Shown here in pieces: positions 1 to 64,000 of a stretch of DNA of 64,000 nt; the stretch's first letter is position 1; each line of letters starts with the position of its first letter. Below the pieces are notes generated by a model that ran no database searches, was not told the origin of the DNA, and was given only the letters and a program-made list of their open reading frames with translations. Source of the stretch: a virus; the IMG/VR virus record IMGVR_UViG_3300042453_001967, positions 1 to 64,000 of that record. The stretch is one strand, 5' to 3'. The translations under genes were made by a program, and so were the position numbers.

Positions 1-240
1 TTGGTGTGATAGATGGTGTTATAGATGGAGTAACAGAAGGTGTAACAGAACTAGTTGGTGTAATAGATGGTGTTACAGATGGTGTTCTTGATGGAGTCAC
101 CGATGGTGTAACAGAACTAGTTGGTGTGATAGATGGTGTTATAGATGGAGTAACAGAAGGTGTAACAGAACTAGTTGGTGTAATAGATGGTGTTACAGAT
201 GGTGTTCTTGATGGAGTCACCGATGGTGTAACAGAACTAG
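1..240. repeat. Perfect 120-bp tandem duplication inside the TPS-repeat gene
   Basis: Bases 1-120 are identical to bases 121-240, including all third codon positions. Each copy encodes about 40 residues of TPSVTPS/TPTSSVTP-type sequence. Divergence begins just after base 240. The array may continue beyond the left edge. Confidence 0.9.
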
Positions 241-1309
241 TTGGTGTAATGGATGGTGTAGGTGTACTTGAAGGTGTGGGTGATGGAAGTCTAGTATAAT
301 CAATATCACAAGAAGGTGCGGGTGTAACAGAAACAGTTGGTGTTACAGATGGTGTGAGTGATGGTGTGAGTGATGGTGTTAAAGAACTAGTTGGTGTGAC
401 AGATGGTGTAATAGATGGTGTTAAAGATGGTGTTAAAGAACTAGTTAGTGTAATAGATGGGGTGACCGAAGGTGTTCTTGATGGAGTCACCGATGGTGTT
501 AAAGAACTAGTTGGTGTAATGGATGGAGTCACCGAAGGTGTTCTTGATGGAGTGACAGAAGGTGTCAAAGAAGATGTGACAGAAGGTGTTAAGGAACTAG
601 TTGGTGTTACAGATGGTGTAACCGAAGGTGTTCTTGATGGAGTCACCGATGGTGTTAAAGAACTAGTCGGTGTAATGGATGGAGTCACCGAAGGTGTGAC
701 CGAAGGTGTAACTGATGGTGTTAAAGAAGGTGTAACTGATGGTGTTACAGAACTAGTTGGTGTAATGGATGGAGTCACCGAAGGTGTGACCGAAGGTGTA
801 ACTGATGGTGTTAAAGAAGATGTAACAGACGGTGTCAAAGAACTAGTTGGTGTAATGGATGGAGTCACCGATGGTGTTACCGATGGAGTGACAGAAGGTG
901 TTAAAGAACTAGTTGGTGTAATGGATGGTGTTAAGGAACTAGTTGGTGTAATTGTTGGGTTAAAACTTGGTGATGGTGTTATAGACGGTGTTTTGGTTGG
1001 TGTTGGTGTTTTGCACGGTGTCTCTGATGGTGTTGGTGTTATGGATGGTGTTATGGATGGTGTTGATGTTATAGACGGTGTTATGGATGGTGTTGGTGTT
1101 ACCGAAGGAGTTGGACATGAAATTTGAACATAACAAGTTTTATCTTCTAATGGAAAATACACACTATAAGTCCCCAAATAATAATCAGTATCATAATAAT
1201 ATGGCATGACAACGGTACCAATATTTATGGTACCGCCACTACAAGGATAAAAAGTTAAAACACCTGTTTGACCCTTAAAGTTACCTGTGTTTATTTTTAT
1301 TAACGCCAT
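1..1309 (-). CDS. Thr-Pro-Ser repeat adhesin/fibre protein, partial (C-terminus off the left edge)
   Basis: The frame opens at an ATG at 1307-1309 (minus strand) and stays open to base 1, so about 436 residues are present and the end is missing. Residues 1-65 form a small beta-rich module with the pattern FYPCSGGTINIG then MPYYYDTDYYLGTYSVYFP. The same module starts the proteins at 56862-58613 and 58623-60854. From about residue 65 the protein is low-complexity TPSxTP repeat ([21 protein letters not shown]), a likely extended, possibly glycosylated linker. Bases 1-120 and 121-240 are an exact tandem duplication. The gene lies 69 bp downstream of the 1794-residue repeat protein, same strand. 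It is probably a tail fibre or decoration protein; the function is inferred from context and repeats only. Confidence 0.75.
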   Translation of the reverse strand, partial: MALIKINTGNFKGQTGVLTFYPCSGGTINIGTVVMPYYYDTDYYLGTYSVYFPLEDKTCYVQISCPTPSVTPTPSITPSITSTPSITPSITPTPSETPCKTPTPTKTPSITPSPSFNPTITPTSSLTPSITPTSSLTPSVTPSVTPSVTPSITPTSSLTPSVTSSLTPSVTPSVTPSVTPSITPTSSVTPSVTPSLTPSVTPSVTPSVTPSITPTSSLTPSVTPSRTPSVTPSVTPTSSLTPSVTSSLTPSVTPSRTPSVTPSITPTSSLTPSVTPSRTPSVTPSITLTSSLTPSLTPSITPSVTPTSSLTPSLTPSLTPSVTPTVSVTPAPSCDIDYTRLPSPTPSSTPTPSITPTSSVTPSVTPSRTPSVTPSITPTSSVTPSVTPSITPSITPTSSVTPSVTPSRTPSVTPSITPTSSVTPSVTPSITPSITP

Positions 1310-1378
1310 TTATTATACAAATTTCTATTTTGTTTTTAATTATATATTATACTAATTTTTTAATCATATGTAAATCTA

Positions 1379-4300
1379 TTAACATTGGTTTCCGCATTGT
1401 GATTGTTGTGTTACATTTGGTGCCGGATTTGGACTTGGATAAAACGTGATTGTACCGGGTCTGGCACATATTGTATCACTCGAACCATTAGATACACTAA
1501 ATGCAGATAAAGTGCCATTACACTGGATGTAAGAAACCTCATTTCCACCTGTTCCTTCAATTAAATAAAAATAACAAGGTGGACAACTCGGTGTTGGTGT
1601 TAATGATGGGGTTAAGGAATTAGTTGGTGTTAATGATGGGGTTAAGGAATTAGTTGGTGTAATGGATGGGGTGACCGAAGGTGTTAAAGAATTAGTTGGT
1701 GTTACAGATGGTGTTACAGATGGTGTTCTTGATGGAGTCACCGATGGTGTAACAGAACTAGTTGATGTTACAGATGGTGTTCTTGATGGAGTCACCGATG
1801 GTGTAACAGAACTAGTTGATGTTACAGATGGTGTTCTTGATGGAGTCACCGATGGTGTAACAGAACTAGTTGATGTTACAGATGGTGTAGTCGAAGGTGT
1901 TGACTGCGGTGTTAAAGAACTAGTTGGTGTTACAGATGGTGTTACTGAAGGTGTTCTTGATGGAGTCACCGATGGTGTAACAGAACTAGTTGATGTTACA
2001 GATGGTGTTCTTGATGGAGTCACCGATGGTGTAACAGAACTAGTTGATGTTACAGATGGTGTAGTCGAAGGTGTTGACTGCGGTGTTAAAGAACTAGTTG
2101 GTGTTACAGATGGAGTCACCGATGGTGTTCTTGATGGGGTCACCGATGGTGTTAAAGAACTAGTTGGTGTTACAGATGGTGTTCTTGATGGAGTCACCGA
2201 TGGTGTAACAGAACTAGTTGATGTTACAGATGGTGTAGTAGAAGGTGTTGACTGCGGTGTTAAAGAACTAGTTGGTGTTACAGATGGTGTAGTAGAAGGT
2301 GTTCTTGATGGAGTCACCGATGGTGTTAAAGAACTAGTTGGTGTTACAGATGGTGTAGTAGAAGGTGTTGACTGCGGTGTTAAAGAACTAGTTGGTGTTA
2401 CAGATGGAGTCACCGATGGTGTTTTTGTTGGCGTTGGTGTAGTCGAAGGTGTTTTTGTTAGTGTTGGTGTAATAGAAGGTGTTTTTGTTGGTGTTGGTGT
2501 AATAGAAGGTGTTGGTGGTGGAGAAGGACAAAAAACGTCATTTAATAATTCAAAATCGGTTGGTACGTCCGGACACCACTCATCGTCGACATAATATTGA
2601 CCCAAATCAAATCCAAGACCAGGGTGGTTTTCATATTTATGTCCAAGTAAAAGTTGTTCATCTACGTTGCCGTTAAAAACAACTAACAGTGTATCGTTAT
2701 ATGGTCCGCAATCAGTTTCAAGATTTAAATTAAAATACAGATTAGGATTACAGTAATCCAAATCGACATCTATAACTTCAATTGGGAATCCGTATTGGTT
2801 TATCAAATAATCACCATGATTATATAATTCTTTTGGATGATTACAACATGGTTCAATAAAATCCGAAGGTTTTATTTGCAATTCTTCCGGAAATCTAAAA
2901 TCAAAGAAATAACGACCATTTTCAGGAACACCAAAATTCTCAACAGACTTGTTTGTATAAACCCTAAGTTGTGTAGTTGGAAGAACTTCAAAAACCTCAT
3001 AATCATTATTTTGAGTCAATCCTGTTATTAAGTTACTCCTAACAGAACCTAAACATTCGATACTTGTTATTTGTACTTTTCTATATCCATATGTGAAAGA
3101 AAATCCTGACATCATTCCATCTAAAATATTCTGATGTGAATATGTTGTACATGGTCTAACTTCAGCTGATAAAATATAATCACCAACGGATAAATTACAT
3201 ACATTTACTTTTGTGATTGTCCCCCCACTAATAAAAGATTGTACGTCTTGATATGTCGTACTATCATCTATTGTTAATGAATTATCGATTTTTAAAGCAA
3301 TTGAATCACATTTTAAACCATAATCAAAATTCGTTTTATATTCTAATTTTGGTTGAATTGTATATCCCGTGTAATTGTCACAAAAGACGACTTCAGAATA
3401 TGATGAAATTGGGTTTCCAGATGTACCTTGATAACTAACAATTTCAAAAATTTCCGTGTGTGTTTTACCACTAGGTTCGGGACACGGGTCATGTTCAAAT
3501 TTTGGTTGTAACCCCAAAATTTTAAATTTAACCTCTTTATTTGCTGAATCAATAACATTAAAATTTATAACATCATTTTCGGAAACACCCGTTAATTTGT
3601 ATATACAATCACTAACCTTTTCGATATGAACGTCAGCATTTTCATTTGTTCCACTTATACAATTTGCATAAAAATAAAATGACCAATCGGTCCCTTCTTG
3701 TACACCCGTCTTATAACCAATTAATTCAATAAATAAATCGGAAACTAAAGTACAACCAGTTGGGGTTTCACAATATACGGTACCGTCACCGTATACATGT
3801 GCACTCATTAAATTACTATTCTTGTTAACACTATAATCCGTTTCAAATCTATAATCAAAATATTCAGAAACAGAACAATCATTTGGTCCTAATTTTACGG
3901 AAGAAAATCTGACCTTTTCGACACCATTTACATCGGTAAATGTTTCCCATTTTATTAATGGAATTGTTTCAGAATAATATGTTTGTCCTGTTGTACCTGT
4001 AAATGGGGAATATGGTTCGTATCCTGCACTATTTCGAGTAATCGTAATATCTGAAATTAATTCACTTAAAGCATCTAACCACAATTCTTTGATTTTATCA
4101 ACATCGGGTTCTAAATAATCTTTATAATCACAAATCAATGATAAATTGATTGGGTCGTTACTTGTAACACCACTAGTACAACCAGTTAAAGGTTGTAAAT
4201 CAAATAATTTCGCGCTATTTGAAGTGTTGGTTGTCCCACTTAAAACAACGTACATATTTGAAGTTAATCCACTATAATCGGCCCCACCATATATCACTCC

Positions 4301-6763
4301 GTCTATTTCAATTATCGGATAAAAAGTAACTCCCGTCAATCTTAATAAAGACCTAAAATTAATTTCTTCTCCTAATATGTTTTCTAAATCTTCTTCGATA
4401 TATGTTTCAAAATCGGGATATAATTCTTCAATAAATTGAAGGGGTTGACAATCATAAACATATGGATATTTTGGTCTTCCGAATACATTATTTTCAATTA
4501 AATTACCACCTGTCCAAAGTGTGGACGCTGGTACCAATTGTTCAATTAATTGAACCCAATATGGTGAAATTTTATCAACAAATTCTGTTACAGTAATTTG
4601 GTGATATGGTGTAAAACCCGTGGTTTGTGAAAGATAATCACGATACACATCTTCCAATTGAATATAATTCTTTTTGTATCGAATTTTATTTGAATTCTTT
4701 ACAAGATTATGAATAAATGTATCTAAAAATTCAACAAACGTTTTTCCTGTTTGTGTTGGTAAATTGTTGTTTGTTCCAAAAGAAATTTCCAATTCTTTAC
4801 TACGTCTAAAGACATCGTAATCAATAGCTCTAGCCGGTGAAATATATATCTCGATGTTTTTTCTATTTAGAATTAAATCTGAATTATCTTCTTTAAGTCT
4901 AGCTTTGGTGTTATCTATGTCGGAAACCAAATCATATCCTGTATCTAAACCTGGTAATGTTCTAAAAACATTAAAATAGTCTTCACCATAGGTGTATGGT
5001 TTATTTTTTGTGATAATTGTTTTTGTTCTACCAGTTAAAACGGAGTTTGTGGTATCCAATATTAAAGGTGAACGGTGTGATAACGTTATATCGTACCATC
5101 CCGCACCTTTTTCAAAGAAAACATCTTCAGTTTCACTGTACGCTCTTCTTGGTAACCCATTAATTTCATTAACGGGATACCCATCTCTATCAAACGAAGT
5201 TGTTCCTGTGTAAGTTTTCTTTTCATATGTATAACCAGTAACGTTTAAAACCGCAAAAGTGTATGTTTTATTTCCTTGAATTGCCTCATAAATGTCTTCT
5301 TCTAAATCAAAACTCGCGGGTAATGATGTAACTTGATAGATATATTCATTAATTTTTATTAATGGTTCAGGTGCACCAAGAAATTTTAAAAAAAACTCTA
5401 AAGCCTTTCTTGTTCCTTTTGATTTGTATATCTCAATAAGATTAACTAAAAGTCTTCTATAAAACTCATATTCTGCTTCGACTAAATTTGTACCGGTAGA
5501 AATACCTGCATACGTTGTGTTTATTCTCGTATAAAGAACATCTTCTAATTTTTTTTCATCAAATAAATTTGTGGTTGATAGTCCAAGGTTTTCAGATAAA
5601 TTTTTTAATAATACATCAGGTAAATTATTAATCGAATCATAACTCACATTTCTCATGTAAGCAATATTATCGATATATTTTTTTACACTATCAAAACTCT
5701 GTCCATATAATTGAAAAACACTTTCCGCTCTTTTATCTTCCGTATCAAACTCAAATAACTGAGGAGAAGATAAAAATCGAACCATTAAATTTGATTTATA
5801 ATCATCAATCTCGTTTGCAATATCACTTAATCTTGTTACGTAAAGTTCATAATCTATACCGGTAATTTGAATGTTATACCCATCATTTGATAAAGGCCAT
5901 GATGTTGTTACACTTACTAAAGAGGTTTTTGAGTTATTTTGACTATCTCTAGGTACTCTAAAACTTGACGTATATATGGGATTTGTTTCTCTATTTAATA
6001 ATGATTGTTCTAAATCATCAAGACCTGAGAAAAATTCTTCTATGAGTCCATCATTTGGTCTAATTAAAACATTACCTAAATAAGTAGAACCGGTAAACGG
6101 TTGACCATAAACTTTAAATTGAATAACATTATCAACATTTGGTTCCGTATATTCAAGAATTGGGTATGTGACATTGTTAACAACAATAACATATTTGGTA
6201 TATGATGAATAAAAATTCCTTAATTCATTTTCTGTTTCAGGTTTTATTACTGAATTTGGTTCAATAAGTACCAAATCAAATGGGTTGAAGAATTTACTTC
6301 TTTCAGTATAAAATATTGTTGTGTGAGCACTGTCGTCGTATGTTGAACCCGACACACTGTATGGTGAACTACTTATCGGACTATCAGCAACAATATTAAT
6401 AGCGCCAGGAAATTTATTAATAATTCTCGTTAGAGAAACTAAAATACGGCTAGATAAGGAACCAAATAATGATTTATCCGCATATTTTTTATTCGATTTA
6501 AAACTAACCTCATTGGTTTTTTTTGTTTTTGTTCTTGTTGTGGTTTGAATACCATCAACTTGTTTTATCGAATCTAAAGTTAAAAATTCTGAAAATGGTG
6601 TTGTTGAAAAACTCTTTGAATCTCTTTGGGGTATCACTTTATCCAAAGAGAAAACCGTGTTGGTTAAGGAAGATGTTCCATCCGTTATTTGTCTACCAAC
6701 TAAAAAATCATTAAATGTTTCCGCACCGCTCGCAGCTTGACTTGGTACTTTTCTTTTTGCCAT
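1379..6763 (-). CDS. Giant baseplate/tail protein with P2 gpI-like motif and long TPSVTP repeat tail
   Basis: The protein has 1794 residues. Around residues 431-463 the run YRRLLVNLIEIYKSKGTRKA followed by LEFFLKFLG resembles the conserved core of P2 gpI/TIGR02242-type phage tail proteins (helix, then KGT, then a short helix ending in LG). This supports a baseplate role. Residues about 1416-1724 are [20 protein letters not shown] repeats built at DNA level from 54-bp and related units. The last 70 residues form a cysteine-containing cap starting CPPCYFYLIEG and ending in CGNQC. The gene abuts its upstream neighbour (start and stop share base 6763), so it is co-transcribed with the baseplate genes. 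Likely role: a baseplate wedge or fibre-attachment protein whose repeat stalk displays the C-terminal cap. The tail assignment is good, the precise role unknown. Confidence 0.72.
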   Translation of the reverse strand: MAKRKVPSQAASGAETFNDFLVGRQITDGTSSLTNTVFSLDKVIPQRDSKSFSTTPFSEFLTLDSIKQVDGIQTTTRTKTKKTNEVSFKSNKKYADKSLFGSLSSRILVSLTRIINKFPGAINIVADSPISSSPYSVSGSTYDDSAHTTIFYTERSKFFNPFDLVLIEPNSVIKPETENELRNFYSSYTKYVIVVNNVTYPILEYTEPNVDNVIQFKVYGQPFTGSTYLGNVLIRPNDGLIEEFFSGLDDLEQSLLNRETNPIYTSSFRVPRDSQNNSKTSLVSVTTSWPLSNDGYNIQITGIDYELYVTRLSDIANEIDDYKSNLMVRFLSSPQLFEFDTEDKRAESVFQLYGQSFDSVKKYIDNIAYMRNVSYDSINNLPDVLLKNLSENLGLSTTNLFDEKKLEDVLYTRINTTYAGISTGTNLVEAEYEFYRRLLVNLIEIYKSKGTRKALEFFLKFLGAPEPLIKINEYIYQVTSLPASFDLEEDIYEAIQGNKTYTFAVLNVTGYTYEKKTYTGTTSFDRDGYPVNEINGLPRRAYSETEDVFFEKGAGWYDITLSHRSPLILDTTNSVLTGRTKTIITKNKPYTYGEDYFNVFRTLPGLDTGYDLVSDIDNTKARLKEDNSDLILNRKNIEIYISPARAIDYDVFRRSKELEISFGTNNNLPTQTGKTFVEFLDTFIHNLVKNSNKIRYKKNYIQLEDVYRDYLSQTTGFTPYHQITVTEFVDKISPYWVQLIEQLVPASTLWTGGNLIENNVFGRPKYPYVYDCQPLQFIEELYPDFETYIEEDLENILGEEINFRSLLRLTGVTFYPIIEIDGVIYGGADYSGLTSNMYVVLSGTTNTSNSAKLFDLQPLTGCTSGVTSNDPINLSLICDYKDYLEPDVDKIKELWLDALSELISDITITRNSAGYEPYSPFTGTTGQTYYSETIPLIKWETFTDVNGVEKVRFSSVKLGPNDCSVSEYFDYRFETDYSVNKNSNLMSAHVYGDGTVYCETPTGCTLVSDLFIELIGYKTGVQEGTDWSFYFYANCISGTNENADVHIEKVSDCIYKLTGVSENDVINFNVIDSANKEVKFKILGLQPKFEHDPCPEPSGKTHTEIFEIVSYQGTSGNPISSYSEVVFCDNYTGYTIQPKLEYKTNFDYGLKCDSIALKIDNSLTIDDSTTYQDVQSFISGGTITKVNVCNLSVGDYILSAEVRPCTTYSHQNILDGMMSGFSFTYGYRKVQITSIECLGSVRSNLITGLTQNNDYEVFEVLPTTQLRVYTNKSVENFGVPENGRYFFDFRFPEELQIKPSDFIEPCCNHPKELYNHGDYLINQYGFPIEVIDVDLDYCNPNLYFNLNLETDCGPYNDTLLVVFNGNVDEQLLLGHKYENHPGLGFDLGQYYVDDEWCPDVPTDFELLNDVFCPSPPPTPSITPTPTKTPSITPTLTKTPSTTPTPTKTPSVTPSVTPTSSLTPQSTPSTTPSVTPTSSLTPSVTPSRTPSTTPSVTPTSSLTPQSTPSTTPSVTSTSSVTPSVTPSRTPSVTPTSSLTPSVTPSRTPSVTPSVTPTSSLTPQSTPSTTPSVTSTSSVTPSVTPSRTPSVTSTSSVTPSVTPSRTPSVTPSVTPTSSLTPQSTPSTTPSVTSTSSVTPSVTPSRTPSVTSTSSVTPSVTPSRTPSVTSTSSVTPSVTPSRTPSVTPSVTPTNSLTPSVTPSITPTNSLTPSLTPTNSLTPSLTPTPSCPPCYFYLIEGTGGNEVSYIQCNGTLSAFSVSNGSSDTICARPGTITFYPSPNPAPNVTQQSQCGNQC
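1590..2515. repeat. Thr-Pro-Ser codon repeat array (54-bp and related units)
   Basis: Degenerate and partly identical tandem units encode TPSVTPS, TPTSSLTPQSTPSTTP and TSTSSVTP. A 54-bp unit is repeated back to back around 1725-1880 and again around 1980-2060. Segments such as ggagtcaccgatggtgtaac are shared with the array at 1-1115, so the two genes carry homologous DNA. Confidence 0.85.
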
Positions 6764-7683
6764 TATGTTTCTGTAATAGTATCAAAGTTTAGTGTTTCGT
6801 CAATGTCAGTTCTCTCTTCACGAACCTCATATAATGTTTCATTAAATTCATCTTTAACTTCGTAAAGATTATATTGTTTATATATGTTGTTGTTATTGTC
6901 ATAAATGGTGTAAATACCTTGTGAAACCGCCTTACTTTGATTACCATACAATGCATATGCTAGAGTTGACGCATCATGCTCAACCATTTCTATCTCTATT
7001 GTTGTGGGATTTAAATATGTGTTTGTTAAAATTATTTTTTGAGATGGTACACCAATAAACGGAACCGTATTTGGTTTATTTGTTGGTGCTGAAGATGGTG
7101 TAACAGTTAAGAACATCAAATTTGTTACTTGTTCACTGTACTGATATCTTATTGCTTTTTGAGAAGTACTTGTCAAATTTGAAACAATTGGTGTGCAATA
7201 AAAAGACGAAGTAACGATTCTATAAAAATTAGGTATTTTTTTATTATCTGATGAATTAATATATTCAATTCTATACCCTACCAATCCTTGAGGTGTAAAT
7301 TTATTTCTATCATCTGAAGGAACATTTGATAAATCAATAATTAAACCCCTTACTGAAGGTAAGGATGCCAAAATTCCACAATCGGTAATCGTTGTTCTAA
7401 TTTGTTTTGGTCTTATATGAAGTGTATAGATACCTAAATCAGAAAAATCATCAGATGTAAGTTTTAAATTATATAAACCACCCAATATTTCAACATTTGG
7501 GGCGGATGTATCATCTGTTGTATCAGAATTATGATAAACAGGTGTTAAAACATCAACAGAATTTAATTTTTTAAATGTTACATCAGAAGTTGCGTTCCTA
7601 TCTAAAACGTAATGAAAGTAGATTTCAACATCTTCTGGTGAAATGTCTGATGGTCGTATTATACCGTAAGAACCCGTTGCCAT
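6763..7683 (-). CDS. Putative baseplate/tail structural protein, unknown family
   Basis: The protein has 306 residues and I do not recognise its family. It starts MATGSYGIIRPSDISPEDVE and reads as a soluble, beta-rich protein with several Thr/Ser-rich strands and no signal peptide or membrane segment. Its ATG is preceded by the TATTTATA late motif at 7695-7702. Its stop shares a base with the start of the 1794-residue gpI-like protein, so the two are translationally linked. The run of minus-strand structural genes around it suggests a baseplate component. The C-terminus is acidic (YEVREERTDIDETLNFDTITET region). Confidence 0.6.
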   Translation of the reverse strand: MATGSYGIIRPSDISPEDVEIYFHYVLDRNATSDVTFKKLNSVDVLTPVYHNSDTTDDTSAPNVEILGGLYNLKLTSDDFSDLGIYTLHIRPKQIRTTITDCGILASLPSVRGLIIDLSNVPSDDRNKFTPQGLVGYRIEYINSSDNKKIPNFYRIVTSSFYCTPIVSNLTSTSQKAIRYQYSEQVTNLMFLTVTPSSAPTNKPNTVPFIGVPSQKIILTNTYLNPTTIEIEMVEHDASTLAYALYGNQSKAVSQGIYTIYDNNNNIYKQYNLYEVKDEFNETLYEVREERTDIDETLNFDTITET

Positions 7684-7694
7684 TTGTTTTTATT

Positions 7695-7702
7695 TATAAA
7701 TA
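7695..7702 (-). promoter_or_regulatory. Late-promoter-like motif TATTTATA
   Basis: The motif reads TATTTATA in the gene direction and ends 11 nt before the ATG at 7683. It is one of a set found before structural genes. Confidence 0.45.
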
Positions 7703-7708
7703 TGAAAA

Positions 7709-8881
7709 TTATTGTTTTCTGATATTAAAATATCCATTACCATAATAAGATAATTCTCCGGTATTTTCAATTTCAGATAATCTAAATGTTTTTTCAAGAA
7801 CACCCTGTTTACCTCTTTCAACAAATATGTCTGAATATATTACAGGTTCATCAATAAACCCTAAGAAATGTTCATTTCTTGTTATAACACAATTAATTAC
7901 TTCTTCTTTTGTAAATCCAGATGTTGCACCTGTAATTGTTGTTACACCATCTTCAAAATCTCTATAGTATAAATCATCAATAGTATATGCACTATAAACT
8001 AAATTATTTGTGATTCCCGTAGTTACCCCTGTATATGTGTTAGCACCATAAAGTTTCTTTTCGTTAATTCTACTCCTACCAATAGAAGCATAATAAAATA
8101 CAGTATTACCTGTGTATGTTCCATCACAATCACTGTCATAATCATTAAGATAATTTTGTGTTTGACCGGTAACATTAGAATATGGAATCGTAAAACCTGA
8201 AAAAGTCCCCAAAGGATTTGGTATGGTTATGTTTGAAGGTATTTGAATTATTTTTTTTGTTTCAAATTGTGTCCATGGTGTATTTACCGAAATTGAAATC
8301 GTGGTTGTACCCGTGGAAGAATATGTTTTATTTGCGGTTATACCTGTTGCAGTTAAAATTGATGTTGTCCCATCTCCCCAATCAACTGTAAAATTTATAT
8401 CATATATTTCAGATACTTTTGATGTGTCAATGGTGTTATAAACATAAACAGTATTACCTGTTTGTGTATACGAAAAATTACATATCTGTTCAACTTGTTC
8501 AATTTGTCCATCAAACCCAACCATCACACCCATTTCATCCACTGAACTTTCTAAAAAGATGGGAATATCATGGTTATCGTATGCCTCTGATTTACTTATG
8601 TTTTCCCATTCATATAATTTTAAACTTAAATCACAATCGGTGTCACCATATGACGTTCCATCTAAAGTTGTTCCCGACCAAATATAATATCCTGAAGAAA
8701 CAGTGCCACCAGTAACATTAAAAATTATATAACCATCTAAAGAATCAATTATATTTGTATTGGTTAATTCAAGTAAACCACCTAAACTATTGTACCAATA
8801 TGGTTTATCAACCGCATACAACTTTAAGTTGGGAATTGATTTCCTACGTATTTCGTATTTTAGAGGTGGTTTAATATCCAT
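7709..8881 (-). CDS. Putative baseplate/fibre protein with PKD-like domain
   Basis: The protein has 390 residues. Around residues 164-173 it has VDWGDGTTS followed by a Thr/Ser-rich strand with KTYSSTGTTTISI, the pattern of PKD or Ig-like beta-sandwich domains (WGDGT core). Such domains are common in extracellular and phage tail adhesion proteins. The N-terminus (MDIKPPLKYEIRRKSIPNLK) has no signal peptide. The start codon overlaps the stop of the upstream 276-residue gene by one base, indicating one transcription unit. A structural tail role is inferred from the context and the PKD-like domain; the exact function is unknown. Confidence 0.6.
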   Translation of the reverse strand: MDIKPPLKYEIRRKSIPNLKLYAVDKPYWYNSLGGLLELTNTNIIDSLDGYIIFNVTGGTVSSGYYIWSGTTLDGTSYGDTDCDLSLKLYEWENISKSEAYDNHDIPIFLESSVDEMGVMVGFDGQIEQVEQICNFSYTQTGNTVYVYNTIDTSKVSEIYDINFTVDWGDGTTSILTATGITANKTYSSTGTTTISISVNTPWTQFETKKIIQIPSNITIPNPLGTFSGFTIPYSNVTGQTQNYLNDYDSDCDGTYTGNTVFYYASIGRSRINEKKLYGANTYTGVTTGITNNLVYSAYTIDDLYYRDFEDGVTTITGATSGFTKEEVINCVITRNEHFLGFIDEPVIYSDIFVERGKQGVLEKTFRLSEIENTGELSYYGNGYFNIRKQ

Positions 8882-9711
8882 TATTGTCTTCTTTCATAAA
8901 AATTTATCGGAGCACTAAGTTGACCTTTTCGTGAACCTAATGAACCATTATATTGATAAACAATATATGAGTATTCAGTTCTATTAATAATTACTTTATA
9001 ATAAACATCTTCTTCTTCAATAATTTCTTGACCAATAGACTTTGATTTATTAACAAAATCAATAATTGTCCCATCTTTTGCGTTATAAAATTTTGCGGTC
9101 ATATAAAAAGTATTTCCTGTAATGTTTGTTCCACTAAAAGGTGAATCATCCAAAAACCAAAAGAAATACATATTTTCGGTATTTCTATAATTTGAACCCG
9201 TAAAAACCGGAAGAAAAACAAAATCATTCAACGGTAACGTTGAACCAGATGGTGTTCCTGTAAAATAAACTTTTTCACCCAATGGTAATATTAAATTTTT
9301 TGAAAAGACCAATCGTCTATTTGTTTGATTTGGTGAATCATCGTTGGTTGTTTTGTAAAACTCTAAACGAAAAAAACTTTCAGTTGATTGTCTTAACATT
9401 TTTGCATTTTCTCTCAATGTTATACCAACTGACTCATAATTCTGATTATATACACTTGAGGTGTTTAGAAAATAAAAATTATACCAAATATCAACTTGTG
9501 TAAATGTAGTTCCACTATTAGATGTTACTGAATACGGTGAATGAATGTATCTTGTTGTTTCATAGTTTTCAGCCGGATTTATTATGTCATATAAAATTTC
9601 TTGTTCCATTTGTTGTGCACTATCCGTCCACCCCAAATCTGACTTAAATGTTTGATTTGACGATAACAATATTTTTTGGTCGGTATCTTTTACTATAAAT
9701 TTCATTAACAC
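8881..9711 (-). CDS. Putative tail structural protein, unknown family
   Basis: The protein has 276 residues and starts MLMKFIVKDTDQKILLSSNQ. It is rich in aromatic residues and Thr/Asn, with no membrane segment. I do not recognise the family. It overlaps the upstream 586-residue gene by 7 bp and shares a base with the next gene, so it is translated in a tightly coupled series. A second Met at codon 3 is an alternative start. Context suggests a baseplate or fibre component. Confidence 0.55.
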   Translation of the reverse strand: MLMKFIVKDTDQKILLSSNQTFKSDLGWTDSAQQMEQEILYDIINPAENYETTRYIHSPYSVTSNSGTTFTQVDIWYNFYFLNTSSVYNQNYESVGITLRENAKMLRQSTESFFRLEFYKTTNDDSPNQTNRRLVFSKNLILPLGEKVYFTGTPSGSTLPLNDFVFLPVFTGSNYRNTENMYFFWFLDDSPFSGTNITGNTFYMTAKFYNAKDGTIIDFVNKSKSIGQEIIEEEDVYYKVIINRTEYSYIVYQYNGSLGSRKGQLSAPINFYERRQ

Positions 9712-11465
9712 TTAAAACTTTCTATATTTTTAATTAAATCTTGTTTGTTTCTGTATATGTTCTCATTTCTTAAATAGAAATCAATATCACTTTTTACATA
9801 ATGAATACCATTAATAAATGAAAAATTTGTACCTAAACCGTCCGAGTCAATAAACCCATGGTCATATAAATCTCTCCATTTCCACAACCCATCGTTTTGA
9901 AAATATTTTGCGTTTTGTGGTAATCCGTATATTTGATTAGTCGTTGATGTTTCGATATATGGTGAAAGTTGTCTTAATTTAACCCTATGATGTGGTTGAT
10001 AAAACAAACCAAATTTGTTTGTTGCAGATGCACCAGAAAAGGTGACAGTTGACCCTGTTTGACCATAATCAAAAACAAAAAGAGGGTTTGAGAATCTATG
10101 GTATGCTTCACTAATAATCCTTTCCTTTAGTTCGGAAACATTATATTCAACAAAGGCACCATGTAATATAGTGTTAATGGGAACATCAGTACCACCGGTA
10201 AAATTGTATGTTACCGAATTTATTGTTTTAGTAAATGCAGTTGTTGGAATTGAAGTTTCAATAGTTGTTGAGCCGTCAAAATGTTGGTCAACCCATGTGT
10301 CATGGAAATTAAATTTCCATCCAACTTTTGGTGGATAATCAAAATACCCATTTCTATTTGATAATAATGTTGTTACATAAATTTCAGTTGGTAAATATTT
10401 TAAATTATTTGTTAAACCTGTTAAAATAAATGGTTCTTTAAAATCGTAAATTAAAGACTCCATCATATTTCTTTCCACCAAATAATCACTAATACCTTCA
10501 CTATTTTCTAATAATAATTTTTTTTCATTTTCCCAAATGGATGATTCAAAACCCGCTTTATCCAAAATATAATCACCTCTTTCTGTAAGTGTTTTATGTT
10601 TGTGAACATAATATGTGGACGTTGTTCCAGTTAAATTATCTCTATCAATACACCTCTTACCAAACACAACAGTTGACAATGTTGTACCCGAAGGTAATTC
10701 AGATTTTGAAATGTCTAAAACAAATTTTTCGGACCTAAAAATAGAATCTCCAACAGAAATAACAGAAAATGTCCTACCACTCACACTAACTGAACTATTT
10801 AAAGTCCCCCCACTAATTGTTATATATTCACCAGCCAATATTCCGTGTTCAACGGGACTTGTCAATTTATATGTTCTACCATTATCTTCAACTCTAAACG
10901 GTATTCCGTCTCCTGAAACAAAATTAAACACAGTATTACCACTTAAAGTATATTTCATCGGATAAGTTGTATCATGGTCATAAACATAAGACAAATGAAT
11001 ATTCCAATTATGATATGGTGCCATTATACTCGATATTGAAACGTGACTTGACTCCCCACTGTAAGATATTGATGGGGTATATGTGGTTATTGAAGAAAGT
11101 GTTTGTACTGAATTAGATTGTCTTAACACATCTTTTCTAAGAAAAGCAAATTCGTTGTATGGTATAAATCCATCAAAATTATTGTCTCCACCATCACCAA
11201 CCAAATACAAATTCTTTAAAAGTGGTTCATAGTCGGTGTCACCACTATACAAATTTCTGAAAACCATTTTTAGTTTTCCGTGTATTTTGTAAGAACTACT
11301 TTCGTTTCTTTCTTTATTAAATAATTCAACATTATTTAATATGACGTTTCTATCCCCTTCTCTTAAAAGGTTTTGTGTTTCATCCAATCCAATTCTAATA
11401 TTTTGGTCAACATTTGTTGAACCAAAAAATTTTTTAGATGGTAATATTATTTTTTTCTTATCCAT
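9705..11465 (-). CDS. Putative tail structural protein, unknown family
   Basis: The protein has 586 residues and starts MDKKKIILPSKKFFGSTNVD. It has many GTT/SGT/TSGTT segments typical of beta-rich phage fibre or baseplate proteins, and an aromatic-rich C-terminal third (LPQNAKYFQNDGLWKWRDLY). No catalytic motif is visible. Start and stop overlap those of its neighbours, indicating a single operon with the other baseplate genes. Its size and place next to the 1534-residue protein suggest a peripheral baseplate or fibre-anchoring role; this is inference. Confidence 0.55.
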   Translation of the reverse strand: MDKKKIILPSKKFFGSTNVDQNIRIGLDETQNLLREGDRNVILNNVELFNKERNESSSYKIHGKLKMVFRNLYSGDTDYEPLLKNLYLVGDGGDNNFDGFIPYNEFAFLRKDVLRQSNSVQTLSSITTYTPSISYSGESSHVSISSIMAPYHNWNIHLSYVYDHDTTYPMKYTLSGNTVFNFVSGDGIPFRVEDNGRTYKLTSPVEHGILAGEYITISGGTLNSSVSVSGRTFSVISVGDSIFRSEKFVLDISKSELPSGTTLSTVVFGKRCIDRDNLTGTTSTYYVHKHKTLTERGDYILDKAGFESSIWENEKKLLLENSEGISDYLVERNMMESLIYDFKEPFILTGLTNNLKYLPTEIYVTTLLSNRNGYFDYPPKVGWKFNFHDTWVDQHFDGSTTIETSIPTTAFTKTINSVTYNFTGGTDVPINTILHGAFVEYNVSELKERIISEAYHRFSNPLFVFDYGQTGSTVTFSGASATNKFGLFYQPHHRVKLRQLSPYIETSTTNQIYGLPQNAKYFQNDGLWKWRDLYDHGFIDSDGLGTNFSFINGIHYVKSDIDFYLRNENIYRNKQDLIKNIESFKC

Positions 11466-14400
11466 TATTCAGATGTTGGAAACGCTCCTTTAGGTCCAAA
11501 TAGTTGAACAAACTTATCTACCGCGGTTTTACCTGGTCTAATTCCAAAATAAAATAAAAATGGTGTGGATAATATTTGTAAATTACCCGTATAATTTTTT
11601 AATGTTGGTTTTAATATGTAATCAATATTGGTGTTCCACGATTGAGAATCCCATACACCAATACTACCTTTTCTAACCCATAAAGTACCCGCTAATGGAG
11701 TTTGAGTTGTTCCCGAAGTAATATGTAACACAGTAAACCCTTCTTCTTGATTATCGTATTGTAAATGAACATCAGTTGTGTCCTCAACATCAAATGAACC
11801 ATCGTTTACATCTGCACCAACTATATTAAAGGTGTTACCGGAATAATCCTTTGTCATTGGAAACAAAACATAATTGTATGTTGTGTCACCCGTAAACGTA
11901 TAACTAAATGTCATTCCCTGTAGTCTATGTGTCCTTATGGTGTTGTAATCCCACGATTGATTATAACCTTCCCCAAAACCTTGTCCTTGTTTGTCCCAAT
12001 AAAAAAACGGAACAATCTGTGATGATTCAGTCAACCTACCAGGTTCATTTAAACAAACCCTCACTCTATAACCATCATCATCCAAAACAAAATTTATTGG
12101 TATAGGTCCATTTGATGTTCCGGCTTGTGAACTAAATAATTGAGGATATGTGTCAGGGTCTAAAATTAATGGACTATATTGTCCGTAATATCTATTTTGT
12201 AAATCAAATTCTTCAACACCAACTTCGTTGTTTATTGATATTAATTGTAAAACGTCTCCATTTAATATTTCTTTTGTTGTATTAAATGGGAGATACGAAT
12301 TAAATCCATTATTTTGAAAAAAATCTCTATATTCAAATGTGTTATTAGTATCTAATCTATAGTTAATGTAAAGCCCGAAAATTTCCTTAAAGTTTTGAAA
12401 AGATGTTGGTCCAATACTTCGAACAACCGAACAATTAGGGTCTAAAGATGGGTCGACACATATTTCTTTTATAAATTCATCTCTTGGTCCCAAATCCATA
12501 ATTGTTGTTGGGTGTCTTAGTGTACTGAATGTTGTTCCGTTACTTACTGTAGATTGAAAAGACGAACCATCCCACTTAGTGGACCTATAATAAAACCTTT
12601 TAACGGGTTCGCCAGATGTTTTTTCACTTACCTTATAATACAATAAATCCTCACAATAATTTGTTCCTCTAACGTTCAAATCTAATGTTTCCTCATTATC
12701 CCATCTAACCCTTGCTTTAAAGGCAAACAGATAAAGAGAACCACCTAACCAATTTTCAATAAATGAATAATTTACAACACCTTCACAAAAAACTTTATTG
12801 ATTAGTTTTCTTCTAGCATATTCTCTAATTAATTTAAAATTGTATTCCCAATTATTTATAGACGCAGCCGGTATTATTGTATAAGTCCCTTTTCTAAATT
12901 CAGAAAAACCACTTCTAGTACTACACGTCGAACAAGGATTGCTATTCGTATTATATGATATTTGTCCAACAGGTAACAGACTTGTACACGATGTTCCGTT
13001 TTGAACCGTGACTAAAGCTGTATTGTTATAATCATCATTAATATTTGAGGCACAATACGTTTGTTTAACAATCGTTTCGTCATATATTGTGTTCTGTGTA
13101 TCGCAACCTAAAGACAAATCACCGGTAGAACCTGTTAAAGATTGTTGAGTTAGTTTAAGAGAAGAATCATATATTTCATAAGTGAACCCTGTCCATTGAA
13201 AATCACTTAAAGAAGAATTACCAACACTATCACCACTTATTGAACTATAACAACAAGAATTGGTTACTGACGATGGTCCAGAACAACCTATAGAATAATT
13301 CATACAACTTGATGTTGAAATATAAGATGTTAAATTACCATAAGACTCAATATCAGATATATCAACACGCAATACATACCACTTATTGTTTACCGGTGTT
13401 GGTATATCATAAACACCATAGGAACATTCACCTAATGTCGCATCACCAATAGATATTCTTACATTAGATAATGCAGTGTTACCGGAGGGTATTGAATAAT
13501 AAAAGGCAACCATATAGGATAATCCTCTAGTTATCGTTCCCGCACTTTTTGTTACTGCATTTGACCAATCAATTGATAATGTCATAGTACTAGGGTCGTC
13601 TAATATTGTTTCAATATTTCCGCCACATGTTCTTATACTAGAGTGATAATATAAAACGTAATCATATACTGTTGTACAAATACCATCAGTAAACGTAATA
13701 CTTGATGAAGTATTTTGTGAAGAAGTTGGGTCGGTACAATCACACGTTCCGTTTGGGGTTTGTCCAGACGCACAAGCCGGTTGAGAAAAAGGTGTTACAT
13801 ATAAGTCACTAATGGACCATCGACCTTCAAAACAACTATTTGTTGGACACGGGGATGGATAATCATATTGTGGGGGTATTCCATTATTACCTAATCGATA
13901 CACTAACCAACCAAAATTATTATTATCATATCCCCTATAACCGGATTGAGTAGTGGGTGAACCACAAGAAAATTGGTCAATTGTTAACTGTGAATATGTG
14001 TTTACCTCTAAACTATTTAATCTATTAAGTTCATATGCATTTGCACTTCCATGTGGTAAATAACTTTTTAAAACAATATAATACGTTTTACCACTAATTG
14101 GTAAATTACTCGCACTATATATTAGGTCCAATGATTCACCAGTCGAATTACCGTTACAAGTTATTCCCGTAAAATTATAAGTGGGTAACGTTGAGCCACT
14201 TGAAGACATAATGAACTCGTCAATTGTATTATCGGGGTCACATATTGGTGAATATGGAGAACCATTAATATTTAAAGTATCTCTAACCGCAACCCCTTCC
14301 CCGACTTTACAATATAGTTCATCAGGTCTTTGAGTTGGAATAAGTATCTGTTCACTTGAAAAATCTTCACAAGTTTCACACTCAGGATAAACAACAATTG

Positions 14401-16069
14401 ATAAATTAACAGTACCAAATCGTTGTAATGGTTCAATAACTAATGAATCAAAAACTTCAAAAGGTCTCCAGTCAATAATGGTTGAACCAAACGCCCTAAT
14501 ATATATTCTAATACTATAAAGAAATTGAAACGGAATTATTAATACTTGTATTGCGCCAATAAATGCTCCGTATATTATTCTTTCAAATATACTAATTACA
14601 GTTGCTAACAATATTGGAAAACTAAATCGTCTCCATCCATAATTAATTGGTGGTGTCACTATACTTGATTCACAGTCTTCTTCCTCTTTTGGTGATATGT
14701 CTTTTATACCAACATAATTGTCTTTACCACCTTTAAAATGACTCCCCATATACGAACTTACCGTATATACTTTATTATATGTAAACCTAAAAAAATAATC
14801 TTCAGGATAATAACTACCGTATGTTTGATTAAAAATCACAGAGTTTGTTGTAGAACCAGTTGGATAATCGTTCCAATCTAAAGAAAAAGCGTAAGAACCA
14901 TCAACGTCAGAATCATATTCTCGTATATTTGGTAACAAATAACTACCAGTAAATCTAACTCTACCTAGTGTATTGTTTTTACCTGAAATTCTAAATCTAT
15001 AACACGCTGATGTTGGTATACCTTTATTTGGGTCATTTGTAATTTCTGTTTCACCAAATTCGTTTGTGTACTGATATTCCATGTTCATGGGTAACGGAAT
15101 CACAAACGAACCGTCTTCGTCTATATCTTCTTCTATTTGATACGTCTCTAATATTGGTCTACCCAATGAATCTTTTAAAGAAGTAAATCTTATCATTTCA
15201 ATCTCCGCAGCAAAAGTTGTTAAATCACACTTTCTACCCATAGCACTTCTTGGTCGACAATTTTTGTTTAACGTGTTTTTACCTTGGTCAGAATATATTG
15301 AACCCAATAAATATGCTTTGGGTTCCACTTTTACCCCTTGACTTGATAAATCAAAATCTGTTCTTGTTATTCCAATTTCACATAAATCTTCATTTCCCCA
15401 AAAAGGAAAAACTTCAATTGTTTGATTAAAAGATACTATTTGAGGTAATGAATCTAAATCATCAGATGATTTATATGAATATGTATTTTTAAAACTATCA
15501 ACACCTCTACCTTGTCTTATAAAATCATCGGGTCTCAATGAAAAACAACCAATATCAGATAAATCAACATCAACATGTATGATTTGTGTACCAACAGGTA
15601 CACCCCATATCATAAAATCACCAGCATCATTTGTTTTTACGGTATACTTATAATATTTTTCATAAACTTCTAAAATCTCTTCTCTTGTTAAAATATCTAA
15701 TTGGTCAGGAAAAGTTCCTGTTGGTTCGTGTCCACCGTGTTGTTTTCTACTTGGAAGTAAGTTGTATCGATAACCGTTTTCATTTCTATCGGTTACAGAT
15801 GTATATGGGTACAATGAGGATATTACCGGGTCGTTCACATCATCATCTAAAATGGGTATAAAAATAGAAACTCTAGCATTTGGTACACCAAAACCATTGT
15901 TTACGAATATTCTACCACATACAACCCCATAATCAGAACACATGGAAGTATATGCTTCTGTCTGTGTAAATTTTAAAGACAATATCTCTAAAAGGTCGAA
16001 ATCATTTTTTAATTCAACGACAACCTTTTGGTCTCTCCCAATGTTTGTAGAAATTCTATGTTTTTGCAT
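11465..16069 (-). CDS. Giant baseplate-associated protein with CarboxypepD-reg-like domain, hydrophobic segment and Cys-rich module
   Basis: The protein has 1534 residues. Near residues 45-175 the pattern VCGRIFVNNGFGVPNARVSI, later followed by TNDAGDFMIWGVPVGTQIIH, matches a carboxypeptidase-regulatory-like beta-sandwich. Residues about 481-520 are strongly hydrophobic (FPILLATVISIF, then GAFIGAIQVLIIPFQFL), unusual in a soluble tail protein. Residues about 836-950 are a Cys-rich module also found in the 743-residue repeat protein at 58623-60854 (shared NKWYVLRVDISDIESYGN versus [18 protein letters not shown]). A late motif precedes the ATG. It is the first gene after the gp6-like wedge gene, so a baseplate-periphery or fibre-attachment role is likely. 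The hydrophobic segment might contact the host envelope; that is speculation. Confidence 0.65.
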   Translation of the reverse strand: MQKHRISTNIGRDQKVVVELKNDFDLLEILSLKFTQTEAYTSMCSDYGVVCGRIFVNNGFGVPNARVSIFIPILDDDVNDPVISSLYPYTSVTDRNENGYRYNLLPSRKQHGGHEPTGTFPDQLDILTREEILEVYEKYYKYTVKTNDAGDFMIWGVPVGTQIIHVDVDLSDIGCFSLRPDDFIRQGRGVDSFKNTYSYKSSDDLDSLPQIVSFNQTIEVFPFWGNEDLCEIGITRTDFDLSSQGVKVEPKAYLLGSIYSDQGKNTLNKNCRPRSAMGRKCDLTTFAAEIEMIRFTSLKDSLGRPILETYQIEEDIDEDGSFVIPLPMNMEYQYTNEFGETEITNDPNKGIPTSACYRFRISGKNNTLGRVRFTGSYLLPNIREYDSDVDGSYAFSLDWNDYPTGSTTNSVIFNQTYGSYYPEDYFFRFTYNKVYTVSSYMGSHFKGGKDNYVGIKDISPKEEEDCESSIVTPPINYGWRRFSFPILLATVISIFERIIYGAFIGAIQVLIIPFQFLYSIRIYIRAFGSTIIDWRPFEVFDSLVIEPLQRFGTVNLSIVVYPECETCEDFSSEQILIPTQRPDELYCKVGEGVAVRDTLNINGSPYSPICDPDNTIDEFIMSSSGSTLPTYNFTGITCNGNSTGESLDLIYSASNLPISGKTYYIVLKSYLPHGSANAYELNRLNSLEVNTYSQLTIDQFSCGSPTTQSGYRGYDNNNFGWLVYRLGNNGIPPQYDYPSPCPTNSCFEGRWSISDLYVTPFSQPACASGQTPNGTCDCTDPTSSQNTSSSITFTDGICTTVYDYVLYYHSSIRTCGGNIETILDDPSTMTLSIDWSNAVTKSAGTITRGLSYMVAFYYSIPSGNTALSNVRISIGDATLGECSYGVYDIPTPVNNKWYVLRVDISDIESYGNLTSYISTSSCMNYSIGCSGPSSVTNSCCYSSISGDSVGNSSLSDFQWTGFTYEIYDSSLKLTQQSLTGSTGDLSLGCDTQNTIYDETIVKQTYCASNINDDYNNTALVTVQNGTSCTSLLPVGQISYNTNSNPCSTCSTRSGFSEFRKGTYTIIPAASINNWEYNFKLIREYARRKLINKVFCEGVVNYSFIENWLGGSLYLFAFKARVRWDNEETLDLNVRGTNYCEDLLYYKVSEKTSGEPVKRFYYRSTKWDGSSFQSTVSNGTTFSTLRHPTTIMDLGPRDEFIKEICVDPSLDPNCSVVRSIGPTSFQNFKEIFGLYINYRLDTNNTFEYRDFFQNNGFNSYLPFNTTKEILNGDVLQLISINNEVGVEEFDLQNRYYGQYSPLILDPDTYPQLFSSQAGTSNGPIPINFVLDDDGYRVRVCLNEPGRLTESSQIVPFFYWDKQGQGFGEGYNQSWDYNTIRTHRLQGMTFSYTFTGDTTYNYVLFPMTKDYSGNTFNIVGADVNDGSFDVEDTTDVHLQYDNQEEGFTVLHITSGTTQTPLAGTLWVRKGSIGVWDSQSWNTNIDYILKPTLKNYTGNLQILSTPFLFYFGIRPGKTAVDKFVQLFGPKGAFPTSE

Positions 16070-16074
16070 TTCTA

Positions 16075-16082
16075 TATAAATA
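16075..16082 (-). promoter_or_regulatory. Late-promoter-like motif TATTTATA
   Basis: The motif reads TATTTATA in the gene direction and ends 5 nt before the ATG of the 1534-residue protein gene at 16069. Confidence 0.45.
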
Positions 16083-16118
16083 GAAAATAAACAATTTTCT
16101 AATTAAAATAAATCCAAT

Positions 16119-17951
16119 TTAAAATGTGGTTGTTCCTAATGTTTTAACTCTGACTTTAATATCTTTTTCAGGAAATCTAATTTGATATATTTGATTTGAT
16201 TTCATGTAAATTGTCATGTCTGATTGTGCAATTTCTTTTGTGGATTCATTAACATAAGATTGGGCAACTTCTGATGATGAATATTCTCCACCAATGTTAT
16301 TAAAAACTCTAACATCAACAGCATTTACTACACCCGTAACATCACCAATCATTCTATATAAATCACCAACTAAAAGAGGGTCACCCATTTTTCTTTTATC
16401 TATTGAAAAATATTCAACAACATCTTGAATCACCGTTCTAACTATTTCTGTTTGATTACCGTTTTTGTCTATTACAACATCTAACTCTAATGAAAAATCA
16501 ACAACTTCCCCACTTTCGATTTCTAAAAAATCATTTACCATTCTATATTCTGACAAATAATTTATAATATTATTCTTTAAGGTCGTTGAAACAGTATCAA
16601 TCAAATTACCATTTTCATCATACGATAGTAATTTGATTTTTATTTTATTATCTTCTTCCATTACATTAACTTTTGCAGGTGCACCATATAATGCTGGCAT
16701 TGTTTCAATCATTGATTTATAATCATTTAATGTAACCGCTCTGTTTTGTGCTGCAAAATTATAAGATATCATGTTTCTAATTTCTTCAATTGTCGGTTGG
16801 TCCGCACCACCAATCGCTGGTGTTACGTTTGTTACCGTCAATGAATTTTGAACTTGAGTGTTTATATTTGAATTTGGTCCGTTAATAACAAAATCGATAT
16901 CATCGGTACTTGTAATAATATTAATTCCTAAATTACTATCTCTACCACCCCCAATTCTATATTTTACAAATAAAGTCGTATTCGACTTAGGTAAAGCGCC
17001 TAAAGACGTGTTATTTAGATATACCCCCAAATTAACTTTTAAATTACCCGTATTATAATCATCCAAATTATCCATTGGATTTACATTACCCGAACCAAAC
17101 GTTATTGAGAAATAATTCTCGGGGGTGTATTCTGTTATAAATTTATTTGAAACCGATAGATATGCACCAGAAATAAAGTTATCCGAATCTGATGATGATG
17201 TTGGGTCAGGTATAAAAACTTTATCTTGCATTAAAGTTTTTACTTCGTACCATTTATTTGTCGAAGATAAAAATTCTGAATCAGTGGGGTTACTAGCAAA
17301 AGATGTGCCTTCTTTGTGTATAATTGAAGAAACACCCAAAATGTTTTGTTCAGGTAAAAATATTTTTAAAAATGGTTTTTGGTCTAATTCAGTTATTACT
17401 CGTCTATATATTCTTGTAACACCATTGATAACGGCTTCTCTTTTTACAATAGAATACGATATTAGTCTATTGTTTCCATCAAAATTTGGTATTTTTAACC
17501 TATTTGGTTCCCCTCTACTATTAAATGGATTTGAAAAATCAATATCATCTACCGTTTCAAAAACTTGACCACCACCTGAAACTTGCGCACCTGTTTTGAT
17601 TGTACCCAAATATCTCGTATCTTCTTTGTCTCCTCTTACCGGTACTTGTATTGTAAAATCACACAAAGCAACAGATGGTCTATTTCCCGGTATTTTTAAT
17701 CCATAAGTTTTAGCAATATGATACAAAGATTGTCTTTGTTGTGCAAAATCTAAAATTGTTTCTTGCCAAACCCTATCAATGTGAAAATGTAAATTGTCAG
17801 CAACCGCAGCATTTAAATCCAACAGTACTGAAAAAATAGATGCGTCGTTTGTATTTTTAATTAAATCGGGATAATATTCTCTAGTTAAATTAACTAATTC
17901 TTGTCTTAGACCGGCAAAATCTCTAACAGCGTATGATATTTTTTTACTCAT
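16119..17951 (-). CDS. Baseplate wedge protein, T4 gp6/baseplate J-like
   Basis: The protein has 610 residues. The N-terminus (YAVRDFAGLRQELVNLTREY, then DLNAAVADNLHFHIDRVWQE, then AQQRQSLYHIAKTYGLKIP) is the classic start of gp6/Baseplate_J wedge proteins. The C-terminal half has the expected core with TIEEIRNMISYNFAAQNRAV followed by TLNDYKSMI. In T4, gp6 dimers form the inner baseplate ring around the hub and drive the hexagon-to-star change. The gene lies directly downstream of the gp25-like gene (1 bp gap), the same pairing as T4 25-6. The length is close to T4 gp6. The assignment is solid at family level. Confidence 0.88.
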   Translation of the reverse strand: MSKKISYAVRDFAGLRQELVNLTREYYPDLIKNTNDASIFSVLLDLNAAVADNLHFHIDRVWQETILDFAQQRQSLYHIAKTYGLKIPGNRPSVALCDFTIQVPVRGDKEDTRYLGTIKTGAQVSGGGQVFETVDDIDFSNPFNSRGEPNRLKIPNFDGNNRLISYSIVKREAVINGVTRIYRRVITELDQKPFLKIFLPEQNILGVSSIIHKEGTSFASNPTDSEFLSSTNKWYEVKTLMQDKVFIPDPTSSSDSDNFISGAYLSVSNKFITEYTPENYFSITFGSGNVNPMDNLDDYNTGNLKVNLGVYLNNTSLGALPKSNTTLFVKYRIGGGRDSNLGINIITSTDDIDFVINGPNSNINTQVQNSLTVTNVTPAIGGADQPTIEEIRNMISYNFAAQNRAVTLNDYKSMIETMPALYGAPAKVNVMEEDNKIKIKLLSYDENGNLIDTVSTTLKNNIINYLSEYRMVNDFLEIESGEVVDFSLELDVVIDKNGNQTEIVRTVIQDVVEYFSIDKRKMGDPLLVGDLYRMIGDVTGVVNAVDVRVFNNIGGEYSSSEVAQSYVNESTKEIAQSDMTIYMKSNQIYQIRFPEKDIKVRVKTLGTTTF

Positions 17952-17952
17952 A

Positions 17953-18405
17953 TTAAATGTTTATAATTATAAAATCAGAAGAAACAAATGGTTCATTATT
18001 AATATCATAATCTACCCTAACTTTAGCCGTGTATGGTTTAGTTGAATAGTCTGAAACTCTAAATAATCTCGAGTCTTCATCTTCTTGTGGACTAGCGGGT
18101 TCTTCTTCGTCTTGGTCTGCGGCAGTTACTCTTATGGATTTTATTTCTAAATTAGGAATGAATGTTCTTACCGATGTTCTTATTTCATCTTCTATTTGTC
18201 CCCACGTAACCGCATCGTTTGGTTCAAAAATAAATTCAAATAACCTAGTACCAAAATCAGGTAAATAATATCTACTACCTTTTCTTGTTAACAAAAGGTG
18301 TATCAAATTTGCACGAATTTCTCTTTCAGGTGTTTCTGTCATTATTAAAAAATCACCTTTAAGACTTTGTCTAAATGGAAAATCTATACCATATGTTCCC
18401 GCCAT
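17953..18405 (-). CDS. Baseplate wedge protein, gp25/GPW family
   Basis: The protein has 150 residues. The stretch EREIRANLIHLLLTRKGSRY, then YLPDFGTRLFEFIFEP, matches the GPW/gp25 family, whose members begin wedge and sheath assembly (gp25, P2 gpW, T6SS TssE). An acidic insertion (ADQDEEEPASPQEDED) lies in the C-terminal half and is not typical of the family core. It is followed immediately by the gp6-like gene, and a late motif sits 3 nt before the ATG, which would give a nearly leaderless message. Confidence 0.88.
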   Translation of the reverse strand: MAGTYGIDFPFRQSLKGDFLIMTETPEREIRANLIHLLLTRKGSRYYLPDFGTRLFEFIFEPNDAVTWGQIEDEIRTSVRTFIPNLEIKSIRVTAADQDEEEPASPQEDEDSRLFRVSDYSTKPYTAKVRVDYDINNEPFVSSDFIIINI

Positions 18406-18408
18406 GTT

Positions 18409-18416
18409 TATAAATA
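18409..18416 (-). promoter_or_regulatory. Late-promoter-like motif TATTTATA
   Basis: The motif reads TATTTATA and ends only 3 nt before the gp25-like ATG at 18405. Confidence 0.5.
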
Positions 18417-18438
18417 TAGTAAAACAATAAATCTAAGT

Positions 18439-18807
18439 TTACATTTTCATTAATATGTTCATTAGTGTTTTTATTTTATTCCTTTCTTCCATTATATCAA
18501 CATTTTTGTGAATAAATTTTGAACCTAAATCTGTTTTTAATGAAGGTTTATAAACAGCATCGGGATGTAAACTTTTCATCTTTTTTATCAACATTGAACC
18601 AAAACCTTCCCTTCTTCTATTCGGTCTAACTATAATATCACTAACTGTTATTTCATTATTGTAAACCGTGTATGCAACATAACCTATAATAGTTTCAGAT
18701 TCAAATCCAATTGGGTTTTCGTCATCATCTTCGTAAATACCCAGTTCGTAGTTATCTTGTCCATCATAATGGTCAACGTGTTCGTGGTTAAAAATAATCT
18801 TTTTCAT
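18439..18807 (-). CDS. GNAT-family N-acetyltransferase
   Basis: The protein has 122 residues. The central run IGYVAYTVYNNEITVSDIIV, then RPNRRREGFGSMLIKKM, contains the acetyl-CoA pyrophosphate loop of GNAT enzymes (R/Q-x-x-G-x-G/A, here RREGFG). The substrate is unknown: phage GNATs may modify host proteins, small molecules or antibiotics. It sits between the NrdA terminator and the baseplate genes and has its own late-type motif 4 nt before the ATG. The N-terminus is short for the family, so this is a minimal domain. Confidence 0.72.
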   Translation of the reverse strand: MKKIIFNHEHVDHYDGQDNYELGIYEDDDENPIGFESETIIGYVAYTVYNNEITVSDIIVRPNRRREGFGSMLIKKMKSLHPDAVYKPSLKTDLGSKFIHKNVDIMEERNKIKTLMNILMKM

Positions 18808-18811
18808 ATAT

Positions 18812-18819
18812 TATAAATA
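18812..18819 (-). promoter_or_regulatory. Late-promoter-like motif TATTTATA
   Basis: The motif reads TATTTATA and ends 4 nt before the acetyltransferase ATG. It lies just downstream of the NrdA terminator, so it may restart transcription. Confidence 0.45.
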
Positions 18820-18820
18820 T

Positions 18821-18850
18821 AAAAAAATCCCATCGAGTATTCGATGGGAT
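18821..18850 (-). terminator. Rho-independent terminator after nrdA
   Basis: A perfect 10-bp stem (18827-18836 with 18841-18850) closes a 4-nt loop. In the minus direction it is followed by a run of seven T. It lies about 90 nt past the NrdA stop and before the acetyltransferase gene. Confidence 0.88.
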
Positions 18851-18855
18851 TGTAT

Positions 18856-18914
18856 ATCGTTTAGTTTTCACCCCCTGTATGACCAAACGATTAGATGTTC
18901 AAGGTTAACCTTGA
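18856..18914 (-). other. Structured nrdA 3' untranslated segment with 16-bp palindrome
   Basis: Bases 18899-18914 are the perfect palindrome TCAAGGTTAACCTTGA. ATCGTTT at 18856-18862 can pair with AAACGAT at 18885-18891, enclosing a C-rich loop. Together with the terminator this makes a strongly folded 3' end. It might be an mRNA-stabilising element, a processing site or a protein site; it is not a tRNA. Confidence 0.5.
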
Positions 18915-18942
18915 CTATTAAGGGAGTCACCCAAAATTGTTG

Positions 18943-21900
18943 TTATGAACCACATCCTTCACATTCAAATGGTGAATCATTTGGTTTAATTGATAAAACC
19001 ATTTCTTCAACATAATTACTTGTTAAGTTTGATTCTTTAACATTACTTATTTGATTTTCAACATTTGGTTTAGAAGTTGTTATATCAATACCCAACCCTT
19101 TAATTGGGTCAACAGCAGCCTTAGTTCTAAGATAGTACATTCCGGTTTTTAAACCAAGTTTCCACCCGTATAAATGAGCCGCCATAACTTTTGTTTTATT
19201 TGCGTTATCAATAAATAAATTTAATGACTGAGATTGGTCGATATAAATTGACCTATTTGCCGCCATTGTTAGAATTCTTTTTTGTGACATTTCCCAAACT
19301 GTCTTATAAATTTCTTTTACATCAACAGGTATCTCGGGTATGTTTTGAACCGAACCGTTTTCCATTATTAATTTTTTCTTTATTTCATCAGACCACAAAC
19401 CTCTTTCCAACAATTCATTAACCAAATGTTTATTGATTACAATAAATTCACCACCCAATGTTCTTCTTGAATAGAGATTAGAAGTAAAAGGTTCAAAGGC
19501 TTCGTTGTTACCTAAAATTTGAGCGGTAGATGCTGTTGGCATAGGTGCAACTAATAAAGAGTTTCTTACACCATATTTGACAACATCTTTTCTTAGCGAT
19601 TTCCAATCCCATCTTCCACTTGTGTCCTTGTCTGTTTTACCCCATAACTCGTATTGGAATTGACCCTTAGATAATGGGGAACCATCAAATGAAGAGTATG
19701 CACCATTTTCAATAGCCAAGTCTTTAGACGATGTGAGAGCAGCGAAATAAATTGTTTCAAATATTTCTACTTGTAATTTGTCTGCATCCTCACTTTCAAA
19801 AGGTAATTTTAACATACAAAATACATCTGCCAATCCTTGAACACCTAAACCAACTGGTCTGTGTTTCATGTTTGAAAGTTTTGTTTCCTCAGTAGGATAA
19901 AAATTTAAATCAATAACGTTGTTTAGGTTTTTTACAACTTGATACACATATTCATATAGTAAATCGTGATTAAATTCTTTGTTGACTACGTATTTTGGTA
20001 AAGCAATTGATGCTAAATTACAAACCGCTTGTTCTTCTGGAGAAGAAAATTCTAGAATTTCAGTGCAATTAAATGTTTTTAATCCTTGTGAAATAAAAAT
20101 ATGTTCATCATTATAAATTGTTGGACAATAAACATCTTCTTTACCCACATATTCTATGGATTTTACTTTATATCCCTTTTTCGTATTATCCCGAAATTCA
20201 CGATTGTCAATGATTATGTTTTTTCTATCAAGAAACCCTATTTTTTCATTTATTTTTTGTGAGTCATTTTTATTACCAACAATTAATCTATAACAATCTT
20301 TTGTTTTGTATAGTGAATATCCACCTTTACCATTTGGTAATGACCGTTGACCTCCATTTCTTAACAATCTAATAGATGTTTGAAGACCTAAATTTTGAAA
20401 AATTAATTGAAGCTCTTTTAAAAAATCAATATTTATGTCGGCATAACTTATTTGTGTTGGCTCCCCTTTTGATTTATTTTTATTAGCTGTTCCATCAGCA
20501 AATAATAAACCCCGCAAATAAGACCATTGCGTTTCTTCATTTGAAGACCAAATCCATTCGGGTACATATCCCTTTTCAAAGAGTAATTCTTTTTTAAAAA
20601 ATTCACTAGATAATCTTTTTTTCTTTACTTTAGAAAATGAAACAACACAATCTATAAATTTACAACCTTTAGTTGAATATCTAGGTTTATACTCGTATTT
20701 TGAATATAATTTTTGAATTTTGTTTTCAATCTCTTCAACTAAATCAAAATCATTTTCCCATAAATCAAATAAAATTGATGATTTGTTTTGTGTACCATCT
20801 GATTGATATAAACCCAATAAAAAGGCCTCATCTACCATTTCTTTTGAACCAAACAATCCTTTATTAGTTTGTACTGCTATTTTATCACCTATTTTTAAAT
20901 CCTTACATTCAATACGTGTTATATTATTTCTTGAGTCAATTACAGGTATTCCATGATATGGTGTTACTTTATGTTCCATACCATTTTCTAATGTTATTTT
21001 ATAAACATCTTCATTTTCACCTCGTTTAATCATTTTGGATGATTTGACAATTTCAGAACCATTAAAAAGTTCTAATTCCACATCCATTTCACACAATTCT
21101 TTGGCTGTTAAGTAACCCTTTGTTGTCACCACTCTTTGGTCACCTGTTATACACAAATTAGATGATTTAATTGTACCTAAGTTCTTTTGGTTTGACTTGT
21201 AATTAGCAGCATCTTTATATAACATATAAGGTACCCCCGTTTCAATTTGTGCGGTCAAAATGGCATCCATTAATTTTCTAGCTTTTACGACTTTTCTTGC
21301 CTTACCTTCCTTCTCATATCTTTCATAAAGTTCAGTAAAATCTTGTGTAAATTTGTATGGGTCATCATATACGTCAGATAATCCAGGCGCCTCATCTGGT
21401 GAAAATAATGACCATTCTAAATCTTGTTCTACTCTTTTCATAAATAAGTCAGGGACCCACATCGCTAAAAACAAATCTCTGGCCCTTAATTCTTCTTTTC
21501 CATGGTTTTTTCTTAATTCAATAAACTCAAATACATCTGAGTGCCATGGTTCAAGATAAACAGCGAATGAACCGCGGCGGCGACCCCCTTGGTTAATCCA
21601 ACGAGCAACTTCATTATATGTTTTCATCATTGGTAACAAACCATCTGATTCTCCACCAGTACCTTTGATATACGCACCTTTACCTCTTACATCATGAACA
21701 TGTAAACCAATACCACCAGCCCATTTAGATATCTTCGCAACATCTTTTATTGTGTCAAATAAACCATCAATGTCATCACCTTTATTACCAATCAAGAAAC
21801 AGGACGACATTTGTGGTCTGTGTGTTCCTGCGTTAAATAAAGTAGGTGTTGCGTGTGTGTAATAATGTTGTGATAAATCATCATAAATTCTTAAAGCGGT

Positions 21901-22452
21901 CTCTATGTCATTATTACAAATACCAACAGCAACTCTCATGTACATGTATTGTGGTCTTTCAACAATACGATTACCAATCTTTAGTAGATATGAACGTTCT
22001 AATGTTTTAAACCCAAAATAATCAAAATCAAAATCTCTTTCTTGAATAATCGCACCATCTAAAACATCCTTATATTGTTGAACAAAATTATAGGTTTCAT
22101 TTGAAATTAATGAAGATTCCTTATTTGTTTTCGGTTCAACAAATGAATGTAATTCCTTGATTGAATGTGAGAATTTTTTTGGTGTAGTTTTATGTAAATT
22201 AGATACTGCCAATCTACCGGCTAATTTTGCGTAATCTGAGTGAGAGGTGACAAGAGATGCAGCGGTTTCTGCTGCTAAAATATCTAACTCTGTTGTTGAT
22301 ATACCGTCATAAATACCTTGTGTCACTTTAAGGGTTATCAATGTTGGGTCAACATATTCAAGATTTAAATCATCGCAAAAATTTTGAATTCTTCTTGTAA
22401 TTTTGTCATATCTCATTTCTTCCAATGAGCCATCTCTTTTTTTAACTTTCAT
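18943..22452 (-). CDS. nrdA: Ribonucleoside-diphosphate reductase large subunit (class I) containing an intein
   Basis: The precursor has 1169 residues; removing the 362-residue intein leaves about 807, a normal NrdA length. An ATP-cone-like N-terminus (KKRDGSLEEMRYDKITRRIQ) precedes the catalytic barrel. Conserved parts include MSSCFLIGN (Cys218, first redox cysteine), SSNL-C (radical cysteine, at the intein site), AVCNLASIAL (second redox cysteine) and the C-terminal CEGC pair for thioredoxin- or glutaredoxin-type re-reduction. It reduces ribonucleoside diphosphates to deoxyribonucleotides together with NrdB, encoded 11 bp upstream. A strong terminator follows. Phages use this enzyme to feed genome replication. 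Activity depends on intein splicing because the intein sits at the catalytic cysteine. Confidence 0.95.
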   Translation of the reverse strand: MKVKKRDGSLEEMRYDKITRRIQNFCDDLNLEYVDPTLITLKVTQGIYDGISTTELDILAAETAASLVTSHSDYAKLAGRLAVSNLHKTTPKKFSHSIKELHSFVEPKTNKESSLISNETYNFVQQYKDVLDGAIIQERDFDFDYFGFKTLERSYLLKIGNRIVERPQYMYMRVAVGICNNDIETALRIYDDLSQHYYTHATPTLFNAGTHRPQMSSCFLIGNKGDDIDGLFDTIKDVAKISKWAGGIGLHVHDVRGKGAYIKGTGGESDGLLPMMKTYNEVARWINQGGRRRGSFAVYLEPWHSDVFEFIELRKNHGKEELRARDLFLAMWVPDLFMKRVEQDLEWSLFSPDEAPGLSDVYDDPYKFTQDFTELYERYEKEGKARKVVKARKLMDAILTAQIETGVPYMLYKDAANYKSNQKNLGTIKSSNLCITGDQRVVTTKGYLTAKELCEMDVELELFNGSEIVKSSKMIKRGENEDVYKITLENGMEHKVTPYHGIPVIDSRNNITRIECKDLKIGDKIAVQTNKGLFGSKEMVDEAFLLGLYQSDGTQNKSSILFDLWENDFDLVEEIENKIQKLYSKYEYKPRYSTKGCKFIDCVVSFSKVKKKRLSSEFFKKELLFEKGYVPEWIWSSNEETQWSYLRGLLFADGTANKNKSKGEPTQISYADINIDFLKELQLIFQNLGLQTSIRLLRNGGQRSLPNGKGGYSLYKTKDCYRLIVGNKNDSQKINEKIGFLDRKNIIIDNREFRDNTKKGYKVKSIEYVGKEDVYCPTIYNDEHIFISQGLKTFNCTEILEFSSPEEQAVCNLASIALPKYVVNKEFNHDLLYEYVYQVVKNLNNVIDLNFYPTEETKLSNMKHRPVGLGVQGLADVFCMLKLPFESEDADKLQVEIFETIYFAALTSSKDLAIENGAYSSFDGSPLSKGQFQYELWGKTDKDTSGRWDWKSLRKDVVKYGVRNSLLVAPMPTASTAQILGNNEAFEPFTSNLYSRRTLGGEFIVINKHLVNELLERGLWSDEIKKKLIMENGSVQNIPEIPVDVKEIYKTVWEMSQKRILTMAANRSIYIDQSQSLNLFIDNANKTKVMAAHLYGWKLGLKTGMYYLRTKAAVDPIKGLGIDITTSKPNVENQISNVKESNLTSNYVEEMVLSIKPNDSPFECEGCGS
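20068..21153 (-). mobile_element. Intein with LAGLIDADG homing endonuclease inserted at the NrdA radical cysteine
   Basis: The intein comprises residues 434-795 of the precursor (362 aa). It begins with Cys434 (CITGDQRVVTTKGYL). Block B has T497-x-x-H500 (HKVTPYHG). Two LAGLIDADG-like motifs with their acidic residues are at FLLGLYQSDG (544-553) and LRGLLFADGT (646-655). It ends GLKTFN followed by extein Cys796 (CTEILEF). Rejoining gives SSNL-CTEI, the normal NrdA sequence around the thiyl-radical cysteine (E. coli C439). The penultimate residue is Phe, not the usual His. The endonuclease motifs look intact, so it may still be mobile. Confidence 0.93.
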
Positions 22453-22463
22453 ATCTTTAAATT

Positions 22464-23441
22464 TTAAAAATCAACATCATCAAATGAACCACTCATATCC
22501 TCAATGGATGTAACAGTATTCACACCCGCTTTTTGATATTCAGCAACTCTTTTTTCAAAGAAATTAGTTTTACCTTGAAGTGCGATATTTTGCATAAAAT
22601 CAAAAGGGTTCTCAACATTATATACTTTAGAACAATTTAAAGAAACTAATAGTCTATCTGTAACAAATTCCAAATATTGAGACATTAGGTCAGAATTCAT
22701 CCCAATTAATCTAACAGGTAATGCCTCAAGAATAAATTCTTTTTCTACTTCTAAAGCACCACATATGATTTCTTTTATTTTCTTTTCAGACAATTTATTT
22801 TGAATATGTTGATTGTATAGATGACAAGCAAAGTCACAGTGCATACCTTCGTCTCTTGAGATTAATTCATTTGAGAAAGTTAGACCGGGCATTAATCCAC
22901 GTTTTTTCAACCAAAAAATTGAACAAAATGAACCCGAAAAGAATATACCTTCAACAGCGGCAAAAGCAATTAATCTTTCAACAAACGAATCGGAGTTAAT
23001 CCACTTTATTGCCCATTCCGCTTTCTTTTTAATTGCCGGAATAGTTTCAATCGCATTGAATAATTTATTTTGTTCCTGTTTGTCTTTAATATAAGTGTCA
23101 ATTAACAACGAATAGGTTTCACTATGAATATTTTCCATCATAATTTGAAAACCATAAAACATTTTCGCTTCAGTGTATTGAACTTCATTAACAAAATTCA
23201 TCGCTAAATTTTCATTAACAATACCATCAGATGCAGCAAAAAACGCCAAAACATGTTTTACGAAATGTTGTTCATCTTCGTTTAATTTATTTTCCCAATC
23301 ATAGATATCATCCTTTAAATCTATTTCTTCCGCGGTCCAAAAACAAGCCTGTTGTTGTTTATAAAGCCTCCAAATGTCATGATATTCAATTGGAAAAAGG
23401 ACAAAGCGGCCCGGATTTTCTTGTAAAATCTTTTCTTTCAT
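22464..23441 (-). CDS. nrdB: Ribonucleoside-diphosphate reductase small subunit (class I)
   Basis: The protein has 325 residues with the ferritin-like di-iron fold. Predicted metal ligands are all present: D72 (SDGIVNEN), E103 and H106 (MENIHSETY), E164 (AAVEGIFF), and E198 and H201 (RDEGMH). Y110 in [10 protein letters not shown] matches the radical tyrosine. The motif order and spelling ([17 protein letters not shown]) resemble the eukaryote/T4-like R2 branch. The C-terminus ends SFDDVDF, an acidic-aromatic tail like those that bind the large subunit. It precedes nrdA by 11 bp on the same strand. It generates the tyrosyl radical needed by NrdA. Confidence 0.95.
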
Positions 23442-23456
23442 AATTATAATTTTTTT

Positions 23457-24833
23457 TTAATTTGTGTTCAACATTTGATTTCTACGGATAAAAGCTTCTT
23501 TTGCTCTCGTAGCGTTGTCTTTTTGTTTCTCCTCTTTGTGTCCGAGAAGAGTTGTTTGAGATTCGGTATCAATAATCAAATATTCATTATCAAATTTACA
23601 GTTTTGCCATATAATACCGTCCTTACCTATTCTTGATTTAAGAAGGGTCATAGTTGCCATTTTGTGGTCTTTTTGTTCAATAGTTTTACCTATCGATAGA
23701 ATCACGTGAGCAATTTGAGCTTTTTTAATTGAACCACCCATTTGGTCACTATTAACCACTTCTGATGAAATAGATTCCCTATTACCTTGAGTAGCGGTCC
23801 ATATTACTAAATTAAATTCATTTGTCATAGATTCTAAACTTCTCATTACGGAACCCTCACCTTTCCATTCATCCCCATATTGTGATTTTTCTGGTGATAT
23901 ACAATCAACGTAATCAATTATCAATAAGTCTATTTTTTTTCCTTCAGATAATCTTTTTCTAATTCTTGTTTTTATTTCAGAAATGGTAACAGAATCACTT
24001 GGTAATTTTAACAAATCAAGACTCCCCTTACTGTTTGTACTTTTTTCTAAAACAGCATTTTTTACCAATTCTTTATTATCCGGTTGTTCATCTGGTGAAA
24101 CACCCGACCATATGGTATAATGTTTACGTTTAATGACATCTGTACTATCCTCAAAAAATACTTGAAGTACATTGAAACCGTAGTTATATGCAGTGTTAGC
24201 AAATAAAGTTAATAATGTCGATTTCCCTGTACCTGTTGGTGCTAATACTACACCTAATTCACCTATACCTAAACCACCTTTAAGTACACTGTCTAAACCA
24301 CTGATACCAGTTGGTATGGGGCACCTATTATCCTTTTCTAACGCTTGGTCAATGTTTTGAAAAACATCGACGGTCTCATCGGGCGGTAGACCAACTCTAA
24401 GTGCTTTCTGTATTATCCCCTCAATTTTATGATATTCTTGAAATGCCCCGTTTTCAATAATAGTATTGACATGTTTAATCTCTTTTTTGAGATTTTGTTG
24501 TTTACAAAAATTTAACGCCTCTTCTTGGACCATAGGGTCCTCTTTGGTGTTATCCATTAAATCTTGTATCGTATCAAGATGGACTCTAGCAGATTCTTGA
24601 GAACCATACTCCATCACAATTGTCTGTGATAAACTCTGATAATCAGGAATTTTATTATATTTTTGATAATACTCTTTAATGTGTTGGGTAATGTATTTAA
24701 ATGATTGATTGTCAAAGTATTTGCTTTCAATTACATCAATAATTTGTTCTCCATATTTTTTGTTTTCGATAATTGCTTTTAAAAGTGTTTGTTGAAATGA
24801 TGCTCCTAGAAATCCAAAATTTTTTTCTGACAT
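23457..24833 (-). CDS. Replicative DNA helicase, DnaB/T4 gp41-like
   Basis: The protein has 458 residues. Its C-terminal RecA-like domain has a Walker A motif APTGTGKST (K204), a Walker B region KIDLLIIDYVDCI, and later WTATQGNRES and GGSIKKAQIAHVI, all typical of DnaB-family hexameric helicases. The N-terminal 150 residues are helical, as in gp41-type helicases. It unwinds the replication fork 5'-3' and would work with the polymerase and a primase; no primase is seen in this window. It lies between a small unknown gene and nrdB, closely packed (about 13-15 bp gaps). Confidence 0.92.
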   Translation of the reverse strand: MSEKNFGFLGASFQQTLLKAIIENKKYGEQIIDVIESKYFDNQSFKYITQHIKEYYQKYNKIPDYQSLSQTIVMEYGSQESARVHLDTIQDLMDNTKEDPMVQEEALNFCKQQNLKKEIKHVNTIIENGAFQEYHKIEGIIQKALRVGLPPDETVDVFQNIDQALEKDNRCPIPTGISGLDSVLKGGLGIGELGVVLAPTGTGKSTLLTLFANTAYNYGFNVLQVFFEDSTDVIKRKHYTIWSGVSPDEQPDNKELVKNAVLEKSTNSKGSLDLLKLPSDSVTISEIKTRIRKRLSEGKKIDLLIIDYVDCISPEKSQYGDEWKGEGSVMRSLESMTNEFNLVIWTATQGNRESISSEVVNSDQMGGSIKKAQIAHVILSIGKTIEQKDHKMATMTLLKSRIGKDGIIWQNCKFDNEYLIIDTESQTTLLGHKEEKQKDNATRAKEAFIRRNQMLNTN

Positions 24834-24846
24834 GTTTTTTTATTTT

Positions 24847-25290
24847 TTATAATTCATAATTTAAATACGTTGTTTCCAAATCTTTAGAAGATAATACGTT
24901 TGTTAGTTCTGATAAATATCTTTTAAGATATGGACGAATATCCACAGTATACCTTACCTTCGGGTGATAATAGTTAGCCGGAAACATACTTCTGATAAAT
25001 ACTTCATCACCTAACTTAATTTCCAAAACAAAGTACTCTTGAGTACTGTCTAATTTAGTTTCGGAGTCATCCGAATCGTAAAAAAAATCCATGTTATCGT
25101 ATAGATAATCCATAGTTTTTATTTTTAAATCTTCACCAATTTCATCGCAAATATTTTTTACAATGTAGTATAAATCCATAGAATGGCGAATCTGTGGATT
25201 GTATTCTCTTACGTTGAAAAACCTTTGACATACGATATTGTTTTCAAGTGTAAGTAGAAATTCGAATTTTAATAGTTCTTGATTATTCAT
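24847..25290 (-). CDS. Small acidic protein of unknown function in the replication cluster
   Basis: The protein has 147 residues and starts MNNQELLKFEFLLTLENNIV. It is acidic and mixed alpha/beta, with no cysteine cluster or nucleotide-binding motif. I do not recognise the family. Its start overlaps the stop of the FEN/RNase H-like gene by 8 bp, and the helicase gene follows 13 bp later, so it is almost certainly co-expressed with replication genes. A helicase loader or accessory role is possible from position only. Confidence 0.6.
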   Translation of the reverse strand: MNNQELLKFEFLLTLENNIVCQRFFNVREYNPQIRHSMDLYYIVKNICDEIGEDLKIKTMDYLYDNMDFFYDSDDSETKLDSTQEYFVLEIKLGDEVFIRSMFPANYYHPKVRYTVDIRPYLKRYLSELTNVLSSKDLETTYLNYEL

Positions 25291-26305
25291 TTGTTTTGAT
25301 TTTAATTGTTTTTTTATTTTTTTCTTTTCTTGTTAATCTTAAAAATGGGTTTAAAAATTTTATCCATGCATCATCCGATTTTGGTAGTAGTAAAAATAAT
25401 CCATCCTCAATCATCATCTTCATTGTGTTTTTATATGAACGACCCTCTGAATCCATATAATCATCCACTAATAAAGATATTGATTCTTTAGCGTCTTCGG
25501 TTAAAAATGGGGAATCAAGACTAACTATTTTTTCATTAACTTGAAAAAACTCCTCTCCCAAAACACCGTATTTAGTGACACCAGTTATAAAATTAGTTAT
25601 TGACTTGTTATGTTTATCATTTTCAAACAAATCATTAAATTTATTTCTTATGTATTCTAATGTTAATTGTCTTTCTTTTAATTCAGGAACAGCATTTACC
25701 AATTTTGTGATTCCTAAACTTTTTATTCCCGCGATATTATCGGATTTATCACCACATATCATTTTAACAAATTTAACATTTTCAATCAAAATTTCTTCTT
25801 GTTCGTATGTAAACATATCATTTTGTTGATAAAATTTACTATACGATGGATTATATATCCTTGTTTTTTCAGAAACTAATTGAGTAAGGTCACCATCCCC
25901 TGAAAAAATAATCTTATTTTCATTTGGTGAATTTTGAACATAATACGCAATCGAATCATCACTTTCACAATATTCATATTCACCTTGTCTAACATATAGG
26001 TCTTCTAAATATTGTTTTATCCTATTCCTTTCTCTTGTGTATGAATTTAATTCTTCTTCTGTCCTAATTCTAATCCTTCTATTTTGTTTATATTGGTGAT
26101 AAAAACCTCTTCTAGTTTGTGAGCCGTTTTCTCCATCCCAAAAAACAACTACTTTATCTAAATGATGTTTATCAATAAAGATACGGATAGTATTGATGAA
26201 ATGATATATTCCACCAATATGTTCCCCTTTATGAAAATGATTTTTTAGTGCAAAAAACCCGATTGTTAGTAAATTATCACCATCTACTAATAATACATTA
26301 GACAT
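25283..26305 (-). CDS. 5'-3' exonuclease/flap endonuclease, T4 RNase H-like
   Basis: The protein has 340 residues with the FEN/PIN-like acidic motif series: LLVDGDNL near the N-terminus, VVFWDGENGSQTRRGFYHQY (FEN-type D and helical-arch Arg/Tyr), ESDDSIAYYV, FSGDGDLTQLV, and ICGDKSDNIAGIKSLGITKL (helix-hairpin-helix-like DNA contact). In T4, the rnh product removes RNA primers and 5' flaps during lagging-strand synthesis. The lysine-rich C-terminus (RKEKNKKTIKIK) could bind DNA or partner proteins. It is in the replication cluster, immediately after the UvsX gene. Confidence 0.9.
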   Translation of the reverse strand: MSNVLLVDGDNLLTIGFFALKNHFHKGEHIGGIYHFINTIRIFIDKHHLDKVVVFWDGENGSQTRRGFYHQYKQNRRIRIRTEEELNSYTRERNRIKQYLEDLYVRQGEYEYCESDDSIAYYVQNSPNENKIIFSGDGDLTQLVSEKTRIYNPSYSKFYQQNDMFTYEQEEILIENVKFVKMICGDKSDNIAGIKSLGITKLVNAVPELKERQLTLEYIRNKFNDLFENDKHNKSITNFITGVTKYGVLGEEFFQVNEKIVSLDSPFLTEDAKESISLLVDDYMDSEGRSYKNTMKMMIEDGLFLLLPKSDDAWIKFLNPFLRLTRKEKNKKTIKIKTNE

Positions 26306-26331
26306 TTATCATTATTCTAATTGTTAAACAA

Positions 26332-27333
26332 TCAAGATTCATCTGAATCTTCTTCAAAAGTAACTGAGTCTTTTAACTCAAAATCGACCCCACCAATTTT
26401 TTCTTTCCAAAAGTTAGAATATTCTTTTTTATATTTTTCTAACGATTCTTTAGTATCAGGGATATATCCATTATGGACAACAATTACTTTTCCATCTTTA
26501 AATCCCAAACCATTAACGTGATTCTTAATTATTGATATCTTTGTTCTAATGGCATATGTAATTTTTCTACCGTCTTTTACCGCATCAATATGATTGATTC
26601 CCGATTTTTTCTGATTACCAAACAAGAAAACCAACGCAGATGCCAACCAAAGAGCCTCTCCACCTTTTGCTTTAATTTCTGGTTGACCAAAAGGATTATC
26701 AGGTAATTCAACCCATGGTTGGTTAACCACAACCATTGTTATATAATATGAATTTTCTGAGGAAGGATAGTCTTCTTTTTTTGACTTAGTAATTCTCGCA
26801 TGTATTCCCATTCCAATTTTATCTGACAATACACTGGCGTTATGTTGTTTTCCTCCTTTACCTTCAAAGGTCATTTTACATGGAATCGAACCTATCGAAT
26901 CCCAACAAAATAATATATTTCTTGGGATATCACCATTTTCATGAGCATCTATAATCTCATTAACAAAATCAGTTGCTTGTTCAATATACTCAAAAGAATC
27001 ATTAAAAATGAAATCTCCCGACCATTCACCGTTTTTATCTTTTTCCGCTTGAAGTCCCAATTCAACAGCGTGTTCCCATTTCCATTTTCTTTCAGTGATG
27101 ACAAAAACAACCAAATCACCTCTTCTTTGAGCATCAACCGCGGACAATATCATTGCGGTTGTCTTTGATGAATTAGTGTGACCTAAAAACATGTTTATAT
27201 TACCCATAACAGGACCCGGTAAACCACACGCGTCATTGAAGGTTTCACCACAATAATAAAATTTCTCTTCTTTGTATTTTGTTTTAGAAGAAAATTTTGA
27301 AATATAATCGAATTCTTTTTTCTTAATTGGCAT
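26332..27333 (-). CDS. uvsX: UvsX-like recombinase (RecA family)
   Basis: The protein has 333 residues. The Walker A loop is GHTNSSKT (51-58, K57), followed by an ATPase core with VVFVITERKWKWEHAVELGL and NILFCWDSIGSIP (Walker B-like strand). ITMVVVNQPW and AKGGEALWLASALVF fit the L1/L2 and later core of UvsX and RecA proteins. The acidic tail (EEDSDES) is typical of these recombinases. UvsX forms filaments on single-stranded DNA and drives strand exchange and recombination-dependent replication. It sits right after gp32, separated by a terminator, as expected for a module working with gp32. Confidence 0.9.
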   Translation of the reverse strand: MPIKKKEFDYISKFSSKTKYKEEKFYYCGETFNDACGLPGPVMGNINMFLGHTNSSKTTAMILSAVDAQRRGDLVVFVITERKWKWEHAVELGLQAEKDKNGEWSGDFIFNDSFEYIEQATDFVNEIIDAHENGDIPRNILFCWDSIGSIPCKMTFEGKGGKQHNASVLSDKIGMGIHARITKSKKEDYPSSENSYYITMVVVNQPWVELPDNPFGQPEIKAKGGEALWLASALVFLFGNQKKSGINHIDAVKDGRKITYAIRTKISIIKNHVNGLGFKDGKVIVVHNGYIPDTKESLEKYKKEYSNFWKEKIGGVDFELKDSVTFEEDSDES

Positions 27334-27344
27334 AATTTTTTTTT

Positions 27345-27379
27345 AAAAAAGATGCCCACACGACAATTGTGTGGGCATC
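27345..27379 (-). terminator. Rho-independent terminator after the gp32-like gene
   Basis: An 11-bp perfect stem (27351-27361 with 27369-27379) with a 7-nt loop is followed in the minus direction by six T. It lies 17 nt beyond the gp32-like stop. It would cap a gp32 monocistronic message and partly shield uvsX. Confidence 0.88.
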
Positions 27380-27395
27380 ATATTAGTGATTTTAA

Positions 27396-28253
27396 TTAAA
27401 ATGGTAGTTCGTCGTCTTCAGTAAAACCTTCTTGTGGGTCAACATAATCAGACTCTTGTGTTTGTGGTTGTTCTGTTTTATTAGAACCCCCGATTTTTTC
27501 TTCACCTGAAGATGTGGACACCCACTTACCTGTAACGCTGTCCCATTTCGGGTTTTGGTCAGTTGCGACCATTTCCAAATATTCTTCTGGTTTTTTGGAG
27601 TAAACATCAGACCAAATCAAAGGGTCGTTAATCCAAGAATCCGCAACTGATTTATCTTCATGCAATGGACTTGGGTCCTCGGGGATAATCTGAGTAATTG
27701 TGGTATAATCCCTACCATTACCTGCTTTTGAAAGGTTCAGATTCAAAATCAAATCTCGTCCTTTTAATGGGTCGGTAATATCACCTTTGTTCCTAAATAA
27801 AGGAATCAATTTATCATAAACACCTTCACTTTTTGTGTTATACTTAAAACGCCAAAATTTTACACCATCCTGTTCATTATCTCTATCAATCAATTTAACG
27901 ATAAAGAATTTGCGAGAACGATATTGACGAGCAAGTACTTTATCGGATTCAACTCCTGATGCCATTAAACCTTCACGAACTTCATCCAATGGAGAACGTT
28001 TTCCTTCTTGTTTTGGGTCATAAAGTTTAACCCAGTCTCCATTTACTTGGATTTCATGAAAAAAGACCTCTACAAAAGGTGAACCATCTTTCGCGGGAAG
28101 AATCCTAATTCTTTTTTCTTGACTACGAATACCTTTAGGTAAAACGGTAGTGAAGTATTTTTTCATCCTGTCTTCTTGAGACATTCCAACGGTGCCACTT
28201 GTGGCTTGTTTGTTTTTTTCGTACTGTGCTAGTACTGCTTCTAATGTTGACAT
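27396..28253 (-). CDS. Single-stranded DNA-binding protein, T4 gp32-like
   Basis: The protein has 285 residues. It has the gp32 order: a basic N-terminus for cooperative binding, an OB-fold core (KRIRILPAKDGSPFVEVFFH, then KFFIVKLIDRDNEQDGVKFW, then GRDLILNLNLSKAGNGRDYT), and an acidic, Gln/Ser-rich linker ending EDDELPF. No cysteine ligand cluster is seen, so it lacks the zinc site of T4 gp32. The end resembles the DDDIPF tip of bacterial SSB. It coats single-stranded DNA and recruits replication and recombination partners. It has its own strong promoter and terminator, as expected for an abundant protein. A short A-rich leader precedes the ATG. Confidence 0.9.
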   Translation of the reverse strand: MSTLEAVLAQYEKNKQATSGTVGMSQEDRMKKYFTTVLPKGIRSQEKRIRILPAKDGSPFVEVFFHEIQVNGDWVKLYDPKQEGKRSPLDEVREGLMASGVESDKVLARQYRSRKFFIVKLIDRDNEQDGVKFWRFKYNTKSEGVYDKLIPLFRNKGDITDPLKGRDLILNLNLSKAGNGRDYTTITQIIPEDPSPLHEDKSVADSWINDPLIWSDVYSKKPEEYLEMVATDQNPKWDSVTGKWVSTSSGEEKIGGSNKTEQPQTQESDYVDPQEGFTEDDELPF

Positions 28254-28277
28254 AATTTTTTGTTTTTAATTGTATCT

Positions 28278-28309
28278 AAAATATACGTAATAAAAATCAA
28301 ATTTCAAAA
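28278..28309 (-). promoter_or_regulatory. Early promoter of the gp32-like gene, Bacteroidota type
   Basis: In the gene direction it reads TTTTG (28309-28305), a 19-nt spacer, then TATATTTT (28285-28278), matching the Bacteroidota -33 TTTG/-7 TAnnTTTG form. The predicted start lies near 28271, leaving a short A-rich leader. The same element with the same spacer precedes the polymerase gene. Confidence 0.7.
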
Positions 28310-28331
28310 CGTTATCAATTTTTTTTTGTAT

Positions 28332-28408
28332 TGGTAGGAGAAGCGGGACTCGAACCCACAACCTCGTGCTCCCAAAGCACGTAATCTAACCAATTGATAT
28401 ATTCCCCT
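28332..28408 (-). tRNA. tRNA-Pro (anticodon UGG), CCA encoded
   Basis: It is a cloverleaf of 77 nt: acceptor AGGGGAA with TTCTCCT, anticodon stem CGTGC/GCACG, loop TTTGGGA giving anticodon TGG, T stem GTGGG/CCCGC with loop TTCGAGT, and the 3' CCA encoded at 28334-28332. It reads the CCA (and by wobble CCG) proline codons that dominate the TPS-repeat proteins. Confidence 0.93.
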
Positions 28409-28416
28409 ATAAAACG

Positions 28417-28490
28417 CGGTTCGTATGGGAATCGAACCCATGACCTTCGCAGTGACAGTGCGATATTGTAACCAACTCTACTAACGAACC
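28417..28490 (-). tRNA. tRNA-Asp (anticodon GUC)
   Basis: It is a 74-nt cloverleaf: acceptor GGTTCGT/ACGAACC, anticodon stem TCGCA/TGCGA, loop CTGTCAC giving anticodon GTC, T arm ATGGG-TTCGATT-CCCAT, discriminator G. CCA is not encoded. The D stem has one mismatch. It is separated from tRNA-Pro by 8 nt and probably co-transcribed with it. Confidence 0.9.
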
Positions 28491-28494
28491 TAAC

Positions 28495-28869
28495 TTATTC
28501 TAAAGTTAAAAGATACAATAATTTATTTAAATTTCCAAGTATTTCGTCTCTTATATTTAATAAATCTGTATCCGCGGTTCTATCTAAGTCTTCGGAGAAT
28601 TGTATTAAACCTTCTGTACATGTTTTTATCATATCAGACGGGTTCATTTCTGATAAATTAATTAACTTAATTGTTTTTGTTTCTTCATCTAAAATAAATC
28701 TACCATATTTACCCATCGCTATTTCAACAAAATCATCAATTAAATCCGATAATGCGTCATATGTTTTACCAAATGCTTCATGTCTAGCAACACCTTTGGT
28801 TTGCCAATGATTTATTTTTAATTGTAATTGTAATCCTATTAAAAGGTTTACTTTAGAACTTAAATTCAT
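28495..28869 (-). CDS. Small Dps/ferritin-like four-helix protein
   Basis: The protein has 124 residues. The N-terminal region LKINHWQTKGVARHEAFGKT, then YDALSDLIDDFVEIAMGKYG, follows the Dps/ferritin-like pattern (helix with H-W-x-x-K-G, later Asp/Glu-rich helix). Dps-type proteins bind iron or DNA. It is much shorter than cellular Dps (about 160 aa), so it may be a structural mimic rather than an iron store. It overlaps the upstream gene by 17 bp, and its end lies 4 bp before tRNA-Asp. The family call is moderate; the role in the phage is unknown. Confidence 0.6.
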   Translation of the reverse strand: MNLSSKVNLLIGLQLQLKINHWQTKGVARHEAFGKTYDALSDLIDDFVEIAMGKYGRFILDEETKTIKLINLSEMNPSDMIKTCTEGLIQFSEDLDRTADTDLLNIRDEILGNLNKLLYLLTLE

Positions 28870-29494
28870 CTTCTTCTTGTTCTGGGTTAAAACTATTTCT
28901 TATGGTATCTAAGGAATAGTCATCAATATCTTGTTTAGTTAAAACATATTCGTTTTTACCAGATTTTTGCATTTCTGTTTGTTTTTGAGTAAAAAATTCT
29001 TGAGGATTTAAATTAAATGGATACGAATCTAATGACCTTAACTCCAATTTTTCTTGTGGAGTTTTTTCTTTCATAGTTTCGACTTTATTACCCAATTCAT
29101 CTATCTTACTAATAACAGAGTCCATTTGAGATAATTTTTGTTCCAAATCATTTAACTTGGTGAAAACACTATCCATTTTATTTACCACTTCCATGTTTTC
29201 TGTATTTTTATCATCTAAATCTTTCTTAATCGATTTGGTCATATTAACCAAATCAGTTATATCTATTTCTTCTGTCTCAGGTTCAACAGGTGCATCAGAT
29301 GCTGGTGGTGTGGTGGTGTCGGCTAGTGGTTCAGATGCGGGGTCCATTGTGGTGTCGGCTGGTGGAGCAACCGCAGGGTCAATGGGTGCGTCGGGTGGTG
29401 GTAATTCCGCTTGTTCCATTAAACGTTTAGTGTAATTGTTAATCGCTCTGTGTCGAGCAATTTCTTCCATTAATTTTTTTTCTAAATTTTTCAT
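28853..29494 (-). CDS. Proline/alanine-rich coiled-coil protein of unknown function
   Basis: The protein has 213 residues. Residues about 30-75 are Pro/Ala/Asp-rich (PPPDAPIDPAVAPPADTT type). The next 70 residues (DLVNMTKSIKKDLDDK, then MEVVNKMDSVFTKLNDLEQK) are heptad-like and predicted to form a coiled coil. The C-terminus is very acidic (QEEDEFKF). No catalytic motif is seen. It is probably a structural, scaffold-like or internal virion protein; this is a guess from composition. It overlaps the Dps-like gene and sits 1 bp from the small gene upstream. Confidence 0.55.
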   Translation of the reverse strand: MKNLEKKLMEEIARHRAINNYTKRLMEQAELPPPDAPIDPAVAPPADTTMDPASEPLADTTTPPASDAPVEPETEEIDITDLVNMTKSIKKDLDDKNTENMEVVNKMDSVFTKLNDLEQKLSQMDSVISKIDELGNKVETMKEKTPQEKLELRSLDSYPFNLNPQEFFTQKQTEMQKSGKNEYVLTKQDIDDYSLDTIRNSFNPEQEEDEFKF

Positions 29495-29495
29495 A

Positions 29496-29696
29496 TTAAT
29501 CTTGTAAAAGTTGTCTACCGTCTTCAGTTATGAATTTTTTATTTATTCTTTCAACAATACCATCTTTAGACCTTATCACATAACACTCACCTGTTTGTAA
29601 ATCACATTCCTCTGTCTCGGTGTTGTTTAATTTTTTAGTTGTCTTTGTTTTATTCATAAAACTATCTAAAGACTTATTAAATTTTTCACTATTCAT
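29496..29696 (-). CDS. Small unknown protein
   Basis: From the ATG at 29696 the protein has 66 residues, starting MNSEKFNKSLDSFMNKTKTT. An in-frame TTG at 29723 would add nine lysine-rich residues, but the late motif at 29711-29718 lies inside that extension, so the ATG is preferred. The middle has CDLQTGECYVIRSKDGIVER, a short beta hairpin-like run with two cysteines. The function is not recognisable. Confidence 0.5.
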   Translation of the reverse strand: MNSEKFNKSLDSFMNKTKTTKKLNNTETEECDLQTGECYVIRSKDGIVERINKKFITEDGRQLLQD

Positions 29697-29710
29697 TTTT
29701 CTTTTTTTTA

Positions 29711-29718
29711 TATAAATA
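29711..29718 (-). promoter_or_regulatory. Late-promoter-like motif TATTTATA
   Basis: The motif reads TATTTATA and ends 14 nt before the ATG of the small gene at 29696. Confidence 0.4.
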
Positions 29719-29741
29719 TCCAAAAAAAATAAAATATCTAA

Positions 29742-32700
29742 TTATTCCATATTAAAATAAACAACGTCACCATCAAATAGTTTAAGTTCACTCATTAATT
29801 TCTTTGATAATGCAATTCCGTAAGTGCTACTTATAGGACCTATCGCAACAGGACCTTCAGCAACAATCGTTCCTGAAGATGAATCCAATTGATAATTTGG
29901 GTTAACAACGACCGTTTTATTATTATTTGGATTTTTAAAAGTTGTTTTTGCTGTTCTAATTAATTCTGCAGTGATTTGTCTTGATAATTGAAAATTAACC
30001 ATAAAATACTTATAATCGGTATTTTGAATGTCTGAAAATTTAATACCATTTGCAATATTCATACTTGTTGTATCATTAATTGTATACCCTGTTCCACCCA
30101 TTTGTACGACCAATCCTCTTAACCAAACTTGGTTATTATTTCTTACCTTTTGAATGGTTCTTTGTTCATTAAATCCGTTAAATGGTACGCCAAACTTATT
30201 GATACCAACATCTTCTAATTTGTCAATTATTTGCTCACCCTGAATAATTTTACCTCCCCTATCTGTAATATAATTTATTTTCTGGTACACAACCGTTTCT
30301 TGTGTATCAGTTTTATTGGATTCTCTTTGTTTTATTATTCTAGATGCTTTGGATTGTATCTTATCAAATAATATTCTATAACTGGCCACAAAGGAATCTG
30401 TTGGGTCGGGTAGAGATGTATACGGTATTCTCGTACCAGAAAACGTTGTAGATATATTATTTGATTTTATTGTATGTGTTACTTCAGTTATCCAATATGA
30501 ACCTCTAAACATAGGTACATTTTTTAAATAAAAAAACATTGTTGGTTGTATCATAACATTACCCATAGAAGTTATGTCGCATTTGTAAGAAGCTTGTTTA
30601 TAGTAATCAAATAACGAAACGTCAACATTGTATACACCTGCACCTGAAGCGGACCTAGCTAAATTCTCCAAAACAAGAAACGATTCGGATGTGTTTTTTA
30701 AACTTGATTGGTCAAGTGTCAGTCCTTTAAATATTCCTTGATTTTGGTCTCCAAAACTAACTTCAAAAGCAACGACCCGATTAGACTTTGATAGGTCATT
30801 TCTTGAAAAGTTCTCTAAGGAGGTTATCAACAAAGGATTATTGTTTTGACTCCCAATATAAAAACCATCATCTGTAAACTTATATGGTTTACTGTTTGAC
30901 ATATCCAATCTTTTTGAATTATTTCCAACTAATTGAATAATGATTTTTGGTGTCGATTCTTGGTAATCAACTTCTAAAAACGTTCCGAACAAATCTGACG
31001 CAACTTTTTTTGAGGGTCTTATTTTATTTTTTACATTAACATTGTTTCCATAAAAATTTATGTATGCTGGTAATGCCCTCATATCTAATCCCGTACCTTG
31101 GATTAACATGGATATTGCCCCATACAACGATTGTTTTACATTTTTTGGATGCAAAAGGTTCGTAAACCTATCAATGTTAAGATATAATTTATCACCAATA
31201 TCCCGATTTGCTTTATCTAAAAATAAAAATTCTTCTAACAATAATCTTTGTCCAATCGAATTCCCTGAAGTCCACTTATCATTAAATGATTTGAATGTGT
31301 TATATAATTCTAATTTTGTGTTATCACTATTATACCCTCTAAACATATCAATTCTTGACGCGGGATTTTTTGATTTTTTACTATCTAATTTTGGAAAATT
31401 AATTAAAAGTTGAGTTAAAAAATGTTTGAATCTAATGTCAGAACCTTTAGAGGTTATATCTCCACCGGTATTTTTAATAATGATTTCGTTTTTAAGGTAG
31501 TTTAAAAAAGAAGACCTACTTGTTGTACCCCCATTTTTTCTATATCCACCATAAATTTGAGCAAGTGGTCTATGTGTTTTTATATTGTCTTCAGTTAATT
31601 TGATATTATTAACACTAAAAAACTCTAAATAATATCCGTCAATATCTTCTCCAATATATAATTTTATAAAATTCTGATTTGTTGAGTTAATATCAGAAGA
31701 ACTAAATGATTGTGTTAAATATGTTGTATCAGGATTTGATTTTGTCATTCCATACAATATAAAAGGGTCAATTTCTTTTGGATTTGATAAACTAAACTGT
31801 ATTAGATTGTTACTACCTAAAATACTATTGGTTATACTTTCTGCAGCTTCTTTTTGTTTTCGTTTCAAATTATCAATTAGTAAATCAATGTTGGACAATG
31901 ATGCGGGGTCTTGTGGTAAATTGGTTTTATCGATAACGCTTAATCTTGTTAATATATCTTGGAATTTTTGAAAATTCAAATTATTAAATGGTTTATATGG
32001 TAATTCGTCGTTCATTTTTTGACTTGCAAAATCTAAAAAATAACTTTCAAAATATTCGAGGATTGTTGGACTAAATGTACCAATTAAATCAATTGCTTTT
32101 TTATAATTTGTGGATATAGAATAAGTGTTTCCTGTTGTTCTAAAATATTCATAAGGTGTTGGAAAAGTTTGACCAGTAAATGAATTAGTTATAGTATCAT
32201 CTAAAAACCATAAGGTTCTAAAACCAATTTGTTGTACAAAATCAAATGAACCATTACTATAAACAAATATTTTTGAGCTAGAATAATCACCAATAGATGG
32301 TAAAAGAGTGTATGTTTTTTCGTCCGTTTTATACTTTGTATTGTCAACTATCACGTCCCAATAGTTCATTTGTGTTTTTGTCCTAACTCTATGTATTATA
32401 CCATTATTCAAAGTATTTGCAGAATATGATGAATTACCCAATGAATTATTGTAATGAGCATAACCATTAACAATTTGACTATATATTGATTGATAAAAGG
32501 GACTCAACCCTACACTTGTGTAACCAGTGTACGATACATTAAGAGTTGAACCGGTTGTTGTTGATACTTTGGGGGTTATTGTAAAAGTATATCCTGAATT
32601 ATTATCAAAGAATGTTTGACCTGACAATGGTTTAGTGACATAACTTGAATTTATTGCACCTTCTAAAATGTCATATCCGTCAATAAGATGTGTTTTGTAT

Positions 32701-35534
32701 CTGTGATAAATAGACCCCCATTTTAACAATAAATGATATGGAATGAAATGTGTAGAACCAATTTCTCTAAATAATGATGATGTTAATATTGAAGTATTTT
32801 CAAATGTAATCTGGTCATCTAAGTCAATAAAAGGTAAAGAATTAAGTAAAAGATATGCCGAACCGGCATATTTACCATTTACTGTGGATTTATTAAAATC
32901 ATAGTAAAGTTGATTGTGAAAATATGGTGTGTTTAAAATTGAAACAGTATTTCCTGTCACGTTAACCGTATTTGAAAAGAAATTAGTTAAATTATTTCCT
33001 CCCGATTTTACCCATGAGTTTGGATTAATTGGTGACGATATAAAACCATTAGATGATTCATATTTTAATATTCCGTTAAATTTAAAATTATCATCACTAA
33101 AGGTTGTTTTGTTTATGTATCCCAAATATGTATTTGAATTAAATGGGTATATGTTTTTTCTATACGATTCTGGTTGATAATTTAACAAATAGTTATTTAT
33201 TTTATCACTGTCTAATCCACCGTCTTTTATTGTAACGTTTAAATTATAACTTTCAAACTTGAAAGGTTCCTCTAATATTTCAACCAAATAATTGGTTGTA
33301 GGTAAAGTGTCTTTGTATTTTGAAAATTTATCATAAGGTGATGAGATAAACAAATAACCACTGTATTCGGTTTGTGTTTTAGGGTTATTATTTTCGTCTA
33401 ATTCGATTTTACCGTTTTCGTCTTTTTTTGTTTGTTGATATTCGACCCTAATAAAATCATCTATCGATTTTATTCTTTTAGCGATTTCTATCAAATCACC
33501 ATCTTCTTCTATTGAATTTTTAATATTATTAAACTCTTCATTTGCCAACTCAGTTAACATTTCATTAGTAAATGAATCAAACATTGTTAAAAATCTAGCT
33601 CTTTCATATATTTCATATAAAAATGACGCATAATCTTTATCAATATAAGGCACTCTACTTATAATAAAATCGGTCGTCGATATTGGTGAAATAGTGTTTA
33701 AGTCTACATTAGAATCAAATACATAATTAACATCATTTCTCGTTGGTTCGTTATTTACATTTGTTTCAACTCTATTTGTGTTAATTTTAATGTACTCTTC
33801 CACAAAATCAACTTCAGGCCATTTAGTACTATCATATGATTCTAATTTATGAATAAGTTGTTCATCACCAGGATACGCCATGACATTTATTTTACCACCC
33901 TGTTGTGGTTTTGAAATTTCAGGCCACGGATAAATACTCTCGCCTTTGGATTCTTTTGAAAGATTTTTGACTGAATTTTTTCTACTTAAAGAAGCAGTAA
34001 ATGCTTTGTTGTGTACATCTTTCATTAATCTGATATAAACTTCGGCATTTGCTAATAAAACAGCGAACATATTTCTAATTGTTGGTTCAAACCCAAATCC
34101 TTCTTTTCCTTTGATTATTTCATTCATTCTAAACTCAACATCATCTTCCAATTTTTTTCTTTGTTCTTCGAATGATTTTCTTATCTGAAAGATATCGTTA
34201 AAAATACCATCAATATTAATTACCACTTTTTTGTCAGTTAGTATTTTATAATATGTTGACGCACTTTTCAATTTTTTTATTGATATTTTTTTAAAATCAC
34301 CAGTAGTATTGTTAGAAAGTGTTTGAGTAAACAATCTATTTTTTTCGATGGTTTCATTAAAATTTTTTATTAACAATTCTAACGTTCCATTTTTATCACC
34401 AACTACGGTGTCCAATTTTGTTTTATCTTTTAATGAAGTATAATACCAAAATTCATCCTCACTTATCTTTTCAGATTCATTGGATAAATTCTTTTTTGCC
34501 CAAGCTTTAAAGGAATTTTCGTAATTATTTATTGTTTCATCCAATTCTTTAACTCCTTGAAAAACACCCATATCAACACTACTAAAAATTTGTTGTTCTA
34601 AAATTTTATCCAAACTTTCTGCTATGTAACCCATTTCTGTTAATGTTCTTACAGGAAATCCTTTTGGTATTAATCCCTTTTGTTCGTACTGTCTGTAAAC
34701 AGATTTTAATATTTGATATCCTCTTGAAGAGTGAGATACTGTTTTTTCATATAATCCTGTTTTTTCATTAAAACTTGTGTTTTTGTTTTCTTCAACTAAA
34801 AACATGTAAGGACATGTTATTATTTGAGATAATGTAATGTCGTTCATCCAAGCATATGTTGAACCCACGAAAATGGTTGATATTTCAAAATTTCCATTTG
34901 ATTCATTGAATCTTGATGAAAATTTTGTCATGTGTAACCTATACCTTATTGCTTTCCCATAATATCCTTTTACAGTTAGATAAAATATTGGCCACGGTAA
35001 ATGAAAAAATGCCCTATACGGTGAATTGTCACTCGATTCGAATAATGTTTTACCTCTAACATCTATAAAACTTATATTAACAGTTGGAACAAAATTCGCT
35101 CCTTTAATTGAAATACTAATTGAATCAATACCAAAACTTTGACCACTAGTATCTTTAAATTGATTTTCACCAAACGTCACATCGTAACCGTCTTTATAGT
35201 TCGATTCTTGACCTTGTATTGGTTTTGGAACAAATGAGTCTGTCCAAGTCGCATCAAAATTACCGTCTCCGGTTGCATTTTTTAAAAAATTTAAATTACC
35301 ACCAGCAATTTGTGTCAATGTGTTTCCCTTATCGTTATCAGATATTAATACTGTTCTAGGTACTAAATCGGCTTCCAAGTTTACATACATAACCAAGTTC
35401 TCTTGTTTATGTCCTCTTGGTTGTATTTCTCCATTAGAATCTACAACACTATTTGGGTCAACATAAACAAGATTATTTTGGTCAACTTTTACTAAAATAT
35501 TTTCACTATTCGTGTAATCTCTATTGTTCGCCAT
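29742..35534 (-). CDS. Giant baseplate hub-like tail protein
   Basis: The protein has 1930 residues. The N-terminal 250 residues include FGIDSISISIKGANFVPTVN, then PYRAFFHLPWPIFYLTVKGY, a pattern seen in hub and tail-spike-base proteins of large myoviruses. The C-terminal 330 residues carry MIQPTMFFYLKNVPMFRGSY, then WITEVTHTIKSNNISTTFSG, typical of gp27/gpD-like hub domains that contact the tape measure and tube. The long central part is alpha-rich with many Lys/Glu segments. The start overlaps the gp53-like gene. It probably forms the hub centre beneath the tube; T4 gp27 is far smaller, so this is a fused or enlarged form. The family assignment is by pattern only. Confidence 0.65.
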   Translation of the reverse strand: MANNRDYTNSENILVKVDQNNLVYVDPNSVVDSNGEIQPRGHKQENLVMYVNLEADLVPRTVLISDNDKGNTLTQIAGGNLNFLKNATGDGNFDATWTDSFVPKPIQGQESNYKDGYDVTFGENQFKDTSGQSFGIDSISISIKGANFVPTVNISFIDVRGKTLFESSDNSPYRAFFHLPWPIFYLTVKGYYGKAIRYRLHMTKFSSRFNESNGNFEISTIFVGSTYAWMNDITLSQIITCPYMFLVEENKNTSFNEKTGLYEKTVSHSSRGYQILKSVYRQYEQKGLIPKGFPVRTLTEMGYIAESLDKILEQQIFSSVDMGVFQGVKELDETINNYENSFKAWAKKNLSNESEKISEDEFWYYTSLKDKTKLDTVVGDKNGTLELLIKNFNETIEKNRLFTQTLSNNTTGDFKKISIKKLKSASTYYKILTDKKVVINIDGIFNDIFQIRKSFEEQRKKLEDDVEFRMNEIIKGKEGFGFEPTIRNMFAVLLANAEVYIRLMKDVHNKAFTASLSRKNSVKNLSKESKGESIYPWPEISKPQQGGKINVMAYPGDEQLIHKLESYDSTKWPEVDFVEEYIKINTNRVETNVNNEPTRNDVNYVFDSNVDLNTISPISTTDFIISRVPYIDKDYASFLYEIYERARFLTMFDSFTNEMLTELANEEFNNIKNSIEEDGDLIEIAKRIKSIDDFIRVEYQQTKKDENGKIELDENNNPKTQTEYSGYLFISSPYDKFSKYKDTLPTTNYLVEILEEPFKFESYNLNVTIKDGGLDSDKINNYLLNYQPESYRKNIYPFNSNTYLGYINKTTFSDDNFKFNGILKYESSNGFISSPINPNSWVKSGGNNLTNFFSNTVNVTGNTVSILNTPYFHNQLYYDFNKSTVNGKYAGSAYLLLNSLPFIDLDDQITFENTSILTSSLFREIGSTHFIPYHLLLKWGSIYHRYKTHLIDGYDILEGAINSSYVTKPLSGQTFFDNNSGYTFTITPKVSTTTGSTLNVSYTGYTSVGLSPFYQSIYSQIVNGYAHYNNSLGNSSYSANTLNNGIIHRVRTKTQMNYWDVIVDNTKYKTDEKTYTLLPSIGDYSSSKIFVYSNGSFDFVQQIGFRTLWFLDDTITNSFTGQTFPTPYEYFRTTGNTYSISTNYKKAIDLIGTFSPTILEYFESYFLDFASQKMNDELPYKPFNNLNFQKFQDILTRLSVIDKTNLPQDPASLSNIDLLIDNLKRKQKEAAESITNSILGSNNLIQFSLSNPKEIDPFILYGMTKSNPDTTYLTQSFSSSDINSTNQNFIKLYIGEDIDGYYLEFFSVNNIKLTEDNIKTHRPLAQIYGGYRKNGGTTSRSSFLNYLKNEIIIKNTGGDITSKGSDIRFKHFLTQLLINFPKLDSKKSKNPASRIDMFRGYNSDNTKLELYNTFKSFNDKWTSGNSIGQRLLLEEFLFLDKANRDIGDKLYLNIDRFTNLLHPKNVKQSLYGAISMLIQGTGLDMRALPAYINFYGNNVNVKNKIRPSKKVASDLFGTFLEVDYQESTPKIIIQLVGNNSKRLDMSNSKPYKFTDDGFYIGSQNNNPLLITSLENFSRNDLSKSNRVVAFEVSFGDQNQGIFKGLTLDQSSLKNTSESFLVLENLARSASGAGVYNVDVSLFDYYKQASYKCDITSMGNVMIQPTMFFYLKNVPMFRGSYWITEVTHTIKSNNISTTFSGTRIPYTSLPDPTDSFVASYRILFDKIQSKASRIIKQRESNKTDTQETVVYQKINYITDRGGKIIQGEQIIDKLEDVGINKFGVPFNGFNEQRTIQKVRNNNQVWLRGLVVQMGGTGYTINDTTSMNIANGIKFSDIQNTDYKYFMVNFQLSRQITAELIRTAKTTFKNPNNNKTVVVNPNYQLDSSSGTIVAEGPVAIGPISSTYGIALSKKLMSELKLFDGDVVYFNME

Positions 35535-35847
35535 AATACAAGTTATATAATTCTACATTTCTTTTGTAGTCTTGTAAAGAAATAACTAATGGAAAAGGAA
35601 TACGTAAAACAAAATTATCAGGTATCTCAAACTCCAATCCACCAACAGTTGGATTAGCTTGGAGAATTAACCAACCAAAGACGGGTGAACCATAATGTTC
35701 CAAAGATAATCTATCTAATCTGTCTCTACCTTTTTTAAAGAACATATACTTGTCTGTTGTTTTTATTGGTATTTCAATACCGGGAACAACTCTAAAAGAA
35801 CCATCTTCTATAAAAAACTGATATCTATCAAAATACTGCCTACTCAT
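35521..35847 (-). CDS. gp53-like baseplate wedge protein with LysM-like fold
   Basis: The protein has 108 residues. DRLDRLSLEHYGSPVFGWLI, then LQANPTVGGLEFEIPDNFVL, then RIPFPLV, is the LysM-like pattern (L-x-x-I-A-x-x-x-Y-G, W, N-P, I-P-x-x-L-x-I-P) found in gpX/gp53 baseplate proteins. T4 gp53 joins wedges around the hub. It overlaps genes on both sides (14 bp with the hub gene, 1 bp with the OmpA-domain protein), indicating coupled translation. Confidence 0.78.
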   Translation of the reverse strand: MSRQYFDRYQFFIEDGSFRVVPGIEIPIKTTDKYMFFKKGRDRLDRLSLEHYGSPVFGWLILQANPTVGGLEFEIPDNFVLRIPFPLVISLQDYKRNVELYNLYYGEQ

Positions 35848-38800
35848 TATTTTTTTCTATAAAAATTTAATTTATTTGTTACTTCATTTGATTCTGAAAA
35901 TATTTGAGTTGATTCATTTATAATTGTTCCATTTGTTTCATCCGATATGGTTATAACATCAAAGTTTATTTCTTTACCATTTTTTCTGTCTTTAAATTTT
36001 GTAAATTTAAAATCCTTTTTATTCGGTACATTAATAAAACTTTGTAATCTTGTTCTTAACTTGTTCTTTACTTTTTCAGGATATAAAGATGTATCAATAA
36101 AAAGATTCATGAATGAGTCTATTTTATCAAATAATAATTGACTAATAATAAAATCAAAATCAGAAGATTGTATTGTTGGATTTAAAAAAGTAATGTTTGT
36201 CGATAAATCAACAGTTAATTTTGAATGATTTTCTTCAATATACGTTATACATGACTCATATTCGTTATATAATAAATCTGAAGTAAATCCCGAAAACTGA
36301 AGACTTTTTACTGTATCATCGTTGACGGTAGAATCTTTCGCATTTTTTATAACAAAGTTTAATTTATCTAACGTTTTTATTAAATTGTTTCTCGATTCTT
36401 CTAATTCTTTTAATATATTACCATCAGAAATCCCATCCACTTTTTCCTGAATTACTTTTTTAATAAATGGTTTTATTATTTTTTCATTTGTATCTATTAA
36501 CAAAGAACCTGTGATTACTTTATCAAAAGTAAACAAATTCGATAAATATGTTGTTGATGAATTATCGATAAAATTATTTAGTGCCAATTCCAAACCTTCA
36601 GAATAAACAGATAATTCCTTTCTTTTTTCATGTAAACCAAACAATTCTAATACTTTACCAGGTGTTGGCGACGTTGAAGTATAAACATCATATTGGGATA
36701 TTGGTCTATAATCATTTTTTAATAACATTGTTGTTATGTCTTTCCCGTATTTTGTATATATTTGATTGTATATTGAAACATATTTTTCAAAATAGTTTTT
36801 TGTTAAATCAAAAAGGTTTGTTACTAGTTCTGTATAACTTATCTCTTCGACGTTCGTTGTGTCCCCAACGGGTATACCCATATAATTATTTTGGGTAATA
36901 TTTTTATTGTTTTTTATTAAATCTGCATTTGGTATAATATTATAGTATGATTGATTTAGTTTATCTAAAAAGTCTTTTGTAAATTCTTCAGGTGTCATTC
37001 CACCAATTGTTTCATTTGTTGAAATTGACCTTTCATCGTACATTTCGGTATTCGCAAAGAAATTAGACGACAATGCGTTTTGAAGTCTTTCAACGGGTTT
37101 AGATAATCCATGACCACCAATGAATGAAACTTGTAAAGTAACACTTGCAACCATCGGTTGAATACCAATACCTTCGGGATTTAAATCCCAAAGTATTTGA
37201 CCACCATCATCGTAACTAATTTGAACATCTCTTATTACCACCTTTGAATGATAAAAATCACCAATTCTAATTACACAAATTGGTGGTGGACCAAAAGATG
37301 TGTTTCTTGCGTTTAAATCTGAATCTTCAGATATACCTTTTATCGGTATTGTGTCACCAGGTCTAACACACTGTAATAAAAATGTTAACCTACTATTTAA
37401 ACCTTCAGGTGTCATCGAGTGAAAAGCGGGATGGAAATATTTTAATTTGTCTTTAAGGGACTTAAAAGATATGGGGTCGGTTTCTTCTAATTTTTTAAAA
37501 TAAAAACATTCTGAAAGAGTTTTTGCAATGACTCTTTTTATTGGGTCAATTGGTGGTTTTTTGGATGGTTGTGAAATTGGTATTTTACCATTTGGTTCTA
37601 CTGTCGTAACTGGATTAGTTGGATTATTTTTTGGTAAAGATGCAGGTTGTTCGGTTCTTGAACGATTTTCATATTTTAATTCGAATGTCGTTTGTCTACA
37701 ATAAAACGATATTGGTGAATATGTTCCAAGTTCCCTAACTTTTATGAAATCTTTACCTATACAGTTTGTTTCGGGTTGCCCACCAGTAAAATTTTCACCG
37801 TAATTAACTGATTCAACAATAATTTTACCATCATATTCATATCCAAAGTCACTGATTTTATATTCTTTTATTATCTCAATTGGTTTTCCTCTTTCGATAA
37901 TTAATTTATCATTATCCCCAAGATTTTTATTTGTTGGTGTTAAATCACTTATCCATATCATATTTGGTTTCTTTCCTCCATTCGATATGGTATCAAATAT
38001 ATCTTGTAAAACACTATGACTTCTTCTAATCGCTAATCTTTCGTTATAGTCAGATGAAGCCGAGGAAGATGCTGAAGATGAAATTTTAATACGAATATCC
38101 TCCGCTGTTTTACCAGATAGTTTTGATTTTAATTCATTAAGAGAAGATTGGTAATCGGAATATCCCGAAGTCGCTTTATCGAAATAGTCTCCGATTTTTG
38201 TTTTTTGCTCATCGATTAACGATTGAGTAATTGTTACATTTTCATTACCAAAAATATAACTTTTTTCTTTTTTAACTTGAACATCGTTTTGTGAAAATCC
38301 TGTTAATTGTTTGATAAGAGTATCTAACTGATTAATATATGTTGTTTTTCTTGTTGGTATATAAGAATTATATAATTCTGAATAATTTCGTGATGTTTCT
38401 AATGATTTGCTATTTGGGTCGGGCCTATCATTATCAAATTTTAAATTGAAAGTTTTTTGAGTTGGTGGACCACATTCATCTTTAACAGTAGGTGTTACCG
38501 GTGTTTCTACAACCGGCGGTTCTGTTGTTACTTTATATTGTTGAATAAATTCGGGGTCTTTTCCTTTGTCTAAAAAATTTTGTAATAGTTTTATATCGTT
38601 AGAATCTAATTGTGTGTATCTTCTAACTAAATCATAAAAATCTAATTCTTCACAACCAGCAAAAAACGCATTAATGTAGTTTTCCGCTTCATCATCGCTC
38701 ATCCCTTTAAAGTGTTCTCTGACCAACAAATTTAAAATACTTGGGTGGTCAACAATGACTTTAAAACTTATTGTCCCCGTTCTACTTGTGTCTTGATATG

Positions 38801-40694
38801 TGTAAATTGGTTCAGGTCTACCTAAAAAGGTATTGTCTTGCCATCTAGCCGCATTATTCTCATTTACTTTCAAATCATAAGGAGGAAACCACATAACCCT
38901 ACCTCCATTGTTACCTCTTTCACAATATGGTAAATCGTTATATGTGAACCCCATTGTGTTTGAAGTTTTCCATGCCAAGTTTTCAATTGAAAACATATAT
39001 TTTTTAGCATAAAACCCATCACCAGGTGGTCCTTGAAATATATTTGTTGAATTTTTTGCCCCAAATGAATTATTTCCCGTTGAGTCATAATTACCACTAG
39101 ACATTGGTGCAATATTAATGTTCCATGGTCTACTGTCACCACCCATAACACTATCGTCAAATTTTCTAAGGTTTGCCGTTTTTTTCATTGTGTCGGTGTA
39201 ATTCATGTATGACCTATCTTTTGTCCATACTCTACAATATTCTGCTCCTGTTTCTTGATTAAATTTATCGACAAATTTTATTGCCGAACCTCTAGATAAC
39301 ATTGAGTCCCCTTCTTTGAAAATTCTACTTGTTTGGTCAATAACGTTACCGACGTGCGTTCTCGATGCAATACCGTCTTTAGGCATTGAATTCAAAATTT
39401 CTTGTGTTAAACCAAGAATAGAATCTTCTCTAAAATCGTAGTTCGTTGACTTTGAATCGTTATATCCATTAGCCTCTTGTGATTGAAATTCATTATTATA
39501 TAACCCGATTTTATTTTGAGAGTTTTTACTTATCCACGTTAATTTACCGCTAATTTGACCACCCTGAGTTATATTTCTTTGTTTTTCAAATAAATTTGAT
39601 TGAACAGGGTCAAACATTAAACTTAAATAGTAACTACTTTTTACAACTCTGTCATTAAAATCTGACATTGTATATTTAACGTCCTCACCTCTATCATCAC
39701 CAATATAAGCAACCCCTTTTGGTGCTTCTAAACCTAATAAATTTCTTACACCGGCACCAACTCTATCAGTAAAATTAAATAATTTTGATGATTGTTGTGA
39801 ACGGGCGGTGGTTGTATAATTTGGGGCATATTTTGAATATGACAGTTGGTCATATAGTGTTTGTCTTTGTCCTTCCCCCATGTATTCAACAAATAAATCG
39901 GAAGGTTTTCTCCCCAATTTCGGTCTTCTTTCTATTCCAATTAAACTCCCCAAAACACCTGTAACATCTTGTAAAATGGCACCCGCCTCTGTTCTTGGTG
40001 TTGGTCTATTTTCTATTGGGTTTCTTGGATTTGTTAAATAATCACCAGGTATTTCACTAAATGGGAATTCAAGTCCCGCAACTGTTTGAAGGAAATCAAC
40101 ACCCTTACCTATTAAAGTTCTATCAACAGTGATTTTATAGTTTTTTTGAACTAAAGGTTCTCTACCTGTAATGAGATTTATTGCAGTCGCGGTATTACCC
40201 TCCAACGCATCAATTAATCTAACTCTACCTAAAGTTGCTGATGTTAAATTTTGTTCAATTCTCGCAAAAACGGGACCTAATTTATTTTCTCGAATATTTT
40301 GAGTCGCGAATTTCATTAATCTTGAATCGTTTTCAAAGTTTTGACCACCCATTATCCCAATCAAATTGGGGGACTGTGTCATTGTAAATGAATCAAGATA
40401 ACCATCAGAAATAATACCATTATTAATCCAAGCTAACATTGGTAATGTTGTATTGGTATATTCTTCTATCGTATTATCAGGTACACTGTATAAATTTTGA
40501 CCAAAAGTATTTGCAAAAAACACAGACCAATTTGTTTTTACATCACCGGGGTCAACATTTGCAAAATTATTTAAATTTTGAACAACATAATTGGTGTCCG
40601 TAAACGTTTGTGGTCCGTTCGGTCTATTTAAAGTTTTTGAAATTAAATAATCTCTAAAAACCTTGGTGTTATTAAAATCTAAGTATGTTGGCAT
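35847..40694 (-). CDS. Giant baseplate protein with an OmpA-like peptidoglycan-binding domain
   Basis: The protein has 1615 residues. Residues about 748-900 match an OmpA-C-like domain: NLKFDNDRPDPNSK, a NYSELYNSYI helix, then IRIKISSSASSSASSDYNER and LAIRRSHSVLQDIF (the Y-N-x-x-L-x-x-R-R helix). These bind peptidoglycan in cell-wall and tail proteins. The rest includes an N-terminal tail-like region (LDSFTMTQSPNLIGIMGGQN) and a part near 600-650 with MWFPPYDLKVNENNAARWQD. A Pro-rich linker (VEPNGKIPISQPSKKPPIDP) follows the OmpA region. It lies between the tape measure and the gp53/hub genes, so it is probably a central baseplate or needle component that touches the host cell wall. Confidence 0.65.
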   Translation of the reverse strand: MPTYLDFNNTKVFRDYLISKTLNRPNGPQTFTDTNYVVQNLNNFANVDPGDVKTNWSVFFANTFGQNLYSVPDNTIEEYTNTTLPMLAWINNGIISDGYLDSFTMTQSPNLIGIMGGQNFENDSRLMKFATQNIRENKLGPVFARIEQNLTSATLGRVRLIDALEGNTATAINLITGREPLVQKNYKITVDRTLIGKGVDFLQTVAGLEFPFSEIPGDYLTNPRNPIENRPTPRTEAGAILQDVTGVLGSLIGIERRPKLGRKPSDLFVEYMGEGQRQTLYDQLSYSKYAPNYTTTARSQQSSKLFNFTDRVGAGVRNLLGLEAPKGVAYIGDDRGEDVKYTMSDFNDRVVKSSYYLSLMFDPVQSNLFEKQRNITQGGQISGKLTWISKNSQNKIGLYNNEFQSQEANGYNDSKSTNYDFREDSILGLTQEILNSMPKDGIASRTHVGNVIDQTSRIFKEGDSMLSRGSAIKFVDKFNQETGAEYCRVWTKDRSYMNYTDTMKKTANLRKFDDSVMGGDSRPWNINIAPMSSGNYDSTGNNSFGAKNSTNIFQGPPGDGFYAKKYMFSIENLAWKTSNTMGFTYNDLPYCERGNNGGRVMWFPPYDLKVNENNAARWQDNTFLGRPEPIYTYQDTSRTGTISFKVIVDHPSILNLLVREHFKGMSDDEAENYINAFFAGCEELDFYDLVRRYTQLDSNDIKLLQNFLDKGKDPEFIQQYKVTTEPPVVETPVTPTVKDECGPPTQKTFNLKFDNDRPDPNSKSLETSRNYSELYNSYIPTRKTTYINQLDTLIKQLTGFSQNDVQVKKEKSYIFGNENVTITQSLIDEQKTKIGDYFDKATSGYSDYQSSLNELKSKLSGKTAEDIRIKISSSASSSASSDYNERLAIRRSHSVLQDIFDTISNGGKKPNMIWISDLTPTNKNLGDNDKLIIERGKPIEIIKEYKISDFGYEYDGKIIVESVNYGENFTGGQPETNCIGKDFIKVRELGTYSPISFYCRQTTFELKYENRSRTEQPASLPKNNPTNPVTTVEPNGKIPISQPSKKPPIDPIKRVIAKTLSECFYFKKLEETDPISFKSLKDKLKYFHPAFHSMTPEGLNSRLTFLLQCVRPGDTIPIKGISEDSDLNARNTSFGPPPICVIRIGDFYHSKVVIRDVQISYDDGGQILWDLNPEGIGIQPMVASVTLQVSFIGGHGLSKPVERLQNALSSNFFANTEMYDERSISTNETIGGMTPEEFTKDFLDKLNQSYYNIIPNADLIKNNKNITQNNYMGIPVGDTTNVEEISYTELVTNLFDLTKNYFEKYVSIYNQIYTKYGKDITTMLLKNDYRPISQYDVYTSTSPTPGKVLELFGLHEKRKELSVYSEGLELALNNFIDNSSTTYLSNLFTFDKVITGSLLIDTNEKIIKPFIKKVIQEKVDGISDGNILKELEESRNNLIKTLDKLNFVIKNAKDSTVNDDTVKSLQFSGFTSDLLYNEYESCITYIEENHSKLTVDLSTNITFLNPTIQSSDFDFIISQLLFDKIDSFMNLFIDTSLYPEKVKNKLRTRLQSFINVPNKKDFKFTKFKDRKNGKEINFDVITISDETNGTIINESTQIFSESNEVTNKLNFYRKK

Positions 40695-40700
40695 CTATTA

Positions 40701-40708
40701 TATAAATA
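40701..40708 (-). promoter_or_regulatory. Late-promoter-like motif TATTTATA
   Basis: The motif reads TATTTATA and ends 6 nt before the ATG of the OmpA-domain baseplate gene at 40694. Confidence 0.45.
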
Positions 40709-40725
40709 GATATTTTTTGATTTTT

Positions 40726-42654
40726 TTAACTAAATGTTCCAATATATTCTCTATAATCTGATGTCATCGCTATTTGATTCATAATTTCGTTTCTTATTGC
40801 ATCTGCATTGACATTACTATTAATTGAAATTTCTAATTTTTTATTTTCACCAACAACGTTACCACCTCTGTTTTTGGTTTCATCTATTGCGTAAATAGTG
40901 TCGTTTATACTTGGAATAATAATATCTTTTTGATTTGGTCTAATAATGGCATCTTCCACTTTTTTTGTAACAAAATCATATCCCATACCCTTAATCTCTC
41001 CCTTTTTACCCGTTAAAAGTTGACCTATCTCATTTTGACCACTTTTTGTTTCATTTAAAATTTCATTAGCATTTTTTAAATATTCATCCACTTTTGAAAG
41101 ACCACCTCGAACACCACTAGCGAAATCAACTTTCATCATTGTAACTATTTCTGAAACATTAAGACCTATTTTTTGCATTTCAGTATATTGTTCTAACGCA
41201 ATATCTTTGGCACTCATTTTTTCGAATACTTCTTGATTATTCAATAAAACTTGTACTTGTTCACTATTTAATTCATCCAAAGCAACTCTTGTTTGATTAC
41301 CAAATTCTGTAAATAATCCCTGTGGAACGTCGATAACCATTTTACCTCCCTCCATTCTCGCTAAGTTCGTAATAAACTCTTGTTGTTTTTCGTCAAGATT
41401 AAATCCTCCTGCCAATAAATCTGCAGACGCTGATGTTCTTTCAGCGGCTTTTATCGCGGTGGTTGATAATTCGTCCATACTCACACCTAATTCACCAGCT
41501 AACGCCCTTGCTTTTCTTAAATTAACACCAGTGATTTCAAATTTACCCAATTCTGAATTATATGTCGCTAAAGAACCCGCAACACCAATCATTGCTTCTT
41601 GTAATCCACCAGCATCGTTTGTTGCCATATACATCAGTTTTAAAGGGTCGTTAAAGTCTCCGATAGCCCCACCTATTGCCTGTAAATTCGCGGATAATCC
41701 AATTGCTTGGTCAGGGTCAAATAGTTTTTCGGCTAAAGTAAAAACACTTTGCATACTCATTTTAAATTCAATAGATTTTTGAACCATTCTATTTAATCCA
41801 TCAAATCCATTTTTAAAACCGTATTGGTTTAAATTTTTCATGTTTGTTTCGATTTCTGAAACAACTTTTCTCGCATTTAAACCTAAACTAATTGAACTTT
41901 TACCAGCTTGATTTATTTTGTCTAAAGCATCTGCAGCGCCAAAACCTGTTTTTTCGTATGTTCCAATCATCTTCCCAAGAGTATCTAAATCACCAACAAA
42001 TGCTCTTGATGTTACAGCCATGTCTCCAATTACTTCTCTATTATATAAAGTAAATTTACCCTGTTCTTCTATCATTCCCGTAATTGTATCCTTAACATCC
42101 TCAAATCCATAACCCATAGATATCATTTGAGGTAAAGTTTCAATAATTTCGTTTCTTAACCCTCTAGATAGTTCTCCTGAAATACCAATTTTTGAGTTTA
42201 TCTGATTGTGTAAATTCACTTCTTGTTGTAGTATTTCCGCACCCGCCGATACCACCGTATCTAACATGGATTTTAAAAAATTCGAACCTGCATTTTTTAA
42301 ATTTTCACCAAAATTACCTTTTCCAAAAAGACCACCGTCACCAAATGTTCCACTTATTAATGATTGTACACCGTCAATAATTTCAGATGCCTGAATCATT
42401 TCTGAACTTTGTACTTTATACGATTGAACACTTTGGCTTAAATTTTGTATTTTTTTTAAAGGTTCAATATCAACAGAACCCGATGATGATTGAGACGGTG
42501 TGTTTATTTTATTTTGTGATGATGTATATTCATTCCAAGCTTGTAGAAATGCGGTTGACTCGGACGGGTCAATTGCCCCACACGCACTTATATATATTTG
42601 AAGATTACCTCCGCTTTGATTGGCTAATCTTCTAAAATCTCCAAGATTCCTCAT
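40726..42654 (-). CDS. Tail tape measure protein
   Basis: The protein has 642 residues, mostly helical with Gln/Asn/Gly-rich stretches (GMIEEQGKFTLYNREVIG; DALDKINQAGKSSISLGLNA; VNLRKARALAGELGVSMDEL). Alternating amphipathic helices, lack of catalytic motifs, and the position directly after the frameshifted chaperone gene identify it as the tape measure that sets tail length. In T4 this is gp29 (590 aa). A short hydrophobic part near residues 100-150 (FLKSMLDTVVSAGAEILQQ) could be a membrane-active segment used at ejection. It has a late motif 13 nt upstream. Confidence 0.78.
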   Translation of the reverse strand: MRNLGDFRRLANQSGGNLQIYISACGAIDPSESTAFLQAWNEYTSSQNKINTPSQSSSGSVDIEPLKKIQNLSQSVQSYKVQSSEMIQASEIIDGVQSLISGTFGDGGLFGKGNFGENLKNAGSNFLKSMLDTVVSAGAEILQQEVNLHNQINSKIGISGELSRGLRNEIIETLPQMISMGYGFEDVKDTITGMIEEQGKFTLYNREVIGDMAVTSRAFVGDLDTLGKMIGTYEKTGFGAADALDKINQAGKSSISLGLNARKVVSEIETNMKNLNQYGFKNGFDGLNRMVQKSIEFKMSMQSVFTLAEKLFDPDQAIGLSANLQAIGGAIGDFNDPLKLMYMATNDAGGLQEAMIGVAGSLATYNSELGKFEITGVNLRKARALAGELGVSMDELSTTAIKAAERTSASADLLAGGFNLDEKQQEFITNLARMEGGKMVIDVPQGLFTEFGNQTRVALDELNSEQVQVLLNNQEVFEKMSAKDIALEQYTEMQKIGLNVSEIVTMMKVDFASGVRGGLSKVDEYLKNANEILNETKSGQNEIGQLLTGKKGEIKGMGYDFVTKKVEDAIIRPNQKDIIIPSINDTIYAIDETKNRGGNVVGENKKLEISINSNVNADAIRNEIMNQIAMTSDYREYIGTFS

Positions 42655-42667
42655 AAAATTGTTTACA

Positions 42668-42675
42668 TATAAATA
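42668..42675 (-). promoter_or_regulatory. Late-promoter-like motif TATTTATA
   Basis: The motif reads TATTTATA and ends 13 nt before the tape measure ATG at 42654. It lies just past the stop of the shifted chaperone extension. Confidence 0.42.
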
Positions 42676-42681
42676 TCAATT

Positions 42682-42885
42682 TTATTTATTTTCCAATTCC
42701 TGAATATAGTTAACATAATATCGTCTAATCGATATTGGCATTGAAAGAATATCCCCGTAGGAGAATCCTCTTCTTATTAGATATAATATTTCGTCTAATT
42801 GAGACTTTCTATAGTCCGTAGAAAGGGCGAAAAAATTCGACCCCGAATCCAATAACAATTTGGATATTCTCTCCTGATGGGGTCG
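42682..42885 (-). other. Shifted-frame C-terminal extension of the tail chaperone (+1 frameshift product)
   Basis: This frame is open from just after TAA (42888-42886) to TAA at 42684-42682 and has no early ATG. It enters from the gp26-like frame by a +1 shift at six T (42835-42830), where UUU-C permits tRNA-Phe to re-pair from UUU to UUC. The 48 residues after the site include RKSQLDEILYLIRRGFSYGD, then ILSMPISIRRYYVNYIQELE, resembling the helical C-domain of tail assembly chaperones. Expected fusion: gp26-like N-part plus this extension, about 290 residues. Confidence 0.62.
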
Positions 42886-43558
42886 TTACTTCTTTTTTTA
42901 GGTCAATTGCGGGTCTATTCTCTCTAATATATTTTCTAAAGTCTTGAGAATCTTTAATTGGTAGATTTTCAATGAAATTTCTAATGTTCATTGGGTCTTT
43001 ATTACCAGCTACCGATTTAATCATAAATTCAAGTTGTTTTGTTACAATTGGTGGTACACCAACTCCATTCCAACTTTTTTCAATTTGTTCAATTTCTTTT
43101 TCTTGTTTTTTTGTTAAAAATTTAAAAGTAATATCGATTTTTGAAACGTTGGTGGTATATTTAAATTCACCGTTTTCATTTGGTTCGAGATTAAAATTTT
43201 TAAAGGACAACTCACTTAAATCAAAAGTGACATCAAATTCTTTACCTGTTTTTCCGTCAGTTATTTTATAACTGTATTCAGAACCAAAAGCAGTGTTTCT
43301 TAAAAATATTAAAACCGCCATTCTATCCTCATCCACTAATTCATCTAATTCAATATCTTTATCGATTATTTTTCTTTTTAACAACTCATCAATAACAGTA
43401 TTGTTTTGGATTAAGTTTGATGAAGATAATATGTTTTCATCTGCAGCAGTTAAATATGCAACTCTTACTGATTTTTTTTTATTTTTATAAAAAATACCTC
43501 TTGAAGGTAATTCAACAACATCATAAGCAATGTTGGGGTCAATTTTAAATTCTTCCAT
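42809..43558 (-). CDS. gp26-like baseplate/tail assembly chaperone (short, unshifted form)
   Basis: The unshifted protein has 249 residues. VELPSRGIFYKNKKKSVRVA, then YLTAADENILSSSNL, then DELVDEDRMAVLIFLRNTAF and GSEYSYKI, follow the pattern of T4 base plate proteins of the gp26 type (LPSxGxxY, LTaxDE, R-x-x-x-Y/F-G-x-x-Y). Such proteins help assemble the hub and tape measure. It is directly upstream of the tape measure gene, the position of G/GT-type chaperones in siphoviruses. The last codons overlap a second frame, see the shifted extension. It stops at TAG 42811-42809 after FRPFYGL. Confidence 0.78.
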   Translation of the reverse strand: MEEFKIDPNIAYDVVELPSRGIFYKNKKKSVRVAYLTAADENILSSSNLIQNNTVIDELLKRKIIDKDIELDELVDEDRMAVLIFLRNTAFGSEYSYKITDGKTGKEFDVTFDLSELSFKNFNLEPNENGEFKYTTNVSKIDITFKFLTKKQEKEIEQIEKSWNGVGVPPIVTKQLEFMIKSVAGNKDPMNIRNFIENLPIKDSQDFRKYIRENRPAIDLKKEVTTPSGENIQIVIGFGVEFFRPFYGL

Positions 43559-43559
43559 T

Positions 43560-43949
43560 TTATTTATTTTCTTCGTCCGATTTAAATGTTAACATCATCG
43601 ATTCTTTATCTATTATAAATTTAAATTTATTTGTTTGTAATTCACTATTTGAATAAGATTGTTCTTTTTCAAAATTTGAACCTTTTATTTTAAATTCTAA
43701 CGAACCTATTATTTCACCAATAGGTGAAAGATAATCTATTTTAACACCAGTAATTTCAAAAAAATCTTTTGGGTTAAATATGAAGTTTATTGTCTCATAA
43801 AATTCAGTGGTAAAAATTAAATCATCACCTTCGTTATAGATTTTATATTTCTTAAAAAGGAATTGAGGAACATATGCACCAATTATATTGATTAGATATC
43901 TATTTTCAATTAATGGTTCAATTGGTTCAAATTTAAATATGTCTTTCAT
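43560..43949 (-). CDS. Small tail protein of unknown function
   Basis: The protein has 129 residues. ENRYLINIIGAYVPQFLFKK and ITGVKIDYLSPIGEIIGSLE suggest a beta-rich, tube-like or connector fold, but I do not recognise the family. It lies between the tube terminator and the chaperone gene, so a tail-assembly role is likely. Its stop is 1 bp before the chaperone start. Confidence 0.52.
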   Translation of the reverse strand: MKDIFKFEPIEPLIENRYLINIIGAYVPQFLFKKYKIYNEGDDLIFTTEFYETINFIFNPKDFFEITGVKIDYLSPIGEIIGSLEFKIKGSNFEKEQSYSNSELQTNKFKFIIDKESMMLTFKSDEENK

Positions 43950-43994
43950 AAATTTATCTTTTAACTATAACTATTATAAAATACAAAACTATAT

Positions 43995-44029
43995 AAAAAA
44001 GTAAAGGTCTTCCTTTTGAGAAGACCTTT
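43995..44029 (-). terminator. Rho-independent terminator after the tail tube gene
   Basis: A perfect 10-bp stem (44003-44012 with 44020-44029) encloses a 7-nt loop, CG-poor but perfect. In the minus direction T-rich sequence (ACTTTTTT) follows. The plus side also has seven T, so it may work both ways. Confidence 0.82.
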
Positions 44030-44057
44030 TTTTATTGAGATAATTATTTTTTTTAAA

Positions 44058-44546
44058 TTAGTACACCAAAATACATCTATCTGGACGTAAAGAACAAGTA
44101 ATTGTTGCGATTTCATCCCTTGAATAATCCAATTCATTGAAGTTTAAATCGGTGATAAATGTACCTTGCATAATCCATTTCTCAACAACCACACCCGTTG
44201 GGTCTAACATTTCTAGTTCAATGTCTTTTTTATAACCGGCAGCATAACCCATTCTACCTGTAACAGATTCTGCGTGTAATCTAAACCATTCCATTAAAGC
44301 CTGTGCTGCCGATGGACCAATTGGGTCTCTGAAAGTTACTCTCATTTCAGCCCATTCAAATCTACCAGCAACATACGTTGAAGTATTTAAAAATGGTATT
44401 GCTACCGAGTTTATTTTTGCCGAAGGTCTAGCCGCGGATGATACATACCATTCATTGATTCCCAATGAAGATGGGAACCTCAAAATGAATCTATTCTGAC
44501 GTTTCGGTTCGTATGGAACCGGCATTTTCATTAATAAATCTGCCAT
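44058..44546 (-). CDS. Tail tube protein, T4 gp19-like
   Basis: The protein has 162 residues, the same size as T4 gp19 (163 aa). The run NRFILRFPSSLGINEWYVSS, then AARPSAKINSVAIPFLNTST, and the ending DLNFNELDYSRDEIATITCS, then LRPDRCILVY, match the gp19 tube family. It forms hexameric rings stacked inside the sheath. It is separated from the sheath by a structured spacer and followed by a terminator, so it can be expressed at a level of its own. A late motif stands about 46 nt upstream. Confidence 0.93.
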   Translation of the reverse strand: MADLLMKMPVPYEPKRQNRFILRFPSSLGINEWYVSSAARPSAKINSVAIPFLNTSTYVAGRFEWAEMRVTFRDPIGPSAAQALMEWFRLHAESVTGRMGYAAGYKKDIELEMLDPTGVVVEKWIMQGTFITDLNFNELDYSRDEIATITCSLRPDRCILVY

Positions 44547-44592
44547 TTTATTTTTTTTTATGCATTTATTTTTATACTTCTATTTGTATGTT

Positions 44593-44600
44593 TATAAATA
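44593..44600 (-). promoter_or_regulatory. Late-promoter-like motif TATTTATA, tube gene
   Basis: The motif reads TATTTATA in the tube-gene direction, about 46 nt before the ATG. It gives a longer leader than the other late genes, as does the sheath motif. Confidence 0.5.
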
Positions 44601-44716
44601 TCTATATAATGGAAAAGTTTAATAAAAAAAGAAAAATTTGTTATAAAGGCAAAAAAATTATATAATTACTTGGTTTTTTCTTTTTTTTTATTTATCTTTT
44701 ATTAGCCCAGTATATA

Positions 44717-44796
44717 CTAGTATTTATTATTTCTAGTTTTTATTATCTAGTATTTATTATTTCTAGTTTTTATTATCTAGTATTTATTATTTCTAG
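44717..44796. repeat. 30-bp tandem repeat, about 2.7 copies
   Basis: Units start at 44717, 44747 and 44777 (third partial) and each contains two CTAG tetramers and TATTTATTATTT. The array sits inside a flanking inverted repeat GCCCAGTATAT/ATATACTGGGC. Confidence 0.85.
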
Positions 44797-44855
44797 TCTA
44801 TTTAACATTTATTATCTACTAGTTTTATATACTGGTGTAATATACTGGGCAATTT

Positions 44856-47711
44856 TTAAACATTTTCGAAAGATGCACCTGTAGGTGTAATTATAAATTC
44901 CAAATCAATGAATTCCAATGAGCGGGTTGGTTTAATATATATTTTACCTCTCAAAGTGTTTGCATCAATATCCTCTGGGTCGTTTGATACTGTTACTCTG
45001 AATTCGTAAACACCTCTTTCTCTTTTTATCGATTCTAATATTGGATTAACTAATCTTAAGAACTCATTACGAACTTGTTCATCATTTTGTTCAAATAAAA
45101 GTCTAACCGCAACTGCTGATATTAATTTTCTCGTTCTCAACAAAAGTCTTCTTACGTTTATTCTATCCAAAGCGGATTCTCTAACTTGTAAAGTTTTGTT
45201 ACCCCAAATTATAGTACCTGTATCAGCAAAAGTTGCGATTGGATTAATTCTATTCTTATACAAATCATCTCTTTCATCCAATGTTAATTTCTTATATGCT
45301 TTAATTGAATTAACTAAACCTCTTGAATACCCGGCCACAGCAAACCATGGAAAAGAAACATTATCGGTTAACGCAATGTTCCTTAATACTTCACCTGTTG
45401 GTGGTAAAAACAATTGTGTTGCATTATCCACATCTCTCACTTGAATCCACGGCCAATATGTTGACGAATAGTTACTATCAATTGATACTAAATCCAATGA
45501 ATCAATAATTTCATCAGTTGTTGTTTGATTTGGACTTGATATTACGTATAAAGAGTCTGCTCTATCTTCTTCAACCATTTCAATTGCGTAAGCTGTCAAT
45601 GAACTGTGGTCAAAAAAGTTTATACCTGGTGTCGCAAATATATTGATATCAACCGCTTCTGGATTTGAAAAAGTGTCAATACCTTGTATGTATGAGTAAT
45701 AATCAGAATTTCCTGAAAGAGTACTAAATACACCCCCATTTGAAGTGTTACCACTTACATATGTTGGTTTACCAAAGATATAATTGTCACCATATGTTCT
45801 TACGTTTCTATAAATGTCCCACCCATCAAATCCACCACATACCGCTAATGTAAACTTTCTATAGTTAATATTTGTTAATTTATTGTTTGTTGCATCTGTT
45901 TGACCTTCTAAATCATATGGTGTTGTTAAATACGTCGTACCTGTCAAAGTTGAAGCGTTTGTTGATAAGTGAAATCCTTCAGTTGATGAAGTTGCATTTA
46001 TTCCTTTAAATTTAAATAAATCTCTATCAAATGTAACTTGACTAACTTGATTACCTAAACCGAAATATGTTCTTCTTAGTTTATCACCTGAAGATAAAAT
46101 AGGAGTACCATCTGATTCATAACCCATAATATCACCAGCATCGTAGAACTCCGTTTTGTACATAACAGAACCCAAAGTTTTTGAACCGAACGTACTATTT
46201 GATACGAACCCTTTAAATCCTGCGGGATATGCGTCTGATGGTGCACTACTACTCATCGATAACATAATATATCTTGAACGTAATTCATATTCTCCATCGG
46301 AGGTTCCAATCTTTCTTGCAACGTATCCAGGTAAATCTGGATTCATTGAACATCTTGAGAATTTTTCAAGTACAACAATGTTATCATCGGTATCATTAAA
46401 ATCCCTAACAATCAAATCAAATTCACCTGTTTCAATGTTAATGTTTATTATCGATATTTTTACTTCAAAATTAGCACTGTCTCCATCTGAAATAGTGATT
46501 ATGTCAAATAAATCAACAACTTCACCACCACGAACTTCTGAAACAATTGTTGGAGAAACAGGTGTGTCCCATTTTGTTCTAAAAGAATTTGTTTCACTTT
46601 CATAGATTTCTGTTAAACTTAAACCTCTGATATAACCTTGTTTGTAGGCCTCTAAAAGATAGTTAGGGTATGACTCGAAAACATAAATTGGAACATCACC
46701 TTTTAATCTATCATAAACGTCTGTACCAAATACTTTGGTTACGTATTTTGATGAAGTACTGTCCATACTACATGTAAAAGATTTTGCTCCACTTGTTGCA
46801 CCTGTTACATTTACAGTAAACTCAGATAAAGGATTTGATGTTAAACCAGTACCACTGATATTAAAATTGGAATCGGTAGTTACTTCAAGATTCAATGTTT
46901 GTCCAACATACGAACCTCTCGGTCTAAAAGATAAAATTATCTTTCCATCGTAGTCACTATTCAAAGTTGCGTTATAGGTATATCTTGTTACATCAAACCT
47001 TGAAGTACCACTATTGTAAACAAATAAGTATGAATAAACTTCGGTATTACCTGTGTTAACTAAAACGTTATACCACTCTTTATTATTGTTATTGTTTGCG
47101 TTATCTAAACCTGTCAAAGGAGAAACTTCCTCCAAAGAGGTGGTTAATGATGTTGTACCTGAAGATGGTACATTTCCCATAACAAACCATTGACCATGGT
47201 TTGAAGAAGTATTACCACTAAAATTAGATACAATATAATCGGTAATGTAATTTCCATCTACTGAAATTTTATCGGACAATTCCGAATATATTGTACTACC
47301 TGTAATTGTACTGGTAGTTGCGGACATGGTTAAACCAGATGTTGTTCCACTTAAAGTTCCCAAAGTAACACCACCAATAGTTTGTATTCCAAAACTTTTA
47401 CTTGGCATATATCCTGTTAAACCTAATATCCTTGTAACAAATAATTGGTTTGATTCTTCTAAGTATGATTTAGCAAAATATGGCAATTCAAATTTTGGGT
47501 TACCATTCCCATCTTTAAGTGGAGACGTTGTTCCAAAATAGGACTTAAACTCGTCGAAATCAGTTATTAAAATCGGCTCAAACGCAGGACCTTTTAAGGT
47601 CTCACCTACTAAACCAAGTGTACTTACACCCACACTTTGAGCTACAAAAGTTAAATCTTTTTCTGATGTGTATACACCAGGAGATACAAAAACTCTATTT
47701 GAATTTGCCAT
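44856..47711 (-). CDS. Tail sheath protein, T4 gp18-like
   Basis: The protein has 951 residues against 659 in T4, so it has large insertions. The N-terminus (VFVSPGVYTSEKDLTFVAQS, then SVGVSTLGLVGETLKGPAFE, then FDEFKSYFG) and C-terminus (GVYEFRVTVSNDPEDIDANT, LRGKIYIKPTRSLEFIDLEF) are the sheath signatures. These terminal parts form the handshake between sheath subunits. The middle (residues about 120-480) is Thr/Ser/Gly-rich and includes TSSGTTSLT-like stretches, probably surface domains on the sheath exterior. A late motif variant lies 40 nt upstream. Confidence 0.95.
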   Translation of the reverse strand: MANSNRVFVSPGVYTSEKDLTFVAQSVGVSTLGLVGETLKGPAFEPILITDFDEFKSYFGTTSPLKDGNGNPKFELPYFAKSYLEESNQLFVTRILGLTGYMPSKSFGIQTIGGVTLGTLSGTTSGLTMSATTSTITGSTIYSELSDKISVDGNYITDYIVSNFSGNTSSNHGQWFVMGNVPSSGTTSLTTSLEEVSPLTGLDNANNNNNKEWYNVLVNTGNTEVYSYLFVYNSGTSRFDVTRYTYNATLNSDYDGKIILSFRPRGSYVGQTLNLEVTTDSNFNISGTGLTSNPLSEFTVNVTGATSGAKSFTCSMDSTSSKYVTKVFGTDVYDRLKGDVPIYVFESYPNYLLEAYKQGYIRGLSLTEIYESETNSFRTKWDTPVSPTIVSEVRGGEVVDLFDIITISDGDSANFEVKISIININIETGEFDLIVRDFNDTDDNIVVLEKFSRCSMNPDLPGYVARKIGTSDGEYELRSRYIMLSMSSSAPSDAYPAGFKGFVSNSTFGSKTLGSVMYKTEFYDAGDIMGYESDGTPILSSGDKLRRTYFGLGNQVSQVTFDRDLFKFKGINATSSTEGFHLSTNASTLTGTTYLTTPYDLEGQTDATNNKLTNINYRKFTLAVCGGFDGWDIYRNVRTYGDNYIFGKPTYVSGNTSNGGVFSTLSGNSDYYSYIQGIDTFSNPEAVDINIFATPGINFFDHSSLTAYAIEMVEEDRADSLYVISSPNQTTTDEIIDSLDLVSIDSNYSSTYWPWIQVRDVDNATQLFLPPTGEVLRNIALTDNVSFPWFAVAGYSRGLVNSIKAYKKLTLDERDDLYKNRINPIATFADTGTIIWGNKTLQVRESALDRINVRRLLLRTRKLISAVAVRLLFEQNDEQVRNEFLRLVNPILESIKRERGVYEFRVTVSNDPEDIDANTLRGKIYIKPTRSLEFIDLEFIITPTGASFENV

Positions 47712-47750
47712 TTTTATATTGTTTGGTTATATTATTTTATTTCTTTTTAT

Positions 47751-47758
47751 AATAAATA
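47751..47758 (-). promoter_or_regulatory. Late-promoter-like motif TATTTATT, sheath gene
   Basis: The motif reads TATTTATT and ends about 39 nt before the sheath ATG at 47711. Confidence 0.4.
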
Positions 47759-47835
47759 TTATCACATTTACCAAAGATTCCCTTTATTTTATAAAAAAAA
47801 ATAGTTATATATATAAATTTATCTTTTTTTATCTA

Positions 47836-47843
47836 TATTTATC
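47836..47843 (+). promoter_or_regulatory. Late-promoter-like motif TATTTATC, small RHH gene
   Basis: The motif is a variant, TATTTATC, ending 3 nt before the ATG at 47847. Confidence 0.35.
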
Positions 47844-47846
47844 TTT

Positions 47847-48026
47847 ATGAAAGATAACACTTCTAAAAATATAAAAATAAGTGAATATCATCACAAAATA
47901 CTGAAAGAATATTGTGAAATTAACGGATTAAAAATTCACAAAGTAATTCAAAAAAGTATTGAAGAAATTTGTAAAAATAACACAAAACAAATACAACAAC
48001 AAAAAAGAGACATTTATGGGGATTAA
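47847..48026 (+). CDS. Ribbon-helix-helix-like small DNA-binding protein (59 aa)
   Basis: The reading frame starts at ATG 47847 and ends at TAA 48024-48026. The sequence NIKISEYHHKILKEYCEING, then LKIHKVIQKSIEEICKN, shows a short strand, a helix, a turn (NGLK) and a second helix, the ribbon-helix-helix arrangement. A Lys/Gln-rich tail follows. RHH proteins are dimeric DNA-binding regulators such as Arc. It converges on the gene at 48023 with a 4-bp overlap. It is small and the family call is by pattern, but codon use and coding length look real. Confidence 0.6.
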   Translation: MKDNTSKNIKISEYHHKILKEYCEINGLKIHKVIQKSIEEICKNNTKQIQQQKRDIYGD

Positions 48027-49117
48027 GTTAGTTCATATGAATATGAATACTTTGATTTACCAATTGAATTAATGGTAACCCCTGAAAATGTATTATTACC
48101 TGTAATATTTGAATAATTTTCATTAATTGTGTATTGTGTTGTTCCCGATGTTTGATTTGTGTCAATAAACAATCTTACGGTTTGATTTATTGAATCACCT
48201 GTTATAGTGTTAATTACATCATTAAAAACAATCTCTATTGTTTTATCTACTTTATATTGTGAGGTTGCGGTATAAGTGGCAATAACTGAACCACTACTAT
48301 ATGAAGAATTTAAAGTTATTAAATTACTTTTATTACTACTTTTTAATTTTCTACTATCAACTTCACTCATCAATATTGCTCTTGAAATCGCTGGTGAAAC
48401 TTCAAACTCTTCTTCATCAATCAAAAACCCTAACATCGTAAAAGAATAATTTTGAACATAGAATCTTCTACCATCCATTGTATCCATTGCGGTGTTATCG
48501 TTTTCTATTCTATCTAAAATTATTGGTATATAATGTCCTTTAATTTTAGTATAGGCTTGTCTTGATGAAAATTTTTGTAAAACTTTTTTATTGAAAGTGT
48601 TAATATCTCTAAATTTTGTACAAACAATTGTTACATCAAATCCAATGTCAACAGGTACAGGTTGAGGTATCTTATACACATCGGCACCCATTTGATTCCC
48701 ATCCCAAGTTGGTACCGAGGCATAGAAAAAATCTCTTCTATCGGGTATGGTTCTTTGAATTGATGGATTAGTACCCAATTGAACATCAGGTTTTCTGACA
48801 ACCGCAATAAATGGTAATTTTATATTACCATCTTCATCTGAAAAGTTCCAATTATTTTTAAATTCTGACCATCTTTGAATCGTTAGTATTTTTGGTATTA
48901 TAGGTAACTCTTCACCATCAGACATTATTTTAAAATTTTCTTTTACAAATTCAAGCATACCCAAATCCATGTCATCATGCATAATTGAATCAGGTAAAAA
49001 AGTATCTGATTTTGTTATTTCTTCTAACAATTCTTTTCTTCTACCAATAACGGCATTGTCTGTATTTTGACTAACACCAAAAACTTTTATATCTGTTTTT
49101 CTTTTAGGTAATCCCAT
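48023..49117 (-). CDS. Putative tail terminator/neck protein
   Basis: The protein has 364 residues. The middle contains PKILTIQRWSEFKNNWNFSD, then KIPQPVPVDIGFDVTIVCTK, then FRDINTFNKKVLQKFSSRQA, typical of head-tail joining proteins that cap the tail tube (gp15-like in form). Residues about 260-364 are a separate Thr/Ser/Asn-rich beta domain (TLNSSYSSGSVIATYTATSQ, ending in KSKYSYSYELT), probably surface exposed. It follows the smaller neck candidate by 2 bp on the same strand. The exact equivalence to a T4 gene is not certain. Confidence 0.55.
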   Translation of the reverse strand: MGLPKRKTDIKVFGVSQNTDNAVIGRRKELLEEITKSDTFLPDSIMHDDMDLGMLEFVKENFKIMSDGEELPIIPKILTIQRWSEFKNNWNFSDEDGNIKLPFIAVVRKPDVQLGTNPSIQRTIPDRRDFFYASVPTWDGNQMGADVYKIPQPVPVDIGFDVTIVCTKFRDINTFNKKVLQKFSSRQAYTKIKGHYIPIILDRIENDNTAMDTMDGRRFYVQNYSFTMLGFLIDEEEFEVSPAISRAILMSEVDSRKLKSSNKSNLITLNSSYSSGSVIATYTATSQYKVDKTIEIVFNDVINTITGDSINQTVRLFIDTNQTSGTTQYTINENYSNITGNNTFSGVTINSIGKSKYSYSYELT

Positions 49118-49119
49118 AA

Positions 49120-49632
49120 TTAAATTCCTCTAAATTCAAATTCTTGTGCTGGTACGCAAAGAATAGTTCTATAATATGGTTTAAAACCAAACATATTATG
49201 TTTATTGTCTGATACAACTTTACCATCATTTGTAACAGTATAGTATCTAATTTTTTCTTCAGATTCAGGATACCCAATAAAGTCACCATATTTGATATCT
49301 ATCTGCATTTCTTCTAAATGTTTTAAATAGACAGATACCGACATATTTCCCGGTTCCAAATATCTGTTTACTCCTTTTGTATAACTATTGTTTTTTGGTT
49401 CTTCTATTTTTACCAAACCATAAAATTCAACAGGTGGGTAAAATTTTATCCCATCTTTACCCACTTCACCATATACGTTATCGGTATCCGTTTTTTGTCT
49501 ATCAACTCTAAAAAGAACCAATCTCATACCTAAATCACCGTGTAGATACTCTTCACCCAATTGAACATTTAAATCCATATCTGTTTGGGAAAAAAATTTT
49601 GAAATTCTTGTAATGGGTAATTTGTTTTTCAT
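49120..49632 (-). CDS. Putative neck/head-completion protein
   Basis: The protein has 170 residues. MRLVLFRVDRQKTDTDNVYG, then EVGKDGIKFYPPVEFYGLVK, then NRYLEPGNMSVSVYLKHLEE, recall a neck or connector protein with several beta strands. It has no membrane segment or catalytic motif. It lies at the start of a two-gene minus-strand unit next to the divergent helicase gene. A TATTTATT motif is 4 nt upstream of the ATG. Confidence 0.55.
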   Translation of the reverse strand: MKNKLPITRISKFFSQTDMDLNVQLGEEYLHGDLGMRLVLFRVDRQKTDTDNVYGEVGKDGIKFYPPVEFYGLVKIEEPKNNSYTKGVNRYLEPGNMSVSVYLKHLEEMQIDIKYGDFIGYPESEEKIRYYTVTNDGKVVSDNKHNMFGFKPYYRTILCVPAQEFEFRGI

Positions 49633-49636
49633 ATAT

Positions 49637-49644
49637 AATAAATA
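49637..49644 (-). promoter_or_regulatory. Late-promoter-like motif TATTTATT
   Basis: The motif reads TATTTATT in the neck-gene direction, 4 nt before its ATG at 49632. Confidence 0.4.
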
Positions 49645-49661
49645 GTTTATATTATCAATCT

Positions 49662-49679
49662 TATTTATTATTATTTATT
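49662..49679 (+). promoter_or_regulatory. Two tandem late-type motifs TATTTATT before the SNF2 helicase
   Basis: TATTTATT occurs at 49662-49669 and 49672-49679, ending 4 nt before the ATG at 49684. Confidence 0.4.
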
Positions 49680-49683
49680 AAAG

Positions 49684-51438
49684 ATGCTTGATAAAGTACC
49701 GGAAATTGTTGCAAAAAATATTTTAGAGACCTACGAGGGTTACAATAACCAAATGCTCGATTGGAAAAAAAAATTTGAAACAAATAAAAGTTTTAAATTA
49801 ACAAGACCTCAATCTGAATATGTTATCAAATATCATGAAGTTGTACCTAAAGTAGCAAGAAAAAATATTGTTATAGTTGAGAACTTTGGAGAAAAACTAA
49901 AAGAAACAAAGGAATTAGATTTTGTTCCCGAAAAAATATGGTGTGAAAAATTATTGTGTGAAACAGATAAGGCGTACCATATATGGGGTAAGATTTATGA
50001 AAACCAAAAAAATCATGCGATGTGGATTCCAAAATCAGCAATTATACAAGAAGAAAAAAAATTAAATAGAGAAATAGATTATTCCCCATATGATAATAGA
50101 CCACCATTACCTCATCAAAAAATAGCTATTGAAAAATTACTATCGAACGATAGATTTATATTAGCAGATGATATGGGTTTGGGTAAAACGACATCAACAA
50201 TAATTGCTTCATTAGAAAGTCAATCAAAAAAAATTCTTATAATATGTCCAGCCTCTTTAAAAATAAATTGGCAAAGAGAAATTGAAATTTATTCAAACAA
50301 AAAAACTCTAATTGTGGAAGGAGGTAAATGGGGTTCAACATTTGATTATTACATAATAAATTATGACATTATAAAAAATTATCACACAATTGGTGAACCC
50401 GAAATTGGTGAACAAAAAAACACACAGATTTCAGATACTAATTTTGACCTAGCAATAGTTGATGAGGCCCATTATATTTCAAATACAACAGCACAAAGAA
50501 CAAAGTTAATAAATGATATCTTATCAAAGATACCTAAAGTTTGGTTACTTACAGGTACACCTATGACATCGAGACCGATAAATTATTTTAACCTATTAAG
50601 AATTGTAAATTCAAATGTGACTTTGGATTGGTCTTCATATGTTAGAAGATATTGTGGTGGGTATCAGTTTACAGTAAACGGTAGAAAAATTTGGAATACA
50701 GGTGGAGCAACAAATTTAGATGAATTAAGATTAAAAACAAAAAACACTATATTACGAAGATTAAAAACAGATATTTTAGATTTACCAGATAAAATAATTA
50801 GTCCTGTATTTTTAACCTTATCAAGTACTGAATATGATAGTGGATTGGAAGAGTTTATTCAAATCGCTCAAGAAAACAAAAATAAAGAGTCGTTATCTGT
50901 GACAATTAACAGGTTAATGAAAATTAGAAAAATAATTTCAGAACAAAAAGTAGATTATACTTGTGAGATAATTGATAGGTGTTTGGAGCAAGGAAAAAAA
51001 ATTATTGTTTTTACTAATTTTACAATGGCATTGGATATGTTACATGAAAAATATAAAAAAAATTCGGTTGTCTTAGATGGTAGAATGTCTAAAGAAAAAA
51101 GACAAAAATCCGTTGATAGATTTCAAACCGAAGATAAAATAAAAATTTTCATATCAAATATTGTTGCTGGTGGTGTTGGTATTACCCTAACAGAAGCCGA
51201 AGTTGTTATCATGAACGATTTATCTTTCGTTCCCGCACATCACAGTCAGGCGGAAGATAGGGCATTTAGATATGGTCAGAAAAAAAACGTAGTTGTCTAC
51301 TATCCAATTTTTGAAAACACAATAGAAAAAATAGTTTATAATATTTTGCAAAAAAAGAAAAATATAATAGACCAAGTTATGGGTGACGGTGATTTTGGTG
51401 AAAACTTCGCACAATCACTTCTCAAACAAATTATTTAA
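49684..51438 (+). CDS. SNF2/superfamily-2 helicase, UvsW/HARP-like
   Basis: The protein has 584 residues with the full SF2 set: Q-like PHQKIAIEKLL, motif I ADDMGLGKTT (K168), motif Ia ICPASLKINWQ, motif II DEAH (260-263), motif III LLTGTPMTSR, motif V VAGGVGITLTEAEVVIMNDL and motif VI QAEDRAFRYGQ. The arrangement matches SNF2/SMARCAL1-type fork-remodelling enzymes. In T4, UvsW handles recombination intermediates and replication restart. It is transcribed in the opposite direction to its neighbours. Its end overlaps the small minus-strand gene by 24 bp. Confidence 0.9.
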   Translation: MLDKVPEIVAKNILETYEGYNNQMLDWKKKFETNKSFKLTRPQSEYVIKYHEVVPKVARKNIVIVENFGEKLKETKELDFVPEKIWCEKLLCETDKAYHIWGKIYENQKNHAMWIPKSAIIQEEKKLNREIDYSPYDNRPPLPHQKIAIEKLLSNDRFILADDMGLGKTTSTIIASLESQSKKILIICPASLKINWQREIEIYSNKKTLIVEGGKWGSTFDYYIINYDIIKNYHTIGEPEIGEQKNTQISDTNFDLAIVDEAHYISNTTAQRTKLINDILSKIPKVWLLTGTPMTSRPINYFNLLRIVNSNVTLDWSSYVRRYCGGYQFTVNGRKIWNTGGATNLDELRLKTKNTILRRLKTDILDLPDKIISPVFLTLSSTEYDSGLEEFIQIAQENKNKESLSVTINRLMKIRKIISEQKVDYTCEIIDRCLEQGKKIIVFTNFTMALDMLHEKYKKNSVVLDGRMSKEKRQKSVDRFQTEDKIKIFISNIVAGGVGITLTEAEVVIMNDLSFVPAHHSQAEDRAFRYGQKKNVVVYYPIFENTIEKIVYNILQKKKNIIDQVMGDGDFGENFAQSLLKQII

Positions 51439-51693
51439 TTCTTTTTTTATTTTTTCTTTTTCATCCATATCCACAATATTATTATCAATAATTTTATTCC
51501 AAACACTGTAAATCATTTGCGGTTTGAATTCATCATCTTTTTTTGATAAACTCGCAGTGAGTTTATTTTCATTAGAATTATATTTTATTTTACTTTTTTC
51601 ACTAATTTCTAAAACAAAATCAATGTTTTTTTTTGTACAAAAAAGAAAAAACTCATAAAATATTTTAGAATTAAATATATTATTGTTAGACAT
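51415..51693 (-). CDS. Small lysine-rich unknown protein
   Basis: The protein has 92 residues, starting MSNNNIFNSKIFYEFFLFCT. It is Lys/Glu-rich with a short hydrophobic N-terminal part. No motif is recognised. It runs tail-to-tail with the SNF2 helicase gene with a 24-bp overlap and diverges from the connector gene across 41 bp. Confidence 0.5.
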   Translation of the reverse strand: MSNNNIFNSKIFYEFFLFCTKKNIDFVLEISEKSKIKYNSNENKLTASLSKKDDEFKPQMIYSVWNKIIDNNIVDMDEKEKIKKELNNLFEK

Positions 51694-51712
51694 AGTGTAC
51701 TGAATATACGAG

Positions 51713-51720
51713 TATTTATA
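51713..51720 (+). promoter_or_regulatory. Late-promoter-like motif TATTTATA, connector gene
   Basis: The motif reads TATTTATA and ends 14 nt before the ATG at 51735. Confidence 0.42.
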
Positions 51721-51734
51721 AATAAAGTAAATTC

Positions 51735-52853
51735 ATGAGTATAACAATAATTTCAAATACCGAAAAACAAAAACTATATACACAAGTTTTTCATTTATTA
51801 GGTTTACCTGTTAGAGGTGTCGAATTAACCGAAGAACAAATGGACACCTTTTTAGAGTTATCGGTATCAGAGTATGAACAGTATGTTAATGATTGGTTAA
51901 TCGAATCTCAATGGTCGGCATTAGTTGGTTTAGATGTGGATACACAATCCTTAACAAGAGCATTCACAACAAGAAGTTTGGATTATGAAACACAATATAG
52001 TCACTCGTACTCTAAGATTGTTGGATTACAAGCCGGTGGTGATAGTGAACTGAAAAAAGACTATATAACGTTGTCAGCCAACACCCAAACCTATGTAATT
52101 CCTGCTGGTAGAGAAATAAACGAATTATTATGGTTTACCAGAGCAGAATTAACTGATTCTATTGTTGACCCATTTTTGGGTGGGTTTGGTGGATTAGGTG
52201 GTGTTGCTTTTGGGGGTGTCGGTGGTTTTGCTCAACAAGGTGCATCGGGGTCATATTTCTTGTTACCAGCATACGACCTTTTATTGAGAATGCAGGACAG
52301 AAATTTAAAAAATAGACTTATAGGTGGTGAACTCACATATCGAATAACAGCAGGTCCAAATGGTACTAAAATAGTTCATTTATCAAACGTACCTGGTGGT
52401 AGATTCGATTTTGGTTCGATACAAAATAATAGAAGTAGAGTTTGGTATTGGTACTATGACACCACATCAAGTGACACTTGTTTAGATAAAAACAGTGGTA
52501 TCGTTAAATTACCATCAGATGTGGAGGTTGAAGAATTAACATGGGATATGTTAAATAAACCCGCACAAAATTGGGTTAGAAAGTATCTTATTGCCTATTC
52601 AAAAGAAGGATTAGGTAGAATATGGGGTAAATTTTCAGGTGATTTACAAGTACCTGATAGTACAATAAAATTAGACTATAGTACATTGTTGACCGAAGGT
52701 AAAGACGAAAAATTAAAACTAATTGAAGAATTAATGAATCGTTTAGAAAGACTTAGACCAGATAAATTATTGGAGCGAAAGGGAGCAGAAGCTGAAAATT
52801 TAAACAAGGCTCTTAAATATAGACCTTTCCAATCACCATATAACGTAATTTAA
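51735..52853 (+). CDS. Putative head-tail connector/neck protein (gp13-like)
   Basis: The protein has 372 residues. The N-terminus LYTQVFHLLGLPVRGVELTE, then EQMDTFLELSVSEYEQYVND, fits connector proteins with an early helix followed by LGxP...VELT. The middle has a glycine-rich insert (GGFGGLGGVAFGGVGGFAQQ) and the C-terminus has WVRKYLIAYSKEGLGRIWGK, then LKLIEELMNRLERLRPDKLL. It is likely the protein that joins head and tail. It converges on the DNA polymerase gene with a 4-bp overlap. Equivalence to gp13 is by pattern only. Confidence 0.6.
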   Translation: MSITIISNTEKQKLYTQVFHLLGLPVRGVELTEEQMDTFLELSVSEYEQYVNDWLIESQWSALVGLDVDTQSLTRAFTTRSLDYETQYSHSYSKIVGLQAGGDSELKKDYITLSANTQTYVIPAGREINELLWFTRAELTDSIVDPFLGGFGGLGGVAFGGVGGFAQQGASGSYFLLPAYDLLLRMQDRNLKNRLIGGELTYRITAGPNGTKIVHLSNVPGGRFDFGSIQNNRSRVWYWYYDTTSSDTCLDKNSGIVKLPSDVEVEELTWDMLNKPAQNWVRKYLIAYSKEGLGRIWGKFSGDLQVPDSTIKLDYSTLLTEGKDEKLKLIEELMNRLERLRPDKLLERKGAEAENLNKALKYRPFQSPYNVI

Positions 52854-55747
52854 GATTCCACCGCGTGGAATGCGAAATCGTTTCCGTTATTTTCGATGTA
52901 TTCGTCCTCATTGTTCTTAATACTTTCAGATTCTAAATTTACGACTCTTCTATTTAATTCAACCCAATGTGGATTTACAAGTTCTAAACTATCTTCTACA
53001 TACATAAAGAACGGGTCTCTATTAACTCTATTCCAAAACAATACTTCACTGTCTGATAATGTCATCACTTCTTCATACTTATCTTGACCATCTTCTTTCA
53101 ATGGATAACCACTAACCAATTGACATTGTGCCCTAGTAAAATATTGTCTTTTCTCGGGATTTTCGATTAAAATATCATGACGAATTTCAGGGTTAAAAAC
53201 AACCAGTAGTGGTTCAATTCTTTTATTAAAATTATTCAAATATCTGGCAACATTATAATCACCTGTCATTTCGGGATTATTACTCAATTCCCTCTCTGAA
53301 ATCATGTAACAATTTATCTCCAAATAATCAGATGGTATTTGTTCTCCATGTTTTTGAAAATATTCTTCTTGTTGTTTTTTAGTTGGTTTTGTTATTTTTT
53401 GAACATCACCATCAGATTTCTTTTTACCATTATTAATGTAGTATATCGTTTCACCTAAACCGGCGGGATAATTATTTTGAATAACTAATTCCATGTGAGC
53501 CTGACGAGACATCAAAGAACCTGATTTTGTTATTTTTTTAATATGTTTTTTATAATCTTCAACCGATTGTTTTACTCTTGATTTATTTGCAATTTTTGAT
53601 AGAGGTATCTTTTGATTATAAATGTTTTCAGCATATTTGTAATATAATTCAATAAACGATAACCCATCACCATTTAGTAAATGTTTCAAACCTTCATCTA
53701 AAAATTCTACAATGTATTGTTGTAGTTTTTTAGATTTGATGGTGTTCCCCGTTAATTTAATTTTTTCTTTTCCTTTTTTAAGGAGTTTAATAATATAGTT
53801 TTTTCTTGATACATTAATACAAGCAGGTGCGGTATAATCAATATCAAGACCCATTTCGTTTCTCATAAAGATATCATTAAATTCTGCGGTGTCCGCCTCA
53901 ATTCCTTTATATTCTTTATCTTTTTCTACCAATTCATTTAAACCTTTACCGATGTAAACATGAGTATCAATGTCTTCAGGAGTTGAAAAATTAACACCAT
54001 CAGTATCCATAACCAACGGAACATAACCCTTTTTCTCAAAAAACATAATCATCATACGAAGACATTGTCGACCCGTACAGGTGATTGTTTCACCCATGTT
54101 CATATCACCCCACGGAAACACTTGAGGGGCAGATAATGAACCAAAATATGCGTTAATAAAAATTTTAATCGGTAATTGTTTACGGTCGTACATTTCTGCT
54201 TCAACAGGATTTGTTTTAGCGAGTTCACCGGCCAATCTTTTATATTTAATACGAATATTTCGAAAATACTTTAACATAGATTTCTGAACACCCATCACAT
54301 CACATTCAGGAAAAACATCGTAAACCAATTGAATTGATGGGTAAAGGGACGCATAGTCAAATTTTACAATATTTTTGGAGTATCCCACATTTAGTAATCT
54401 TGATAGACCCCCTGTAATGGCTCTCTTTTCATCTTTAGAGGGGATTGCTAATCCATTTTCGTAAGACCAAGCCAACATGATAATTTTCCAAAGAGTGGCG
54501 GTACCCATAGTTGCAATTCTTTCATAAGTGGTTGGTACCAGTTTAGATAACAAAAATGTTGATTGTGAAAACGAATCATCGACAATCATTGTTTCGTACA
54601 AGTCATCGTCAAGATATTGTTCAACTATTCTTTGACCCGGCCATATTTCATATTTACCAGGATACTTGTCTAATAAGTTCTCAGTACCCGGTTCACCAAT
54701 TTTTTTGTATTTACCCGTTTTCGGATTAATATAATAACTATCGTTTTCTAAATATATCTTAGAAATAATAGAACCCTCAACATAAACACGATTTGGTTTT
54801 TCTTTTTCTAAGTATTGGGTAATGTATTTCAACCCCCAAGATTTAATTTCCGAATTAATCGCTTGTGCTCTTCTAACCGAGTGTGATATATCTACAATAT
54901 TGTGACCCCATATTACATGTTGGGTATAGGGTTCCACTTCATTTGCTAACTTTAATAGACCTTCTTTTTGTTTTATACCTTCGTTTGTGAAAATTGAAGT
55001 ACACTCTTTAATATCTATACCCAATATTTCTGCCCTTTTTAAAATAAATGGAAAATCAAAGGAAGCCGAGTTATATCCACCAATTATTGTTGGTTTTAAT
55101 TCTTTTATTATTTCAAAAAATTCTTCTATACATTTTTTTTCACCATCATCACCAAATGCCGATATGGTTTTTTTAAAACCACGATTATCTTTAACACCAA
55201 TAAGGATTATTCTATTTTTTTCAGGTTCAAGACCTGTTGTCTCGATGTCAAAAACAAAACGATAGACACCTGAATAATCGTCAATACCCTTAAAGAGTCT
55301 TTTTTTCTTTTGAACTAAAAACTGTTCAACCGGTGACAATATTGTAAATAAATGTTTGAATTTTTCATTCCAAGGGTCAATGCCTCCGTATCTAAAAAAT
55401 GAAACTAAAGACGTGTAATTTTTTAAACTTTTTACTAAAAAACACTGACCGTTTTCTAATCTTTCGTTACCATGTGTCTGTAATTTTTCAATTACGATAC
55501 CAAACTCAGCCATCTTCCTTTTTTGAAGTGACTTATTTCCACTATAAAAATTATGTTCACTCAAATCACCAACCCATAAAAATGGTATTAATGTGTCTGA
55601 TTTTACAATTTTACCTCTTTCGGGGTCCTGTATTATTTTAAAAATTTTGTTTGTTTGGTAATCATATTCGACTCCAACAATGTACTGCTCCGAATCTGAA
55701 CCATTTAAAAAGTTCTCGATTATCTCTTGTGAAATTATTTTTGACAT
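52850..55747 (-). CDS. Family B DNA polymerase, T4 gp43-like
   Basis: The protein has 965 residues. The exonuclease motifs are FVFDIETTGL (D167, E169) and GGYNSASFDFPF (Exo II, D231). The polymerase motifs are KFDYASLYPSI (motif A, near residue 465), NAYFGS (motif B, near 532) and VMDTDGVNF (motif C, near 581). The catalytic Asp pair in motif C is intact, but the usual YxDTDS is MDTDG. This is the replicative polymerase with 3'-5' proofreading. It has a host-type promoter and a leader hairpin. It ends tail-to-tail against the connector gene. Confidence 0.95.
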   Translation of the reverse strand: MSKIISQEIIENFLNGSDSEQYIVGVEYDYQTNKIFKIIQDPERGKIVKSDTLIPFLWVGDLSEHNFYSGNKSLQKRKMAEFGIVIEKLQTHGNERLENGQCFLVKSLKNYTSLVSFFRYGGIDPWNEKFKHLFTILSPVEQFLVQKKKRLFKGIDDYSGVYRFVFDIETTGLEPEKNRIILIGVKDNRGFKKTISAFGDDGEKKCIEEFFEIIKELKPTIIGGYNSASFDFPFILKRAEILGIDIKECTSIFTNEGIKQKEGLLKLANEVEPYTQHVIWGHNIVDISHSVRRAQAINSEIKSWGLKYITQYLEKEKPNRVYVEGSIISKIYLENDSYYINPKTGKYKKIGEPGTENLLDKYPGKYEIWPGQRIVEQYLDDDLYETMIVDDSFSQSTFLLSKLVPTTYERIATMGTATLWKIIMLAWSYENGLAIPSKDEKRAITGGLSRLLNVGYSKNIVKFDYASLYPSIQLVYDVFPECDVMGVQKSMLKYFRNIRIKYKRLAGELAKTNPVEAEMYDRKQLPIKIFINAYFGSLSAPQVFPWGDMNMGETITCTGRQCLRMMIMFFEKKGYVPLVMDTDGVNFSTPEDIDTHVYIGKGLNELVEKDKEYKGIEADTAEFNDIFMRNEMGLDIDYTAPACINVSRKNYIIKLLKKGKEKIKLTGNTIKSKKLQQYIVEFLDEGLKHLLNGDGLSFIELYYKYAENIYNQKIPLSKIANKSRVKQSVEDYKKHIKKITKSGSLMSRQAHMELVIQNNYPAGLGETIYYINNGKKKSDGDVQKITKPTKKQQEEYFQKHGEQIPSDYLEINCYMISERELSNNPEMTGDYNVARYLNNFNKRIEPLLVVFNPEIRHDILIENPEKRQYFTRAQCQLVSGYPLKEDGQDKYEEVMTLSDSEVLFWNRVNRDPFFMYVEDSLELVNPHWVELNRRVVNLESESIKNNEDEYIENNGNDFAFHAVES

Positions 55748-55777
55748 TTCTTATAATTTTAGTTTGACACATTAGCT

Positions 55778-55794
55778 TACAATGTAACATTGTA
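55778..55794 (-). promoter_or_regulatory. Hairpin in the DNA polymerase mRNA leader, possible autogenous operator
   Basis: TACAATG (55794-55788 in the mRNA direction) pairs with CATTGTA (55784-55778) around a 3-nt loop. It begins about 7 nt after the predicted start of transcription and stands about 30 nt before the ATG. T4 gp43 represses its own mRNA at a leader hairpin, so a similar role is possible. Confidence 0.5.
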
Positions 55795-55807
55795 GTTTGT
55801 CTTATTT

Positions 55808-55839
55808 AAAATATAAGAAACAAAATTTAAAAATCAAAA
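55808..55839 (-). promoter_or_regulatory. Early promoter of the DNA polymerase gene, Bacteroidota type
   Basis: It reads TTTTG (55839-55835), a 19-nt spacer and TATATTTT (55815-55808) in the gene direction, the same form and spacing as the gp32 promoter. It partly overlaps the stop of the upstream gene. Confidence 0.7.
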
Positions 55840-56202
55840 TATTGTAATGTAAAGTTTTTCCTTTACCGGTAATATTAGTTTGGTTGTTGGATTTAAATTT
55901 GTATCTAAAAATTGAATGGTTATTTTACCTTCGTATTTTCCCAATTTTTCGGTTTGAGACTCCGTAAATTGATGAACAATATAATACTCATCAGTTGTTT
56001 GATTATATTTTTTATCTCTTGTGGTAATTTGACAATTCGAATTTAATATTTCAGGTTCACCTGTTTCAACATCATACATATCAAAAGTAATATCGCAACT
56101 TTCTAACATATCGTTAAAACCCGACTTATCGTTTTTTCCGTCATCGATAAGTCTCATTTTTAATATTGGTTCCGAAGCTCCTTGTCTTATAAAAAATTCC
56201 AT
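55834..56202 (-). CDS. Small beta-sandwich tail protein, baseplate-upper-protein-like N-domain
   Basis: The protein has 122 residues. IRQGASEPILKMRLIDDGKN, then SCDITFDMYDVETGEPEILN, then YEGKITIQFLDTNLNPTTKL, form a single Ig-like domain similar to BppU N-terminal domains that attach fibres to baseplates. It lies just upstream of the polymerase promoter and 12 bp after the 207-residue fibre protein gene. Fibre attachment or decoration is probable; this is inferred from the domain. Confidence 0.58.
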   Translation of the reverse strand: MEFFIRQGASEPILKMRLIDDGKNDKSGFNDMLESCDITFDMYDVETGEPEILNSNCQITTRDKKYNQTTDEYYIVHQFTESQTEKLGKYEGKITIQFLDTNLNPTTKLILPVKEKLYITIF

Positions 56203-56214
56203 GTTTTATTTTAT

Positions 56215-56838
56215 TTAATATTCTCTACTTAAAACTAAAAGTTCGGTTCTTATGAAATTAGCAGCATTAGTTGAACTAAACTGTGCGGTTATATCTAATG
56301 TATTTGAAATGGTTGTATCAAATGTACTATTGTTTAATGTACTAAAACTACCACCTTCAAAACCAGCGGACGCGTCTTTGTTGAATGTAAAAAAACCAAC
56401 GGATATTATTGATGCAACACCAGTACCCCCAATTTCTCTTATTGTAAAATGAATATCAAAATTAAAGTGTTTATTGGTTACGCCAGGTAGATTAATTGCA
56501 CCGGTAGTCCCTAACACCACAGAACCCGATTTTACTTTTAAAGTTAAAGTGTCATTATTATTTGCACCCAAGTCACCACTTACGATACATCTAAAAGAAT
56601 CACCAACAGAAAATCCACTCGCCGGTACTGATAAGGACCCAACACCACTACCTATAATTGTTGTTTCAGATGTCGTACCACTCACAGTTGTACCGTCACT
56701 TGTTTGAGCAAAAAATCCTTCTTTTAAATAAGTTTTTTTTACTTTGTATGTGGTGCCACCTTGTGCAACCGCGAACTCCGCATTTGGAGTTAGTCCTGTT
56801 GTAATTTCCGGTAGTTGTGATATTGGTAAATTAGCCAT
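56215..56838 (-). CDS. Putative tail fibre/spike protein
   Basis: The protein has 207 residues. The N-terminus MANLPISQLPEITTGLTPNA, then EFAVAQGGTTYKVKKTYL, is the common opening of phage fibre and structural proteins that attach to the baseplate. The remainder is a beta-rich Gly/Ser/Thr domain (SLSVPASGFSVGDSFRCIVS, then SVGFFTFNKDASAGFEGGSF). It is one of a minus-strand run of adhesin-like genes. A late motif lies 7 nt upstream. Confidence 0.6.
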   Translation of the reverse strand: MANLPISQLPEITTGLTPNAEFAVAQGGTTYKVKKTYLKEGFFAQTSDGTTVSGTTSETTIIGSGVGSLSVPASGFSVGDSFRCIVSGDLGANNNDTLTLKVKSGSVVLGTTGAINLPGVTNKHFNFDIHFTIREIGGTGVASIISVGFFTFNKDASAGFEGGSFSTLNNSTFDTTISNTLDITAQFSSTNAANFIRTELLVLSREY

Positions 56839-56845
56839 CTTATTT

Positions 56846-56853
56846 TATAAATA
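56846..56853 (-). promoter_or_regulatory. Late-promoter-like motif TATTTATA
   Basis: The motif reads TATTTATA and ends 7 nt before the ATG at 56838. Confidence 0.45.
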
Positions 56854-56861
56854 TTAAAACT

Positions 56862-58613
56862 TTACAAACCGTATTTTGATTTGGTTGAATTATAATTATT
56901 TGATATCTCTGTGGTGTTTAAACCTTTGGTATAGAAATAACATGCACCTATTTTACCATTCAAATATAGTGACGACACACCTGAACCAATCCATCCTAAA
57001 TAAAATGGATTTGTTTCACCATATGAATCAGCACCATGTGCTGTAGTTATATACTCAGTATTATTTATATAGACTTTTGTGGTATTGGCGGTTGAGGTTA
57101 TTTGTGAAATAAATGTAAACAAATACCAAGTATTTGTTGTGATTGTTAAAGTTGAAGTACTGATTTGTTGGACACCGGTACCATTTGTTACACATCTAAC
57201 AGTACCCGTATTTGAAAACAAACCACCCCAATAACCGTCAAATCCTGATGCACTTGACAACTTCCCAAATACGGGTATTTGTTGACCTGACGATGGTAGT
57301 GCGTCAAATTTAACCCAAACTTGCACGGTCTTTTGACCCGTTGTGGTTAAACTTAATTGAGATACGTGAGGAACACTAATGGTATCATTCGTTCCATCTA
57401 AATCAAAAATACCACCATCGGTTGATAACCAAGTCGCGCCATTTATTGTTGCGTTATTACCATTACCCGTTTCATCCGACCATGTACCACTCGTATAGTT
57501 TGTGGCATCTAATTTCATAAATAAACTATCTGTAACAAAATTAACAATAGAACTTGTTGATGGTGTTGGTGTTACTGACGGTGTTCTTGTTGGTGTTGGT
57601 GTATTTGTAACTGTAGGTGTAGGACTTACTGCTGGTGGTAAATAAGTTTGAGGAGTTTGGTACGTATTTCTAGTTGTTGTGGAATTAAATCCGCTTACCG
57701 TATGTAACAAACTCCAATTTACACCATCGTTACTTCCTGATATGGTCCAAGATTTTGGGTCTCTACTTTCTTCATCATTTGCGGTTCCCCATCTATACCC
57801 ATCAAACGACTGACCGGTTGGGAATTGAAATATAAAATTCGTTACATTACCATTAGTAACAAAATTTAAATCTAATGCTTTTGTTGTTAAACTACCGTCA
57901 ATTAATTTGGATGGTTCTTCACCCACAGGGTTATTTCCACTAGGGTTTGTTACCACAACACCGGACATACTTTGGTCTACACCATTTTTTTGAAAAACAA
58001 ATTCAGAAGATTGAACACAGTTTGCATTTGGTGGTGTTGTTTTAGATTCAGTTATTTGCCACCTATAATATATAAAAGATTGACCATAAGATGTTGATGT
58101 CGGTGTTAAAGTTGGTGTTGGTGTTACTGAACGAGTTGGTGTTATACTTGGTGTAATAGAAGGTGTTGGTGTTACTGATGGAGTTCTACTCGGTGTTATA
58201 GATGGTGTTCTTGATGGTGTTGGTGTTACTGATGGAGTTCTACTTGGTGTTATAGACGTAGTAATAGATGGTGTTGGTGTTACTGAACGAGTTGGTGTTA
58301 TACTTGGTGTAATAGAAGGTGTTGGTGTTGGGCTTGGTAAAGACTCTATTATAATTTTATAATAATTTTCTTGAAAAATATAATCACCATTTTCTTGTAA
58401 TAAGAAATTACCCGAAGTGTCTTCAACATACAAAGTACATGTACTACCAAAAGCAGGAAAGAATAAAGAATATGTCCCATAAAAATATGGAGCAACATAA
58501 TCATAGGGTAAAACTTGAGTACCAAGATTAATTGTCCCACCCGTGTCGGGATAAAACGTAATTACGGCCGATTGACCATTGTAGTTTGTTGAGACGATTC
58601 TTAAAGTATCCAT
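56862..58613 (-). CDS. TPS-repeat adhesin with F5/8-like and LamG-like domains
   Basis: The protein has 583 residues. It has a module shared with two other proteins (residues 1-70, [12 protein letters not shown] then [19 protein letters not shown]), a TPSITPTPS linker (about 89-176), an F5/8 discoidin-like domain (about 208-324, with [20 protein letters not shown] and GSNDGVNW), a second short TPS linker, and a C-terminal LamG/ConA-like jelly roll (about 360-583, with [20 protein letters not shown] and [20 protein letters not shown]). Such modules bind glycans on bacterial surfaces. It is therefore a likely receptor-binding or decoration protein. The genes on both sides share its strand and tight spacing. 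Confidence 0.72.
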
Positions 58614-58622
58614 TTAATTTAT

Positions 58623-60854
58623 TTAAGGATTTGGTGGTTGAGGATATGGTAATGATACACAATATGGAGTACTACATTGATTGACTGTTAATGTATCTTT
58701 TGTCATTGTATATCCAGACCATTGGTCACAGTTAAAATAACAATAACCATCCGTATGAATAAATCCATATTGTACACCAGATTGTATTGTAAAATTAACA
58801 CTTACACCAACTTCTAACGGTGGAACAATTCCCGAATTGTTATAAGGGTCAAGACAATTACAAAATAAATATGGAACGTATTGTGGTGAAGGAGTTGGTG
58901 TTGGTGTGATTGTTCTTGTTGGAGTTACACTTGGGGTGATAGAAGATGTTGGTGTTACTGATGAAGTAATACTTGGTGTAATACTTGGTGTTGGTGTAAT
59001 AGAAGATGTTGGTGTTATTGATGGTGTAATACTTGGTGTAATAGATGGTGTTGGTGTTACCGATGGAGTAATACTCGATGTGATGGATGGTGTTGGTGTA
59101 ATAGAAGATGTTGGTGTTACCGATGGAGTAATACTCGATGTGATGGATGGTGTTGGTGTAATAGAAGATGTTGGTGTTACTGATGGTGTGACACTTGGTG
59201 TAACAGATGGTGTTGAACTATTGGTGGATGTTGGTGTTACCGATAGAGTAATACTCGGTGTAATGGATGGTGTTGGTGTTGGTGTAATTGTTCTTGATGG
59301 TGTTACTGATGGAGTTCTACTTGGTGTGATGGATGGTGTTAGTGTTGGTGTTCTTGATGGTGTTACGGTTGGTGTAATTGTTCTTGATGGTGTTGGTGTT
59401 AAAGTACAAATCGGTGTGTCCCAAGGATTTGGACACCAAAAATTTATAGGATATGGAGGAACAACACCTAAATCAAGACAACTTGTTACAGAACACGGAC
59501 AGGGATGATTATATGGTAAATCGTTTTGACCAACATCAACACCTGATGTGGTTACATAACAACATGAGTCATTACCTGGATTTGTACATAAATAATAACT
59601 TGAATTACCTTCTTGAACCACGTGTGCCCAAATTTCGTTACCATATAAAGTAATGTCTCTTACATCTACTCTAATAACATACCACGTATTAAAAGATGGG
59701 TTATTAATGATATATGTTCCAAAAGAACAATCACCTTTAACACCCGTACCTACAGTTATTTTAAAATTTGGAATTGTAAGATGCGCTGCACTTGGTATTG
59801 TTTTAATTGCCAACATGTACGAATAAGATTTAGTATAAAAACTATCCGTTACCGTTCTATACATACTACCTTGACCTGAAGAAAACGTGTTCGGTCTGTA
59901 ATTGAAAACTTCTCTTATGTTTCCATTTGGATAACCACAAACATCCACTAAATTAGACAACCATCCTTGAAAATAACGGTATAAACCCGTTGAGTTACCA
60001 TCAATACTTTCTCGTATTGTTATTGGTATTGGGTTTCCAGGTGTGTTCGCAAAAGGAATACCCACAGGACCGTTACAAACACAAGGTAATTGACTCGGTG
60101 TTGGTGTAATACTTGGTGTTATCGTCCTTGTCGGTGTTGGTGTAATTGTTCTACTTGGTGTTGGTGTGATTGATATTGAATTTGGGTCGGGTATTTGATT
60201 ATCAGGAATAGGTCCAATGTCAGGAGGTTCCTCCCCAAATTTTATAAGTTCTTTTACCGTGTATCGATTAGAACCTCCTGGTGTTGTTACTGTTGTCGTT
60301 AAAACACTAACACCTGATAATTTACTATAATCAGCCCACTCTTCTGATGACGAATATTTTGTACCAACTTGAGTAGAACCTTTTGGTATTATTATATTAC
60401 CCTTTATGTAAAAAGGTCTTCCACCACCTATTATGGGGAGTTCTTGAACAAAATCAATAGTAACATCGAAATCAACCGCACTTGGTATTGATACTATGTA
60501 CGTTATGACAATAGAACCGGAGTTAATAAACCCATCAAAATCTAAATCTTCTATAATTACACTAGGTGTTGGGGACGGTGTTATGGAAGGTGTTCTTGTA
60601 ATTGTTGGCGTAATAGAAGGTGTTCTTGTAATTGTTGGCGTAATAGAAGGAGACGGAAACAAAGCATTTACCTCATATGTTTTATTATACAATTCAAAAT
60701 ATAGTTCATATACACCATATGGATAACTTGAATTATATTCAAATGGTAAAGTTTTTTCACCTAAATTAAATGTACCACCTGTATATGGCAAGAAAGTTAC
60801 AGTGGCGGTTTTACCACTTAAATTAATACTCGATATTCTTATTCCTGATGGCAT
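58623..60854 (-). CDS. TPS-repeat adhesin with Cys-rich domain
   Basis: The protein has 743 residues. Residues 1-65 are the shared [30 protein letters not shown] module. Short TPS runs (about 65-98 and 226-256) separate a beta domain ([20 protein letters not shown]) from a Cys-rich domain (about 257-480). The latter shares [28 protein letters not shown] and a DSCCYV-type cysteine pair with the 1534-residue baseplate protein. A long TPS stalk (about 484-655) leads to a C-terminal Cys-containing cap ([20 protein letters not shown]). Start at ATG 60854; the gene lies 9 bp from the next. Likely a fibre or decoration protein. Confidence 0.68.
58880..59405. repeat. TPS codon repeat array
   Basis: Tandem codon repeats encode [24 protein letters not shown]; an exact unit of about 60 bp is seen at 59054-59114 and 59114-59174. 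These units create misleading open frames on the plus strand. Confidence 0.8.
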
Positions 60855-60869
60855 TATATTATTATTTTA

Positions 60870-62267
60870 TTATATATATTCATATTGTAAATCATTTTCT
60901 GGTGCCGTTATAATAATCGTTGTAGAATCAACGCAATCTTCATCACACTCTACAATGTTATAGTTTGGTTTAGTGTCAACCAAATAATGATGATTAACTC
61001 TAACATAGTTTAATGGTTCCTCATAATATTGGATTCTTTTAAAAATAAAACAAGAAATACCCAAATTATGTAGGCTTCCTGAATATTGAGTTCCACCAGC
61101 CCAAGATTGAATCATAGGTTGATATCCCCTTGTTGAAGGTATCACCTCTTCCCAATCATTTAATTTATAAATTTTTTTACCATTTAGATAAATTTTTAAT
61201 GTCCCTAACCTTCTATTTTTTTCTTCCGCCCATTTTTTGTTTAAAATTTCTACATCATCATACGATGGTGTTGCACCAGTTAACCAATCCGATATTGAAG
61301 TGTTTAATGTTCTCCCTGTAATTAAATCATTCCAACCACCATTGTTTTCTATACCACAATCAGTAAAATATTTATTTCTTTCAAAGGTTATGGTAATATT
61401 AAAATCTTCGGATGTCCCACTCGTACATAGTACCGGTGTTTGTCCTGATGACGTATAATATGATTCAGTGTACCCACTATCAGTTAAACATATTCCCGAA
61501 TATCTCGATGCTCTCCATTGAATCCTACCGTCGTTTGTAAAAGAAAAAGAAAGATTATTATCTGAGTACTTTGTATTTTCCGTTTCACCCCTAACACCTA
61601 AATAGTAAATTGTTTTACCACTTGACCATGGATTATCATCTCTATTAAGTACCAAATCAATGGTCCAACCCTTTTCTGTTCTTCTCTTAACTTTATATGA
61701 ACAATTGTCATTACCACCCCCATGATTAATTTGATATGCCCATGGTTTCGCGTTTAGTTGGGGGTCTTGTGGGCAACAATTATCGTTATCTGTTAATTTT
61801 TGAACACAAGCATAAGAATATCCCGTAACACCTGTTTTAAAATCACTAAGATTTAATGAAAACGGATTTGAAAGTGCGTTATTAAATTCATCTATTTTCA
61901 AATAGTGTGTGTTACCACTAAAATTTAATTCATACACATCATTATTTAATATAATATCAGAATTAGAAAATGTACTAGTAAACGCTGAATACGATAAAGT
62001 CCAAGTAATCGCTGAATAAGTATATCCAGTATCATTTACAGTATTATTATATTCAACTAAACTTATGGTATCTCTTGTACAATCTGAATTTGTTAAACCT
62101 GTAGTATTAATAGTTAAAGATGTGTAAGGTATTGAATTTTCTAAATCCAAAACCAATTCATCGTAATCAACCTCGGTCTTTGCTATTTCATAATCATAAT
62201 ATTCTGATGAATCGAGTTGCAAATCTAATTTGGTACCCCAATATTTGAGAATGTTTTGTGTATTCAT
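60870..62267 (-). CDS. Putative tail adhesin with ConA/LamG-like domain
   Basis: The protein has 465 residues. It includes GWTIDLVLNRDDNPWSSGKT, then IYYLGVRGETENTKYSDNNL, then LGTLKIYLNGKKIYKLNDWE, a pattern of a concanavalin/LamG-type jelly roll. Cysteines occur in DNDNCCPQDPQ and NDNCSYKVKR. It is the first gene of the minus-strand adhesin series. A late motif is 5 nt from its ATG. The N-terminus (MNTQNILKYWGTKLDLQLDS) has no signal peptide. Probable role: receptor or glycan binding on the virion. Confidence 0.58.
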   Translation of the reverse strand: MNTQNILKYWGTKLDLQLDSSEYYDYEIAKTEVDYDELVLDLENSIPYTSLTINTTGLTNSDCTRDTISLVEYNNTVNDTGYTYSAITWTLSYSAFTSTFSNSDIILNNDVYELNFSGNTHYLKIDEFNNALSNPFSLNLSDFKTGVTGYSYACVQKLTDNDNCCPQDPQLNAKPWAYQINHGGGNDNCSYKVKRRTEKGWTIDLVLNRDDNPWSSGKTIYYLGVRGETENTKYSDNNLSFSFTNDGRIQWRASRYSGICLTDSGYTESYYTSSGQTPVLCTSGTSEDFNITITFERNKYFTDCGIENNGGWNDLITGRTLNTSISDWLTGATPSYDDVEILNKKWAEEKNRRLGTLKIYLNGKKIYKLNDWEEVIPSTRGYQPMIQSWAGGTQYSGSLHNLGISCFIFKRIQYYEEPLNYVRVNHHYLVDTKPNYNIVECDEDCVDSTTIIITAPENDLQYEYI

Positions 62268-62272
62268 TATAC

Positions 62273-62280
62273 TATAAATA
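62273..62280 (-). promoter_or_regulatory. Late-promoter-like motif TATTTATA
   Basis: The motif reads TATTTATA in the minus direction, 5 nt before the ATG at 62267. It faces a plus-strand copy 18 nt away. Confidence 0.5.
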
Positions 62281-62297
62281 TCTTTCCTTTCTTTTGA

Positions 62298-62305
62298 TAT
62301 TTATT
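62298..62305 (+). promoter_or_regulatory. Late-promoter-like motif TATTTATT
   Basis: The motif reads TATTTATT and ends 17 nt before the plus-strand ATG at 62323. Confidence 0.4.
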
Positions 62306-62322
62306 ACTAAAGTAGTAATTAC

Positions 62323-63072
62323 ATGGATAACTATATAAAATCAATAATTGAAGAAAAATTTGCATCAAAAAAACAACAAAGATATTTTTATGCGAAGGCT
62401 TCTGATGAATCAATTCCAAAAAAGGAGAGAAAAAAATGGTCAAAATGGGCTAAAGAATTTTCTAGTGACACCGATTTTAAAAAATTACCAGATGAGGTAG
62501 AAAAAGATGTTGATGAAATTGTAGATACAAAAGGAAATGTTGCGGTAAATAAAATACCAACAACAAAAGATAGTAAAGGTGGTTCAAAAAAAACTACCGA
62601 TGAAATTGTAAAAACAAGTGCAGGTTCTATGGGAACACATGGTGTTCATGGTACACACACTTCGTTAAGATATTGGGCAGAAGCGGATTTAAGTAAAGCG
62701 TTGGGATACGAAAAAACTTTGGGTAATGATGAAGATAGGGAAGACGCTGAAGATTATTTTAAAAAGGATTTAGGGTTAGATGATAAAGAAGCCGAAGAAA
62801 GATTGTCATCATACGGATATGATGAAGATTTAAAAGGTGATAAAGTCAGATTAATTGAAAACCCTAAAAAATATGTGGAAGATTATGTTGAAAGTGTTTT
62901 ATCAAAAAAAACACAAAATAGTGATTTAGTAAAAAAAGACCAAACAGAAGATATTGATAAAGAATTAAATCCTATAATAAAAAAACAAATTTTAGCACTT
63001 AAAAATACTTTAGTTAAAAATAATCTTTCAGTAAAAGATGTTATCAAATTACTAAATAAAGACAATGAATAA
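62323..63072 (+). CDS. Unknown charged protein with N-terminal SKKQQRYFYAKA motif
   Basis: The protein has 249 residues. The N-terminal FASKKQQRYFYAKASDESIP, then KKERKKWSKWAKEFSSDTDF, matches a short motif found in several phage proteins of unclear role. The middle is very acidic and lysine-rich (NDEDREDAEDYFKKDLGLDD, then KEAEERLSSYGYDEDLKGDK). No catalytic residues stand out. It leads a plus-strand set at the right edge, overlapping the next gene by 8 bp. Confidence 0.55.
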   Translation: MDNYIKSIIEEKFASKKQQRYFYAKASDESIPKKERKKWSKWAKEFSSDTDFKKLPDEVEKDVDEIVDTKGNVAVNKIPTTKDSKGGSKKTTDEIVKTSAGSMGTHGVHGTHTSLRYWAEADLSKALGYEKTLGNDEDREDAEDYFKKDLGLDDKEAEERLSSYGYDEDLKGDKVRLIENPKKYVEDYVESVLSKKTQNSDLVKKDQTEDIDKELNPIIKKQILALKNTLVKNNLSVKDVIKLLNKDNE

Positions 63073-63562
63073 GGAACTAAAAGATAGAGTATTTGACATA
63101 CCTCAAGACATTTTAAAAACAATAAATCATACGATTATTGGATTAAATGGAAAAAATGTAAGGGGAATTCAACGCGCAAAAAAACTTATATCGGATAAAA
63201 AAGTAAAATACGGACAACTAAAAAGAATAATACACGACCTTCAAAACATTGACAAAATAAAAGATAAATTAAAATATGACTTGTGTGGTGGTGAGTTAAT
63301 GGAAAAATGGGCTAATCAGTTTTTAAAAGGAGAAAGAGATTTAATTTCTAATAGAAAAAAATCAAAAATGAAATCCGATGACATGACCGGAATGAATAAC
63401 GAAAGAAAAAATTCACATTTAAAAAAACACAAAAAAAGATTTAATTTTAAAATACCAACAAACTTAATAAAAAGTAATTCTAATAAAACAAGCGTATCCC
63501 CAATATCCTCTTTAAAATTATATGAGGAAGTTGATAAAATAAAAAAATTAATAACTTACTAA
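63065..63562 (+). CDS. Unknown lysine-rich protein
   Basis: The protein has 165 residues, starting MNKELKDRVFDIPQDILKTI. It is strongly basic, with HLKKHKKRFNFKIP near the end, and could bind nucleic acid. No family is recognised. It overlaps the previous gene by 8 bp and ends 1 bp before the next, so the three genes form one unit. Confidence 0.55.
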   Translation: MNKELKDRVFDIPQDILKTINHTIIGLNGKNVRGIQRAKKLISDKKVKYGQLKRIIHDLQNIDKIKDKLKYDLCGGELMEKWANQFLKGERDLISNRKKSKMKSDDMTGMNNERKNSHLKKHKKRFNFKIPTNLIKSNSNKTSVSPISSLKLYEEVDKIKKLITY

Positions 63563-63563
63563 T

Positions 63564-63941
63564 ATGGCAACACAATTAGAAACAATTGGCGATAGAGAAA
63601 GAAACATTTTATTGGCCAGAAATGAATATAACTATGGTGATTTGTACGATTCATCCAATACAGGCGCACTATCGGATGGTGATGATAGAGGTAGAGGTGA
63701 AAATAATGGTAGTATAGGTACAAAAACAGACATTTCAGAAAGAAAAACATTACAAGCTCGAAATTTGTATGGTCCAAAAAACGAATACTCTTCTGTAAAT
63801 AGAAATGCCATTTCTGATGGTGATGACAAAGGCAGAGGAGAAAACAATGGTAGTGTTGGGACCAAAACCGATATCGGAGAACGAATTGGACTACAATCAA
63901 GAAATAAATACGGGAACAATAAACCATATCCTGATTTTTAA
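63564..63941 (+). CDS. Unknown protein with internal duplication
   Basis: The protein has 125 residues. Two copies of SDGDDRGRGENNGSIGTKTD and SDGDDKGRGENNGSVGTKTD are separated by 27 residues, each followed by an I-x-E-R motif (ISER, IGER) and L-Q-A/S-R-N. It is Gly/Asp/Asn-rich, soluble and probably structural. The stop TAA overlaps the next gene's ATG. Confidence 0.55.
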   Translation: MATQLETIGDRERNILLARNEYNYGDLYDSSNTGALSDGDDRGRGENNGSIGTKTDISERKTLQARNLYGPKNEYSSVNRNAISDGDDKGRGENNGSVGTKTDIGERIGLQSRNKYGNNKPYPDF

Positions 63942-64000
63942 TGTCTAATAAATTATTTTTCACATCTATTTTAGAAGCCAATCCTAAAACAAGCATTAGG
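63941..64000 (+). CDS. Start of a further gene, truncated by the right edge
   Basis: The ATG at 63941 overlaps the preceding stop (TAATG) and opens MSNKLFFTSILEANPKTSIR with no stop to the end. Only 20 residues are visible. The overlap with the previous stop suggests translational coupling. Confidence 0.5.
   Translation, partial: MSNKLFFTSILEANPKTSIR

Follow-up and report, generated by a model that had tools for sequence, protein, structure and literature searches.

The long tail fibres of phage T4, gp34-gp37, have repeat shafts, and mucin-like Thr/Ser/Pro-rich domains carry variable-number tandem repeats. In a k-mer graph a tandem array longer than its period plus k forms a loop, and JGI assemblies are made with metaSPAdes at k up to 127. 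Repeats have been tied to the fragmentation of virome assemblies (excerpt of PMC6350398), and the section of PMC5923482 available on phage assembly describes SPAdes contigs with artificial 127-base overlaps at their ends. Papers that follow the JGI workflow name metaSPAdes in excerpts from which a k value is absent (PMC11237453, PMC9302107).

The stretch of DNA analysed here, the window, covers bases 1-64,000 of a virus record 91,965 bases long and begins inside the truncated 5' part of a giant gene with a repeat tract. The giant gene shares with T4 gp34-gp37-type long fibres a position at the end of the tail/baseplate module, a long repeat body and distinct C-terminal domains, and its N-terminal domain is common to several proteins, as in the T4-type fibres. 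The giant protein differs from these fibres in its low-complexity (Thr/Ser)-X body, in matching no fibre entry in Pfam or PHROGs and in its length of up to 5,472 residues. Its tract resembles mucin-like Thr/Ser/Pro domains in composition, tandem repetition and resistance to short-read assembly, and differs from them in a strict two-residue register and an islet with a single Cys. No report of a comparable (Thr/Ser)-X phage protein was found in the literature searched, and no tail-fibre repeat variation was found in the portion of PMC4429339 available. Taken as a whole, the locus is probably best explained as a tandem array in the giant gene that was cut by assembly, with the visible copy number a lower bound and a virion tether as the likeliest role of the protein. 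The 120-base repeat at the start of the window is in itself ordinary and assembly-limited; the interest lies in the giant (Thr/Ser)-X gene behind it.

The terminal 120-base repeat and the contig end

The terminal tandem repeat (1-247, minus strand, period 120) is exact over 127 bases: bases 1-127 equal bases 121-247, and base 128 differs from base 248. Tandem Repeats Finder reported 1-259 with a period of 120, 2.2 copies and 98% matches. Because base 1 of the window is also base 1 of the record, the repeat is placed on the end of the assembly. The first-pass annotation had described bases 1-120 and 121-240 as identical down to silent positions, and as a coding unit of 40 codons whose gain or loss in whole codons would keep the frame. 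Both descriptions were borne out, the exact match running on to 127 bases. With the ORF bounded at base 2, exact repeats in the coding tract reach at most 126 bases, and shuffling gave maxima of 23 bases (200 codon-shuffled tracts) and 38 bases (200 tracts shuffled in 12-base blocks). Since the shuffled tracts never exceeded 38 bases against the 126 observed, the repetition is real and the doubt concerns only the count. The 120-base unit matched 28 places across the record at E <= 0.001, and its next-best copy within ORF 2-1309 was identical at 105/120 bases. The distal end of the record carries no comparable tract and gave no match to the repeat-bearing end. Neither the 120-base junction nor the neighbour upstream of it was found in IMG/VR with exact 40-base patterns, a search that may omit near-window records.

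A de Bruijn assembly at k=127 that went once round a 120-base loop would print a terminal match of exactly 127 bases, and two copies would then be a lower bound. Bases 1-247 would be the last part that could be printed of a tandem array lying within the giant gene's repeat tract: the graph would form a 120-base loop at k=127, and the contig would have circled it once and halted at an already-used k-mer. The array would then span at least 247 bases (2.06 copies), with its true length and the remainder of the gene missing from the contig, and identity at silent sites would tell little of its age. This was modelled with a toy walk on random letters in which the loop was taken once and the walk stopped at the first used k-mer. 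The terminal match equalled k in every looping case (k = 55, 77, 99, 127 and 141; a 250-base array did not reach the length needed for a loop at k = 141), and under an alternative rule of stopping at the first branch the looping cases gave terminal matches of 0-125 bases, never 127. The repeat in the window has both marks of a de Bruijn contig-end repeat, contact with the end and a match length of 127. It is like the overlaps in the available section of PMC5923482 in being an exact 127-base repeat involving a contig end, and differs in that those overlaps connect both ends of a contig whereas here the terminal 127-mer recurs 120 bases inward at the same end only.

Two results count against a loop at k=127. 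The terminal 127-mer was repeated in none of 10 other in-tract contig ends that were tested, where the longest repeat within the contig's own locus was 9-59 bases. The same contig also crosses an interior exact repeat of 164 bases (1776/1950), and as this exceeds 127 the assembler was able to cross such a repeat once. Paired reads can carry an assembly across a repeat of this kind.

Related contigs served as a yardstick for assembly. A scan of IMG/VR with the N-terminal head domain of the giant protein returned 27 contigs, 13 of which end inside the tract (L011, L012, L013, L014, L016, L017, L018, L020, L021, L033, L034, L035 and L037), one of them (L012) with a frame break ahead of its end as well. 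Out-of-frame joins were present in four (L022, L027, L029 and L030), L015 has a frame break together with N bases, and L028 ends just beyond the tract. The remaining eight hold an intact gene with its stop codon, of 5,472 codons in six records and of 4,989 and 2,737 codons in one each. Giant repeat genes thus break short-read assemblies and are catalogued as short, truncated ORFs that miss their true size.

Sister-phage contigs also broke in this gene, several of them at a repeat of similar size. One exact repeat of 116 bases (gene 12628/12916) holds the ends of contigs L046 and L049 and the starts of L057 and L061, while the ends of L050, L051 and L065 lie outside it, and the joins in L040, L042, L044 and L048 lead back into the same region with the frame lost. 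Together these breaks and joins indicate that short-read assembly fails at about this repeat size in the giant gene. Apparent deletions in L040, L042 and L044 (253, 268 and 310 bases) and the differences in L048 (149 and 41 bases, with its join at the 116-base repeat) were considered as biological variation and rejected as they are out of frame. Between gene bases 12,600 and 13,400, three of these four contigs re-enter at the same base, as if an overlap had been left unmerged.

The giant gene, its register and its relatives

The window holds 436 codons of the giant gene (2-1309, minus strand), in an ORF that is open at the contig end. The gene starts with a 64-residue head domain (1118-1309, minus strand) that is common to the 27 IMG/VR contigs and to two other window ORFs, at 47% and 39% identity. 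Both paralogues are on the minus strand. The one at 56862-58613 contains Thr/Pro tracts and matches F5/8 type C weakly, under the Pfam cut-off; the one at 58623-60854 contains several Thr/Pro tracts and has a Cys-containing domain at its C-terminus. An AlphaFold2 model of the head domain had six strands (mean pLDDT 73, pTM 0.55), and its fold matched nothing in PDB or BFVD at E <= 0.001. In the relatives the head domain is followed by a tract of about 2,000-4,700 residues, which ends at residue 4,805 in L038, 4,528 in L053 and 2,049 in L054, and then by small Cys-rich C-terminal domains spaced by short Thr/Pro linkers. The last of these domains has about 157-164 residues, and that of L038 is 30-34% identical to those of L053 and L054. 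A C-terminal model reached a pLDDT of 56, too poor for a fold search, and the L054 C-terminal piece found no match within the window's own record.

The relatives carry the giant gene in the same place, directly after the same neighbour gene, a homologue of ORF 1379-6763 lying just upstream at all 14 of the loci examined (of 27). Sheath and baseplate wedge genes are present in the window, and terminase, portal and major head protein genes in the record; judged by this gene content the phage is a myovirus. Placement in the tail/baseplate module with conserved synteny is a mark of fibre genes, and in this respect the earlier label of a fibre gene was a fair guess from position and architecture. 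No known fibre family backs it: ORF 2-1309, ORF 1379-6763 and three C-terminal pieces of L038 matched no named fibre, spike or adhesin family in Pfam or PHROGs. PHROG 15511, of unknown function, matched the tracts of four window proteins, and as the match runs mostly over low-complexity tract it does not establish homology. Searches against named phages gave no match for ORF 1379-6763, the head domain, the L038 C-terminal domain or ORF 11465-16069. The terminase matched 2,418 records, all below 60% identity, and the best among the matches listed were Flavobacterium immuto phages (28.5%) and Microcystis phage Mel-JY01 (28.8%). Two Dyadobacter genome matches (39% over 44 residues) were dropped, the protein having no Thr/Pro tract (L071).

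The register of the tract was assessed from the spacing of its prolines. Across 14 tracts with hand-set bounds, 12 from giant genes and two from other window ORFs, 4,953 of the 4,960 Pro-Pro gaps were even and 7 were odd, as compared to 44% even gaps in a shuffled L038 tract. Thr or Ser occupied 96.8-100% of alternate sites (2,351/2,368 in L038 and 179/185 in the window). The Thr codons at these sites were mixed in L038 (ACA 779, ACT 740, ACC 646, ACG 131), and L053 likewise used all four; mixed codons with the residue kept are an indication of selection on the protein. Recombination between repeats would also keep the register passively. A two-residue period would suit a beta-like extended chain with its hydroxyls on one face. 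Should the (Thr/Ser)-X register be a structural rule, it would define a very long phage appendage amenable to testing, and the evolution of repeat length in phage stalks would become open to direct measurement with long reads.

Each of five near-complete tracts contains no Gly and one Cys. The window tract (371 residues) has two Cys, at 99 and 334. A single Gly, placed at an alternate site, occurs in each of the short tracts of L018 and L035. Cys 334 of the window lies in a conserved islet, PAPSCDIDYTRLPSPTP (272-322, minus strand), with the consensus PAPSCDIDYT(R/M)(L/I)PSPTP, and the islet supplies the only Cys of the five near-complete tracts. It was found at residue 334 in the window and at residues 612, 766, 840, 1,008 and 1,255 elsewhere. 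Eighteen of the 27 records and the window carry it, in six lineages, and the nine records in which it is absent are all contigs that end within the tract. Islet DNA shows synonymous differences between lineages. The core PAPSCDIDYT is conserved amid rewritten surroundings.

Changes of tract length and other readings of the repeat

The neighbouring upstream gene (1379-6763, minus strand, 1,794 codons) has a conserved N-terminal part of about 1,410 residues followed by a Thr/Ser/Pro tract of its own (1593-2517, minus strand). In this tract a 113-base repeat (1722-1834 = 1950-2062) accompanies the 164-base exact repeat. Global alignment of contig L011 to the window gave zero mismatches over 5,999 bases and one gap, an in-frame stretch of 228 bases (76 codons, an even number) of the neighbour's tract that L011 lacks and that is flanked by the 113-base direct repeat; the BLAST identity of 99.76% is an artefact of the alignment running past the gap. 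L011 stops short of the 120-base repeat. In L051 an in-frame stretch of 42 bases is missing where a 47-base direct repeat lies. An apparent second gap in L051, of 258 bases and also in frame, has 8-base homology and is 118 bases away from the contig end; it may or may not be biological. The L011 gap and the 42-base gap in L051 fit what recombination or slippage between direct repeats would leave. As L011 has no other difference from the window and the 164-base exact repeat lies at the site, its gap may instead be an assembly difference.

By this mechanism tract length would change in even numbers of residues, so that both frame and register are kept. The length of the giant gene differs between lineages, from 2,737 to 4,989 and 5,472 codons. 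Against easy change stand the six sister-phage records with a 5,472-codon gene, which are identical in DNA over 17,828-17,852 bases from the start codon, tract included, and are told apart by IMG numbers alone. Length change as proposed in the first-pass annotation accordingly holds in part; on the lengths and gaps compared here, it happens between lineages and perhaps within strains, and they lend no support to fast change or to an adjustment of host range. Except in the window, L011 and L012, no more than 468 bases separate the neighbour from the giant gene (stops left aside), and the long tract of the neighbour therefore looks specific to the window lineage. The neighbouring gene may have gained its Thr/Pro tract. 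A Thr/Pro tract in the neighbour ORF is apparently absent from the relatives except L011 and L012.

On the earlier interpretation the unit was genuinely and recently duplicated to give exactly two copies, as one step of a length-switching fibre-stalk locus that adjusts reach and host range. The identity of the two coding copies agrees with this, as do the in-frame stretches missing from L011, in the neighbouring tract, and from L051 at its direct repeat. Against this, the copy number is fixed by a contig end at exactly 127 bases, the six sister-phage records differ nowhere in the gene, and the L011 gap may come from assembly. We regard a recent duplication of this kind as quite unlikely, and a match whose length from the contig end is exactly 127 bases does not establish an exact duplication to two copies. 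An assembly artefact, named at the time as the outcome that would tell against duplication, applies to part of what was seen: the 127-base match at the contig end points to the assembler, while the repetition itself is real by the shuffles. The repeat was real and the gene of the right kind, and copy number and purpose were over-read. More generally, an exact repeat at a contig end is an unsafe basis for copy number or for recency since the assembler can set both.

The assembler could also have made the period itself. A period-120 array would then be unreal, overlapping k-mers of separate tract segments, or of strain variants, having closed a false cycle. Near-copies of the unit are numerous in the tract (the 28 places noted above), and four sister-phage records contain demonstrably false joins that are out of frame. 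A false cycle would need support for every 128-base step round the 120-base circle, where the next-best copy within the gene matches at 105 of 120 bases, and the joined frame in the window remains open with its (Thr/Ser)-X register intact. We consider a false cycle very unlikely, and a real array cut at the contig end remains the preferred explanation.

Possible roles of the giant protein and other features of the record

The likeliest role of the giant protein, as judged from its domain plan, would be that of a virion-anchored tether. The head domain would dock on the tail or baseplate, the C-terminal domains would bind something at the cell surface, and the tract between them would be a long polymer, either flexible or extended. 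A mucin-like polymer, possibly O-glycosylated, could alternatively act as a decoy or coat, either carried by the virion or shed from the cell, and its length would be under little selection. The tract does consist of Thr/Ser/Pro-rich tandem repeats as mucin-like domains do: Thr, Ser and Pro together account for 76% of its residues in the window, and Thr alone for 28-50% in the tracts of five relatives; charged residues are few and aromatic residues are almost absent. Conservation of the head domain, the islet and the Cys-rich C-terminal domains across lineages suggests in turn that both ends of the protein matter, and we regard the decoy or coat as unlikely.

A broader proposal built on the tether is that these genes encode a giant virion protein family (up to 5,472 residues) with a selected (Thr/Ser)-X body, a new kind of stalk in which the Cys islet may crosslink chains. 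We put this forward as rather doubtful. If true, a tract of 4,736 residues would measure about 1.5 micrometres when fully extended (about 0.33 nm per residue), far beyond the size of the particle, and the phage would fish for distant hosts.

Several features elsewhere in the record were also observed. An intein with a LAGLIDADG-like domain splits a ribonucleotide reductase large subunit gene (18943-22452, minus strand); both Pfam Intein_splicing and LAGLIDADG_3 scored above cut-off. In L010 an acidic ORF, located upstream of the major head gene, contains a 36-base tandem repeat (883-1018; 3.8 copies, 99% matches), and in the window a 30-base tandem repeat (44717-44797; 2.7 perfect copies) lies between the sheath gene and the next ORF. 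Two tRNA genes, for Pro (tgg) and Asp (gtc), are located at 28332-28490 on the minus strand.
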